Assembly (NCBI GenBank): GCA_008330645.1
Contig: VLTN01000002.1
Location: forward strand, 992,001 to 1,056,000
Length of the DNA stretch: 64,000 nucleotides
Source of the DNA: Cafeteria roenbergensis
Lineage: Eukaryota; Sar; Bigyra; Bicosoecida; Cafeteriaceae
Direction of reading: 5' to 3'
Positions 1 to 64,000 of the stretch are shown one piece after another. The notes below the pieces were generated by a model. That model was not told where the DNA came from and did not search any database. It saw only the letters and a list, made by a program, of their open reading frames with translations. The number at the start of each line of letters is the position of its first letter. The stretch's first letter is position 1. The translations under genes were made by a program, and so were the position numbers.

Positions 1-1
1 G

Positions 2-1099
2 CACGCCAGCGTGATGCTGGCCGCCCGTGCCCTCGCGGCCTCGGGAGTGCCGGACAGGCCGGCGGCCGGGCGTGCGTCGCAGCCCGCGCCAGCTCCCGCG
101 CCCTCGCCCGCGTTTGCTCCCCCGGCACTTCCAGGCGCCGGGGCTGGGTCGCTGGGCGTGCATGAGGGGCTTCCTGACGGGGGCAGCGGGGCAGGCTCCG
201 CTCGCACGGCAGGGAGAGTCCCTCGCCGTGGCCGGGCCGGGCTGCGACCGGGGGCGCCCTCTTCATCGTCGGCACCACCGTTTGCGTCGGCGGCATCAGC
301 AGCGCCAGCATCGCCAGCAGCAGCTGGCATCGCTCCAGAACCCGCTGACGCGCGAGACTCTGCCGAGTCGAGCGGTCGCGCCCAGGGCGCCGGGCTTCCT
401 CCCGCCCGAGACTCGCGCCGAGCGGAGGGCGAAGGAGCAGCCGGCGCCGTGCCCGAAGCGCCGGCGGCTCCAAAGCGAATGACCTTTGACGATGGGGATG
501 ACGACGCGCGAGGCAAGTCCCTCTCCCTTCCCACAAAGGCCTCGGATGCGGCCGGCCAAGAGGCTCCGGCCTCGCACCGTCGCTCGTCCGAGGGATCCGG
601 CTCCATGACCTCAGTCTTCGGCATCGGAATGCTCTCCACGGGGCTCAACGGCATCCGCTCGATGTTCCTGCCAAAGAATGCGTCGTTGATCAACTTCGAC
701 GCCGAGCCGGACGACGAGGCCGACGAGGAGGAGGAGCGGAGAGAGGCCGAGAAGCGCGCGGCAGCGGCCGTACCGCCGCCCATCATCCCGGCATCCGGGC
801 ACTCGCGGCCTGCCCAAGTCACCCCCGCAGCGGGCCCACCGGGGCCGGCACCGCCTGCTGCGTCGGACAGCCCGCATGTGCCCCCTGCACCAGCTGCTCC
901 TGCTCCAGGCGGCGCGTCTGCAGCTCCCGGCCCGCCGACGAGCTCCAGGGGGCGCCGGAGCAAGCGCGCGGTCGTGAGCCGCTACGTGAACACCTTTTCG
1001 GGCGCAGGGCCCGGCGCGGGGGCGCCAAGCGGCGCTCCCCTCCCCCCACGGCCCGCAGGCAATCCCAAAGCTGTGTTCAACCCGGCGAGCATGGGGTGA
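2..1099 (+). CDS. Probable Sec16-like COPII scaffold, C-terminal part (5' end outside window)
   Basis: The frame is open from the window edge and ends at 1097-1099, so only the last ~365 residues are seen. Most of it is Pro/Ala/Ser-rich low complexity. Two conserved islands stand out. One around 600-760 (GIRSMFLPKNASLINFD followed by an acidic/charged stretch) resembles the C-terminal domain of Sec16, where a basic segment precedes a hydrophobic 'DEK-RW'-type block. The other, at the very end (SRYVNTF, then Gly/Ala/Pro-rich, then NPKAVFNPASM), resembles the SRYVDTFN...GNxKxFxP tail that I recall from plant Sec16 proteins. Sec16 organises ER exit sites and binds Sec23 through its C terminus. 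The match is by memory and short, so the family call is moderate; it could be another proline-rich scaffold. It converges with Rpn6, leaving 199 bp between stop codons. Confidence 0.5.
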   Translation, partial: HASVMLAARALAASGVPDRPAAGRASQPAPAPAPSPAFAPPALPGAGAGSLGVHEGLPDGGSGAGSARTAGRVPRRGRAGLRPGAPSSSSAPPFASAASAAPASPAAAGIAPEPADARDSAESSGRAQGAGLPPARDSRRAEGEGAAGAVPEAPAAPKRMTFDDGDDDARGKSLSLPTKASDAAGQEAPASHRRSSEGSGSMTSVFGIGMLSTGLNGIRSMFLPKNASLINFDAEPDDEADEEEERREAEKRAAAAVPPPIIPASGHSRPAQVTPAAGPPGPAPPAASDSPHVPPAPAAPAPGGASAAPGPPTSSRGRRSKRAVVSRYVNTFSGAGPGAGAPSGAPLPPRPAGNPKAVFNPASMG

Positions 1100-1298
1100 G
1101 CAGCGCCGGCTGGGCGGCCGTCGCGCTGGTTCGCGAGCGCAAGGCTGCGTGGGTGCAACAATATGACACGACCGGCCATGATCAAGGTTGCAGCAGGCGC
1201 AAAAAGGCTTCCAGCCACGTGACACACACTGAGACACATGCATGCGTGAGCGCCGGCGCAAACACGCGTTTTGGTTCCGCGAGGCGCGGCTGCGAGGC

Positions 1299-3101
1299 TC
1301 AACGCACGTGGCGGGCCTTGGCGAACAGGCCGTCCATGACGCTGCCAAGCTTGTCCAGCACGCCCAGGGCCCCGTCGTAGGCCTCGTCAACGTCTGCGTC
1401 CTCATACAGGACCAGCTGCCCCCTGCCCTGGTCCAAGGTGCCCAGGAGGCGCCCGTCCAGAATCATCTGCGACAGCTTGGCCTCCACGACGGGCTCCGGC
1501 AGCCCGATGAGCGACGCCACGTGCGAAAGTTCCACGCACGAGAAGGGCTCCACCAAACGGGCCAAGTTGGCCTCGAGCATGCGCTGGTAGAGGCGCTGCA
1601 GGTGCCTGCTGATGAACGCGTCATCCACGATTTCCTCCTTGAAGTCGGCCAGCGCAGCCTGGAACGCGGCCAGCGACCGATCGGCGTACGCCTCCACAAC
1701 GGCGCGCATGGCGTCCACCGAGACGCCCGCGTACTCGACGCCCTGCTTGCCCGAGATGAGGCCGCGGGCTTCCTCGACGGACCCGGTCATGATCTGCACG
1801 AGGATCATGTACTTGAGGCAGCGCGTGGCCATGGCGCGCTGCTTCAGCGACCCATGGCCCTCGAAGGCCTCGTAAAAGTACGAGAAGGCCGTCTTGTAGT
1901 CCTCGTCCTCCGACGCCAGAGTGCCGGCCTGGATGTCGATGTCGGCCTGCGTCTCCGGGGACACGTAGATGGCGTTGGCGGCGGCACGGGCGGAGGTCAG
2001 GGCTGCGCGCGCCTTGGGGATGTTGTGCAGCTCGTGGTGGATCCGGGACTCGAGCACGTGGATCTCCACCAGCAAGGGCTTGTCGTCGAGCTTCTTGATC
2101 TCGCGAAGCAGCGCCTGGGCGAGCGCGAGGGCGTCGTGGAAGCTGCCGCGCCCCAGCATCAGGGCTGCGAGGCGCGTCTGCAGCCGGATGCGCAGGAAGT
2201 TGCGGCGCTCCGCCTTGGTCCACGCGATGGACTCGTCGAGCAGCTCGGCCTGCAGCTCCTCAGCGCCAGCAATCTGTCCCACGCGGTCGATCAGCATGCG
2301 GACCAGCTTGGCGGTCTTGGCCTTGGGGATGCCGGCGAAGAACTCGCGGTTCTCGCGCAACAGCGCAGCAATGGCAGGCGCGTTTCTGGGAAGGACGGGG
2401 TGGTGGTGCATGGGGCGGGGCAGCAGCGGGACTGAGGCGGGGGGGAGGCCAGCGCAGCAGCGCGCAAGGGCGAACGCCGCGCCGCGTGGGCCACCGCCTC
2501 CGCCAGTGCGAGTGGAGCCAAAGGCAAACACACGTATCTGGCCGACAGCACGGCGGGTTGCCCGCGGGGCGCGAGCGCAGCCGAGGGCACCCCGGCTTCG
2601 GGACCGAACAGAGCAGCAATCGAGGGCTGGCGCCTCACCCCTCGTTGGCCTGGATGAGCGACAGCTCCTGCATCGCGAGCTCCTTGGCGCGCACCCCGTC
2701 CGGCGATTTGTCTGCAGGGGCGGGAGCGGGACGGGGCGAGGGACTTGCTGGGAGGGCGGCACCAGTGCCCGCGCGGCGGCGCCGAACGCCCCCCAGCGAA
2801 AATCGCAGCGAGCCTGACCACCCCCACCCTTGCTGGCAGGGCAAGCAGCGGCAGGGCGAGTGCGCCCCCAGCCAGCGGCCGCCCAGACGTGCCCCAGCAT
2901 TGGCCACTCGCGAGAGCCCGGTGCGCGGGCAGGGGGGGCCTCACCGCCGCCACCAAGGATCGACTGCAGGGCAGCGATGGCAGCCGGAGCGTCGTCGGTG
3001 GCCAGCGCAGCCGCATCCATCACCCGCTGCACCGCCTCCGGCACGGCCTTGCCTTCGCGCTTGGGAGCCCCCGTCGCTGCGGACGCAGCCGCGGCAGCCA
3101 T
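1299..3101 (-). CDS. RPN6: 26S proteasome lid subunit Rpn6 (PSMD11)
   Basis: Three exons on the minus strand: 3101-2945, 2711-2639 and 2385-1299, giving 438 residues (human PSMD11 has 422). Introns of 233 and 253 bp have GTGAG donors and CAG acceptors, and the phases agree. Rpn6 is a lid subunit that clamps lid to core particle. The N-terminal helical repeats contain KARAALTSARAAANAIY and KTAFSYFYEAFEG, both hallmarks of Rpn6. The C-terminal PCI winged-helix domain follows, with FSCVELSHVASLIGLP and a terminal helix. The start was chosen at the ATG whose exon gives a short alanine-rich leader followed by the conserved first helices (SPDGVRAKELAMQELSLIQ). The gene is divergent from the deoxynucleoside kinase. 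Confidence 0.95.
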   Translation of the reverse strand: MAAAAASAATGAPKREGKAVPEAVQRVMDAAALATDDAPAAIAALQSILGGGGEAPPARAPGSREWPMLGHVWAAAGWGRTRPAAACPASKGGGGQARCDFRWGAFGAAARALVPPSQQVPRPVPLPPLQTNRRTGCAPRSSRCRSCRSSRPTRGEAPALDCCSVRSRSRGALGCARAPRATRRAVGQIRVFAFGSTRTGGGGGPRGAAFALARCCAGLPPASVPLLPRPMHHHPVLPRNAPAIAALLRENREFFAGIPKAKTAKLVRMLIDRVGQIAGAEELQAELLDESIAWTKAERRNFLRIRLQTRLAALMLGRGSFHDALALAQALLREIKKLDDKPLLVEIHVLESRIHHELHNIPKARAALTSARAAANAIYVSPETQADIDIQAGTLASEDEDYKTAFSYFYEAFEGHGSLKQRAMATRCLKYMILVQIMTGSVEEARGLISGKQGVEYAGVSVDAMRAVVEAYADRSLAAFQAALADFKEEIVDDAFISRHLQRLYQRMLEANLARLVEPFSCVELSHVASLIGLPEPVVEAKLSQMILDGRLLGTLDQGRGQLVLYEDADVDEAYDGALGVLDKLGSVMDGLFAKARHVR

Positions 3102-3264
3102 GTCGCTACTCGGGCCTGAGTGCCAACGCACCCCGCGCTCCCAGCCGGCGGGCGAGCGGCAATGTTTGCAGCAGCCCCAACATCGCGTCCGGCAGGCCGG
3201 CACCAGTGACGCTCCCCAAACGGGCTCGGCCCGGGGCACCTCGCGCGCTGGAGGCTACGGAAGA
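3102..3264. promoter_or_regulatory. 163-bp divergent promoter region between Rpn6 and dNK
   Basis: Only 163 bases separate the start codons of Rpn6 (minus) and the deoxynucleoside kinase (plus). Both promoters and both 5' UTRs must fit here or overlap the neighbouring transcript. I see no TATA box or other element I can name. Confidence 0.5.
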
Positions 3265-4988
3265 ATGCCCGTTCGCATTGCCATTGAAGGCAACATTGCC
3301 GCCGGCAAGTCCACGTTTCTGCGCATCCTGGCCGAGGCCGGCCTGGGCTTCTTCGTGGTTCCCGAGCCGCTCTCCAAGTGGCAAGGGATTCCCGCCGACG
3401 ACGATGTCGAAATGCCAGTCAGCGCGTCGCAGGATGCTGGGATGAACATCCTAGACAAGGTGAGGCTGGACGGCAGCTCTCCCTGGAAGCTGCGGGCGCG
3501 CAGAGATTTTGAATTCTGCTCCCTGGCCGCCTGTCGACGACGACCGCTGCGCCTCGCTCCCGGGCACTACCGACATGGCTGAGCGCGGTCGGCGAGCAGG
3601 CAGAGGCACAGCGGAGCGACTCTTTCTGCGGCCTTGGCGCCGCCGCCGCAGGTGCTGGCGATCCTCTGCGAACAGTGGCGGCGCGGCCAGCGAGGTCACT
3701 CCGCCGGCCTGGCACTATTCGCCAGGCCCGAGCCGAGCTCCGCTGCTTGCGCTGCCCGACCACCCCGCCCCCCCGCCCCCAACGCGTGGTTCTACCCCCG
3801 CCCCGCGCGCAGTTCTACTCGGACCAGGAGCGGTGGGCGTTTACGTTCCAGACGTACGCGTTCCTGTCCCGGCTGCGAGCACAGCTTCGGCCGTTCGAGG
3901 ACTACGAGACCAAGCCGGAGCTTCGCGCCGCGGGCGCGGGCTCGTTCAAGGCCAAGACCGCCAAGGAGGAAGAGGGGGAGTCGGCGGCAGCTGCAGCAGG
4001 CGGCAAGCGGTCTCGCGATGGCGAGTCTGCGGACGCGGCTGGGGAGACCTCGAGCAAGCGCACCCGGGACGACAAGGCGGCCGACGCAGGCTCAGCAGGC
4101 AACGGCAGCGGGGCGGCAGCCAGCGGCAAGGCGGAGGCCGCGGCGGAGGAGGAGAAGATCCTCTTCTTCGAGCGCAGCGTGCTCTCCGACAAGTACTGCT
4201 TCGCGGCCAACTGCCGCGAGTCCGGGCTCTTCGAGGAGCTGGAGTGGCGCGTGTACTGCGACTGGTGGAAGTTCATCATGCAGGAGTTCAAGGCCCTCCG
4301 CATCGACGGCCTCGTGTACCTTCGTTGCGCGCCGGCGACCTGCCACCAGCGCCTTCACAAGCGCGCCCGGGACGAAGAGGCGGGCGTCCCGCTGTCGTAC
4401 TTGAACGACCTCCACCATCGCCACGAGGAGTGGCTCGTGTCGCGCACCTGCGGCCGGGAGTTCCCCATCACCACGCTGGTTCTGGACACCGACGCCGAGT
4501 TCGAGACCGACCCGGTTCGCCGGACCGCCATGGTGGACCGTATCCGCGCGTTCGTGGCCTCCCTCGCGTCCCAGAACGGCACGCACATCGCGCCCTCCAT
4601 CGCCCCCACGGCCAGCAACGGCAGCGGCGGCGCGGCTGCCGCAGGGCCTGCCGAGTCGTCGGCCGGTGCGGGCCTTGGCCCGCGCATCAGCTCCCGCGAC
4701 GGCACCGTCCTCATGGGCGAGATCGACGGGCTCACGGTGATGCGGGTGGGGCCCGACGGGAAGCCTCTGCCAGCCGCCGCAGCTGCGGCGGGGTCCGACG
4801 AGGACGAGGACGGAGTGCCGTCCGGCCCAGTGAAGTCTGCGCCAGCTGACGCTGACGCTGACGACAGTGGCTCTGATGCCGACGACGGGCAAGAGGCGGC
4901 GGCCAGCTCCGCAAGGGCGCCGGGCAAGGCGGCTGGGAAGAAGGGCAAGGGCGGCATCACGGCCTTCTTCGGCAAGAAGTCAGCCTGA
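3265..4988 (+). CDS. Deoxynucleoside kinase (dCK/dGK/dNK family) with PIP-like C-terminal tail
   Basis: Two exons, 3265-3459 and 3813-4988, encode 456 residues against roughly 230-280 in the family. The enzyme phosphorylates deoxynucleosides in dNTP salvage. Residues 9-17 are the P-loop (GNIAAGKST), E34-P-L-S-K-W is the nucleoside-site motif, and FYSDQERWAFTFQTYAFLSRL is the classic family block at the start of exon 2. E185-R-S is the catalytic E/D-R-S motif, and an Arg-rich lid (RLHKRARDEE, then LSYLNDLHHRHEEW) follows. Two non-family parts stand out. One is a charged, low-complexity insert at about residues 100-175, with KRSRD and KRTRDD clusters that could act as nuclear signals. The other is a ~150-residue acidic tail ending in KGGITAFFGKKSA, which resembles a PCNA-interacting box with Lys in place of Gln. 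Substrate preference cannot be read from sequence. Confidence 0.9.
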
Positions 4989-5336
4989 GAAGCGACAGGG
5001 TGTGTGCGTGTGCGCGCGCGCTCGTGCGTGTGCGAGGGAATCGGGGAGGCGGGGGTGGAGGGGTGGCGGAGGCGGTGAGGTCGCCGTCCCTCGGCCGCGC
5101 AGGTTGCACGGAGTCGAGCCTGGACCACAAGATCGCGGAGGCAGGGGCTCGCACGGGGCGCGTGCACACGGTGCCACCACGTCCTGGCGCGAGCTGAGCG
5201 CCAACGCATCCATGACCTCCGCACCGCCGGCGCCAGGCGCACACAGACGCACAGTGACACACGCACACACTGCGCCCCGGCTCAGCAGGCGGGCGCCGCT
5301 ACGCACGGTCGCGCGGTTCAGGTCTGGCCCGCCCAC
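4989..5336. other. Intergenic between convergent dNK and lipase genes
   Basis: 348 bp shared by two 3' ends. It starts with an alternating purine-pyrimidine tract of GT/GC repeats at about 4999-5035. Nothing else is recognisable. Confidence 0.6.
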
Positions 5337-8300
5337 TCACAGCTGGTCTGGGCCCACGCCGGCGAAGCGCACCCGAGACGAGGACGAGACTCGGCCTTGC
5401 GACGGAGGGGCGTCGAGCGCGCTGCGCGTGGGCGGCGGCGCGAGCGAGGACGGGGCAAGACCGACGGCCCTCAGCGAGGCCGACACAGGGTCGGCCGCCG
5501 GCTCCCCCAACTCCTCGGCCTGTGCCACGGGCGGCAGAGACCGTCTGCCCGGCGAGCGGCGCGCCCGAGAGTGCCTGCTGGAGCCGAACGGGCTGGTTGG
5601 CCCGTCGTCCTCTGCGAGCTCGTGAAGCAGGGCCAGGCGGGCCTCGCTGCCGCAACGGCGCCACCCCGCGAAGCCCGAGGACGGGCTGGTCGCCTTGTGG
5701 GCAGGACTGGTCCGAGCGCTTCCGCCCGCGCTGGTTCCCGCGAGCGGGCGGCGGCGGTCCAGGAAAGGGGCGGAGGCCGCCTCCTCGTGCACGGGGGAGG
5801 CGGTGGCGCCGGCGGGGCCCACTGGTGCCACTTCAGCGGCTGCGTGCAGAGGTGCGGACGTGGCGCGGTCAGCAACCGGCGCGGCGAGGCCTGCGACGCC
5901 CTCCATTGGCGTGGAGGCCTTGATCCACGAGTCAGGGTTGAGGGCCGCCTCTGCTGCTGCGCGGTCAGCAGGGGAGAGCAGAGCCTGCTCGTACATGGTG
6001 GCCACGTCGCGGTCCGGGGTGTCGAACCCCGGGCCGGCGTCGGCGCTTTCGTCGTCGGCAGCCGACCCGGCCGGACCGTCCATATCCGGCGCGGCTCCGC
6101 CGCCCTCGCTCGCGCACGCGTGCAGGCCCGAACGCGCAGGCTGGGCGGTGGTGCCCACGGGTCCGGCACCAAGCACCGGAGGCATGTCGCCCGGAGACGC
6201 CACCCCGCTGAGCGCCGGCGGGGCGCCGAAGGGGTTGCTAGGCCCTTGCTGGACGTGGGCCGTGTCCGGGGCTGGCGTGGCCGACATGGCGACCGCGGGC
6301 GCAGTGTGTGGCAGCGCGGCCGGCGCGGCACTCGCAGCCAGCGCAAGCCCGCCGGCCGCGGAGGGGCCGCGACTCCCCACCGAAGACGGCGCCCCGAACC
6401 CCCGGCCGGCGTGGGGCTGGCCAGCCACGAGCAGGTGCGGCGCAGCGTGGGGCGCGCTCGAGCCTGCAACGCGAAGGCGGCGCCTGAGCCGGCGCACGCA
6501 CGCCTCCAGCGTGGCCTCGATCAAGCAGTGGACGCGGACCCACGGGATGTGCGGCCACGTCATCCGCTGGCCCGTGAGGATGGCAGCGCGGACGCGCTCC
6601 TGGGAGGGGTTCTCCAGCAGCTTGGCGAAGTCCTCCGGGCCCAGAGGCGGCATGAGGGTCAGGTCCCCCTCGTACGCCTGCGTCAGGAAGGGGAGGACGC
6701 CTCGCGCGGCCAGCGACGGCATGCCGAGGCCGTGGCCCAGCTCTGCGATGGCAGTGAGAAAGGACCGCGACTGGCGCTTGAGGAACCGCAGGAGGTGCGC
6801 GAGGGGCGAGGACCGCCCCGTCGGGCCCTCCACCGCCAGCAGCATGGCGTGCGGGTTTACCTGCGAGACGATGAAGAGGTTCACGTTGAAGAGCTCGGAC
6901 AGGCGCTGCATCGGCAGGTCCAGCTCCACGGAGCCGTCCGTCCAGCGCTGGCCGGCAGAAGTGTAGGGCCGAATCCTGCCAGTGTCGTCCTTGGCCATGA
7001 GCTCCACAGGCTGGAACACGCCGGGGATGGCGCACGACGCCACCGACGCCGACCAGACGACGACGTGCGGCGCCGTCAGGTAGTTGAGCAGGCGAGGGAA
7101 GTCGCAGTCGCGGTGGGGGGCTACCGGGATGTTGATCACCCGCCCCGTGCGTCGGAACGCCTCGCCGAAGGTCATGTCGCCGAGCTCCCCCCTGAGCGTG
7201 TTTGCGAGGAAGCTGGTGTCGAAGACGGCACGCGTCTCGTTGTACATGGTGGCCGCCGACCAGAGCCAGCCCAAGGCCGATGCGAAAGAGGACGCCGACG
7301 CTGCGGCGGCGGCCGCGCGGCTGGCGGCAGTGGCGGGGGCGCCGTTCGACGAGGCAGGCGAGGCAGGAGCGCCGCCAGCCGCGGCAGGCATGTGCAGCCG
7401 CGGATCGATCACTTGGAAGAACCTCGTGTCGAAGCGGCCGTCGTGGAGGATCGGGCGCAGCTCTTCGTCCGTCTGCGCAGTGGGGGATGGGGTGGAAGAT
7501 GCACCAGACGGGGTCGAATGGGGTTGGTCGGGTGGGGGGGTCGGATGCAGACAGGGCGGCGCAGCAACAGAGTCAGCACCTGGCGACGCCCGGCGCACAC
7601 AAGCGTAGCGCGGGGCTGCGGGCGCAGGGAGCATCGCGGCGCGCGCCGCAGCCGGCGGACGTACCTTGCACCCGAGCAGCGAGGCGACGATGGACCCCGC
7701 AGACGCGCCGGACACGATTGGGGGCAGCAGGTGCACGTCCCGCAGCGCGCGAATGACCCCCAGGTGGTAGATGCCGTTGGTGGCGCCCCCGCTGAGCAAG
7801 AGCGCTGTGCGCCCGAGGGCGTGGCGCGTCTCCTGGAAGAAGGCGAGGCGGGACACGAGCTCCTCGGGAGGGCAGGAGTCGCAAACGAAGTCGAGCGCCG
7901 ACGCCGCGGCGTGAGCGTGCTCCTCCACGACCAGCTTGGTGCCCGAGGCGGCCATGCCATACAGCTGCGGGGAGCCCGTTCCCGCGGGCCTGCGGTGGAG
8001 CTCGGCCCTCAGCGCCCACATGAGGCCGCGGGCGTCCTGACGCCTCTCCAGCCGGCCGTACCTCGAGATGCGGCGACGCAGCTCCGTGGAGTCCAGCAGG
8101 CCGCAAGGGGCAGCGTCGTCCCGCTCCCGCCACGCGTCCATGCCGGTGACCCTGTCCAGGGCGATGGCAAGGCGGCGGTACTCGGCGAAGGTCTGGCAGC
8201 GCCTCATCGCCAGCTGCAGGTCTGCCGCGCGCGCCGCGCTCTCACCCCACCCTGGGAACGCCGGGACCCCTACGGACGCAAGCAGCGGCAAGCTAATGCT

Positions 8301-8702
8301 CCGGTTCATGATGGCGAGCTCGGGCCGGGCCGCCAGCGTTGTGCGGATCGCCCACGAGGCGATTTGGAACACGGAGATTGCCGTGAGCTGCGTCAGCCAC
8401 CGGTCCGCTCCGACGATGTTCTTCAGGCCCGCAATCGCCAGCCATGCAGACCGCAGGACGAACGCCGTGAGCGCCGACGACCCTGCCCCAACCTCGCGAA
8501 GCCTGGGCCGCTGGGCGAGCCCGATGCTGTACAGCAACATCCACGACGCCACGCGGGCCGCGCTCACTGCCCGCCTTCCGATGCGCAGGGAAAGCACCAT
8601 CACGGCGCGGCTGTCCAGGGGCGCCGGGGCCTGGAGCACTCCCTCCGAAACATGCCTCGAGGCGGCTGCGGCCCACGCTGCAGTCGCTGCGGGAGAGGCC
8701 AT
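5337..8702 (-). CDS. Patatin-domain triacylglycerol lipase (SDP1/Tgl3-5 type)
   Basis: Two exons, 8702-7665 and 7472-5337, give 1,057 residues. The family hydrolyses stored triacylglycerol at lipid droplets (SDP1 in plants, Tgl3/4/5 in yeast). The N-terminal part with hydrophobic helices and the segment up to about residue 300 matches the DUF3336 region. FFQETRHALGRTALLLSGGATNG then leads into the patatin core: the glycine-rich oxyanion loop at 304-310, the nucleophile elbow G332-A-S334-A-G336, and the catalytic Asp in WTDGSVELDLP near residue 523, completing the Ser-Asp dyad. The last ~400 residues are low complexity and not family-typical. The 192-bp intron has GTACGT and CAG ends, is a multiple of three and has no in-frame stop, so an unspliced reading also stays open. 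Splicing is supported by the family alignment, since SIVASLLGCK joins directly to TDEELRPILHDGRFDTRFFQ. Confidence 0.92.
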   Translation of the reverse strand: MASPAATAAWAAAASRHVSEGVLQAPAPLDSRAVMVLSLRIGRRAVSAARVASWMLLYSIGLAQRPRLREVGAGSSALTAFVLRSAWLAIAGLKNIVGADRWLTQLTAISVFQIASWAIRTTLAARPELAIMNRSISLPLLASVGVPAFPGWGESAARAADLQLAMRRCQTFAEYRRLAIALDRVTGMDAWRERDDAAPCGLLDSTELRRRISRYGRLERRQDARGLMWALRAELHRRPAGTGSPQLYGMAASGTKLVVEEHAHAAASALDFVCDSCPPEELVSRLAFFQETRHALGRTALLLSGGATNGIYHLGVIRALRDVHLLPPIVSGASAGSIVASLLGCKVRPPAAARAAMLPAPAAPRYACVRRASPGADSVAAPPCLHPTPPPDQPHSTPSGASSTPSPTAQTDEELRPILHDGRFDTRFFQVIDPRLHMPAAAGGAPASPASSNGAPATAASRAAAAAASASSFASALGWLWSAATMYNETRAVFDTSFLANTLRGELGDMTFGEAFRRTGRVINIPVAPHRDCDFPRLLNYLTAPHVVVWSASVASCAIPGVFQPVELMAKDDTGRIRPYTSAGQRWTDGSVELDLPMQRLSELFNVNLFIVSQVNPHAMLLAVEGPTGRSSPLAHLLRFLKRQSRSFLTAIAELGHGLGMPSLAARGVLPFLTQAYEGDLTLMPPLGPEDFAKLLENPSQERVRAAILTGQRMTWPHIPWVRVHCLIEATLEACVRRLRRRLRVAGSSAPHAAPHLLVAGQPHAGRGFGAPSSVGSRGPSAAGGLALAASAAPAALPHTAPAVAMSATPAPDTAHVQQGPSNPFGAPPALSGVASPGDMPPVLGAGPVGTTAQPARSGLHACASEGGGAAPDMDGPAGSAADDESADAGPGFDTPDRDVATMYEQALLSPADRAAAEAALNPDSWIKASTPMEGVAGLAAPVADRATSAPLHAAAEVAPVGPAGATASPVHEEAASAPFLDRRRPLAGTSAGGSARTSPAHKATSPSSGFAGWRRCGSEARLALLHELAEDDGPTSPFGSSRHSRARRSPGRRSLPPVAQAEELGEPAADPVSASLRAVGLAPSSLAPPPTRSALDAPPSQGRVSSSSRVRFAGVGPDQL

Positions 8703-8925
8703 TTCCGCGGTGCGGAACTAGCTGCGCGCGGCTGGGATTGAAGCGTCCCAGGGGCGGGTGCAAGCGCTGGCCCTGCTGGCGCTCGCTCGGGAAGGTTCCG
8801 GCTGGCGCCCTCGTAGAGGCGGGTTGGCCCCCACGGTGGCCGTGGGCGTGTGTTGCTGCAGACAGGGTGCTCGAGCAAACGTGGCACGGATATTTGCGCC
8901 AGGGCAGATATGCACGCACATGACA

Positions 8926-11900
8926 TCACGAGTCCACTTGAATGATCAAGTCCGGGAGCGCGGAGCACACAAGCCGAACCTCTGCGGCGGTCAGGCCTGT
9001 GCGCCACTGTACCTCCGCGGTGTCGTGGCAGCCGTCGCAGTAGGGCGCCATGCGCACGAGCGCCCGAAGCACTCGCTGCCTCCGCTGCCACGCGGCCTTG
9101 ACCCGCTCCGGGCTGGTCGTCGTTGGCAGGTGCATCAGGTCCTCCAGCGGCGTTCCCGCTCCGCCCCCTCCGGCGTCGGCGCTGAGGGCGACGAGGAGTG
9201 CCGCGCCGGCGGCGGCCACGTCCTCCAGCCTCTCGCCTGTAGGCGCCGCGTCCCGGACCCCTGCCGCGCGCACAGCACTGACCCCTTCGGCCGCAAGCAT
9301 AGCCGCGAGGTCCTCCGCCGTCACGAGGGGAAGGGCCTGGCCCCCGCCGCGAAGGGACCCCGCGTGCGACCGCAGCGATGCCGACTCCGAGTCGTCGTTG
9401 TCCGAGCCCGCCGGCCGGGGCGACGACGAGCCAGCGGCAGGCGACGACCCGCTGGCTCCAGAGCTCTGCCGGTCGGTGGATGTGTCCGCTGTATCGCGGG
9501 GCCCGCCGCCCTCGTCGATCTCGGTCTCAGCGGGAGCTCCATCGCTCTCCGACGGGAGGCCAAGCTCTGCCTCGTCGCCGCTGACTGCGGCCAGGCGCCG
9601 TCCCGCCTTGTCGGGAATGAACGCCGCGAACGGGCCCGCGTCGCAGTCCGTTCCCATGCGCAGGTCGCCCCCTGGGTCTCCCGCGCCGCCGTCCCAGTCG
9701 TCCATGTCCGCCGGGTCCACCTGCCTCGCAGCAAGCGTCTCCGCCAGCCGGTTGCAAAGGGCGGGAAGCACGTCCGCCGACGGCAGCAGCAGCGTGCTCT
9801 CTCGCACGCGGTCCACCAGACCCCGCCGGAGCAGCCAGGCGAGCAGGTCCAGGATTCGCGGCTGGGCTGCGGGGGGCAGCAGGCCCACCAGCTGCGGCAG
9901 GGACCGCGGGGCGCTCAGCACCTCCAGCACCCTGGCAAGCGGCGCCACGCCAAGCGGCCTGCAGAACGCGTGGCGGAACTCCAGCGCCAGAGAGGAACCC
10001 TTGGCGACGCCTGGGACAGCAACGAGCGCGTACGGGGTCCTGCTGCCGTGCGATCGCTGCGCCTGCTGCTGCTGCGCAGGCTGGGGCGCCGTGCTTGACG
10101 GCCGCGGCGGCGGCGGCGGCGGTGGCGAGGAGGACGACGACCCCCCACGCCCGGCAGCGCCTCGGGCAGCAGCCGAGCGCGAATCCGCAGCGGCAGCCTC
10201 GGCCGCGTCTGCGGTGATGGCGGCCGCCATTGCGGCCGCAGCCTCAGCGCCGGACCGCGCGGGCATGGCGTCGAAGGACTCTAGGCGGAGCGAGGGAGGC
10301 AGTCCCCACGGTCCAGCGTCGGCCTCGGGAGCGAGCGTGGCGCGTCCCATCACGTGAACGGCTCCAGTCGCGGTGACGAATCTCGCCGACCTGGTGACCA
10401 CAGGCACTGCCACGGCCCGTCCCCACGCCACCAGGTGCTCTGCCAGGCGAAGCATCTGCAGCTCGTCAATGCCGGTGGCCAGCTGCAGCTGCTGCAGGCT
10501 CCTGAGGGGGCTGGCCGCAAGCACGAGGGCCTTGGTCTGGGGCGTGACGCCGGACGGGAGGCTCCGGAGCGTGCTTGCGGCGTCGTCGAGCAGCAGCAGC
10601 GCGTGAAAGGGGCGCAGCTGGCTGGAGAGCGGCGGAGTGCTGAGCGTTGCCACAAGCGGGGCCATGGCGGACCCGGCAGTGTGGCGGGGTCTGCTGCTGT
10701 GGCTGCTGCCGGCGCCGGCGCCGCCGGTGGCGCCCCGGCCGCTGGCGTGACTGGCGGCGATGCGAGCGGCATCGGCTGCTCGGCCGCTCCCGCTGCTGCG
10801 GTGCTTGGCCCGGCCCGAGCGCGCCGAGCGCGCACTGCTGGCCGCAAAGGCGGCGCCCGCCCCTGCTGGCTCTCCAGGAGGCGGCACAGCCGCGGCTGCG
10901 GCGTCAGACTCAGCGGCTGCCGCCGCGGCCGACGCGGCAACCGATGCAGCCGCGGGGGCGGAGGCTCGCGTCGCCGTGCGGCTTCCGTGGCTGGCCGGCG
11001 ACCGCGGAGTCGGCGCGCCGTCAGCACCCGACCCTGCGTCCGTGGCCGTCGGCGACGCGTCGGGAGGCGCCACTTCTTGCGCCCCGTGCCTCGCCCGGGC
11101 GCTCATCGCGCTTTTGGCTCCGTGCGCGCTTGTCATGGTCGCAGCAGCGCCGCACACTGACACCGGTAGCCACCCGTTGACGGCCACGTGGGCCTCTCCG
11201 CGATCGCGCAGGCCCTCCAGAGCAGCTGCCATCTCCCTCGCGAGGCTGCTCGCCACAAGCACCTCTGCCGCCAGGCTCGCCTCCGTCACGGCCTTGTTCG
11301 CCCCCGACGGTTCGCCGTCCGCAGCATCAGCAGAGCTCAACGCGTCCGCAGCGCTCGCTGGCACCGCGCCGGGCCCCGTTCCACCGTCCGCCCCAGGCGC
11401 CAGGCCACCCGGTGCGCCCCCTCCGCCAGCGTTTGCGGAGGCCGCCGACCCAGCCACGAGCGCCTTGCCGTCGGGTCCGCTGGCCGCCGCTGCCGCGCTG
11501 CCTCCAGCTCCCGAAGCGCCCTGGCCCGCGCCGCCCGCAGCCCCACCGGCCCCTCCTGCTGCGCTGCCTCCAGCGCCGGCCTCTCCCGCGCCTGCACCCG
11601 CACCAGCGCCCGCGCCAGCGCCCGCGCCAGCTCCAGCGTTGGAGGCAGTGGCCCCTGCGAGAGGCGTCGAGGAGTCCCCAGCCGCGGCCCCACGGTCCCC
11701 GGCCGCATCCGACCCGTTGGCCGCCTTGTGCATGCGGGAGCGACACTCGTCCCTCACCCGCCCGATGATCTGGGACTGGGCGGACACGTAGCCGCACCGG
11801 CTCTCCTCTAGCGCCAGCGCAGTGGCCAGCAGGCCGGCGCACGCTGCCAGCCCGGCTCTCGACAGGACAAGCGACGCTGCCGAGGCGCTCGAGGTCCACC

Positions 11901-12708
11901 GTCGGCCGGGTGTACTGGGCCCACCGCTGGCATCGTGGTTTACCACCAGAATGACAGTCACAGACGCCAAATCGCTCTGGACAGCGGGGTCTGCGCTGCC
12001 CCCCGCGCCAGCAACACCCCGAGCGCGCGAGCAGGCGTGATCTGCAGCATGACTGCCGTCAGTTGCAGCCTCTTGCCGGTTTGCAGCAGCTGCTCCGCCG
12101 GCAGCGGCCGAGGGCTGCGACGATGCCGAGGGGGCCTGCTCCTGGACGGCCGCCACTGCGCGTCGAAACCCGCCCAAAGCCTCGCGTTCGGTCGCTTCCC
12201 ACACGTCGTCGAGGTCGTCCTCGTCGTCCGCGTCGCGCTCGTCGTCGCAAGCGTGCGGCACGGGCGAGCCCGCATCGTCGAGCTTGGATTCGTGAGTCGC
12301 CCCGCCCTGCCCCGGCTGCGGCGCACTGCCTACCGGCTGGTCCGGGCGCAGCTTCAGCCTCTCGGCCGCGCGGGCGGGGCGGCGAGGCGCCTGTGTGCAG
12401 GCCAGGAAGGTGACGCTGTCCACGACCAACTCGGCGGCGCCGCCCTCGGGCTTGCTCAGCGCCTTGGACCGGAAAAGCCGCGCAAACACATCCATGTGCT
12501 TGTCAGACGCGAGAACCGGTGCTTCGGCAACGGGGGGATACCTGAACACAAGCCTGCGCGGGGGAAAGGAATCGTCAGTTCAGGCGGCAGACAGCGCAAA
12601 GTCGCCTGGGCAGGCGCCCCAGAGGCCGGCCTCGCCCGCCTGCCGCACCGCTTACCTGGGTCCCCGTTTTACATCATCCACAACCAGGGCGATGCCGGCG
12701 ACGGCCAT
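8926..12708 (-). CDS. NPRL3: GATOR1 complex subunit NPRL3 (Npr3)
   Basis: Two exons, 12708-12656 and 12553-8926, encode 1,226 residues, about twice human NPRL3 (569). GATOR1 is the GTPase-activating complex for Rag proteins that restrains TORC1 when amino acids are scarce. Exon 1 gives MAVAGIALVVDDVKRGPR, and the junction produces RLVFRYPPVAE, the conserved start of the NPRL3 longin domain. Further matches are LRPFHALLLLDDAASTLRSLP, the LQQLQLATGIDELQMLRLAEHLVAWGRA block, and EFRHAFCRPLGVAPLARVLEVL followed by a winged-helix-like LLAWLLRRGLVDRV. The C-terminal VLRALVRMAPYCDG...LTAAEVRLVCSAL matches the family end. The extra length is Ala/Gly/Ser-rich insertions, including a GA dipeptide run encoded near 11590-11640. 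It is divergent from SHMT. Confidence 0.9.
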
Positions 12709-12880
12709 TCCTGTGCATGGGCAGCCCTGGCAAGTGGCCAGTCGAGCTCGACCCGGCAGTCCAGATTTGAGCCCATAGTCGCGCGTTCATAGTTGCGCGA
12801 CTGCGATGAGGTGTCGAGCTGCGCAAGGCCACGCATGCGCGCCACGCAGGCCGCGCAATGTGCACTCTGAAACAGCTGAC
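12709..12880. promoter_or_regulatory. 172-bp divergent promoter region between NPRL3 and SHMT
   Basis: The start codons of NPRL3 (minus) and SHMT (plus) are 172 bases apart. An out-of-frame ATG lies 10 bases upstream of the chosen NPRL3 start (12718-12716). No named element is visible. Confidence 0.45.
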
Positions 12881-15025
12881 ATGGCCGCTGCCGCTTCGAC
12901 TGCCACCACCTCCACCCCGCCCGCCACGCTGGTGAGAGTGCCCGCTGCCCCGCGCTCGCAACGGCAGCGCCGCGGGAGCGCGCGAGGGGAGACCCGTCGC
13001 GCCCCTCGAGTAGTCACCCTCCCCCGTCCCTTTCGTTCACCGGGATGCGCCGCTGCGGCTGCGTGTCACGCTGAGCTGCGTTGCGATTCGCGCCGCCTTC
13101 CATTTCGCGCCGCAGCCCGGCAACGTGGCACTCAAGGAGCACGACCCCGAGATGTTCGAGCTCATTGGTGAGGCGGCTGACCCGTTTCTCGACCTTGAAG
13201 TGGACCCCATTCGCAAGCCACGCGCCCAGGAGCTGCCCCCGGCCTCCCAGCACGTCCGCCACGCGGCCCTGCGGCCTGTTCTTGCCGCCCCTCCCGCGCC
13301 TCTCCGTCGCAGAGCGCGAAAAGAACCGCCAGTGGAAGTCCCTGGAGCTCATCGCCTCCGAGGTGGGTCGGATCTCGGATTTGCGCCACCTGTCGCGGCC
13401 CAGCGCGCGTAGCCGTCGCCCGCCCAGCCCACGCTTTCGCGAGGTGTGCATGCGCTGCTGCGTGTGCGTGCCCCCTGGGCGCCGGGGGCGGCGTCTTGGC
13501 TCCTGGTTGCACTCGGTTCACTGTTCGGCCGCTCGAGTCCTGGTTGCGCTCCTCCGCCACTCGGCGCGCAGAACTTCACATCCCGGGCCGTCATGGACTG
13601 CCTCGGCAGTGCCCTGACGAACAAGTACGCCGAGGGCCTTCCGGGAGCCCGCTACTACGGCGGCAACGAGGTCGTTGACGAGGTCGAGCGCCTGTGCCAG
13701 AGCCGCGCCCTCAAGGCCTACGGCCTCAACCCCGACGAGTGAGAGTCCCACTCGGGAGCGTTCGCCGGCGAAAAGTGACGCAGCACCGCCTGCGAGCCGG
13801 CCCCCTGTCCTCAGGGGGTGGCGTCCCCGCAAGCGTCGCGTGCCTTTGCATGCCGCTTGGGCCGATCCGCGTGCCTGCCCGCCGGCCCTGTGAGTGCTGT
13901 TGGATCCGCAGGTGGGGCGTGAACGTGCAGCCGTACTCCGGCTCCCCCGCCAACTTCGCCGTGTACACGGCCCTCCTCAAGCCGCACGACCGCATCATGG
14001 GCCTGGACCTCCCGTCCGGGGGCCACCTGACCCACGGATTCTACACGTACTCCAAGAAGGAGGGCACCCGCAAGAGCGTGAGCGCCACCTCCATCTACTT
14101 CGAGTCCCTGCCCTACCGCGTGTCCTCGGAGACGGGCCTCATCGACTTCGAGTCCCTGGAGCACACCGCCGCCCTGTTCAAGCCGGCCATGCTGGTGTGC
14201 GGCGGCAGCGCCTACCCCCGCGACTGGGACTACGCCAAGTTCCGCGAGATCGCCGACAAGAACGGCTCCCTGCTCATGTGCGACATGGCGCACATCTCTG
14301 GCCTTGTGGCCACCAAGGAGGCGCGCGACCCCTTTGAGTTCTGCGACATCGTGACCACCACCACGCACAAGAGCCTCCGCGGGCCCCGCGCCGGCATGAT
14401 CTTCTTCCGCAAGGACGCCCGCGGCTTCGAGCCCAAGATCAACTTCGCGGTCTTCCCCTCCCTCCAGGGCGGCCCCCACGAGCACCAGATCGCCGGCATC
14501 GCCACGCAGCTCAAGGAGGTCATGTCCGACGAGTTCAAGGCCTACATCCGCCAGGTCAAGGCCAACGCGCGCGCCATCGGCGAGGCCCTCGTCGAGCACG
14601 GCTACACGCTCGCCACGGGCGGCACCGACAACCACCTCCTGCTCTGGGACCTGCGCCCGCAGGGGATCACCGGCTCCAAGATCGAGAAGCTCTGCGACGC
14701 CGCGTGCATCACCGTGAACAAGAACTCCGTCTACGGCGACCGCTCCGCCATGTCCCCCGGCGGCGTGCGCATCGGCACCCCTGCCCTCACCACCCGCGGC
14801 TTCACCGAGGCCGACTTCCGCGCCGTGGCCGACTTCCTCCACCGCTCCGTCCAGATCGGCCTGCGCATGCAGGCCGCCGCCCCGTCGAAGCGCCTCGACG
14901 ACTTTGTCAAGCTCTTCGACGGCGATGAGGAGCTCGCCACGCTGCGCAAGGACGTCAACGCCTTCGCCTCGCGGTTCGCCATGCCCGGCTGGACCAAGGA
15001 CGAGATGGCGGTCACGACTCTCTGA
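12881..15025 (+). CDS. SHMT: Serine hydroxymethyltransferase
   Basis: Five exons, 12881-12931, 13116-13167, 13313-13362, 13572-13738 and 13912-15025, give 477 residues, the normal size. SHMT is a PLP enzyme that converts serine and tetrahydrofolate to glycine and methylene-THF, the one-carbon source for thymidylate and purines. The spliced N terminus reads [47 protein letters not shown] across three exon joins. Then come [17 protein letters not shown] and the PLP-lysine motif [14 protein letters not shown], and the rest aligns colinearly to the end. The first exon is a short Ala/Thr leader; with 17 residues it could be part of a weak mitochondrial targeting signal, but a cytosolic form is the simpler reading. 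Confidence 0.97.
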
Positions 15026-15186
15026 GCCAGCCGGCCACCGCAAGGCCCCTCCTGGCTGCGGCGCTTTGGCTCATTCAGAGCGCTCACCTGACTGGGACGG
15101 GGCCTGCATGCGTGCGTGTGTGTGCGCCTGGGTGCGCGCCCAGCAGAATCAGGCACAGCTTCAGCCGCGCGCGATGCATCTCGCCC

Positions 15187-15196
15187 GCGCAAATAT
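15187..15196 (+). promoter_or_regulatory. AT-rich element GCGCAAATAT upstream of the rhodopsin gene
   Basis: An isolated A/T run in a GC-rich intergenic region, about 60 bases before the rhodopsin start codon. Similar CAAATAT/CAAATAC strings occur upstream of the lipase (8890-8900, minus strand), the MFS transporter (45036-45045) and the giant gene (43837-43850, minus strand). It may be a core-promoter or factor-binding element; this is inference from position alone. Confidence 0.3.
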
Positions 15197-15253
15197 TGCG
15201 ACATCGCTGCCGGCCGGCACCACAAGCGCACTCGACGGCCCGTGCTTGCCGCC

Positions 15254-18200
15254 ATGTCGTCTGTCAACGACATCCGGGTGGACTTCTCAGGTCCCCAGTA
15301 CTTCAGTGAGTGCCGCGCGCGCGCGGGCTGGCGGCCGTGGCGCGCGCCCATGCAGCCGTGTCAGGCTGACGGCGCCCGTCAAGTCTGGGCGCAGCGCTCG
15401 CCCGGGGTCGTGCCGCGCCCCGCGCCCGCCACAGCCGCTCTCATCGGTGCTGGATCCCTCCTTCCGCAGCGCTCACGGCGATCATTGTCTCGTCCGGTGA
15501 GCCCTGGGCCGCGTTCCGAACTACGCGCGCGCGCGCGTCGCTCCCGCCAGCTGCGGACACGCGCCTCGCGCGCTGCTGCCGCCCGAACGCCGCCCCCGCG
15601 CCTCCTCCCCCCCCCTTCCCTGCTGTCCCCCACGCAAGGGGTCGCAGTCCTGCTCGTGTTCTTCTGGTACCAGCGGAAGTATCGTGAGCCCGGGGCGCGA
15701 TGCGGCGCGCCGCGACGCCACAGCTGCCGTCACGACGTGCCGCGACGATGGTCAATCAAAGTATGACGATGCCTTTTGCGCTGTCGACTCGTCAGCCTGA
15801 AGCGCTTCCCTCGTTGGGCGACCGATCCGCAGACAATGCTGCTGCTTGGACCAAGGTGCGCGATGGGCTGCGAAGTCAGCCATGGCGCGCCCGGAGGAGC
15901 GCTTGTCTTGACCGCCCTCAGCCGGCGCTGCCGAGCGCACGCGGGCCACGGCGCTTGGGGATTGGGCCCGTGACTGAATCTCGCAGGTCTACGTTTCGGC
16001 GGTGATGCCGGTCAACTACCTTCTGAGCCTGCTTCTGTCCGAGGTCTCGGCAGTGGTGCTGCAAGACGGAACTCGGGTGGCCATGTGAGTGCCGCGCTGT
16101 CGCAGGTCGGGGGGGGGAGCCAATGCGCGCTGACGCCGCTGGCCCTTGGCCGCCATGCCTCACCTGCAGAGCACGCTCGCCCCTCGACTCCTCCGTCGCA
16201 GTCTTCGCTACTGGGGCTGGCTTGCCAGTGAGCCATTGCACGGGCAGCAGCGCTCCTGGGCTGCCCTGCGCTTCGCCAATCGAGCCGTCCACTCCGCAGC
16301 CATGGCCCCCGTCCCGTCCGCCTCCCCTCGCCCCTTCTCCCCGTCCCATCCGCAGCCTGCCCGGTGCTCCTCCTTGACATCTTTTCGGTGCGTCCCGCTG
16401 CGCGAAGGCTTTCCGGCGCTTCGCTGCCGGATCCGCGCCGGTTTCACTCGCGCGCTTCCGCCTCTGCTTCGTCGTGTTGTCGTCTCGCAGGCGATGCCTC
16501 TGCGCAAGTCGGGCCAGGCGCCAGTGCAGGCGCTCGCCGCCATCATCCTGGACCAGCTCATGGTCATCTGCGGCGTCTCGGCCATCATCTACGGCGGCGC
16601 CGCGAAGATTGCGTTGTTTACCATGGGATGCCTCTGCGGAGTCTGTGTCTACTACCTCATCCTCTCCGCATTCTTCAAGGCGTATGCGCAGTACCCCAGC
16701 GAGGCAAAGCCGTGGCTGGCGGCCACGGCGATTCTCTTCTGCGGCGGGTGGCTCCTGTTCCCCATCGGTGAGCCACGACACGCTCCGCTCGCTGCTGGGA
16801 GGGGCGCTGGACGCTGCGCGCTGGCCAGTCGCCGCACCGCACCCAGCTCCGCGTTTGTCCCTCACTCCCTCTCTCCTCCCCCCCCTCCCCGAGCCTCTTG
16901 ACCTGCCTCCGCTGCAGCGTGGGTGCTTGGCACCGAGGGCTTCGGCATCATCTCCCCCGACGTTGCGCCTGGCTTCAGCGAGGCCTACCACGCCGTTGCA
17001 GACCTGATCGCAAAGTGCTCATACTCCTTCGTGGGCTGGTACACGCGCCAGGTGGTGCTCGCCCGCATCCTGGATCGCCGCCGCGCGGCCAAGGAGTCCT
17101 CCGCCGACGGCGCCACTCCGCGGGCGGGCGGAGCTGCAGGCTCCGGTCTGGGCGACGTGTCCGTGCCCGGTATGGCCATCAAGGGGCTCGAGTCTGCGCC
17201 CACCTCGGCCCGTGACGCGATCATGCGCATCGCGCGCGCACTCCGCGCCTTTGGTCCCGGCGCCGCCATCGTGAAGCATGCCGTCGCCGGCGCTTGCGAC
17301 GCCGCCGCCGCAGGCGTTGCCGCCGCCGCCCCCGCCATTGCCAAGAGCCTGTTGGAGGCCGCGAAGCGCGCCAGCCGCCGACGCGTCGTCCGCGTGCTGC
17401 TTGTCGACCCGGACCCCCTCGTCCACACCGCCGTCTGCGCGCGGCTCCGCAGCCTTGCCGCCGCCGACGTGAGCACCGGAATCGGGGCCAACTCCGCCGT
17501 GGCTGCGGCCTCTCTCCTGCGCCCCATCGACGCCGCCGTCGGCCCGACACCGGCCGACCCCGACCGGTCGCGCGCGGGCCCTGCGGCGCCGTCGAGCGCT
17601 CCCCGCACGCCCGCGCTCGAAGCCATGGCGCAGGCCGCCGGGCTGCCCGGCATCGAGGTGGTGGTGGAGTCGGTGTTCCGGCTCGACGACGTCCCCCTCG
17701 TCTTCGCCCGCGGCGACGAGCACTTCGACTGCGTCATCGCCACCGCGGCCACCCTGCGTGACCTGTCGGCTCTCGACCCTGCCGAGGCCCACAAGAGGTC
17801 CCTCCGCCTGTTCGGGTCCGCGTCGCTGCGGGACCACCTCACCGCCCTCACGCTTGCCCGTGGCCGGGCGGCTGCCTCGCTCGCAGCGGCCGCTGGGCCT
17901 CGCACGGGCAGGTCGTCCTCCGCGCGGCGAGCCACCCAGGACGCGTCCCACCCCGACTTCCAAGGCGCGCTCGGCTCTGGGGCGAGCGGGGCGCGCCTGC
18001 TCCGCGAGGAGGCGCGCCGCCTGCGCACCGAGGAGCCGCTCGGGCTCGCAATCAAGACTCGGGAGGTCTTTGTATCCTCTCCTCCTCCCTCCCTGCAGCC
18101 TGCTGCCGATGCGCCGGCGGGCGCGGCCGAGCAAGCGGCGCCCAAGCCCGCCGTGGTCGGTCGCTCCTCCACGCCCGACCGCACCGCCGCCGAGCGACGC

Positions 18201-19913
18201 ATGTCGCTCACAGAGGCTGCGTCGGGAGCGGTTGCCGCTGCCGACGTCCGGCGCATGATGCTGACCAAGGCGGCCGGCGTGTCCCCGCCCCGGCCCGGGC
18301 TCACCGGCGCCGCCGCCGCCCTCCAGCACTCGGCCGCCGCAGGCCCAGCTCCCGCTTCCGCCCGGTCGACGTCCGCCCGCCACCAGCGGCTGACCGAGCT
18401 GTCGTCCGCTGCGGGCCCTTCGGGCGCTGTGCGAGGAGACCTGACCTCCGGGGCGCCGATCGTGCGGGAGACGCACGTGCACCCCACGCAGCGGCTCTTC
18501 GGCCTGGTGCCCGTCGTGGCGGTGGCCTCGGACGAGGAGACCGTGGCGAGCAGCGGGGGCGCCGACCCGGCCCAGGCTCTTCGCCGCGAGCTGGGTGCGG
18601 ACCTGGTGGTCAGCGGCCTGGACGACGCTGCGCAGTGGCGCGACGTCCTCGGCCAGGTGGCCCGTGAGGCCGCGGCGCGCGGCCAGGCGCAGATTGTGCA
18701 GACGCCCGCAGCCCCGCGCCGTCGGGGCGGCAGTCCGTTCGGCAAGAACCTTCTCCACGTTCGCACGGGAGTGGAGGGCACGGACGACGAGCCGGCCAGC
18801 GGCGGGGACGACCAGTCCGAGGCCAGTCGTCGCTTCCGACGGCCCGGGCGATCGCAGTCCCAGCACAGCCGTCCTTCGCGCCGGACCGGAGGTCGGGCTC
18901 GCAGCCGGCCCACGGCGGGGGGCAGAAACCGCGGCAGTGCGGCCCCAGCGCACGAGCACGAGGTTCTCCCAGCCACCCCCGCCGCGGTGGAGTCCATGCT
19001 GGCGCTGCTGCGCCCGGCCGAGTCCGTGGCGGCTGCCCGCGAGGCCGCCGTCCGTCGCTACGCTGCCGCCGCCAAGGCGCTAGCCCGCGCCATGGCCGCG
19101 GGGGCCGTGTCCACCGCCGCCACAACCGCAGCGCGGGCAGCGCTGGCCGGCTCCCTATCGGCCAGCGGAATGGCCTACCTCTATCGGGACCGCAGCGCCG
19201 CTGAGCGCCGGCTCCCCGGGCTGCGAGGGCCCGCCGACGAGCAGCAGGGCACCGCAGCAGCGCTCCCGCAGCTCGCCATCGTGCTTGGCCAGGAGGCCGC
19301 CGACGATTTGACCCTGGTGCCAACGGATGCGGTGGAGTGGCGCCGCCACGCCCGGTCACACTCTCGCAACCGCTCCCGTCGCACTGCCGACGGGGACGAC
19401 AGCGGGCATCTGTCGACCAACAGCCACGGGCGCCTCATCCAACGGCGGGATTCTGCCGTGATGGCAATGAAGGGGGCCTTCTTCGGCGACAGCGCCCAGC
19501 CCGACGACGCGGACGAGCTGTGGGCTCAGGGGGAGCGGCCCCGGCGCCCCGCGAGCCGGGAGCAGCCGCTTCCAAGACCGGCCGCGCCCGTCGCCGTGGA
19601 TGTCCACCCGCAAACTCCATACAGCACCGCCAAGCCTGCCGCCCGGCGCTCGCCCGACGGCGCACCGGCTCACGATCAGCCCTCCCCGGCCGAGGTGATG
19701 TCGAACAACCCGATGCGCAGCCCGCCCCCGCCCAGCTACCCCGGCAGCCCAGCCGTCCACACTGGACAGGACGACGCGGCGGGCTCCGTCCAGTCCGTCT
19801 CCGCTTCCCGCACCACTTCAGCCGACCGCAAGAGCGTGCCCTCGCGGACGCACGGCTCCGCGATCGTTCGCGACCGCGGGCTCGGGCGCTACAACCGCGC
19901 CCGCCGGGCGTGA
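15254..19913 (+). CDS. Channelrhodopsin-like microbial rhodopsin with long receiver-like tail
   Basis: Nine exons: 15254-15305, 15470-15496, 15648-15683, 15833-15855, 15987-16084, 16202-16227, 16356-16387, 16491-16767 and 16918-19913, 1,188 residues; all phases agree. The first ~240 residues form a seven-helix retinal protein. Helix 3 reads ILRYWGWLATCPVLLLDIF (residues 79-97), helix 6 to 7 GGWLLFPIAWVLGTEGFGIIS, and helix 7 VADLIAKCSYSFVGW with the retinal Schiff-base lysine K223. From memory this aligns best with Chlamydomonas channelrhodopsin-2: Cys89/Asp119 match its C128/D156 gate, and Asp219 matches D253. Gly84 sits at the primary counterion site (E123), and Met53, Ser60 and Ser64 at the pore glutamates E90, E97 and E101. 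Residues ~348-475 (VRVLLVDPDPLV...) look like a degenerate receiver domain. The rest is low complexity. Exon 3 could instead begin at 15639 (AAG acceptor), adding three residues. Transport ability is inferred, not shown. Confidence 0.88.
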
Positions 19914-20649
19914 TCGAGACCCACGGGCCTGGGCTGTGCCCTGACGCCGCCGCCGCCGCCGCCGCGAGTCCCATCCGCGGCCAAAGGCACCCACCGCGCG
20001 AGCCAGCCTGCTCCCGGGTCGCGAGCGCGTCGCAAGCTGCGTGGCGCCGATCCCCACTCTCCGTGCTGGCGCGAGCCAAGGGGGGCTGCATTCCGTGCCG
20101 CCTCGACACGCCCCACCCGAGACTTGGATGCTTGCGTGAAAGCGACCGCCGTGCCACGCAACGGAGACCCCAGCCTGCGCGCGCCCAGCCCGATGCCAGC
20201 GATTCGCTCACGCCCACCCACGTTCATGTTAAACAGGAAGCCGTTGACTCGCGCAGTTCGTTTCATGATCCCGGCGCTGTGCCCCGGCCGGCCGGGCCAC
20301 GGCGGCCCTTGCTTGCAAACCGTGACAGCTCGCGAAGGGCAGCGACTCGAATGTGGTCTGCAAGAGAGCCCGACACGCAAGGCACTGGAAACGCGAATGC
20401 AAAGGGGCAGAGAGCCGGGGAGCAGCCTGGGCAAAGAGCCGCGACGAGGGCAGCGCGTTTGCCTCAGCGGCAACGCCAGCCTGCCCACTTGAGTCGGCGG
20501 GCATGGCTTGGGCCTCGCCCTGCCCGCAGCAGCCACGCCTGCTGCGCCGCTGCAAGGGCCTGCTCCAGGCTAGGTGACGCAAGGCGCGGCGAAGACGCCA
20601 CAAGGCGGGAATCCCAGCCACCAGCCTCAGCTGCGACAAGGGGCGCAGC
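19914..20649. other. Intergenic between convergent rhodopsin and pentaspan genes
   Basis: 736 bp holding the two 3' UTRs. Open frames here are short continuations of shadow frames with no recognisable protein. I see no repeat or RNA gene. Confidence 0.6.
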
Positions 20650-23595
20650 CTAGAGCACGCCTTCCCCCTGTGCGCTGGGTGAAGCCTGGCGGGTGCGCGC
20701 AAACCACGAGCGGGTGCCCCCGCTGCCGCCGGCGTCGCCCCATGCAGGCGCGGGGGCGAAGGGCTGACCGGAGGTGGATGAGCGGCTGTGCGTCGCCGGC
20801 ACCTCGGGAGGCGGCACTGCTTGGACGCCGCTGGGAGCGGCTGCAGTGGCGCTCGGCTGGTGCGAGCGGCGCCCGCGGCGAGACCGCTGGGGCATCCTGA
20901 GCGGGATGATTGCAATGTTCTCCTCCCCCTCCTCGCTCCTGGCGTGGGTAGCGGCGGCCCCGGGCGCGAAGCCGCCGCTGCTCCGAGAGGCTCCTCCCCC
21001 CGACGGCGCCGAGCTCGGCGGCTCCCACGCCCCGGAGCGGTCGCTGGATGCGCGGTGCATCGGGGCGGCCCAGGACACGTGCGAGGCGTGACGCGGCTGG
21101 GCAGCCGGCGCCATGGGAGCCCCGGGCACCCCAAAGTCGTCCATGGGCACACCGGCCATTCCAAAGGGAGCCGCCGGGCGCTCGTGGGTGGGCGCCGGAG
21201 GCAGCTCCAGCTCGGCCGCGCGCGAGTCAAAGGCCGGCTCGGGAGGGGGCACCACGGCCACGCCCTGGCCGGAGGGCTCCGGGCCCTCGGGGACAGGCGG
21301 TGGCGGGCCGTCGCCGACCTCCACGGCTACCCCAGCGGTGGTGATGGCGGTTGCGCCAGCGGCGCGCCCGTCGCGGTGTGCCTCGCCGCCCTGGACGTTC
21401 CGCTTGGAGCTGCGGCTGCGAGTGCGGGGCCCGGCCTCTCGCTGCCTCCTGCCCACAGCCTCGTCAAAGGCCTCCAGCCACGTCGTGCTGGCTTCCGCTG
21501 GGTGGAGCATGCACGGGCCGATGGCGCACAGCGAGATGGCCAGCAGGCCGCAAGCGAGCCCCAGGGAGCCGAAGGCGAGCTGCGTGCTGACCGGGTCGAC
21601 GAACCGCTGGCAGAGGGGCAGAGTGAGCGACGCGGCGGTCGCCCTCACGCTGGTGCACGTGAAGTGGGCGGTCAGGTCGCTGTTGGTCCTCGCCACCACG
21701 GCCTCGAACGCCTCGGCCGCAGCCACAACAAGCTGGTGCGTGGCTGGCGTGATGGCGGTCTGGTTGTCGGCGCTGCGCGCGGCGTCCGCAGCGTCCCCAA
21801 GCGTGATGAGGGTCTGGATGGCGACGCCCGGGAGAGAGCGGAGCGGAGCTTGCTGGAGCTGCGGGCTGACGAAGTTCTGGTCGACCAGCGCGGCGCAGGT
21901 GGTGGTCGTCGACGGGGCACCCATGGCCACCGCTGCCTCGACGGGGGCGAGGTAGTAGGCGGCTGTGGTGGCGGCTGCGTCCGAGCCGTTGACTCGCATG
22001 GCAGCTTCGCCCGCGAAGGCGGGCCGCTGCGAGCCGAACGGCCACGAGGGCCCCGGCTCCATGTCCAGCTCGGGCGAGGTGGCGACGGAGAGGGCCACCC
22101 CTGCCAGGGAGCTTCCCGGCAGAGCGCAAAAGTCGCTCAGGAGCAGCGCCGAGGCCCAGAGAGCGGCGAACATGGCGACGGAGGCCGGAAGTCCGACGCA
22201 GCCCCACGCCACAGCGGAGCAGCGGAAGCAGGCGGCGCAGCAGCGGCAGGTGCGGCAGACAGCCGAGACTCCCAGGACCACGAGCAGCACGGCCACTCCC
22301 GATGCGACGGCCGCGCCGCCGAACCCAGTCCAGAAGAGCGTCCCGGACACGGTCGCCTCAACGGACCCGATGCCCGCCCCGAGGTCGCTGAGCGCGGCGG
22401 TGGTGGCGGGCCGGCTGATCTGGGCGCCCATGCGGCCAGCAGCCTCCGCGGCGAATTCGAGGCGGGCGGCGTCAGCGGCACGGCCCTCGCTCTCCAGGGC
22501 GTCAACAGCCTGCTTGGCGGGGCCGTCGCGGGCCGCGACTGCTCCCTCGCCGATTGCTTCGGCGGAGGCGACCACGGCTCTCGCCCAGGAGCCCATGCCT
22601 GCCGAGGCAGTGGCCAGCTGGGGCGCGTTGGAAGCCAGCGTGGCGAACGGCACGACGAACAGGGCGACCACAACGCCAGCCGCGGCCAGCGCCAGCAGCA
22701 GGATGCAGCGGCTGGACCAGCGCGTGCCGCAACCGAGCGGCACTTGCTGCTCGGCAAACACAGAATCCGCCAGGGCGTCGCGCTTGCGCTCGTTGCGCTG
22801 GGCCGCGCGGCGCTGCCGGCGCTCCTGGACTGCACGGCTGTGGGTCCCGTCGAGCGCCGCCGGGTCGTCCGGCTCCTCCTCCTCCTCCTCGGCTGCTCCC
22901 ACAGCCGCCTGGAGCACAGGGCCGATCTTGGGGTGCGACTCGAGGTCCGGCGGAGCGCCGACGCACCGGCAGCACCGGTTGCGGGCGCAGCAGCACAACG
23001 TGGTGAGCGCCGCAAACAGCGCAAGCCAGACCAGCAAGAGCACCAACGCCACAGCGACCCCCGGCATGACTAGGCCCTGCGCGTAGCTCGCGGTGGGCGA
23101 TACCCCAGTCCCGGCCGAGGCATCCGGCGGCTTGGAGCAGTTGGAGAAGCCGGGAAGCACAGACACGAAGCCTCCCGCAGGGGTGGGAATGCACACAGCC
23201 CGGTCCAGGTCGAACGGCAGCGGGAGTTCCGCCGGCGCCTCGTCGAAGACCAGGTCGTACGGCCCGGCGACAGCGCGCAGCTGCGCGATGCCGCCCTGCA
23301 AAGAGCCCAGCCAGGAGTCGCGCTGGTCAATGGGAGGCGTGAGCGCCGAAGGCGTCCAGCTGGCGGACTCGTCGAGCCGGCGCGGCACATTCCGCGCAAG
23401 CCCGTCTGCCCCAGGCACCGGGAGAGCCGCAGGCCGTGCCAGCCGGCTTGCGATGCCACCTGCCAGAGACCTCAGCGACGGGAAGGCCTGTCCAGTGCGG
23501 GGAGGCTCGAGCCCTCCCAAGGGCGGGGCAGCCGTCGCGGGGAGGGAGTTGGCGAGCAGCGCAAGGCACGCAAGGGCGGCAGCGTGGCCCATCAT
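20650..23595 (-). CDS. Prominin-like pentaspan membrane glycoprotein
   Basis: One exon, 981 residues, starting at the first of two adjacent ATGs because a signal peptide follows directly (ALACLALLANSLPATAA). The frame is open further upstream but that sequence is repeat-derived. There are five hydrophobic spans, near residues 172-198, 293-318, 420-445, 460-486 and 672-697. Each of the first and third is followed at once by a Cys-rich cytoplasmic patch (CCCARNRCCRC; CRTCRCCAACFRC). Two outer loops of about 105 and 185 residues lie between spans 2-3 and 4-5, the latter with N-glycosylation sequons (NGS, NQT). This topology and the Cys-rich first inner loop are those of prominins, which sit in plasma-membrane protrusions and ciliary membranes. 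The loops are shorter than in animal prominins. The ~280-residue Pro-rich cytoplasmic tail is unique. A tweety-like or unrelated pentaspan protein remains possible. Confidence 0.6.
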   Translation of the reverse strand: MMGHAAALACLALLANSLPATAAPPLGGLEPPRTGQAFPSLRSLAGGIASRLARPAALPVPGADGLARNVPRRLDESASWTPSALTPPIDQRDSWLGSLQGGIAQLRAVAGPYDLVFDEAPAELPLPFDLDRAVCIPTPAGGFVSVLPGFSNCSKPPDASAGTGVSPTASYAQGLVMPGVAVALVLLLVWLALFAALTTLCCCARNRCCRCVGAPPDLESHPKIGPVLQAAVGAAEEEEEEPDDPAALDGTHSRAVQERRQRRAAQRNERKRDALADSVFAEQQVPLGCGTRWSSRCILLLALAAAGVVVALFVVPFATLASNAPQLATASAGMGSWARAVVASAEAIGEGAVAARDGPAKQAVDALESEGRAADAARLEFAAEAAGRMGAQISRPATTAALSDLGAGIGSVEATVSGTLFWTGFGGAAVASGVAVLLVVLGVSAVCRTCRCCAACFRCSAVAWGCVGLPASVAMFAALWASALLLSDFCALPGSSLAGVALSVATSPELDMEPGPSWPFGSQRPAFAGEAAMRVNGSDAAATTAAYYLAPVEAAVAMGAPSTTTTCAALVDQNFVSPQLQQAPLRSLPGVAIQTLITLGDAADAARSADNQTAITPATHQLVVAAAEAFEAVVARTNSDLTAHFTCTSVRATAASLTLPLCQRFVDPVSTQLAFGSLGLACGLLAISLCAIGPCMLHPAEASTTWLEAFDEAVGRRQREAGPRTRSRSSKRNVQGGEAHRDGRAAGATAITTAGVAVEVGDGPPPPVPEGPEPSGQGVAVVPPPEPAFDSRAAELELPPAPTHERPAAPFGMAGVPMDDFGVPGAPMAPAAQPRHASHVSWAAPMHRASSDRSGAWEPPSSAPSGGGASRSSGGFAPGAAATHARSEEGEENIAIIPLRMPQRSRRGRRSHQPSATAAAPSGVQAVPPPEVPATHSRSSTSGQPFAPAPAWGDAGGSGGTRSWFARTRQASPSAQGEGVL

Positions 23596-23955
23596 CGACG
23601 GCACGGGCGGCGCAAGGCCGCAGCAGGCCAAGACGGGTATGCTGCGTGCGCTGTTTCCTCTTCCCGGCGTGGCGGAGAAGTGGTCCGAGTGGCCCGCTGG
23701 AGTGTGGATGCAGACGGTGACAGGCAGCAACCAACTTGAGGTCAGCCAGTGTCGCTCTGGCTTTTTCGTTGTGCAATCGCGGGAAGGTCCGGAGCCGAAA
23801 CCCACGCGCGCGCGCGCAGAGCCACCAACGCGAACCAGTGGCGCGTGGCGGGCGCGAGTGCGTGTGAGTGCGTGTGCGTGTGTGTGTGCGCGCGTTTGCG
23901 TGTGTGTGTGTGGGGGGGGGCAATTGCCGCCCACTCGGTGCGGCGCTTCTCGAAT
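23596..23955. other. Spacer with GT-rich simple repeat between tandem genes
   Basis: 360 bp between the giant gene's 3' end and the pentaspan gene's start, both on the minus strand. Positions ~23850-23928 are a (GT/GC)n tract ending in a run of G. It presumably contains the pentaspan promoter. Confidence 0.55.
23850..23928. repeat. GT/GC-rich microsatellite ending in poly-G
   Basis: Alternating GTGTGCG units followed by (GT)n and about nine consecutive G. Alternating purine-pyrimidine sequence of this type can adopt Z-DNA. On the minus strand it lies upstream of nothing but the giant gene's terminator region and just before the pentaspan 5' end. Confidence 0.7.
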
Positions 23956-26900
23956 TCATGAACGCCCGTCGCCAACACCAGCAGCCTCATCTAGCTCCTC
24001 TGAGGCGGAGCGGTCCTGTGAAAGCGGCCGTGAATCCGAGCGCCAGGTCGACAGGTGCTCCGCGGAGCCGTCCTGGGGACGAGCGAGCGCGGCGGACCGG
24101 CCGGTGGACAGCGACGCGTGGTGGTCGACGGAGCCATCCGGGGCACCAGAGAGCGCGGCGGACCGCCCGGTGGACAGCGACGCGTGGTGGTCGACGGAGC
24201 CGTCCTGGGGGCCAGAGAGCGCAGCGGACCGGCCGGATGGAGGGGGGTCGTGGAGGTCAAAGGAGCCCGCGGCCGAGGTGGCGGCAGCGGCCGCTGCGGC
24301 TGCAGCAAACCCTGCTCCAGCGACGCTAGCGCGGCTGGACTCGGCCTCGAGGCCTGAGTCCAGCTCGGCCGCTTCTCGGGCGGCCCTGCGAATGTCCCTT
24401 GTGCGGCGCCGCTCCTCCCATAGGCTCATCATCCGCGCGTATTGCGCGCTGGGCTTGAAGGCGGGGTTGGTCGGGTCAGACTTGAGCCTGGGCCCGTCGC
24501 CCGGCTCCCTTGCCCCGAAGAAGGCCTTGTCCGACCCCAGCGCCTCGATGGCCACGTCGTCCAAGCCGCTGTCGTCGCTGTCGGCATCACGCTCGTCTCG
24601 CTCAACTCCCAGCGCCTCCAGCTCCCGCTCCTCCTCGGTCTCAAGACCCGTCTCTGCCACGTTGGTCATGCGCTGCGTGCGCCGAGCGTACGTCGCCACG
24701 GCGCGCTGCTTGTTCCGCCACCACTGCTTCGCGGTCTTCTGCCACCTCTTGAGCGTGTTGTTGCGATAGTACTCCGCGAGGGCCATCTTCTCCTCCTGCT
24801 TCCGCGCCCAGCGGACAAAAGCGGCCACGCGCTTCCGCTCCTCCGCGGCGACCTGCCTGCCGATGTACCCGCGGAACACGCGCTGAATGTCCAGCGAGGC
24901 CTTGGCGCGGCGCTGCTCCAGCTCCTTGCGCAGCCGCTCCGACTCCGCCCACCGGAACACGCGGAGTCGCTCCAGGAAGCCCCGCACCGTCTTCTGCATG
25001 CGAATCGCCGCTGCGTGCCGGGCGCGCCTCTTGCGCTCTTCGCGCGACCGCTCCTCCCGGGAGCGCTTGGCCGCCACCTCTTGGCGCCCGTGGATGCGCT
25101 CCCATCCCTTGCGCGCCATGTCGTCGGCCTGGGCCATGGCCTGGATCCGCTTCTTGCGCGCCTCGGCAGCAGCGTCCATCCGCTCGCGCTCCTCCGTCTT
25201 GCGCTTGATCTTGGGCCCGGAGGCCAGCAGCTCGGCGTCGCCCGACCCCTGCCACACCGCCCGCTGCTGCTTGATCTGCACCGAGGCCCGGAAGTAGTGC
25301 AGGGTCATGAGGAACATGGCAATCTTCAGCGTGCGCTCCGTCTCGTCCATCGCGTGCTCCACCTCCTGCCGCTGCTCCACAGCGCGGCGCAGCGCGTCTC
25401 TCATCTTCACCGCCCGCTGGATCGCCATCCACCGCTGCACCGGGGCGAGGCGCCCGTCGCCTCCGGCGAGGCCGGTCAGCTCGCCGAGCCCTGCCCCCAC
25501 GGCCAAGGCAGCTGCCGCGGGGTCCCCGGACCCGCGCGCAGCGTCGATGAGGGCCTGCGTGCGCGCCTCGGCGTCGGCCACGGCGCGGTGCGCGGCCACA
25601 GGGTCGTACACCACCATGGCACCCTGCGAGGCACCAGCGGGCCCGCCAGCGTGCTGGTGCGGAACCATGGCCCCGGCGGCCGCACCGCCCCTTGCGCCCG
25701 GAATGGCGCTGCCCACGTTTGTCGGCGCCCCGCTTGCTGGGCGACTGGCGGCAGCAGTCGAGCCGCCACGCCCGCCCCAGTCGAGGCCCGCCGAAGAGTC
25801 CGTGGCCGGCGTTCCCGGCAGCCGGGCCATGACGCCGGCCAGCCGTGCGTGCGCTGCGGCCTCGGGTCCGTCTGCCGACAGCCCCACCCCGTCGAGGGCT
25901 GTCTTGGCCATCTCCGCCTCGGTCAGCTGCCCCGCGGCCATCTTGTCGAGCAGCACGAGGCGCGCCCGCTCGGCGGCATCGGCTGGGATCACGCTGGCTG
26001 CATCCACAAAGGCCTCGGGGAATCGCTCCGCCGCAGGGTCAAGCTCGCGCAGCGTGGCGGCAGCCTTGACGTTTCGCAGAGGGTCGCCGACCGCCGGCGC
26101 CAGCCCGCGAGCGGCGTCCGCCGCAGCGGCCCGGGCGGCGGGCCCCTGGAGCGAGAAGAGCCGCGCGGCCTCGGACAGGGACTCGAACGGCCGGAGCGCC
26201 CCGTCGCCGCTGCCGATGCCCGACACCGCCCCTGCAACCTGCAGCTTGGAAGAGCGCTCGCCGAAGACCCATCCCTCCAGCATCCACTCGAGAATGTCGT
26301 CCACGATGCCCTGCGCCACCTGCCTCGAGACGATGCGGTTCGCGTCCGCCTCCAGCGCCGAGATGGCCTCTCCGCGCGCTGCCTGCTGAGGCACTCCGTG
26401 GAGCGACGTGGTGGTGATGAAGGTGGAGGAGCTCGAGTGCGCGAAGTGGAGCTCGCGGTCGATGTCGATGAGCCTGAGCCGGTTCTTCAGCTCCTGGGCC
26501 TCCGTTGCAAGCTCCTCGATCGCGTCGTCCACCGTCATGCGGTGCGTGCCACCTCGGAGGTACGACAGGACGACTCGTGACTCGCACATGATGTCGTCCT
26601 CCGGCAGCACGCGCACACGCAGCAGCTCCTGGTCCACCTCAGCCAGCCGCGCGCGGAGCTCGTCGGGGTTCTCGTGCGGAGTCCACTGCTTCCCCAGGAG
26701 CGGGTTGGGCCCCTCGCCCGTGCTGCTGGAGGCAGACCTTCCTTGGGCGCCTCCCACTGCAGCCTGGCCAGGCGCCGACGGGTCCCGGCCTGCGGCTGCC
26801 GCCGCGCGCTGCAAGCGCCGCTTGCGCAGCAGGCCGAGCCGGCCCTGCACGGCGCTGGCCATGCCCCCGTCGCCCCGGGCCCTCGCCGCCGTCGTTTCCG

Positions 26901-29900
26901 CCTGCTTGGTGGCCAGCTCCTTGGCCTTCATCTCCCTCGCCCGGCGAGGGGTCACTGGCTTGTCTGGCGCGCCCCACAGGGCAAGCGCCCCGATTTCGCG
27001 AATTGGGTCCTCTGCGTCTGGGTCAAAGTCGGCGTCGGTGATGTCTTCCCCCAGGTCCGCGCGCAGCTGCAGCATCGCCGGGTCGTCCGTGTCGATGTCG
27101 TACGTGATGCGGCGGCGGCCCATGCCCGCGTCCTTGAGCTTGGCCTCGACGGCCTTGCGCTCGTTGCGGAGCTGCGCGGCCGCAGCCACCATGTCCGTGT
27201 GCTCCTTCCCGCCGCGCGACGACGCGACTGCAGAGTGCTCCAGCTCCTTCAGCTCCCGCTCCAGCGCTGCGGCGCGCGAGCTCTCCTCCTCTTCCATCTG
27301 GCGGATGACCTCGTCGCGCGCCTCGGCCAACTTGGACTCGGCCTCTGCCGCCCGCTCCAGCGCCTCGGCGTGCCGGTCGTCGGCCACCTCGGCGAGCAGC
27401 GCCTCCTCGACGTGCTCTCGCTCGAAAATCATCGACAGCAGCACCCTGTCCAGCTCGCGCTCAAGCTCCACTCGAAGCGTCGCCGTCTCGAAACGCTGCT
27501 CCGTGCCGTGCAGCACCGGCGTGTCCATGTGCGGGTTGGGGCACGCTTGCGCGCGGTCCAGCTCCACCAGGAGGTCCCGGCACCGCCGGTCAACATCCGC
27601 AGTCAGCTTCACCTCCGGCATTTCTTGGTTCGTGCGAGACTGCACGACTCGGCGGTCGCCGGCGGCAGCGCCTACTAGCCCGCTCGCAGCCATCACAGCC
27701 CCCGGAACCTGCCCTCCTGCGCCCCCACCAGCGCTGCTGGCAGCAGCTGCCGAGCTTGGCCCCCCTGACGCGTCGGTGATGGCCAGCTGAGTGCCGCTCG
27801 GCCCGGCGGCACGGCCGCCCTTGAGCACAAGCTTGTTCCAGCGCTCCTGCATCTGCCTGGCGCGCTGCGAGAGCAGGTCCTTGAGCTTCACCGGGGCCTG
27901 CTTGGGGATGGGAACCGCCGTAAATGCCATGGAGAACAGGGAGCCCGCGGCGTGGAACTCCAGGCCGTCCTTGCGCACGCGGCCCGCAGCCGGGTCCGGC
28001 TGCCCGGCAAGCTTCTCCCGGATTTTGGCGGCAGTTGGCGACAGCACGGCCATGCTCCTCGGGTCCTCCCCCTCCGCTGCCGCGCTCGAAGTCCCCTTGA
28101 TGTTCGCTGCGAGGATGATCGCCCCGGACTCGTCCTGATCACCGAACCCCGCTGCAGGAGGCGCGGCCGGCGCGCCGGGCCGCCCGCCCCCGCGAGTCCG
28201 AGACGGCGCCACCTTTGCCATGGCCTGCAGCCCGGGGCCGGCGCGCGTGTCCATGCCAGCGGTCACCCGCTGCTGCAGGCCGCTGCGGTTTCGCGTGCGG
28301 TTGTTCATCTCAAGCTGCGCGGCCTCCGCCTCTGACATGCCAGTCTTGTGGCCGACCGGGCCTCCTCCAGCCGGGGCGTTGGAGTTCTTGCTCAGGTCGC
28401 CGATGGCCAGGCCGGACTCGTGCTTGGCTGCCTCCATCTTGATCGCCAGGCGCCCTGCAGTGGCGGCCATGCTGGGGCCCCTCGGCGTTGCGAGGCCTTC
28501 GCGGCCGCCCGCCGTCAGCGCGCCGGCCTCGCGGTGTTGTTGCTCTCCCTGGTGGTTGTGGTCTTGCTGCATGAAGGGCGGGACCGGGCGGTCGTGAAAC
28601 CGCGCAAGGAGCTGCCTGACACGCCGCTGCTCCCTGTCCAGGTTTTGGACGGGAACAGTCGCGATGCGCAGCAGCTCCGCACGCGAGAAGGTGCACACGG
28701 GCAGCTCTGTGCTGGCCCAAGGCTCGTCCTCTGGGCGAGGGCGCGCTGTGTGAGGCGGCTGCGCGTCCTCCTCGTCGTCCTCGTAGTCGCTCAATTCGGA
28801 GGCCGCCAGAGAGCTGCCCGCCGCAGCGCCTGCGCCCTGAGCGACGACCCGCTCGCGGGCCGGAGCAGACGCAGCTGTGCCAGGGCTGCGTCGCGGCGGC
28901 GCGCCCGTCGCTGGGGCCCCAGCCTGGTGCCCCTTATGGCCGGGCTCTGGGCTGCTTCCGGCCCGGGGCGGGGAGCGCGAGCGAGGGCGGCCGGCGAAGC
29001 CCCCTGCGCTTCCGGCGCGAGGCGGCGGCGGCGAGCTTGTCGCTGGGCCGGAGCCCGCCAAGCTCGCTGACCCAGCAACTGAGCGCTGCGCCGCGACGGA
29101 GCGCGATGGGGACGACGTCGAGCGGGTGCGGTCCGGGCGCGGCTGCGACAAGGAGCCGTCGCCCACTGCCAGGTCAGCAGCCGCCTCTTCGCGCGCCCTG
29201 GCCAGCTCGTCCACCGACGCCGCCTGCGACCGCTGCCCGATTCCCGCAGCCGCCGACGAGTGCGACACGCTTCTGGAGCGCGAGTACTGCTCCTTCCCCA
29301 TGGCTGTGGCAGTCAGGTCCCAGCCCGCGGCCGCTGCGACGTCTCGCAGCGAGGGCGCGGAGTTGGCAGCTGCGGGACGGCTCGCGGACCCGCTGGTGCC
29401 AGGGCGGTGAGCCGGGGAGCCCTCGGGCGTCTCCGAGTCCGCGCGAGTCCCCGCAAGGCCCGAGCCCGAGCTCAGGCCTGTGGAAGGGCGAGCGAGGGCC
29501 TCGGGGTCTGCGCTGGCCATCCCCGCGACCAGCTCCGCGGCCCCCGGCGCGAAGGTGCCGGACCGGCTCAAGCTCTGCGCGCCCTCCTCGCGGGTGGCGG
29601 GACGGGAACGCGGCGGCGCCCCTGGGGTGGCGGCGCGCTCGTGGGCGACGGCAATGATGCCTGACACGGCCTGGCGGCTGCGCAGGCCGACGACGTCTTC
29701 CGCAGGAGGCGCGCCCTGGTCCTTCAAAGTCGGAGACTGCCCAGAAAAGGGCAGCATCGGCCGGGCCAGCGGTGCAGCCGGGGAGGCGGCCCGCGGCCCT
29801 CCCGGCTTGCCCCGGACCTTGCTAGCAGCCTCTCGGATGGCGTCCTCGCGGCCGGGGGTGAGGGCGAGCATGCGCTCCATCTCCGTCTCGCTGTCCTCTT

Positions 29901-32900
29901 CATCGTCGCCCCCGTTACCCCTGGCGGGGTCCGCCAGGTGTGCGTACAGCTCCGGCCGCAAGACGCGGTCCATCCCCGCCCATTCCGCCTCAGCGATGGT
30001 CAGCTCGCTGATGGCCTTGCGGCGGACGCGCTCCGCTGGCGTCAGCTGGTCGGACCGCACTTGAAGCTTGGTGCCGCCGTGCCCGCGCTCCGCCGCCCAG
30101 GCCGCCAGGGTCGGCCCGAGCGTGACGTACTCCACGTCGGAGGCGTCAGGCTTGGGGGCCGACGCTGACAGCACGAGGGCGTGGCCGTCCACCACCGCCG
30201 TGGCCGCCGCCTCCGGGCCAGCGGCGGGCCCGACAGTCGCGCTGTCGCCCTCCCGAACCAGCGGCAAGCGGCCGGCGGCGCTGGCCTGGCCGTGCGGCGG
30301 CACCGGCACAGGGCCGAGGGCGGCAGAGGCGTCGCCGCCCGCGGACTGCAGCGCCTCAGCAGCGCTCCGCTTGCCGTCCGTGTCGATGAGGTGCTCCAGG
30401 CCGAACTTGGCCAGGAGGCTCGCCCTGCGGACGCGTCGTCCCCCCGCTGCCTGCTCAGCCACGGCCATGGGCCGCAGCGCGCGGGTGGCAGCCGGGACGT
30501 ACCGGCGGTACTCGCGCACAAACGCCAGGAGCGCGCGCACCTCTGCCTCGCGCTCCGCTCTGGCCTCCCGCAGGGCGAGCAGCCCTTCCTCGATCTGGGT
30601 CTTCTCGTCCTTGCGGCTGGCGTGAGAGCGCACGAGCGCTGCAAACTGCTCCTCGAACCTGCCGAGGCGCCGGATCACGACCACGCGCACTGCGTCGCTG
30701 AGGTCGAGGCGCTGGTTCAGCCGGCGCTCCGCGTTGAGCCGTTTCGCTCGTTCGTGGATCGCGCGGTCCTGCGGCGAGAGCGCGTCCAAGTCCGTAGAGC
30801 CACCGCTAGAGCTCTCGCCGGAGCTAGAGTCGTCGTCAGAATCATCGTCCGAGTCGTCGTCAGTCCCCGAGCTGTCGCTGTCGTCGCCTGTTTCGGTGTC
30901 GGTCTCAGACTCGGATTCGGAGCTGGGGACGTTTTCTGCGTCGCTGCCAAGGTCGCGCCGGATGATGTAGCCCTTGTTGAGCGCCTCGCGCAGCTTCGTC
31001 GTCTGGAGGGCGTTCTCGTTCAGCGCCTTGTCGGTGCGGACGAGCATGTCGCGAACCAGGTGGCGCTTGCGGGCGCCGAGGCGGTAGGCCAGGTCGATGT
31101 CCGCAGTCTCTCCGCGGCACTCGGGCACCCGGGCCAGCTTCGAGTCCGCAGTGCGCACGCAGCCCTCCACCACGTCGCGCGCCGCGTATGCCAGCTTTGC
31201 CACAACGGAGACGGAGTACGTCCCCGCAGTCAGGCCAAAGACGCAGACGCGGTACCTCCCAGGCAGCACGGGCACGTGCAGGGGCTCGTGGCGGATGGTG
31301 ATCCTGCCAATGGAGGCGGGGCCGCTGGGACACGTGTCAGAGCGGTCCACCCAGCCGATGGCAGTCCTGGACATGGCCACCAGCTGATCCTGGGGCACCC
31401 CCCGAATCTGGGGCACGGGCCGAAGCAAGGGCGGCCGCTGCAGCTCCGCCAGCACCGAGTTCTGCACGCGGGTCACGCGCCGGCCGTCCCGCTGCGTGCC
31501 CGCCCAGTCCACCACGTCCATGTCCACAGGCGGCCCGTGGAAGGCGATGGACTCGGCACCAGGCCCTGGAATCGCGGCGAGCCTGGCGCGCGGATCCGAG
31601 CCTTCCGCCAGCGCGAGCGCGCCCGACTCTTCGCCGTCCTCGGCAAAGCGGAAGGTTGCCATGCCGCCCGCGTCAAAGGACGCCGCAGTTGGCGTCTCGA
31701 TGCCTCCCTCGCTGTCAACGTCATCCACTTCCGGGATCGCGTCCTGCCCGAAGAGGGAGTCGTCGCTCGCGTCGCTTGCCCGCCGCGTTCCGGCTCCCGT
31801 GCCGGCCGCGCTCGCGCTGTGCTGGTCTGCGATTTGCTTTGCCGCAGCCGGGGTGAGGCCGTCCTTGGCGGCCGCCGCGGCCTCTTCAAGAAGCGCACCC
31901 ACCCGCATGCTCTGCTGCCGCATGAGGGCGCGGGCGGGCCGGGTCCCCGCTGCGCGCTTCGAGCCAACGGCTCGTGCCGCAGCAGCTCGCGCGGCCGCCG
32001 CCTTGTCCTTGGCCCTGGCCTCCTCCTGCGCCTGGTACGCGTAGTCGTCCGGCTTGCCGAGGGTCAGCGGCACGGGCCGCTCGCCGAGCGCAGCCCTCTC
32101 AAAGTCGGCCTCCAGCTGCTCCAGCAGCGCCTGCCCCGGTGGAACCAGTGGCTGCCCAGTGGGGCCGACCCCGAGCTCGTCGGCGCGGCGCAGCCGCTCG
32201 AGCCCCTCGGCGTCCACGGGAACCGCCGGGTAACCGATCGGCCCGTCGAAGCGGATGCCGAGCTCCGCGGGCACCGGCTCCGCGAGCAAAGCCGCGTCGG
32301 GCTCCGCCGCACCGCGGGCATGCTTGGGAGGCGCGCGGCCCGGGGCGTCGGTGTCAAACGGCACAAGGGGGACGCTGCGGTCCCACCCCCCGCCGCCGTC
32401 AGCGCGACCAGTGTCCCGCCCCGTCGAGGCGCCTCCAGCCCAGGGTTCCGCGTTGACGGAGAAGTCTGTCCGGGACGTGGGCAACCGATCGGCCTGCCCC
32501 GCAGGCGAAGGCCGTGGCGGGGAGCCTGCCGGTTTGGACCGCAGGCCCGCTCCTCGCCCTGTTCCGCCCTGCCCCAGCCCGGTCAACGTGCCGTCGAAGC
32601 CCGCGCTTGCCGCGGGAGCGCCGCGGATCGTGTCATCGACGTCGCCCACCCATGTGCGGCGCATGCCCGCGGGCGAGCGGTCGCCTCCGAACCGGTGGGA
32701 CGACGCTGGCGCCCGCTGTGGCGCGTTGGCGAGGGCGAGCTGCGCCTGTCGCATGGCCGCCGCTGCCTTGGCGTATGGCTGTCCCACGGCGCCGGCTGGC
32801 GCTTCCGGAGGCTCCACGAACGCGTCCCGGTACAGCCCGACCTGCAGACGGGCAGGAACATACCGGTTCGTCGCCTCGTCAAAAGTGCCCTTGAAGGTGA

Positions 32901-35900
32901 CGGTGACGGTCAGGTCGACGGCGACGGGCAACGCCCCAGGGCACCCGGTCTCGTCCTCGTATGGGGTCTTGGGGGCTTGCGGCTTGCCCGCGCCCTCGCG
33001 CTGGCTGGCTGCATTGCTGCCCCCGAGCAGGCCGTATGGGTCCGCCCGAGACTCTGCCGCGGCGCGGGACGATGTGGCCTCGCGCGGCGAGTCCGCCTCG
33101 GAGTCCTCGGGATCCTCGTCGTCCTCGCTGTTGAGCCCGTCGTCGTCATCGTCCGCGGCGTACCCGCCCTGGCCCACGAGCATGGATCCCTGCCGGCTCA
33201 GCGCGGATGCCAGTGCCACGGGGTGCTTGCCGCCACGGGCGATGCGGCGCCTCCGCCTCTCGTGGCGGCGTGCCTGCACTGCGCGCCGGCGGTGCTCCTC
33301 GTCGTCCGGCGCGGCCCACCGAACCCTGCCCAGCCCAGCAGGGCCCGGGCCGTCCAGCGGATCGAAGCCCTCTTGGACGGCCGCCCACGTGTCGGCACCA
33401 GCGTCTCCCGCCCCGACCGTCGCAAAGTCACCAGCCCGCACGCCGTCGTCTCCAGGCGCAGTTCGGCCCGCAGGAAGCCCCCTGGTGTCCAGCCGACTGG
33501 CTGCACCCCGGGGGGCAGCGGTCAACGAGCCGCTACCGGCAGAGTCGGGGCGCCGGCGGCCTGCGCGCCCGCCCTCGGCAAAGCCAGGGAAGCCAGTCGC
33601 AGCCGAGGGCGGCGCCAAGGGCGTGCCAGCGCGGCTGAGGCGGTCAGCGGTGTCCGGCGGCACGTCCCCTCTGATCCCGCCGGTGAAGGTCGGCATGAGA
33701 GGGTCTACAGAGCGAATGCTGTCGAGGGCCGAGCGAGGGTCGGCAGCGGCCGCTGCGGCGCCTCGCCGCGTACCCGACGACGGCCGGCGCGACGACGCGA
33801 TTCGGCCGGACCCCGGCCGGGTGGACGCAGGGTAGGGCAGCGCGGAGCTAGACGCCGACATGGGGCGGGAGAAGCCGTGGTCCTCAGGTCCTGCCGCAGC
33901 GGCGGCGGCGGCTCCTCCCGGGCCGTCCCACCCCGTGGCCGCGGAGCCCGGGCGCGCGTTGGTCGTCCCCTCTCCGGGAGCCTCGTCCCATCCAGTTGCC
34001 GCCCAGCTCCGCGGGTCTGCGCCCCGCCGCCAGTAGCCCCCGGCGCGGCTCTGCGCCTTGCCGAACGCGCGCGGGCCGTGGCCCACGATATCGGAGAGCG
34101 AGCCGCAGACCTCGAACCCGTGCTCCACGCGGCCGCCTTCGCTAATGCTTGCCTCCGACACGCTGAGCAGGGTGGAAACCTGCGCTGAGCGCACCAGCAC
34201 GGCTGTCGACGCAGCCGCAACTGCAACTGCGGCAACGTTGGAGCGATCGCCGTCCGCGTCGGCCAGCACAAGCTCCGGCGTCACGTCCACCTCCCCACGC
34301 ATGCGGAGCCCCTCCTTGACCAGCTCACGCGCCTCGGGGACCTCGGCCAGGCCGTACAGAACCGGGGTGGGCGACGCGGCAGCGAGGTCGTACACGGCCC
34401 TGCCGGAGTCGGTGCCGTAGGCCCGCATCAGGAGCTGGGCGCGCCGCTCCTCGGCCGTGGCAAGCCTTGCGGGCGGCGTGGCCAGAATGCGCTGGAGCTC
34501 GTCGCGGGACCAACGGCAGGGGGCGCCCCCTGGCGGCCTGCGGAGGCCGTCTCGCCGACGGGCGTCCTCAACCTTGGCCTTCTGGGCGCGGGCCTGGCAC
34601 TCGATCTCCCGCTGCTCGGCCGCCAGCCGCCACCGCCGCCGCTCCTCCGACTCCCTCTCGCGCTGCCGAAGCGCTCCCTTGGCCGCCTCGCGAGTTGCCT
34701 GGCGCTGCTGGAAGTGGGCTTCGAGCGCGTCGATCAGCCCGCCGTCCGCTGCTCCGGCGGACCCGGGAGGCGCAGCCGCCGCTCCCTGGGAGGCCGCGCC
34801 CGCCGAGGCGCCGCGCCGCAGCGCCCCCCCGGAGGTCGGGCGGCTTGCCCTCCCAGTGGAGACCCCGTCCCCGTCGTCAGGCTCGCTCTCCGAGTCGCGC
34901 TGGCCGCTGCCACCGCCGAATCTGCTGCCAAGCCCGCGGCCACCGCTCCCGTTGCCTGCGGCCGCCGGGTCTTCGGCCACAGGGCCGGGGGAAAGGTACA
35001 GGAACGGCCGGACGACCACGTCAAGCGCCACCCATTCTTTTTCCTCCTCCGACCGCGCGTGGGCTGGCTTGGTTCGCGCAACGAAGCCCCTGGCAACGGC
35101 CGCGGCTGCCGCCGCCCTCGCGCCGCTGTCCTGGTCAGCGAGGCGCTCCGCCTCCTCCCCGGCGCCGTAGAGGAAGTGGGAGAGGATGCCGTGCACTCGC
35201 AGGTGCTCCTTGTCCGACATGAAGGCGAGCGCCTGCAGCGGCGACGCGGGGAGATCCGCCAGCGACTCAATCACCTCGCGCGGAATGGCGCAGCGGTACT
35301 TGCGGTCGCTGCGAAAGGCGTCCTTGTCCTCGGAGCTCAGCCCCACGTAGAGCTCCGGAAACATCTTCCGGTCCATGGCCACGAACTCCTTTTCCTCGTC
35401 CGTGCGCTCGGAGGCAGGCTTCCAGCGCGTGACCACGGCGAGCTTGGAGCTGTCGGTAACGGCAATCTCCTGCTGCGAGGCGGCAGCCAGGATCTTGATC
35501 GCCAGTTGCTGCTCCGTGAGGGAGCGCGCGGAGCCGGGCGTTGACGCTGGGCGGCTGCCTCCGCCCGCGAAGGGGACCACGCTCTCCGCGCCGAGGCGGT
35601 CTCGCGCAGCCAGGGCCAGACTGCCCTTGCCAGACACCGACAAGACCGGCGTGCTCACGCCAGACGTGGAGCCGGAGAATGGCGCCGTGGGCAACGCCGC
35701 CAGGGGCGCGTCGGCAATGGCGGCCTGCGGTTGCTGCTGCCGCTGGCGGTCCATGAGCAGCGCCTGCTCCGCGGCCCGGATGGCCGCCGGGTCGATCACC
35801 CAGGCGTACTCGGCGCCGTAGCGACTGAGGCGCTCCCCAGAACGGCGCATGTCGACGATGAAGGTGTCCAGCTCCTGCTGCTGAGCGGTCACCCCTGCCC

Positions 35901-38900
35901 GCCACTGAGCGCACGCATCCCGCCGGGTGAGGAGTGCGCCGTACGGCGTGGGCCGCGGGCGCCCGCCACCTTCCGCGGCGTCCCTCCCGGCCGCCTCGGC
36001 TGCATTGAGGGCGCGAATGGCGGCGCGGATAGGGTCGTCGTCGTCGTTGCCGGCCGAGGTCATGGGCACCTCCCGCATCACCTCCACCACCTGGCGCAGA
36101 GCCGACTCGAGCAGCGCCAGGTCAGACGCCGCCGCGTCGATCTCGGTGTCGGCGCCTTCGATGCGAGCCCGCAGCTGGCGAAGGCGGGCCTCCCCCTTCT
36201 TGATGAGCGGGCGGAGCTTTGCCAGCTCCTGCTTGATGTACCGGGCCAAGTCCACGCGCTTGATGCGCTGGGCAGCGTCTTGCCACACCACCGTGTCGAT
36301 CCAGCGCCCCTTGGAGCTCTTGCAGCGTCGGAACTCCACCCGAAGCTCCTGGAGGCGCTGCCGGCGCCGCACCAGCAGCTCCAGCGCCTTGGAGGCCTTG
36401 GCCCCAGCGTCCTCCTGCACCTGGGTCGCGCGCTGCCGGACGGAGCGCACCTCGCGGGTGAGGCGGCTCACTCGGATCCGCGAGTCCAGCAGCTGCTCCT
36501 CCAGCTTGGCAACCGTGTTGACCGACAGCTGCGTCGTCGCTGCAGTGGCGTCAAGCTCCAGGGAGGCCATGTCCACCTGCTCCTGAAGCCGCTTCAGGTA
36601 CCGGCGCTGCGTCGCGCGGTACTTCACGAGCTCGTCCACCTCGGCGTTGACGGTCTGTAGCATCACCTGCTCGTCGCGAGAGAGCGAGCCGCGCCTGCGC
36701 AGCTCCGCGCCGAGCGCTTCCTGTTCTTGCTTGGCCCGGCGGAGCGCAGTGTCCACGCCCCCGACCTCACGCTTGCGCGCGTCCACGGCGCGGCTGAGCT
36801 GCGTGATGCGGTGGTCGATCTGGCGCCACCGCCGGACCACGCCCTTGCGCTTGACCCGGGCGGCCCGAACGGCGTCCACGAGCCGTTCAGCGCCGGACGC
36901 GGCCACCCGCGGGTCGCTCGACTGCAGCCCAAAGTCGTCCGCCTCGCCTGCCCTGATGGCCGCCACCGTCTGAGCCCGCATTTTCTCTCGCACGTCCATC
37001 AGCCGCTGGGCCTTGCGGCCCCGGCCCTTGGCGGCCTTGTCGAGCAGCGCCAGCTTCTGGGCGGCCGCGTCGGCTGCCTCGTCGCTCGCTGTGTCCCGCA
37101 TCAGGCTGAACTGCCTCTCGCGCGCCATCTGTCGCTCTGCCTCCAGCTCATCGTCCTTGGCTTGCTCCTCCACGGCGGCCGACAGCTCGTCTTCCAGCCC
37201 CATCGCTTCCCGTGCCGCCTGCTCCCGTGCCATCTCCGCTTCGACTGCGCGCTCCTCGTTCAGCTCCCTGGCCTCGTCCGCCATGGCCACAAACTGCCTG
37301 CGCTGCGCGTCACCCGACGACGCCTCGGCCGTAAGCTCCAGTCGCTTTTTGCGACGAAGCTTCGCCACGCGATCCTGCCTGGCGCGCTCCGAGCGCTCCC
37401 GCGCTTGCTCTGCCTCTGCCTCCAGCGCCTCCTCCAGTGCGGCCAGCAGCTGAACCTCTGTTCCCTCGCTGCTCAGGCCTCGGCGCTCCAGCTCCTCGCG
37501 GATGAGGGCGACGCCCGCCAGCCGGCGGCTCTCGGACCCCACAGCCCCGCGGGCGCTGAGGGAGTCGCCGGGACCGTCCCGCCCGCGGCCCGTGCTCCCC
37601 CCACCGCCCCGAAACGAGCTGCCGCTCATCGGCCGCACCACCATGGTTCCCAGGCGAAGCCTCGCTCCGTCGTTGTCGCTGCCCGGAGAGCCGCCCGAGC
37701 GCTTGAGGATGCCCTTGAGCGTGCGCCCCTCCTCTCCGCCGTGCGGGCCTCTCGAGCTGTGCCCAGGCACCGCCGCGTCGCTGGGATCTTGCCACTCAAG
37801 CAGCAGCGGGCCGTCCGCTCCGGCCGAAGCAAGGGCCGTGCCCGGAGACGTGGCGGACGACTTGCGGCCCCAAAAGACGGAGGCCACCGACCCAGTGGTG
37901 TCCAGAAGCATCAAGGGGCCGTCAGGCCCGCTGGGCGGCACCGTGAACTCGGGCTCGTGGACGAGGCCGCCCTCCGGCCTCGGCGTTTGAGGTCGCATCA
38001 CAAGCCGTCCGAGACAGAGCTCTTCAAGGGCCTGAAGCACGAACGAGCGGCGCTCGTGCATCACGCTGTGGCCCGCCTTGAGCCACACAACGTGGGTGGG
38101 GTTCGTCTGGAAGCTGCCCACTTCCTCGATGTCCTCGAAAAGCGAAAAGTCCTTCTCTGTGATGGTCGCATCCTCCACGCTTCCCCCGCGCACCGCCACC
38201 GCGGTCGGGGGGGGCAGTTCGCTGCCCTGCGAGCCTGCCGCTCGCGCGGCATCAGGTTCGTCGGTGGACGCGGTCGTCGGGGCGGCGGCCGCCTCAGCTG
38301 ACGCAGAAGCGACCTGCGACGAGGGCGCAGAGAGCGACTCTGCCTCCGTCGCTCCGTCCAGGTACAGGGCGCGAAACCGCCGGGAGGGCGGCGATCCCGC
38401 AACGGAGAGAAAGTCCGCGAAAGAGTGGCCACCGCTGTCCGGCGCGTTGACGATGCCCTTGCCCCCACCGGCAAGGGACCGAGCGCGGGCCGCATGGTGC
38501 GCCTGCAGCGGGAGCACGAACGCATCGTCCGTGCTGGCCACAAACAGCATGGGGATGTGCATCTGCTTCAGGGGCGCGCGGAGGTCACGTGCCCGCTTCA
38601 TGCCGCGCGCAAGCGCTGCGATTCCCAGGTCCAGATACGGGTCGCCATCCGCGAGCGGCCGGTTTCCGGCGAGCAACACCTGCATTGCCGTCGTCGCCCC
38701 GATGGCCTCGCAGTATTGCTGGCCCAGCAGCAGACGCTGCACTTGCTCCGTGGCCAGCGCGCGGACGGGAGCAGGCCCAGCTGCGTCGTCTGGACGGGGC
38801 AGGCGAAGCGAGCGCTTGGCCGTGCTGTCGAGCGCGCCGTCGTTCCAGGCGCTGCCAGCTGCGGACGAGCGCGGGCGCGACTCGCTGGCTCCAGTGCTGC

Positions 38901-41848
38901 CAGCCCACGCCTGGCGTGGAGCTGGGGTGCTGCCGCGCGCGCCCTTGGCGCCGCGCGGGGGGCGGCCGGCGGCAGTCGCGGCGGCGTCGTCGTCGTCGTC
39001 GGCGGCGGCAGCTGCGGCGGCGTCGTCGTCCGGGTCTGCGCCATCGTGAACGGCGCAGTCGTACACGGAGCGAGCGCCGCGCAGACCCAGGCGGCGCCGG
39101 AAGCGACGCTCGCGCTTCGTCAGCGCGTCCAGCGCGTCCACCGTGCGGTCTGCCCGCGGCAGAGCCGACGACCACTCCCCCGTTGCAGCCGCGTCCTCTT
39201 GCTCGTCGTCCAGCGAGGCGTCTCGCGCCTGAGTGTCCCGCAGCTCTGCGGCGTTGCCGCCTTGCATGCTGACGCCGGCCATGGCCGCGAGAGGGTCGTG
39301 CGTCTCGGCGAGCCGGTCGAACACGCCCTGCAAGGCCTTGTCCACGTGCGAGAAGGCATTCACAAGGCAAATGGCGCGAACGGCGCTGGCCATCACAGCG
39401 TCCTGGCCGCCGGCGATGCCCGCGTAGCCCTTGGCGGGAGTCGGCCGGGCAACAAAGTGCCACGCAAAGTTTAGGGCGACGTGCCCGCCGAGGCCGGAGC
39501 CCATCAGCACCACATCGCGCCCGATCCTGCCCTTGGTCTTCTCGTAGACGTCGGTGCGCACATCCTGGGGCTTCTGAGGACCCCATTCTCCGCTTGACCG
39601 CAGCGATCGCACGAGGTGCAGAACGGTCAGCGCGAGGAAATCGCTGCTCAGCGGGCGAGTGGCCGGTTTGCCGTTTGACCCCGGAAGCGGGTGGGCACCG
39701 ATGGCCTTGGCAGCTGCATCGGCCTCCGCATCGGGGCCGCCTGCGGGGTGAACCGCCTCGACGCCTGCCCTGGTGCCGACCTCCGGAGCCGCGCCCAGTG
39801 TCACCGAGGCGCCGCCCTCCTTCCGCTCCGTGCCGTCCTCACTGCTGCCGCCGCTGGAGCTCGTGGCCGTTTCTCGCCGGCCCCTGCCGGGCGACGAGGA
39901 GCGGCCTGCCCCTTGCCGCCTGGCCTCTGCCGGCCCGGGCGCTGCTTCTGCTGCCGCCGCAGTGGCCCCAGCCGGGGCAGATGGGGCTTGCTTGGCCGCC
40001 CCGGCCCTGCGGGTCCCCAGCTCGTATTTTACCGCCGAGAGGTCCAGCTCGTCCACAGCCCGGGCGGGAGCAATGCTGGTCGGGCGCTCGTTCCAGGTCG
40101 TGCCCGGCAGCCCAGGGTAGTGCACGAGCAGCAAGCGGGCGCCGGGCATGCGAGCGAGCATGGGCCGGAGCATGGCTGCCACGCCATGCATGTCCTCAAA
40201 AAGGTCGCACAGGTACATCACGTCGACCGGGCGCCCGGCCGCGTACGGCGAGGCGGACTTGGCCGGGGCTGGAAGCCGCGCCGTGTGCGACGGTCTGCCT
40301 GACTCGTCCTCATCGTCGCCGTCGCTTCGCCACGTGTCGGGCTCCGCGACAGCGGCATCCACCGCCCCTGCCTGCGTGACGACCATTGGCGGGCCGTGCA
40401 GGACCGCATACACGAGGGACGTATCGCTGTCGTACCAGTGCACCCTCCAGTCCAGCTGCGCCGCCCGGGAGGCCGCAGCCCCGCTCTGCACCACTCGCAG
40501 GCCAGGCAGCAGCGCTGCAGTCTCGACGCCGACTCTTGAGCCAAGCAGCCCGCTGTCCCCGCCCATCACCAGCCGGGGCGCCGCCGCGAGCCCGGCAGTG
40601 CTGCCCCCGAACCGGTCGTTCACCGCAGGCGGAAGATCATCCAGAAACTCGGTCGGGAGGGGCGTGCGAAGCACCCCTGAGCGCTCCGGGTCGCGCCTCG
40701 AAAGTCCGGCAACCCCCGCTCCGCCGGTGCCCAGCAGCCTCTGCCGCGCCTCCTCCTCGTCCGCAATGTGCAGCCCCATCAGCGAGTCGTCGAGGCTGTC
40801 CCGCAGGCCCACCGCGCGCTCGTGGCCCGGCCCGCGCCGCTGCGCGGCTGCGCTCGTGTCGCCCAGCAGCGCCCGCCGGGGAGGGTCGGTTTCGGACAAG
40901 GCCGACGCTGCGGCCCAGCGAGCAAAGTCGTCCGGGTCCTCACCGGCGGCCATTGCGGCGGCATGCAGCTGCTCCTGGGCGGACCGCTGGCGCGGGTGCC
41001 ACGGCAAGCCGGGCGGCGGCCTGCCTGGAGACCGCTGTCCGGCCCGAACCGGGCGAAGCGAGCTGCCTGCCGCGCCACGCTGCTTCAGCGTCCCCCCGCC
41101 GTAGGCACGCTCCGCCTTGGCCGAACTGGCTGCAGACCTGGATCCCAGCCGACGGCTGCGCCGAGTCCGGTGCTCCGACGCGCGCTGGGACTCGATGATC
41201 GCATCTGCCCAGTCGGTGGGGGTCGCAGAGCTGCTCAAGCCCGTGAGCAACGCCCCGCCCCACGCTTCCCCGCTGTGAGGCGCCCCCCCGCCCTGCTGCT
41301 CCCCGGCGGAGGGCAGAGCAGGCATGGAGGACGAGAGCGGATCGAGGCGCCCTCCGGCGCGCCCTGCACCAGCCGTCGGCCCCTGCGGGCCAAGGGCCGA
41401 CCGCAGGCTGGGAGGGATGGGTCCAGCCGTCGCCGCGAACCGCTCCAGCGCAACGTTTCGTGACGAAGGCGCGCCCGGGCCCAGCTGGGCCCGGGCGCGG
41501 GCCATGTCGGGGCTGCGCTGCGCGGAGGCGAGGGCAGCGGCCCCGCCGATGCCTCGCCTTCCGCCGCGGCGTGCTGCGGCGCCTCGCCGGCGGCTTGCCA
41601 CGCCAGCCCCGTCGGATCGGTCTTGCCGCCTCGGAGCGCCACGGCCTGCCTGGGGCGGCCCCGCACCAGCAGCCGCCCTGGCCTCCTCGTTGGCCTCCGC
41701 TCGGTCCATCGCCGCCTCGATCATCGCGCTCATGGGGTCCAAGCCGCGGGAGGCCCCTGTAGCTGCGGGCCCTCCCGCCCCGACCGCCGGGGCGCCTCCG
41801 CCGCCCGATCCTCCTCCCGCTTCTCCTGCTGCTGCCCTGCCTGCGCCT

Positions 41849-41889
<41 letters not shown>

Positions 41890-43653
41890 GGCCGCTCCCG
41901 AGCTGCCCCACACCTCCCCGCCCATGAATCGCATGCGAACTCGCCGCTCGCCTGCTGCAGCCCCCGCCCGACCGCCAGCGCCGGGCATCCCTCCCAGCTC
42001 GTCGCGCGCAAGGGTCCTGATGCTGCGCAGGGACGACGCTGGCTGGCCGCCGTCGTCGTCGAACGAGCTCAGCCTGCCTCGGGGGGATGCTTCGCTGGCC
42101 GCGCCGGAAGCGGTCGCCTCCTCGACGACGACGTAGCCGTGGTCGGCGGACGGGCCTGAGGAGTCCTGCCGCTGCCGCCTGGACTCCAGCAGCCGCCCGT
42201 GGGCCGACGGGGCGCTGGCCGCTGCGGCCTGTTCCGCGCCCGTCGCCGCCGCCGCCTCGCCGCCTCGCCGCCTGGAGGCCCCAGTGGGCGACACCGGCAC
42301 GGCCGCGCCCGTGTCCCGCTCTGCGGTCGCCCGCTCCATGAAGAAGCGGAACTCGCGAAGCCCGACCCGGCCGTCGCCGCCTCTGGTGAATCGCTCCAGC
42401 AACGTGCTCATGGCGCCCTCGGGGAGGCTGATGCCCAGGTCTTCAAGCCCACGGCGCAAATCCGCATCTCCAGCGCGGCCGCTGCCGTCGCCTAGCGGGT
42501 CGAAGTGGGTGAACGCCGCCTTGATGTCCACGCCGCGCTGCGACGAGCGCGCCACGAGCATGCGAAGCTCCGCCTCTGCCTCGTCCGCAGCCCTCATGAG
42601 CTCCTCAGCTGCAATGCGGGCAGCAGTGTCCCTGTCAATGACGGCTCGAGGGTCTGCCCGCATGTCGAGAGCCTGGGTGAGCACCTCCGACACGTGCGAC
42701 AGCCACAGCTTGCCGCGAAGGTCAACCGCCCAGTGCGCCACAAGCCTCAGCACCCGCACGCGAGAGTACGGCATGCTGTACTTCCCGAGCGCCGACTCGG
42801 TCGACGAGGCGCTGTCCTCGGAGTCGGAGCCGCGAGCCACTGGCAGCCGCGTGGCCGGCCGGGCGATTCCCACCCCGCCGCGCGGTCGGGCAGCGGAGGG
42901 CTTCCAGTCGCGGAACCCCGCGTCGACTGTGTACTCCTCCGCGTCTGGCTCTGCAACGGTGGGCGCCTTCTGCGCGATCTGCACGAACTTGGCGAGGCGC
43001 TCCGTGGTGCCGTCCAGCGCCTCGAGTAGCTGCGGCTTGAACGGCCGCGACGCTGCCGCTCGCTCCAGGGCCTCGTCGCGACCAGTCAGCTCCCCTGCGT
43101 CGACAAGCCTGGGGCCGAGGCGAGTGAGCCGGCGCCGGAACAGGCCGAACAGGCTCGCCTTGCGCGGCAGCACCGGCTGCAGCGCCGCCACCCTCGCAAG
43201 CCACACCGGCTGCTGGTGCACCTCCGTGAAGTCCCGCAGGGACAGAGTTTCCTGAGCCCCGGTGGCGTACCAAACAATCGCAAACGGCGCTTCTTCTGCC
43301 GCGCCTTGGCCATTTGTGTCCAGGAACTCGACGAACCGCGCCCTTACCGAAGCCATGCGCGCCCGGGCAGTGCCTGCTGGCAGCACCGCGGCGCCCTGCT
43401 GCCCCTGCTCCACGACATGCGCCGCTGCGTGCGCGGGGCGTTGCGCCTCGGCCGCTCCGGCCAGCCGGCGCCTGACCAGGTGGCCGGACGCTGAGGTGCC
43501 CACCCACCGCTCCGGCACCCCGCGCGCCAAGAGCACCGTGTCGATGATGTTGAGGCGGCACGGCAGCTCGAGGCTGCCGGCGGCATCCCAGACGGTCTCA
43601 AACACCCAAGCGCCCGGCCGCCGCTCGCACTCGTTGGCCCCCTTGGCCGCCAT
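23956..43653 (-). CDS. Giant multidomain protein, 6,565 residues (possibly ciliary/cytoskeletal), single exon
   Basis: One uninterrupted 19.7-kb frame; the start ATG has a good context (gccATGGcg). I do not recognise the family. Visible parts in order: a conserved N-terminal region with AHWAVDLRGKLWLSHVSEVL; an EF-hand-like pair at about 371-431; polyalanine near 590-600; an alpha/beta-hydrolase-like core around 1140-1870 whose elbow reads LMGSGLGG, so the usual nucleophile serine is glycine, though an acid (FVASTDDAF) and histidines (GGHSF, AGHSVMHERR) remain; a SAP-like helix pair at ~2045-2075 (REELERRGLSSEG); long coiled coil at ~2080-2600; repeated EW/F-x3-MD...PELY blocks near 2760, 2870 and 4560; paired SRxELxRI blocks near 3050 and 4985; and two IQ motifs at ~6210-6275. 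It ends in a three-copy 22-residue repeat. Much of the rest is low complexity. IQ, EF-hand and coiled coil suggest a calcium-responsive cytoskeletal or axonemal scaffold, which is inference. Hidden in-frame introns cannot be excluded. Confidence 0.8.
24058..24240 (-). repeat. Three-copy 66-bp tandem repeat in the giant gene
   Basis: Near the 3' end of the giant coding region a 66-bp unit recurs about three times, encoding GRSAALSGPQDGSVDHHASLST with small changes. The two inner copies are nearly identical, so the expansion is recent. Confidence 0.8.
41850..41888. repeat. (CAG)13 microsatellite encoding polyalanine
   Basis: About 13 CAG units on the plus strand, read on the minus strand of the giant gene as GCT codons, giving a polyalanine run around residue 590-600. 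Confidence 0.85.
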
Positions 43654-43962
43654 GGCACGACCGCAACGTCACACAGGCCGCAAGTCACAGGCCTGGCGTG
43701 CGAGGGCCGGGGGCGGCGCCCGCGAGGCGATTCGGGATCGGCTCGGGGGGCTGAGGCTCTTGTGCTGGGGGTCGTTGGACGGCCAGAGTTGCTGCAGAGT
43801 CGCAAGGCCGGCTCATTCGTGGTGACTCTCGGCCAGGTATTTGATTGCGAGCGGGCGGCAAGCGAGCTCCACGCATCACAGGCTTCCACGAGCAGCACAA
43901 CGTCTCCGTGCACGCCGCGCACATCTGCAGGGCTTGGCCCGGAGCGCTGGGGTCCTCGGCAG
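43654..43962. other. Upstream region of the giant gene
   Basis: 309 bp between the giant gene's start and the doubtful small gene. It contains the AT-rich string at 43837-43850 (minus strand CAATCAAATAC), about 185 bases before the giant start codon. No other feature is seen. Confidence 0.5.
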
Positions 43963-44529
43963 CTACAGCCCCCCACGCAGCCGCGGAGGCGTTTCCAATT
44001 CATCGGCGTTGCTCGCTGGCCATTCAGACGGATTGGCCGACCGGGCTCCAAGCTTGGTTCTGGAGGCCGGGCGGCTGCGCTTGCGGGCTCGCCGGGTGCC
44101 GGGCCCGCGTTCGTCGGTTCCAGAGAAGCGTGGCGCGAGTGCGACGCGGTAGCTGCGGCTTGCCACGACCTCCAGCGCGTCGGCCATGGCGTCCTGCGCC
44201 TCTGCCGCGTCCGAAGGGGCATCGGGCGACATGCTCACCCACGCAGCCGCGAGGAGCAGGTCCGGAAGTCGGCCAGACGCGCGGCTCGGCAGGTCGCAGC
44301 CCCTGCCGGGCACTTGCCCTGCCGCGGGTGCTTGCTCCGGCTTGCTCCCAAGAGCCCGCGTTTCCGACTCGCGCGGCACTGTGGGGGCAAACCGCACTCG
44401 CTTAGGGGCTCCTGCTGTGGGAGGGGGCGCGAGTTGCGCCATTTGCGCAAACCAGGCGTGCTGGAAGCGGGACGCGTGAACTTGCTTCCTCCCGGTTGCA
44501 CCTGCGGTCTTTGAACTCGTTGCAAACAT
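43963..44529 (-). CDS. Hypothetical protein of 188 residues with an RVRF motif (doubtful)
   Basis: An open frame starting MFATSSKTAG and ending LETPPRLRGGL. It is not the shadow of another recognised gene, and it fills an otherwise unexplained 1.6-kb gap. The middle part, LPDLLLAAAWVSMSPDAPSDAAEAQDAMADALEVV, looks like a helical segment. KRVRF followed by A fits the RVxF docking motif for protein phosphatase 1, but such short motifs occur by chance. Codon use is less GC3-biased than in the neighbours, which argues against it. I recognise no family. It could be non-coding. Confidence 0.3.
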   Translation of the reverse strand: MFATSSKTAGATGRKQVHASRFQHAWFAQMAQLAPPPTAGAPKRVRFAPTVPRESETRALGSKPEQAPAAGQVPGRGCDLPSRASGRLPDLLLAAAWVSMSPDAPSDAAEAQDAMADALEVVASRSYRVALAPRFSGTDERGPGTRRARKRSRPASRTKLGARSANPSEWPASNADELETPPRLRGGL

Positions 44530-45250
44530 CGCGAGCGCCGCTGCCAGCCAATCCGCCGATCGCCAGCAGCCCGGCTTCCAGCCCGGGTCGTGGACCGGAG
44601 GGCACGAAGCAGGCTCTGAGAGCGGCGCACTGTCTTTCCTCAGCGGCCCAGGCTCGCTACGGCACGGCTTTGGCGCCTTGTTTCGCCCCCGATGCAAACA
44701 AGGTCCGGTGTGCCGGAGCTGGCGGCATCAGTGCCATCTCTTGGGGAGGCAGTGACTGACCATGCCACAGAAGCCCTCCCAAGCCTGCTCGAGGCGCAGC
44801 GCGCGCTCCAGTTCGGTCCGCTGCTCCGCAGATACCTGCCTGGCCAAGAAGCGCGCGCCTCAGGGCCCTACCCGCGCCAGGGCCAGCCCACTTCGCTCCC
44901 CTGGGGGAGTGCCTGCCGGTACTCATCACCTGGTGGGCACGGGCACACCGGCAGCCCCTCCTGGCGCATGCTGCAAGGGCAAGACACACCGGAGTGAGGA
45001 GCCTGGAATCGGAGCCTAGTTTCGGCTGCTCCGCCCCAAATATCCGGCCTCAAGTTGGCCGTTCAACTCTACCACTGCAACAAACGTTCAACGCTGTAGG
45101 GTCTCGAACACTCGGTTTGCCCGCTCTCGGGAGACCGCAGCGTCCGCGACCGCGCCAACCGCTCTCCATCCTTTGCAATCACTCGCAAGGAAAGGGTTGC
45201 CAAGCGCGCCACGCCCAGACAAGCGCGCGACAGTTGCGGGACCGCAAACG
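44530..45250. other. Intergenic upstream of the MFS transporter
   Basis: 721 bp without a credible gene. The region just upstream of the transporter (about 45030-45130) is less GC-rich than its surroundings and includes CCAAATATCC at 45036-45045, so the promoter is probably there. Confidence 0.5.
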
Positions 45251-47261
45251 ATGCCGTCGACGGTGGCAACAGCCGTCACCGTGGACGAGTTCGTGGAGCG
45301 ACTCGGCTTCGGCGCTTACCAGTGGCGCTTGCTGCTCATCACGGGGCTCGCGTGGGCGTCGGATGCGGGCGAAACGATGCTGCTCTCGTTCTTGGGCCCG
45401 GCCGCAGTGTGCGCCTGGCCTGGAACAAGCTCCGGCATCGAGTCGAGCCTCACCACCGTGGTGTTCGTCGGCATGGCCATCGGAACGGTTGCGTTCGGTC
45501 GCATTGCTGACTGGTACGGGCGCAAAGTGGCCGTCCTGGCTTCCAGCATGGCCACGGTTGTGGCGGGCGCGGCATCCGCTCTGTCCCCGGACGTTGCGTG
45601 GCTGCTGCTGTTCCGCATGCTGACTGGGTTTGGCATTGGCGGCGTGCCCATCGCCTTCTCGATGTACCTGGAGGTCGTTCCGACGAAGCACCGCGGCTTC
45701 TGGGCCGCAGTGATTCAGATGTGGTGGTCCGTCGGCACGATGAGCGTGGCCGCCCTGGCATGGTGGCTGCTTCAGAGCCCGGGATGGCGCGCTGTCGTGG
45801 GGATCGCGTCGGTGCCCCTCGCCGTCCTCTGCATCTTCTACGCCTGCTTCGTCGTGGAGTCGCCGCGCTACCTGGTGGAGCGGGGGCGCCTTGCCGAGGC
45901 TCAGGCCACTCTGCAGCGCATCGCGCGCATCAACGGCTGCAGCCTCGAGGTCCAGAACCTGCGCCTCATTGGCGTCGATGCCGCGATGGCCGGGGCCAAG
46001 TCGCCCCTGCTTCCCTCGCCAGCGCCCGCGGCAGCAGACGCCGCGTCAGCCGGCGCCTCGCCTGCGGCAGCCCACCCCACCCGAGCGGGGGCCCGCGGCC
46101 AGAGCTCCTACGGCACCCTTGAGGACGTCACGGAAGGCGCAGACGCAGACCCTTCCGACGGTGGCGCAAGCCCCGGAGGCTCGCCGGGCCAAGAGGCGAA
46201 GTCTGGCACAGCGGAGACCACGAGCTCTTCGTCCGTTGCGAAATCCGGCCAGCGCGAGGGGTGCATGTCGTCGATGTGCGGCATGATCACGGGCACGTGC
46301 GCCATCCTGCAGGAGCTCGTGTCCCCCTCCATGATCCGCACCACGCTTCTGATCTGGGTGCTGTGGCTCGCAAACGCCCTCGCCTACTACGGCATCGTGC
46401 TGCTCTCCACCGAAGTGCGCGTGGCCGGAAACTCGGAGACGTGCGCCAACGGCGAGGTCTTCCTCAGCAACGAAGACTTCACGAGCATCTTCATCGACTC
46501 TGCGGCCGAGCTTCCCGGGCTCGCGATGGCGGCCGTCCTCGCTGACCTCATCGGCAGGCGCTGGTCGCAGGCTGTGGGCCTCATCGTTGCAAGCGGAGCA
46601 TGCCTGGCACTCATTTTCACGCCCGTGAGTGTCCCGACATGGGAACTGTCTCGGCGCCCGCGCGCCGCCTCGACCAGCCCCATTGTGACAATTTTGGCAG
46701 CGCCCCCCCCCCACCCCCCAGCTCCCGTCCTCTCCCTCGCCCTGTCCTTCCCCCGCCCCGCAGTCAGACCTCCAGGCAGTCGAGACCGGCATCCTGTTCG
46801 TGGCCCGCGCGTTCATCCTCTGCGCCTTCACCGTCACCTACCTCTTCACGCCCGAGGTCTACCCGCAGCACATGCGTGCCACAGGTCTTGGCGTTGCGAA
46901 CATGTTTGGGCGAGTGGGCGGGGGGATTGCTCCCTTCATTGGCCAGGGCTTGGTGAAGGGCGGGCAGCTGCGCCTCGCCGAAGGCGTCTTCTCAGGCGTG
47001 GCCGCGGTCGCGGCAGCGGCCTCTCTGCTCATCAGAGTCGAGACAGCCGGCAAGAGCCTCGGAGCCACTGGCGCGGTGGACGCGCCCAGCAAGGCCGAGC
47101 TGGACCTGGACCAGGCACCGGACCGAAGCCCCATGCTGGGGGCAGACGGCGACATGGCTCGCCTCGAGGACGAAGACGGCGTCTCGGTAGCAGGGCTCTC
47201 GCTGGCTCCCGTGGCGGACCCGTCAGGGGGGGGCGCCGAAGCTGAGGACTCGGCTCCCTGA
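45251..47261 (+). CDS. Major facilitator superfamily transporter, SVOP/SV2-like
   Basis: Two exons, 45251-46624 and 46764-47261, encode 623 residues. Twelve hydrophobic spans are split by a long central loop. N-half signatures are GRIADWYGRKVAVLASS (motif A of the loop between spans 2 and 3), RMLTGFGIGGVPIAF and VPTKHRGFWAAV. The C-half has LADLIGRRWSQAVG and, after splicing, TPEVYPQHMRATGLGVANMFGRVGGGIAPF, the PExxP block of sugar/organic-ion transporters. The 'two-TM, MGMxIG, ADxxGRK' arrangement and ESPRYLVERGR loop fit the SV2-related (SVOP, plant OCT7/NiaP-like) branch, whose members carry organic ions or nicotinate. The substrate is unknown. The central Ala/Ser-rich loop (~residues 240-335) and the acidic C terminus are cytoplasmic and variable. 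It converges with PGAP1. Confidence 0.9.
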
Positions 47262-47473
47262 GTCGGCTGATCCCTTCGCCCAAAAGGGCAGGGAGGGGCG
47301 GGAGGGGGGAGGGCTCCATTGTCGGCCTCGATTCGAGCGCCTGGACCTGCCGAAATCGCCCAAACGTCTCCTCTCCCCTTCTGCGCGGCGCCCTGGCTAG
47401 CGTGAGTGGGTGCGCGGCGTGCCGCCCTCCTCCGCGAAGGAAGGCGAAGCCTTGGACAACACTGCATTGGGGC

Positions 47474-49582
47474 TCAAACGTCACACACCGAAGCCTCGCT
47501 CGCCAGGGGCGCACGCGGCAAGCGCTGCCTCGCCATGCTCTCCCCGGCGGCGGCCTGGCGCGACAGCTGCGGCAGTGGCAACACACCAAGCTCTTCTTTG
47601 TCGTTGCGCGCAGCTCTCGCAGCCGCTCGCGCTGCCAGGGCGGCCAGCTGCACGAGCGCACACGCACACGCCGCCAGCAGCAGCGCCAGCCGAGCGAGCC
47701 ACACGCTCCTACCAGCGAGCACCAGCACCGTCATGCCGAGCACGTCGAGGCCAGCGCGCACGGGCCAGAGGGCGGCACTGGAGCACGGGGGAGCCAGCAC
47801 CGCCACCGCTGCCGACGCGGCCAGTGCAGCGACTGGCTGGGCCAGGGAAGCAGCCGCCTCCGAATCGCGAGTCAAAAGCGACGCGGCGAGGTCAATCGAA
47901 CAAACCGGCACTGCCAGCGCCAGTGCGGCGACGACGTCGGAAGGCACCACGCCTGGGGAGTGGCAGCGCCCGGCGCACGGGCAAGCGCGGCCAGCAGTCC
48001 GCAGGAGCGCCCCCGATGAAACGGCCAGGGCAGCAGCCAACGCGGCGGACGCGAGCACCGCTGACAGGGCGACGCCCCACCCCTCCGAGTCGGCCAGAGC
48101 AAGCGAGTCAGTCGCCGCCAGCACCAGGACGAACGGCGATGTGGCCACGCCTTGAACGACGCCCCCGCCGTCGACGCTGCCTGCAGGCATGATCCCGGGC
48201 CCGCCTCTCACCTGGTGCGCAACCCAGGCCTCGACTGCGGCTCTGCTTGCCCACGCTGCGGCGACGACGCTGCACGCGACCGCGGCCGAAGCTGCGCACC
48301 CTTGCTGCATCGGCCGCCAGGGAGTCGCGCCTGGCACAGCCCTGTGCGTTGGCAGGGACCTCTGCCGGAGGGAGAGGATTGCCAGGCCAACCAGGGCGGT
48401 TGCGACGCTGCCGGCGAATCGGGCTGGCCAGCTCGCAAGCTCCGCAGCCCACGTCCACAGCGGCGACGACTCGAAGCTCCGAGCCCGCTCCCTGTCCCCG
48501 ACCAGCTCTGCCAACGTGGGCTGCTCGCGCCCGGGGGGATTGGGCGGCAGGGTGTCGAGCAGGGAGGCAGAGCAGGCGGCCCAGGCAGCCTCGGCAGTTG
48601 CGGCAGCTGGCGCGAGAGTGGACAGCCCGCCCCGCGACTGGCCCAGCGAAAGGCACGCGCTGGCAATCGAGCTGACTAGCTGCTTGCACCACACGACAGC
48701 CAAGTGGTCGACCGCAAAACCCACACCGGGCACATCTGCAACCCTCAGCAGCCTCGCTTCCGAGACCTGGCGGGCGACCAGGCAGCCGCTCGGGGACGCG
48801 ATACCGCTCGGTTCCGAGAGGGCCGGGGGCACGACTGCGTCGCGGCCGCCCCCGGAAAACGCGAGCAGCGGCACCGACTCTTGGTGGCGGCTCTCCGGCG
48901 TCAGGAACGCGCGCACCACCGCGTCCGCCGCAGTGCTCCAACGGCCCGGGAGCAATGGCAGCCTCGCCAGAGGCGCAGCGACCGTCACGACCCCTGCCAC
49001 CTCTGACGCGTTCACCATGCCGCCTCCCACCGCGGCGATGGCCAGGCTGCCGCCAACGGAGTGGCCAACGACCAACACGCGACGCCGCGCTTGTGGCTGG
49101 GTCGAGGCACCCGCGCCCGCCAGCTCCCGTGTAGCGTCGGCAATAAAGTCAAGCTGCCTCTTGACCTGTGCGTCGACAAGCGCGGGCGCCTCTTCGGCCG
49201 TGTCGGCCACAAACCAGTCCAAACGCCCGCCACTCGCAGAGTTGGTTGTCCGCTCCTCCGTGGCAGCCCCGAGCGAGCGGGCCTGCCGAAAGTCGCCCCG
49301 GTTCCCAGGAACGAAGAGCGCTGGCACGCCCACGCGCTCCAGCGGAGACGGCGAGTCTCGTCGCCGCGCGTTGCGGAACGGAACCAGCGAGTACCGACCG
49401 CCCACCTCGCGCCGTCCGGCTGCCCCGTCCCAGCCCCTGCCCTGTCTCCCTGCATCTGCCAAAAACTGGGGGTACGAGTATTGCATGGCGCAGGCGTTCC
49501 CTGCCATCCCGAGAAACCACATCGAGCCCAGGACCCCGCCTGCGACCGCAACGACGAGTGCAGCGCTCGCTACGAGCCTCAT
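47474..49582 (-). CDS. PGAP1: GPI inositol-deacylase PGAP1/Bst1
   Basis: One exon, 702 residues (human PGAP1 has 922). In the ER, PGAP1 removes the inositol-linked acyl chain from GPI anchors after attachment to protein, which permits export. An N-terminal membrane anchor (residues 5-25) is followed by NACAMQYSYPQF, matching the family's CxMxYMxPxY motif. Then come VPALFVPGNRGDFRQARSLGA, another hallmark, and the lipase elbow G173-H-S175-V-G with Ser175 as nucleophile. The C-terminal 350 residues hold about eight hydrophobic spans with short loops. The shorter length comes from a reduced lumenal middle region. Downstream it converges with the MFS gene, with 212 bp between stops. Confidence 0.9.
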   Translation of the reverse strand: MRLVASAALVVAVAGGVLGSMWFLGMAGNACAMQYSYPQFLADAGRQGRGWDGAAGRREVGGRYSLVPFRNARRRDSPSPLERVGVPALFVPGNRGDFRQARSLGAATEERTTNSASGGRLDWFVADTAEEAPALVDAQVKRQLDFIADATRELAGAGASTQPQARRRVLVVGHSVGGSLAIAAVGGGMVNASEVAGVVTVAAPLARLPLLPGRWSTAADAVVRAFLTPESRHQESVPLLAFSGGGRDAVVPPALSEPSGIASPSGCLVARQVSEARLLRVADVPGVGFAVDHLAVVWCKQLVSSIASACLSLGQSRGGLSTLAPAAATAEAAWAACSASLLDTLPPNPPGREQPTLAELVGDRERARSFESSPLWTWAAELASWPARFAGSVATALVGLAILSLRQRSLPTHRAVPGATPWRPMQQGCAASAAVACSVVAAAWASRAAVEAWVAHQVRGGPGIMPAGSVDGGGVVQGVATSPFVLVLAATDSLALADSEGWGVALSAVLASAALAAALAVSSGALLRTAGRACPCAGRCHSPGVVPSDVVAALALAVPVCSIDLAASLLTRDSEAAASLAQPVAALAASAAVAVLAPPCSSAALWPVRAGLDVLGMTVLVLAGRSVWLARLALLLAACACALVQLAALAARAAARAARNDKEELGVLPLPQLSRQAAAGESMARQRLPRAPLASEASVCDV

Positions 49583-50240
49583 TGCGCCGAGTGCGCGCCC
49601 CTCGCCGGGTCCCCGGTCACCTGGGGTGGACGCCGTTTGGGATGCCCCGCGAGGGGTGTGTGCGGTTCGCCTGCAGCTGCAGAGCGGGCGAATTCATGTG
49701 GCGGGAGGTTGGATGCTCAAATAACTGCCTCTGCCAACACGCAGGCGCGCTTCGCTGTGGCGCCGAAAGCTGGCAGGAAGCAGCGAAACCAATCAAGCTG
49801 CCAGACTGCCGCCAGGACAGCTGCGCGGCAGAAGGGGCTGCCTGACTCGGGGCTAGCCGGTTTGCGGTCGAGCCAGTTACCCAGCCAAGGTCCGGACTCT
49901 TGGCGAGGCCGAGGGCCGAAAGGAGGGGGGGGGGGAGGGGGTCGAAAGCGGGGAGGAGGTCGGCAAGAACAGGGCCGCGCTGGACAAGTGCAGCCACAGC
50001 GGCACGCACTATTGGCATGGCGGTGGCACGACTGTCGCGACGGGCCGGGACTTGTTTGTAGTTGTTTCGGTCAAGGGAGAGCTTGTCCCCGTGCCTTCCA
50101 ATCAGCACTTGCGAGGAGGAGAGCGGCCCCCCGACCCCCTGGAGCTGGAGGAGGCCGAGGCTGGGGGTTGAGTCGGGTTGAAAGGGGACGCCCAGCCCGC
50201 GCTCCGAGAGCGGGTCGGAGCCAAGGCCACGTGCTCGAGC
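49583..50240. other. Spacer between tandem PGAP1 and propeller genes, with poly-G tract
   Basis: 658 bp holding the PGAP1 promoter and the 3' UTR of the propeller gene, both on the minus strand. A purine tract at ~49918-49960 includes a run of about a dozen G interrupted once by A. A small AT-rich string (TCAAATAAC) lies at 49717-49725, about 140 bases before PGAP1. No gene is seen. Confidence 0.5.
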
Positions 50241-53200
50241 TCAGAGGGCGCCGTAGCCGCCAGCACCGCCGCCCGACGGTGCCGGAGTGGCCGCAGCAGC
50301 GGACGAGCTGTGGACAGAGGACGTGGGGCCGGCGGACGAGGCGTAGCCGGCGGGCACGGACTTGGGGGAGAGGCGGCTCATGCAGGACGAGCAGCAGCCC
50401 GAGACGCGCGAGCCCAGGTTGGACCAGAAGCCGTGGTGGGGGTGGGAGACCTCGCCGTGGCGCCAGTACGAGTAGGCGAAGCCGCCGCCGACGTAGCCCA
50501 CGGCGAGGAGGAGGAAGGTCACGCCAACGGCCACGCCGGCGCCGTCGCCGCTCGGCTGGGGGGCGGGCGGCTGGGGAGGGGGCGGCACGTAGGCCACCTT
50601 GGCCATGATGTTCCCGTCCGCGGCGGTGACCACGACGCTGCGGTCGGCCAGGAGCACCGGGTCGCCGTGCATGAGCTTGGCAACGAACTGCTTCCAGATG
50701 AGGTCGCCGGTGGAGGCGTCGAGCACGTACAGGGTGCCGTCGGTGGAGGTGACGTAGAGGCGCTCGCTGTCCTTGTCGATGACCGGGTTGGAGGTGATGC
50801 GGTCGGCGGTGGGGAACTCCCAGCGCTCCCCGCCGTCGCGCTGGTCGAAGGCGTGCATGGCGCCGTCGTAGCCGCCGATGTAGAGGAGGGCGTGCTTGTT
50901 CCCGCAGCCGGGGCTGGCGCCGAGCTCGCCGCTGGCGGGGACGGTCCACAGGCGGTCGCCCGTGGACGGGTTGATCGCGATGAGCTCCTGCGCCGCGCCG
51001 ACGAAGACGACGCCCGTCGCGGGGTGCACGCAGGGGACCTCGACGACGGGGCCCTTGGTCTGGTAGCGCCAGCGGAGCGTGTGGGAACCGGCGGAGTATG
51101 CGCGGACGAAGCCGTCCGAGGAGCCCACCACAACGGTGGATCCGTCGAAGAGGATCACGGGCGGGAAGAGGCTCTCGCCGTCGCCGGTGCTGAGCTTGGC
51201 AACGGGGTTGCCGTTCACGCCGTTGTACCCGTACACGTTGCTGTCTTCGCAGGCCACGTAGACCTGGTCGGTGGGCGAGACGGTGACGGAGCCCTGGATC
51301 GCGTTGCCGAGCTCGACGTTCCAGAGCAGGCCGCCGGTGTTGACGTCCAGGGCGATGATGCGGCCGCTGGAGGTGCCGATGTAGGCGCGCTTGGAGTCAG
51401 GGCTGATGCCTGCCTCGCCAAACACGTAGCCGTCCTCCACGTTGAAGAGCCACAGCTGCTTGCCGGTGACGCTGTCCACGCCGTACACGAGGCCAGTCAC
51501 GTCGGGGACGACGAGGAGCCCGTCAGCCGATGCGACCGCGCCCTCCATGAGCTCGTGCTGGGCCTTGAAGGTCCAGACGATGCTGGCCTTGCCGTCTCCC
51601 GCCTCGGGCGGGCCGAGGTAGCGGGACATGCCGGAGTGCTGGGGGCCGCCGCCGCGCTGGGACCAGACGGCCTGCGAGATGGGCTGCACGCGCGGGATGA
51701 GCGCGGGGGGCTGGTGGCCGACGATGCGCAGGAAGCGGCCGTCCTGCGTGACGGCGTAGAGGGCGTGGTCGAGGTCGATGGCGAGGCCGCCGGAGATGGC
51801 CGTGTTGGTCTCCAGGTCCCACTCAAGGGCGCCCGAGACGGCGTCGAGGCAGTGGATGCGGCCCCCGGCGTCCACGAAGAAGACGTATCCTCCGCTGTCG
51901 ATGACGGCCTGCGACTCGACGGCCTCTCCCACGTCGTACTCCCAGAGCTTGTCGCCAAGCTCGGGCTCGAAGGCGAAGAAGCGGCCCATGCGGCTGCCCA
52001 CGTACAGCGTGCCGTCCTGGCCCACGACGATGGAGGCGCCGCCCTCGACGTCGTCCTCGGGGCGCACCCACACGGACTGGCCGGTGCTTGCGTCGATCTT
52101 GTACGTGCCCTTGCCCTCGACGTTGATGAAGACGAAGGCGCCGTCGCGAGACACCGCCGGGTCCTCCTGGATGGCCTTGTTCACGGGGAACTGCCACTTC
52201 TCCAGGCAGTCCGGGATGGAGATGGCGTAGATGTTGCCGTCCATGGACGAGGCGTACGCCACGGGCGCTTGGCCAGACTGCTTCCCGACGACCACGCCGG
52301 AGATGCGCTTGCCCGCAGCGAACATGCACGTGGGCTGGGCGGCCGGGATCTTGCCGTCCTCCCAGGTATACAGGGCCACGGCGTCGCCGGCATAGGTGAG
52401 CATGGCGTTCATGTTCCCGGGCATGTCGATCATCACAATGTCGCCGGTGGGCTCCTGCAGCAAGCACGGCACAAGCAGGCTGCCCTGCTCCTCGCCCTTG
52501 ATGGAGTCGAAGAAGAGAACGGTGCAGTTTGCGACCGGCACCATAAGCTGGCCTCCGCCCAGCGCGGGGCTGCCCTTGGGGGGCGTCGCGTAGCGGGTGT
52601 CGGCCTCGATGTGCACAGTTGAATCGCCGCTGTAAGGGTCGAATCCCACACCGAAGACGTGGCCAGCGTCGTCAATTGCCATGATGTAGCCGTCGGTGTT
52701 GATCACTGCGCGGAGCAAGGGCACGGGCGGGGCAGCCGCGGAGCAGCGGAACGGGTGGAGGGACGCTGGGCTGCGGCCATGCGCGCAGCGGAATCTCGCG
52801 CCGCTGGCCGCTGGCGACGTGCCGACGCGCCCGCGCAGGGGCCGAGGCGAGGCCGTCCCGCCCCGCCCTTCCCACGCCCCGCCAGCACACAGTGCGGGCC
52901 GCTCGCGCGGCCGAACTGGGGCGCGAGCAAGACTGCGACAGCAAGAGTCGCTGCCTGTCGGCGCGCAGGCAACGGGAACAACGGTCCGTCAGCCAAAGCC
53001 GACCGACCCCCCGCCCCCCGCGAGGCCGCCAGATCCCGCGCGGGCCAGTCGCCCGCAAGGCGCCAGCGCCCTGAGGACGCGGCCGGCCGCACGCGGTGCG
53101 AGGCCCCCAGGGGGTGGGAGGAGGCGCGCGGGCCTCAGAGGATGCGCACGACCTGGGCACGGCGCTGCCGAGCCAGGCCGCAAGGACTTCAACAACTTGG

Positions 53201-53452
53201 TCGGTCCCTGTCTCGCGCCAAGCCGCGCGCCTCACCGGGGTAGTCCGAGAAGCCCTTGCCGTAGGGCGAAGTCCACTGCGCCTGCACCTCCCCGCTGAGG
53301 TGCGGGCCCTGGAAGGGCGACCGGGCATGGTGGGTGGCGTCGTAGCCGCGCTGAGGCCACACGGGGTCGATCTTCTCCACCACTGCCGCCCGCGAGCTCC
53401 CGGCGGCCAGCAGGGCCGCCACAGCGGCGAGTTGGCCCAAAACAGCGCGCAT
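50241..53452 (-). CDS. Type I membrane protein with PQQ-like (quinoprotein-type) beta-propeller ectodomain
   Basis: Two exons, 53452-53236 and 52705-50241, joined in phase 1, give 893 residues. Exon 1 encodes a signal peptide (RAVLGQLAAVAALLAAGSSRA), then DPVWPQRGYDATHHARSPFQGP, the W-x-x-x-G-x-D-x-x-H opening typical of PQQ-repeat proteins. The opening recurs midway (AVWSQRGGGPQHSGMSRYLGP), so two propellers are likely. Blades show the standard W...V...G.PAV..DG.VYV.....G.LYAL pattern (for example GGASIVVGQDGTLYVGS, YIGTSSGRIIALDVNTGGLLW). One membrane span at about 793-818 is followed by a Cys- and Ser-rich cytoplasmic tail. No cysteine-disulfide ring or calcium-site motif of true PQQ dehydrogenases is evident, so an enzymatic role is not supported. 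Function is unknown; cell-surface or secretory-pathway binding is an inference. Confidence 0.8.
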
Positions 53453-54305
53453 GCCTTCTTGGCGACTGATCCGTCGCCGGTCCAGGCGGTGCCGGCGCAG
53501 GCGGGCACTCTCGGCAGAGCACCCGAGGAACGCTCGCGCCGGCGCGAGCCGACGAGCTGCACCATCAAGAACCTGGCTTGGTTGAACAAGCGGAGCCGCC
53601 TCAGCGAGGCATGCGGTTGGCCCGCGGACTCCCAACGGCCGCGCCCGCCTGGCGACCCTGAATCCGGCAACCCCGTGCTCCTCGCGTTTGTGCCCCCGCG
53701 CCGCCCAGCGCCGCCCGTTGCAACACTCGGCGCCGACCCGCGGAGCCCCTCCGCCCCCGAGAGCACCTCGACCCAGCGGCGCGCGCCTCCTCCTTGCGAG
53801 AGCGAGCGTTCCCCCCAGCGGGATCCAGCCCCGCACAGCGTGTGCGCCGCCTGCCAAGGCGCCGAGCGAGCGCGAGTCGCCATCGCCTCGAGCTAGCCAG
53901 TGACGCCGCCTCTGACCGCGGGCTCTTCTCCCCGGGAGGCGAGCCTAGGCCTAGCCACGCGCATACACGTTCGACCGCCAGTGGGATGTGCCAAGCCGCG
54001 TCCTCGCGCCCCGGCCATGTGCGCCAGACGAATTCGAGCCAGGCCGAGGGGGCTGGGGAGCGCAGCCGTCGTGTTGCGCGGCGGAGAGGCAGCCGCGACG
54101 CGAGGCTCCAACCCTCACCCAATGCACTCGCAAGACCGGCAAGGGCGGGATGCGCACAAAATTGCATGCCCTCGCGATGCCCGCGGAACCTCACCTGACT
54201 CAAATGTTGGCGGCACGCGAGGCCCGAAATCGAGCAGAGCATGCAACCAGACCGGCCACCAGCACGGGGCACCTGCGCGGGAGGCCGCCCGAGGCGGGGC
54301 TGGCC
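53453..54305. other. Divergent promoter region between propeller gene and ORC4
   Basis: 853 bp between the two start codons if the inner ORC4 ATG is used (724 bp if 54177). No gene is recognised. A shadow frame opposite it carries nothing conserved. Confidence 0.5.
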
Positions 54306-56551
54306 ATGGCGCTGGCAGCGCAAGCGCGACGCATCGCTTCTTTTTTGCGCCAGCGGCTCGATGCAGGCGGTGTTCGTGACGAGGAGGGACAGCTGATCGG
54401 ACTGGAGCAGCGCCTCTCTGAACTCGCGGACATGCTCGCCGCAGTGCTCGCGCGCGACGAAAACCAGTCGGCCTTGCTGGTGGGGCCCAGGTGAGCGCAG
54501 TGGTGGGAGCGCGACGGCCGGGAGGCCGTCTTCGGGGGGGGCGGGCAGAAGTCGTCCGCGCGTTGCCGTGCTGGCGGCGCGCCTCCCGCAGCCCAAGCGC
54601 ACGCTGTTGCCCGCCCCAAGTGCTCGAGGTCGCAGGGGCACTGGGAAGTCTTTGGTGTTGCAAGTTGCGCTCCAGCGCGTGGCATCGCGCATGGCCGCTG
54701 CCAAGGAGGGCGGCAGCTCGGCAGCCTCTGCGTCGGCAGCGCTGGCGACGCTTGGCCACGGACTGCCCTTTGTTGCGGTGCACATCAACGGGTATACCAT
54801 TGCGGACGACCACTCGGCGGTGCGCGAGATTTCGGCGCAGCTCGCAATTGACCCGGAAGCCGCCACAGCAGCGGCCGAGGCCGAGGCCGATGCCATCGCA
54901 GCCGCCGACACAGAGCCTGCCAAGCCGGTGGTTAGGAAGCGGGGCCGTCGCGCGGCCGAGACCCGCGTGAAGAGGCGCACAGTGGCGCACGCGTGCGTCC
55001 GCTCCCACCGCCAGACGTTCGAGCAGCATCTGGCGTTCGTCACGGCGACGCTGCGAGACGGCAAGCTGGCCGGCACGCCAGTGGTGCTGGTCATCGACGA
55101 GTTTGACGTCTTCTGCGCAAGGACGAAGCAGTCGCTGCTTTACAACCTCCTGGACCTCACGCAGGACGCCTCGTGAGTCGCAGCGCTCGCCACGGCGCCC
55201 CTCTGCAGCCGGCCGCGCCGTGCACGCGGCGGACAGCAGTCTTGTCCACCGACGCCTGTGCTTGCCGGCGCTACTGTTGTTGTTGTTGTTGTTGTTGCTG
55301 CTGCTGCTGCTGCTGCTGGTGCTGCTGCTGTGTTTGCCTGTTCTGCGGGTGCCCGCCCTGCCATCTTCCCGCCTCCCGCGGCCAAGCCCACCGATGTGCT
55401 CTGCGAGTCGAAGCACCCTTGCACCCGCCGCAGCGTGCGCTTCGCGCTGGTGGGGCTGACCACGAGGCTCGACGTGGTGGACCTGCTCGAGAAGCGACTG
55501 CGTTCCCGCTTCAGCCACAGGCAGCTGCTCTTCTCCCAGCCGAGCAGGGAGGACTACGAGGCGGTGAGCCGGCGCCGCGCCGCCCGCCCCGCGTGCGCGC
55601 TGGCCCGTCGAGCGGAGCCCTTGTTGGTCCGTGGGCAAGCCCTGCGGCGCCACTGTTTCAACGTCCCTCGCACGCCTGCTCCTGGTCGTTCGCTGCTGGG
55701 CTTGTCGGAATCCGCAGCTTGCCCGGGCAGCGCTCGCTCTGCCCTCCAGTTCTTCGACCGCATGGGGACGTGTCGGGCTCGCGGGAATCACTCCGGAGGC
55801 GGCGGCCGCGCACAACGCCGCCGCAGCAGCTGCCCTGGCAGACACAGAGGTGGTGGGGGCGCTGCGGCGGTGGCACGCCATGGGGCGCTCACCAAGAGCG
55901 CTGTTGTCGTGCGTATCCCTGGCGCTGGGCATGCAAGCCAGCGAGGCCTGCAGGGGCGCACGCCACCGAACAGTCGCCGCAGCCCCGGAAGCAGCAGCGT
56001 TGGCGGCGTCGGCGGCAGCGTCGGCGGCAGCAGCGGCGCACACGCCCCCGAGCAGCTCTGCCGCGACCCACGACGGCGATGTGGGCATGTTTGCAGCGTC
56101 CCACATCCTGCGGGCGTGCGAGGCGCTCAACAGGCAGGCACTGGAGTCAACGCTGCCGGACGTGTCGCCTCTGGAGGCCAGCCTGCTCGGCGCGATGGCG
56201 CACCTGGAGACGCTCGGCGGCGACGAGCGGTCCGCGCCCCCGTACAACTTTGACATGGCGTTCAGGGAATACGGTCGCTTCACCCGCGCGCAAGGTGCGA
56301 CCACTCTGCCGGCCCATCGGGACGTGGCGCTCAAGGCGTTCGAGCGACTGGTGGCGCACGGGCTCGTTGTCATGACTGCGGTGGCGCCCGAGGCGGGCGA
56401 GGCCACGCGGTCCGCTGCGCACATGTCAAGGCACAGCCAGCTGCTGCGGCTGGGCTTGGAGCCGGAGGTGTTTGTGGATGCCGTCAGGCAGGGCACCCTG
56501 GAGCTGCCCACTGCCCTGAGGCACTGGATCGTTCACGGCGAGCAAACGTGA
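54306..56551 (+). CDS. ORC4: Origin recognition complex subunit 4 (ORC4), with an apparent one-base frame conflict
   Basis: Exons 54306-54490, 54636-55172, 55434-55563 and 55750-56551 give about 550 residues (human 436). ORC4 is an AAA+ subunit of the six-part loader of the MCM helicase. The Walker A motif GPR|GTGKS is split by intron 1. Walker B is VVLVIDEFDVFC, then SLLYNLLDLTQDAS|VRFALVGLTTRLDVVDLLEKRLRSRFSHRQ, very close to human ORC4. Exon 4 continues with VVGALRRWHAMG, PYNFDMAFREYGRF and ALKAFERLVAHGLVV, and ends LPTALRHWIVHGEQT. After splicing, FFDRMG is followed by the conserved RVGLAGITPEAAA only if one base is dropped near the GGGG at 55764-55767: either a sequence error or a real frameshift. 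A charged insert (~residues 135-160) lengthens the AAA+ domain. An upstream in-frame ATG at 54177 is possible. Confidence 0.9.
55275..55335 (+). repeat. (GTT)n(GCT)n microsatellite inside ORC4 intron 2
   Basis: About six GTT units run into about eight GCT/GCTG units in the 261-bp intron, upstream of the acceptor at 55433. It is pyrimidine-purine mixed and not a polypyrimidine tract. Confidence 0.8.
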
Positions 56552-56990
56552 TCAGGATCCAGCCTGCCAGCTGAGCGGGCAGGGCGGCTGCGGGCTCCTC
56601 GGCAAGTGACGCCGCCGTGGCTGCGCTCGCGTGAGTGTGGTGTGTGTGTGTGCGTTTGCGTGCTGGCGGGGGGGTCGTGTATCCGCTGCAGCTGCAAGCG
56701 CGCTGCTCATCGTGCAGCTGTCGGCTGAGCGCGTGCCAGCGGAAATACGACGTCAAACGCATCAACGACCAAACCTCGCGCCGGGGCCAAGCCGTAAGCT
56801 GGGCTGGTAGGCCCGCTGCTTGCGGTCGAAACGCAGCAGCGCGCGCTACTTGACACACGGGGCGCTCGATTCCCGTGCCATCGAAGACTGCCCTCCCCAG
56901 ATGCCCCCGCCCCCCCGCGCGCGTCGCATTCCCGCGCCCTGTTGGACACCCAACACTGTCCCCGCCGCGGCCCAGAGCCGCCCGCCCCGA
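56552..56990. other. Intergenic between convergent ORC4 and CTFxP-repeat genes
   Basis: 439 bp with two 3' ends. A GTGTGTGTGTGTGCG tract lies at ~56636-56660. Nothing else is recognised. Confidence 0.55.
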
Positions 56991-59900
56991 TCAAGCCTGG
57001 GGCTCGTCCCCGTCGTCGAGCAGCTCGGCTTGAAGCTCTCGGCTGATTCCGCCCGTGTCCGGCGCAAAGCGGCACTCCCGCATAGCCGCGGCCTCCGCCT
57101 CGGCTCGCTGGCGCGCCACCCGCGCCATCCTCCGCTCGCTCTCCTCCGTCTCCAGGTGGAAGGGCAAGGGCACTGTGACCTCTCCCGGCGCCTTGTGCGC
57201 GGCCCCGCGCACCACGAAGGCCTCTCGCTCGCGCGTCGCCCTGTCCTCCCGAAGGCGGTCGGCTCGCTCGGTCTTCTCCAGGTGCCGCGCGAGCCCGCGC
57301 ACAGCAACGGGCTTGTCGCTCTGGGGCGCTGCTGCGGCGGGCTTGGGCACAAACGTGCACGCCTCCAGCTCCTCGTACTCCCTTGCGCGGCGAAGGCGGC
57401 GCGCGCGGGCCTCCTTCTGCTGCAGGTGCTGCTGGACCCTGTCGCCGACAGCGTCCGGGTCCGACGCCACCCCGAGGCGGAACGGGCCGCCGTCCCCGCG
57501 GCGCTTTGCCGCCCGGCGCAGCACCCTGTCCGGGTCGCTCTCGAGGGAGGGCTGGAAGGTGCAGCGGCGCATCTCCTCCCGCTCAGCCTCGTCCTTGGCC
57601 TGCTGCAGGCCCAGCTTGCGCTCCTCGTCCCGGGCGTGCTCCTCGACCGAGCGCGCCCGGCCCAGCTGGCGCGACAGCGGGTTGATGGCGGGCTTGAAGC
57701 TGAACTGGGAGTAGTACTCGTCGCTGATGGCAGCCTTGAGCTTGCGGGCACGCTCGGCATCGCCCGTGGCAAGGCGGTCGGCCCGGTCCCGCTCTGACTC
57801 CCCCGCCAGCTCAGGGCGCGTCATCGCCAGCAGCGCGCCGGCTCCCCGGGTGGCCGGCTTGAACGTGCACGCCTCCGCCTCCGCGTCTCTCGCCAGCTCC
57901 AGGCGTCGCTCCTTTTCGCGAACAAACTCCCTCTGCCGCTCCAGGAAGCCGCCTTGCATGCGCTCGCTGGCCGCCACCAGCTGCGCGGAGGTCGCGTTCA
58001 CCTGCGGCTCGAAAGTGAGCGACGCGGCCTCGGCCTCCGCGTGCTCCCTCCGGCGCTCCCGGAGGCGGTCCTGCCTCGCGCCGCCCTCCTGGAAGAGCCT
58101 GCTTGAGACGTCGGCGGAGTCGGGGGGCGCGCCCACTCGCCGGCGGCGCACGAGAGCCTCGGAGCGCTTGAGGATGCGCGGCTGGAAGGTGAGCTGGTCG
58201 TCGCTGGTCATGGCCTCCAGCCGGCGCCTGAGCATCGCCTCCTCCTTGGCCCGCTGCATGTCGTAGGCGCGCTCGTGGAGGGGGCGCAGGTCGGTCGCAC
58301 CGGTGGCCGACAAGGCAACGCTGCCGCCCGCAGCTGAGGACCCGGCCGCGAGAGGCCCGTCGGGGTTCACACAAGGGTGAAACGGGTGCTTCGCCGCCTC
58401 AGCCTCCTCGGCCTCGCGAACTGCCTGCTCTCGCTTCCGCCTGCGCCGCTCTGCCTCGGCGTGCAGCCGCGATCCGGACGCCATGCCCGCCGCTGCATCG
58501 GAAGCGGCGTCCCGACCACCAGCCCTGCCGTCCGAGGCCGCGCCCCCGCCCCCGCCCGCAGCGCTGCCGCTGCCACTGCCGCTGCCACTGGTGCTGGAAG
58601 CGCCGTCGCGCGCCTCTGCCCGCCTGCCTCCCAGCGTCTGCGGCTCGAACGTGCACGCAGCCAGCGCGGCCGCCTCCCTCTCCTGCCTGAGCCGCTCGAT
58701 CTCGGCCTCTGATTTGGCCTTGGCCTCATACAGCCGCTCCCACACCGGCCGGGCGGAAGCGCCGGCGTCCTTCCTGGACCCCTTGGACGCGGGGCCTTGG
58801 CCGGCTTGGGCGTGCGCACCTGCGCCTCGGCCACGGCCGCGCGACGACGACACCGGCGCGGCCGTGGCTGCTGCGGACACCACCGCAGGGTGGGCGTCGC
58901 TTGCCTTCCCGGCTCTGCCCGAAGCACGCAGTGCCGCCCGTGAGGCGGACGGGTCGGCCCAGCGCACGGAGCCGCCGGCTCTGCCCCCGCGCGCCGCCGT
59001 CGCCTCGGTGCTGCGCTGGCCGTCGCCCTCGCCTCGGGCCCTCACAGCGCCGCCAGAGGACGCCCGGTCGGATTGCGGCGAAGTGCCGGTACGCCACGTC
59101 CGCGCCCCGCCGCCGCTAGCCAGCGGAGCGGCGCCCTGCTGCGCGGAGTGCCTGCCGTGCCGCGCAATGGGCGATCTGGCGGGGCTGCCTCCGGGGGTTC
59201 CGCGGAGGCGCTGCGGCTCGTCTTTGTCGGTGCGCAGCGCCGCGCGGGTATGGGTAGCAGCCGCCGCAGCAGCAACCGCCTCGGCGGCCCTGCTGGCCCC
59301 GCCCCTGTAACCGAGTCGTGCCTCCTCCTCGTCCTTGGCCTCCTCCGAAGCTGTCTCAGCGCGCCCGCCTCGCCAGGGCCCCCGCCTCGGCGACGAAGAG
59401 GCGGCCGACGCCCCGCTGCCCCCACCCGCGGCCCCGGCCCCGGCCCCGGCCTGGCCGGCCACCAGCGAAGCAGAGAGCTGCCGCAAGGTCCGCACAGGCG
59501 CCGCCTGGGAGTCAGCCGGCCCAGTTGCGCGCGACGCGGCTCTGTGGGCAGTGTGCCGGCCACCCGGTGTGACTGCGGCCGGCGCGGCGGCGGCGGCACC
59601 GGCGCCGGCGACCGTGGACCCGGCCGCAGAGTGCCGACGGGGACTCCTTCGCACCCGCTGCGGTCCGTGCACTGGCGAGGCGATTGGCGAAGAGACACCG
59701 GCCCGACGGCCGCCGCCACTCTCCCTGCTACCGGAGGCGGCGGTGGCGGTGGCGGGCGCCCACCTGGCCTCGCCTTCGCTGCGATGGCGCGCAAGCGACT
59801 TGTGGGCGCTTGTTGGGGGGCCAGGGCTCTGCCAGCCGCCGGGGCTTTGCCGGGGAGCGCGGCCGCGGCCTGGCCCGACAGGCTTCTTCGGAGACGACGA

Positions 59901-60198
59901 CGACGACGATGCCGATGAGGACGACGATGACGAGGAGGGGGCGGCGGCGGCGGCATCCTCATCGGCGTTGCTCCGGCTTGCGCGGGATGCCTTGTGGCTC
60001 GGAGGCGAGATTGGTTTCACTGCCCTTGCGTCATCGCGGCCGGCACGGAGGCGCGAGCGTCTCTCAGAGAGGAGCCTGGCGACGAGTTGCTCGCGCTCCT
60101 GCGCTGCGGAGAGGCGGGGGGGGTTGTCCCGGCCGGTCCGGGAGGCGCTTGCCGCGGGGAGGGAGGGGGGCGACGCCGAGGCCGCCTTTGGGACGGCT

Positions 60199-60235
<37 letters not shown>

Positions 60236-61418
60236 AGCTTGCGGCGTCAGCACCAGCGCGGCTTGCCCCCACGCGAGGGGAGGCCTCCCAGGCGGCCGGG
60301 GAGCCGCGGGGGGACGCCGCCTCGGGGGACGACGTGCGAGGGCCAGTGTGCCAGGCTGGGCGGCCCGAAAGAGGCGCGCCGCTCCGGGCGGCGGCTGGCG
60401 AGGGCGAGCGCAGGTCCGCGGCAGACGTGGCAGCGAGCGACTGCAGGTTGCCCAGGTGCGCGCTGGATCCATGCGCTGTTGCAGGCCAGCTTGCTGGGTG
60501 GCCGCCATGCGGGCTGTGCCTGGCACCGGTGGTGGGCGCATCGTGAGCCCTTGAGAGGCGGTGGCTTGAGGCGTCCGAGGTGGACGCCTCAGAGTCGCTG
60601 TCGCCGCGCGCCAGTGCCGCGCCGAGAATCGGGTGATCCTCCACCATGATGGGACCGTCCGCTTCACGTTCAAGCCCGGCAGGCATGGACGCGGGCGCGG
60701 GCCCAGGGGAGGCGGTCGGCGCGGCACTCTTGAGCAAGCCGCGCTGCTTCAGGTACGACTGGACTGCGGCTGACACGCGCGCGTCGGCAGACGGAGGGTC
60801 CTCGGCTCCAAGCGAAGCACCGGCATCTCCAGGGTGCACGTCACTCTCGTCGGCACCAGGCCCGGCGTCCCGGGCGGCGCGGGCGGCAGTGGAGGGAGCA
60901 GAAGCTTCGGCTTCCGCCTGCTCCACGGTTAGCTGGAGCTCCCTCTCCGAAGCGAAGCCGCGCGACTCGATGCGCTCCTGGGCGAGCCTGCGCAGAATAG
61001 CCTTGCGCTCTTCCGATGATAGTCTGGGGCGCGATTGCGGGGTCTCCTCGTCGCTAGCTTGGTAGCCTGCGCGCAGCGAGCAGGCACAGCGAAAGCCATC
61101 GGCAACGCAAGTCATCCGGCACAAGGCACCAGCCGAGCCGGGCGCAGCGCCGCAGCCGCGTGCATGCGGCACCGCACTGCAGCAGGGTCAATGCGGAGGC
61201 GGGGAGGGGGGCGGCCGCCGTCCCCCTCGTTCGGCCATTGCTGCTGCTTGGGCGGCGGGCGTCTCCGTCCCGCCCGTGGCCCGTTGACGCTTGCACCGAC
61301 CGGTCCAGCGGGCCCGCCACTCGCCTTTTCGGTTCACAACGCGCCGCGAGAGTGCCGACTGGGCACTTGCCATGCTCCTCTCGACGAGGGCGAGCATGTC
61401 GTCCGCCTCATCGGCCAT
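56991..61418 (-). CDS. Charged coiled-coil protein with about nine 'CTFxP' repeats (probably ciliary)
   Basis: Two exons are proposed, 61418-61325 and 61066-56991, giving 1,389 residues. The first, MADEADDMLALVERSMASAQ..., joins in phase 1 across a GC-AG intron (AAAAG|GCGAGT...GCGCAG|G) to YQASDEETPQSRPRLSSEERK. Without it the main frame has only a GTG or an internal ATG to start from. The first ~700 residues are low complexity (Ala/Ser/Pro/Arg), including a polyalanine tract. From ~836 to 1370 a motif recurs every 50-90 residues: CTFEPQT, FHPCVNP, LTFQPRI, LTFEPQV, CTFKPAT, FSFKPAI, CTFQPSL, CTFVPKP, CRFAPDT. Charged Arg/Glu-rich helices separate the repeats. Such (C/L)TFxPxx repeats are common in flagellar and basal-body proteins of protists, from general knowledge. 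The exact family and partners are unknown. Confidence 0.72.
60195..60237. repeat. (GCG)n tract encoding polyalanine
   Basis: About 13 consecutive GCG/GGC units within the CTFxP-repeat gene, read on the minus strand as a polyalanine run (between ASS and VPKAAS). Confidence 0.8.
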
Positions 61419-62372
61419 GAGGGGCGAACCTGTGCTTGCTGGTTGCGCACTCTTGCGCCTCGGCGCAGCTCTGCCCAGGCGCGTGCGCACGGCTGTTGCA
61501 TCCCGCACTCGGCATCCTCTCCTTGGACGGGAGAGCAATTGTAGACTGATCCCCCGTGCAATCCAGAATGCTGTGTGGTGCGCGGGGGGCTGGTGCGTTG
61601 CGTCATGCCACCGCTGGGGGCTCAGGGGTGGGGGGGGGGCGAGGGAGATTCAGCGTCCGAAATGGCGTCACGCTCGCCAGCAAGGCGTCCCATCGCCTTT
61701 CAAGGCTGGTGGCACTGCCTGGACAGGCGAGCTTTCGGCGCCACCACACCGCGTGATGGCCAGTTTCTCTCTTCCCCGCAACATAGCATATGCACGTTGT
61801 CCGGCAGCCAGGGGCTCGTTCGCGTGCGTGTTGCAACTGTGTTCGATCTGCTGCTCGAGAACCTGCGTCTCGAATCTGTCATGGGCCGGAGGCAACAGCG
61901 CTGTCGTGGGGGGGACGGGAGAGTCGTCACTTGGGGGCGCATTTCTCTGTTCAGAGTCGAGCTCAATTGTTAATGCAAGCAGGAACGCCTCAGCTCAAAG
62001 TGGCGCCCTTGTCGTGGGAGGGCGTGCCCCCTTTTGCCGGCGTGCACTGCAGCACGCAATGGCCAGCTCCTCGGGCCAGCGTCCGGCTGCGCCATCAGCC
62101 GGAGGCGTCCGGTGCGCGACGAGCGCCGCGGGCAGCCTCGCCTGGCGCCAGCTCGCGGCCCGCCAAAAGCACTCACACCCCGGCAGTCCATGCGCCTTGC
62201 ACAGCCCAACGAGGCCACACATGCGGGCTCTCGGCCAGCGCCCCTCCTCCGCGCTGGACAGCGCCGGAATCCGCACAGCTCGACGGCGACGGCAGAGCCG
62301 AGAGCCGCTTGGCCTGACCACAAGCCGCGGCCCCTCGCAAGAGGAACCGTGGGGGTATCCACACGAGGGACA
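61419..62372. promoter_or_regulatory. 954-bp divergent region between two putative ciliary genes
   Basis: The CTFxP-repeat gene (minus) and the 228-residue gene (plus) start on either side. The segment 61,750-61,980 is clearly less GC-rich than its surroundings (AACATAGCATATG, TCAATTGTTAATG), as expected of a promoter. No coding frame looks real. Confidence 0.4.
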
Positions 62373-63578
62373 ATGGCCAGCATCAAGACAAGCAAGCATG
62401 CCACAACGATGCTGGGGGAGCCAGTCCAGTTCCTCTGCGTGAGCGAGACAAAGCCAGATGTGTACAACGACAAGAAAGGTGAGCGCCGCTGCGCGTCGAG
62501 TAGCTGCCTCCCCCCAGCTCCTGGAAGCGAGCCGCGCACAGTCGGTCAAACATTGCGGGCGCTGGTAAGCGCATTCCCTTCCGCCTGGTAGCCCAGGAGC
62601 CCGCTCGCCTGCCGCGCTTGCGGCTGTTGCAGCCGCCGCACCGGCAATCCAGTGACCCGCTTTTGGGGCTCGGTCGAGTTCCCTTAAGCTCGCTTGCAAC
62701 CGGCCCGGCACGGAAGCGCTGCAGCGGCGCCCCAGCCAGGGGAGCGAGCCTACCGCGTTGTTGTTTTCTGCTGTTCGCTTTTGCCGCAGATCCTCTTCCC
62801 GAGCGCTGGCGAGCGGTGCCTGAGGCCTTCAAGAAGCCCCAGTGGGTCGGATCGAACGTTCCCCCGCAGCCCCACGGCAGCAAGGGCTTCTTTTCGACTC
62901 CCGCGCACGCCAAGGTTGTCAAGTCCAGGGGGGGCGAGGAAAAGGTGGTCGTCGACGATTTCTTGGACAAGACCAAGTACGCAGCTGCGGCCAGGCCCAA
63001 GCACGGCGTGTCGTTCGGGTCGAACGACGCGAGCCGCCGGGACCAGTTCACACAGTTCATTGAGCAAGAGCGGTGAGGCCCGATGGGTGGCGGGCTACCT
63101 TGCGCTTCGGGACACTCTCCAGGCTTCGCCAGCCCAGCACCGTCGCATGCGCCTCGCTGGCTCGGCGTCGCAGCCTTCTCGGCCTGGCCAGGAGATGGAC
63201 GGCCCTGCGCACGCCCATCTCTGGTGCACGGTCGCAATCCGGCCCCAATCCTGCCCCTCCCCGCCCCTCCCCGCTCACAGGTACCGCGAGCGCCTTCGCG
63301 GCGAGGCCAAGTTCCTTCGCCGGACTGCTGCGGCCGCTTCGGCGGCCGGGAGCCCCGCCAAGAGTGGCATGACTGCAGCCGAGACCCTCCGAAGCATGAA
63401 CACGGGCCGCCGCTGGGGCCCCGCGAAGAAGATGGGAACGTGGTCCACCGCGTCGGATGACATCGGCTTTGGCATGGACGAGGTGAAGTTCACGTCCCCG
63501 CGGCGCGGCAAGGTTTCCACCACCGCGCAATTCCACAACTCGGGGCACCTGGCTGTGGGGGGTGCAGGAGATGCCTGA
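62373..63578 (+). CDS. 228-residue protein, conserved-looking, possibly ciliary; family not recognised
   Basis: Three exons, 62373-62478, 62790-63072 and 63281-63578, with consistent phases (1 and 2) and GTGAG/CAG borders. The protein starts MASIKTSKHATTMLGEP and has no signal peptide, membrane span or catalytic motif. It is basic and rich in Lys, Arg, Phe and aromatic turns: LPERWRAVPEAFKKPQWVGSN, GSKGFFSTPAHAKV, DDFLDKTKYAAA, PKHGVSFGSNDASRRDQF and FIEQERYRERLRGEAKFL. The short 'GFFSTP', 'KHGVSFGSND' and 'WGPAKKMGTW' blocks resemble the style of small microtubule-inner or other axonemal proteins, but I cannot assign an orthologue. The divergent partner is another putative ciliary gene. Gene structure is well supported; function is not. 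Confidence 0.75.
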
Positions 63579-64000
63579 TTTGCTCGGGCTCCGCCAGGCG
63601 GCCAACACTCGCCGAGTTGCAGTGCGCGCCGCCGGCCCTGCCCGAAGCTGCTCGTTTGCGTGCCTTGCAATGGCGCTGCCCCCACTCCCCCCCCCTCCGC
63701 CCAAAAGGTTCTTTCGTGGGTGGCCCAATTTCGCCTCCGTTCCCCACACAGGCCAGAAGCTTGCCCCCGGAGCCCCCCCACAAACCCTGGCTCTGACTGC
63801 GTCCCGTCCTGCACACGACTGTTGCTGGTCAAATGCTTGCACTGCGCCAAATATCCTATTCTGAAGCAAGCGCGCCCTCCGCACTGGCTAGCGCCGGCCA
63901 CGGGGTGCGGCAACCATGCCCCAGGGTGAGAGGCGTGGCTCGCCATGTGGCGGCGCGTGCTTGTGGCGTTGTGAACGAGCTGGCCCTGTCGCGTCGGAGC
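63579..64000. other. 3' flank to window end
   Basis: 422 bp with no gene recognised. GCGCCAAATATCC at 63844-63856 resembles the AT-rich strings upstream of other genes and could belong to a promoter of a gene beyond the window. Confidence 0.4.

Follow-up and report, generated by a model that had tools for sequence, protein, structure and literature searches.

A nine-exon gene for a divergent candidate anion channelrhodopsin with a long C-terminal tail

The question raised by this locus is whether a run of very short exons really specifies a channelrhodopsin, a member of the family that provides the main tools of optogenetics, and which ions such a protein would pass. An initial annotation of the window, i.e. 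of the whole 64,000 nucleotides that were analyzed, had placed at 15254-16767 nine exons whose splicing in phase yields a seven-helix retinal protein. Rebuilding of the gene from the raw sequence bore this out. Nine exons on the + strand (15254-19913) were joined in phase to 1191 codons containing neither a stop nor a frameshift, and the deduced protein of 1191 aa comprises a seven-helix retinal domain (approximately aa 1-240) followed by a tail of about 950 aa. The interval given at first covered the gene but was too short, as it ended ahead of exon 9 (16918-19913), which harbors helix 7 and the lysine. From exon 1 to exon 9 the sizes are 52, 27, 45, 23, 98, 26, 32, 277 and 2996 nt, and the introns (103-164 nt) are of the GT-AG type in all eight cases, with GTGAG or GTGCG as donors. 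Helices 1 to 3 had been assigned to five exons of 23-98 bases; in the rebuilt model seven exons in this size range, exons 1 to 7, span the region from the N-terminus to helix 3.

Exon 1 (15254..15305, +) contributes the start codon, whose ATG is preceded by GCCGCC, and the N-terminus (MSSVNDIRVDFSGPQYF), and ends at a GT donor. Helix 1 begins in exon 2 (15470..15496, +), which is flanked by GT-AG signals in phase and falls within a hydropathy peak at aa 17-35. Homology support exists for neither of these two exons (about 26 residues), the evidence for them being splice signals and phase only. The remainder of helix 1 (GVAVLLVFFWYQRKY) lies on exon 3 (15639..15683, +), whose 3' border was set by spliced alignment and whose 5' border by splice signal and phase. 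Spliced alignment also yielded both borders of exon 4 (15833..15855, +; phases 1 and 0), a 23-nt exon for the loop between helices 1 and 2 (HNAAAWTK), of exon 5 (15987..16084, +), encoding helix 2 with Met56 and Ser63 at the positions of ChR2 Glu90 and Glu97, and of exon 6 (16202..16227, +), encoding the first half of helix 3 (LRYWGWLA) with Gly87 at the position of ChR2 Glu123. The TCP motif resides on exon 7 (16356..16387, +), where Cys92 (codon 16358-16360) corresponds to ChR2 Cys128; the 5' border was again obtained by spliced alignment, the 3' border by splice signal and phase. Helices 4 to 6 are encoded by exon 8 (16491..16767, +), including Asp122 (codon 16551-16553) at the position of ChR2 Asp156, while exon 9 (16918..19913, +) contains the last part of helix 6, then helix 7 with Asp222 and the putative Schiff-base Lys226 (codon 17013-17015), the tail and a TGA stop codon. 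Hydropathy disclosed helices 1 to 6; helix 7 remained below the threshold used and was therefore placed by alignment.

The model was compared with chance. The window was searched in six frames (891 fragments) with a profile of nine rhodopsins, none of which came from the window. Only 2 fragments fell below E=1, namely the unspliced frames of exons 8 and 9, which lie on the same strand and match consecutive parts of the profile (116-194 at 1.4e-11 and 196-247 at 5.6e-6, respectively); other rhodopsin-like frames were not found in the window by this search. With a narrower profile of four channelrhodopsins the two frames matched more weakly (8.9e-5 and 0.0039), and an additional match at 0.013 to an unrelated transporter frame marks the noise level of this profile. 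The small exons were addressed by a spliced dynamic-programming alignment with GT-AG introns, using a profile free of window sequence and, as controls, 60 dinucleotide shuffles and 90 other segments of the window. With the intron penalty set to 6, all four introns from exon 3 to exon 7 were recovered to the base with a score of 56.8, compared to maxima of 31.5 for the shuffles and 28.0 for the other segments. A penalty of 4 gave 64.8 versus 32.7 and 31.2, while raising it to 11 left just the two introns that separate exons 5, 6 and 7 (42.6 versus 26.3 and 26.0). Neither the 5' border of exon 3 nor the 3' border of exon 7 falls within the scope of this alignment.

A pseudogene or a wrongly joined model, which we regard as very improbable, might be suspected from the missing homology support of exons 1 and 2, from the mere 23 nt of exon 4 and, if the DNA belongs to Cafeteria, from eight introns, far more than the mean of 1.67-1.89 per gene given for genomes of this genus (PMC6972860, excerpt). 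The 1191 codons run without interruption and the alignment found the introns from exon 3 to exon 7 automatically, both of which argue against this explanation, as does base composition, for GC at the three codon positions was of the coding type in the spliced exons 1-8 (0.57/0.43/0.83) and flat in the seven introns between them (0.72/0.73/0.74). The gene is real and well supported.

To verify the protein, the initial annotation had proposed an HMM search with Pfam Bac_rhodopsin and a phylogeny. In the former, Bac_rhodopsin (PF01036) was the sole Pfam family above cut-off for the spliced protein (3.2e-29; 102.4 bits versus 24.6). Among sequences of solved structures (PDB), 125 matched below 0.001, and the best nine of them were channelrhodopsins (2.8e-23 to 8.6e-14): iC++ (2.8e-23), ChR2 (3.5e-23), then C1C2 and variants, KnChR (6.4e-20) and Chrimson (8.6e-14). 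The best match with another label was a chain called Rhodopsin (3.3e-13, 52.9 bits), and bacteriorhodopsin-I reached 1.8e-12. The lead over such proteins amounts to about 33 bits for ChR2 (85.6 versus 52.9) but is small for Chrimson (54.8). GtACR1 was absent from the best 60 of the 125 matches, which were those listed. In the alignment, identity was 28% to ChR2, 25% to Chrimson, 24% to C1C2 and 20% to GtACR1.

The phylogeny gave a less clear result. In a tree of 10 rows the chlorophyte channelrhodopsins, GtACR1 and the protein formed one group with a support of 71/58, and its channelrhodopsin grouping in a tree of 12 rows obtained 71/59. When the protein was constrained in the 12-row tree to bacteriorhodopsin, archaerhodopsin-3 and NpSRII (p-AU 0.186), to ChRmine, GtCCR2, GtCCR4 and HcKCR1 (p-AU 0.188) or to GtACR1 alone (p-AU 0.162), none of the groupings was rejected. 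Because the support in these small trees is weak and the rival groupings stand unrejected, the protein is assigned to its family chiefly by scores and motifs and less by the tree, and the trees do not establish the new lineage that the initial annotation had proposed in the event of channel activity.

The unrejected constraint with bacteriorhodopsin (BR), archaerhodopsin-3 and NpSRII would leave room for a proton pump or a sensory rhodopsin of the BR type, and Met125 and Ala225 align with BR Met118 and Ala215. Yet the best match outside the channelrhodopsins scored far below ChR2, though just below Chrimson, helix 3 exhibits TCP where BR has TTP, and the position of the proton acceptor Asp85, without which a pump of the BR type fails, is occupied by Gly. 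We therefore hold this origin to be most improbable. Similarity scores and motifs support the identification of the product as a eukaryotic photoreceptor of the channelrhodopsin family, predicted to be of channelrhodopsin rather than pump type, in agreement with the first assessment. Met118 and Ala215 have been called characteristic of red-shifted rhodopsins, but blue-absorbing ancyromonad channels possess the equivalents of both (PMC11888301, excerpt), for which reason no color is claimed for the protein. Relatives were found neither in viral contigs (queries: the protein, the alignment, GtACR1 and Chrimson) nor in prokaryote genomes; these scans were seeded by short peptide patterns, so that distant relatives would be missed, and had no positive control. 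A DNA pattern for the TCP region likewise gave 0 matches, but as it extends across the intron between exons 6 and 7 it was set aside as a poor test.

For the comparison of individual residues, positions were matched by alignment to the ChR2 numbering. The seven-helix domain aligned with few gaps to the chlorophyte channelrhodopsins CrChR2, C1C2 and Chrimson and to iC++. Kept are R120 (R84), T127/C128/P129 (T91/C92/P93), D156 (D122), D253 (D222) and K257 (K226), the Asp lying four residues ahead of the Lys. The TCP motif and the Cys/Asp pair equivalent to C128/D156 had thus been recognized properly; lysine, helix-7 Asp and pair had been numbered K223, D219, C89 and D119, each three too low for a slightly different N-terminus. 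Chrimson exhibits SCP instead of TCP and lacks the Asp of the pair. At helices 6-7 the sequence LGTEGFGIIS resembles LGPEGFGVLS of ChR2. Unlike the chlorophyte proteins, to which identity is 24-28%, the protein has four extra residues before helix 7 and an unrelated tail, and it lacks six glutamates. The likeness to ChR2 on which the initial annotation had relied does not extend to the pore, where E82 is replaced by T48, E83 by K49, E90 by M56 and E97 by S63, E101 is opposite a gap and, at the active site, E123 is replaced by G87. Hence none of the five glutamates along the pore of chlorophyte cation channels (82/83/90/97/101), or of six if position 123 is included, was kept. K93 of ChR2 corresponds to N59.

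These replacements bear on ion selectivity, whose prediction from sequence has been described as a major problem that is still unresolved (PMC12448745, excerpt). Anion channelrhodopsins (ACRs) are generally poorer in glutamates than chlorophyte cation channels, and all ACRs known by 2022 carry a non-carboxylate residue at the position of BR Asp85/ChR2 Glu123 (PMC8818676, excerpt), a trait present here as Gly87. Going by these features, a divergent, anion-conducting channelrhodopsin seems the probable product, if with considerable reservation. Position 123 is without carboxylate also in some chlorophyte cation channels (PMC8818676, excerpt). Furthermore, Glu82 and Glu90 are retained in most ACRs (PMC8406140, excerpt), and that the protein has Thr48 and Met56 at these sites would speak against an anion channel. 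Glu90 is, according to the same excerpt, also missing from prasinophyte and Labyrinthulea ACRs, so that retention of the two residues does not strictly define an ACR; Glu82 is described there as the TM2 glutamate that the family conserves best, and ChR2 expression suffers when it is replaced (PMC8406140). GtACR1 from a cryptophyte, the sole natural ACR compared, shares the non-carboxylate residue at the Glu123 position, reduced glutamates and the TCP motif. It differs in keeping the homologues of Glu82 and Glu90 and in lacking that of Asp156, and at 20% identity it is no closer than the other proteins, which would likewise count against an anion channel.

If the protein is an anion channel, it may operate as follows. 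All-trans retinal would form a Schiff base with Lys226, and Asp222 would presumably serve as counterion because the positions of ChR2 Glu90 and Glu123 are taken by Met and Gly. Light would isomerize the retinal, the Cys92/Asp122 pair (Cys128/Asp156 in ChR2) would time the gate, and a pore would open along helices 1, 2, 3 and 7. This pore would have little negative charge and most likely pass anions such as chloride, given that the six pore and active-site glutamates of ChR2 all give way to Thr, Lys, Met, Ser, a gap and Gly. The roughly 950 residues of the tail are probably cytoplasmic and mostly disordered and might anchor the channel or regulate it. By analogy with green algae, the task of the protein could be light-steered swimming.

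The same loss of glutamates is compatible with a light sensor that is channelrhodopsin-like but non-conducting, in which the Schiff-base proton moves inside the protein and the signal is passed on via the long cytoplasmic tail. Four Chlorodendrophyceae sequences free of these glutamates gave no channel current, and three Chlorophyceae proteins with only Glu82 gave signals read as proton transfer (PMC8406140, excerpt); signals typical of proton transfer were also described for the rhodopsin CabR1 of Cafeteria burkhardae (PMC9765531, excerpt). The length of the tail and its coding signature throughout would suit such a sensor. In the Chlorodendrophyceae, however, the helix-7 Asp is displaced, whereas D222 is at its normal place four residues before K226, and no output domain was found in the tail among Pfam, NCBIfam and PDB sequences. 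We consider a sensor of this kind unlikely, though to be taken seriously.

It is distinctly less plausible that the protein is a cation channelrhodopsin whose pore departs from the usual, as in the ancyromonad NlCCR. By description, this channel resembles the protein in that its TM2 lacks carboxylates and its counterion position is neutral, in spite of which it conducts Na+ (PMC12448745, excerpt); it differs in this conductance and in that the helix-7 Asp is replaced by Glu (PMC11888301, excerpt). Among the matches listed, the natural proteins closest by score are cation channels of the green lineage. On the other hand, every ChR2 glutamate tied to cation conduction is missing, and the top score belongs to iC++, an engineered chloride channel from which glutamates were removed, albeit by a trivial margin over ChR2 (85.9 versus 85.6 bits). 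The glutamate-free Chlorodendrophyceae sequences without current and the Na+-conducting NlCCR bracket the prediction and illustrate that a sequence does not disclose channel activity, and for this reason the anion channel was given most weight and a non-conducting relative an appreciable share. A further, doubtful proposal goes beyond these readings: the protein could be a working light-gated channel in spite of the lack of six glutamates, Lys at position 83 and Gly at the counterion site, with selectivity determined by other residues and a signaling role of its own for the roughly 950-aa tail, and would then represent a separate subfamily.

Channelrhodopsins have been described from the bicosoecid Cafeteria. 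Three of them (CarACR1, CarACR2 and a third; mBio 2021) were reported to conduct anions in HEK293 cells, and most members of the wider group tested along with them keep Glu82 and Glu90, absent here (PMC8406140, excerpt). Compared by description, the Cafeteria ACRs share with the protein a non-carboxylate counterion position, going by the general rule for ACRs (PMC8818676, excerpt), and a genome GC content of 70-71% (PMC6972860, excerpt), the window having 71.5%. The window may derive from this genus, but GC content by itself does not show it, other protists (pavlovophyte haptophytes, Selenastraceae and Aureococcus) being GC-rich as well. The gene could be identical to, or an orthologue of, a published Cafeteria ACR. 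That channelrhodopsins from an organism of matching base composition have already been published (PMC8406140, PMC8163842; excerpts) is a further reason not to regard the new lineage initially proposed as established; the protein is a new member of the channelrhodopsin family or possibly one already described. Being a natural protein in which the gate pair persists while all six glutamates are lost, it would allow the electrostatic rule to be tested cleanly, and the locus illustrates that in GC-rich protist genomes receptors of the channelrhodopsin type can be concealed by exons as small as 23-98 bases.

The tail follows the seven helices within exon 9. Third-position GC was the highest in all ten blocks of this exon, and the opposite strand of the tail contains open frames of 690 and 686 aa with a less coding-like codon-position pattern. 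An open frame of at least 990 aa occurred in none of 200 shuffles; as the shuffles at this GC content still averaged 416 aa, with a longest frame of 872 aa, the length of the tail's open frame alone is modest evidence. The tail had no accepted match in Pfam, NCBIfam or PDB sequences, the sole PDB-sequence match up to E 10 having an E-value of 1.1. Channelrhodopsins usually possess a C-terminal domain of unclear role that may take up as much as half of the chain (PMC12448745, excerpt).

A receiver domain was considered for 17373..18707 (+), where three pieces separated by low-complexity stretches looked receiver-like by eye. The joined pieces did not match Response_reg and gave only DNA_alkylation at E 0.2, under cut-off, and a single-sequence AlphaFold2 model of the contiguous stretch had a mean pLDDT of 38.5, so that the candidate was dismissed. 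Residues 381-435 of the tail model formed, at low confidence, a strand-helix-strand-helix arrangement. A literature search for channelrhodopsin in combination with receiver domain found no paper.

The surroundings of the gene are evenly GC-rich (0.676-0.759 per 2-kb bin). Virophages are low in GC, and a large low-GC island as integrated virophages would make was not seen in the window. Neither tRNA genes nor Rfam matches at gathering thresholds were detected in the window, and a scan for bacterial promoters and terminators, uninformative for a eukaryote, gave 0 hits. The genes recognized are ordinary eukaryotic ones, coding for RPN6, a deoxynucleoside kinase, a patatin-type lipase, NPR3, SHMT, a sugar transporter, PGAP1 and a beta-propeller protein, with the SHMT gene located directly upstream of the rhodopsin gene.

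Some other frames of the window deserve mention. On the - strand, 23956-43668 is an uninterrupted frame of 6570 aa, in which third-position GC was the highest in 13 of 13 blocks examined (one of them tied). Its product would be a giant protein rich in Ala, Arg and Gly; searched as two halves, it gave only a weak IQ motif in Pfam, under cut-off. A second frame on the - strand (50244-52988, 915 aa) matched the beta-propeller of beta-alanine-activating enzyme (1e-67), all families found being of the propeller type. It was strikingly similar to the designed 'Cake' propellers (1.7e-108), so that its blades look like nearly identical repeats. The deoxynucleoside kinase (3513-4985, +; 7.8e-38) terminates in a C-terminal tail, KGKGGITAFFGKKSA, that resembles a PIP box, which suggests that the enzyme may be linked to PCNA.
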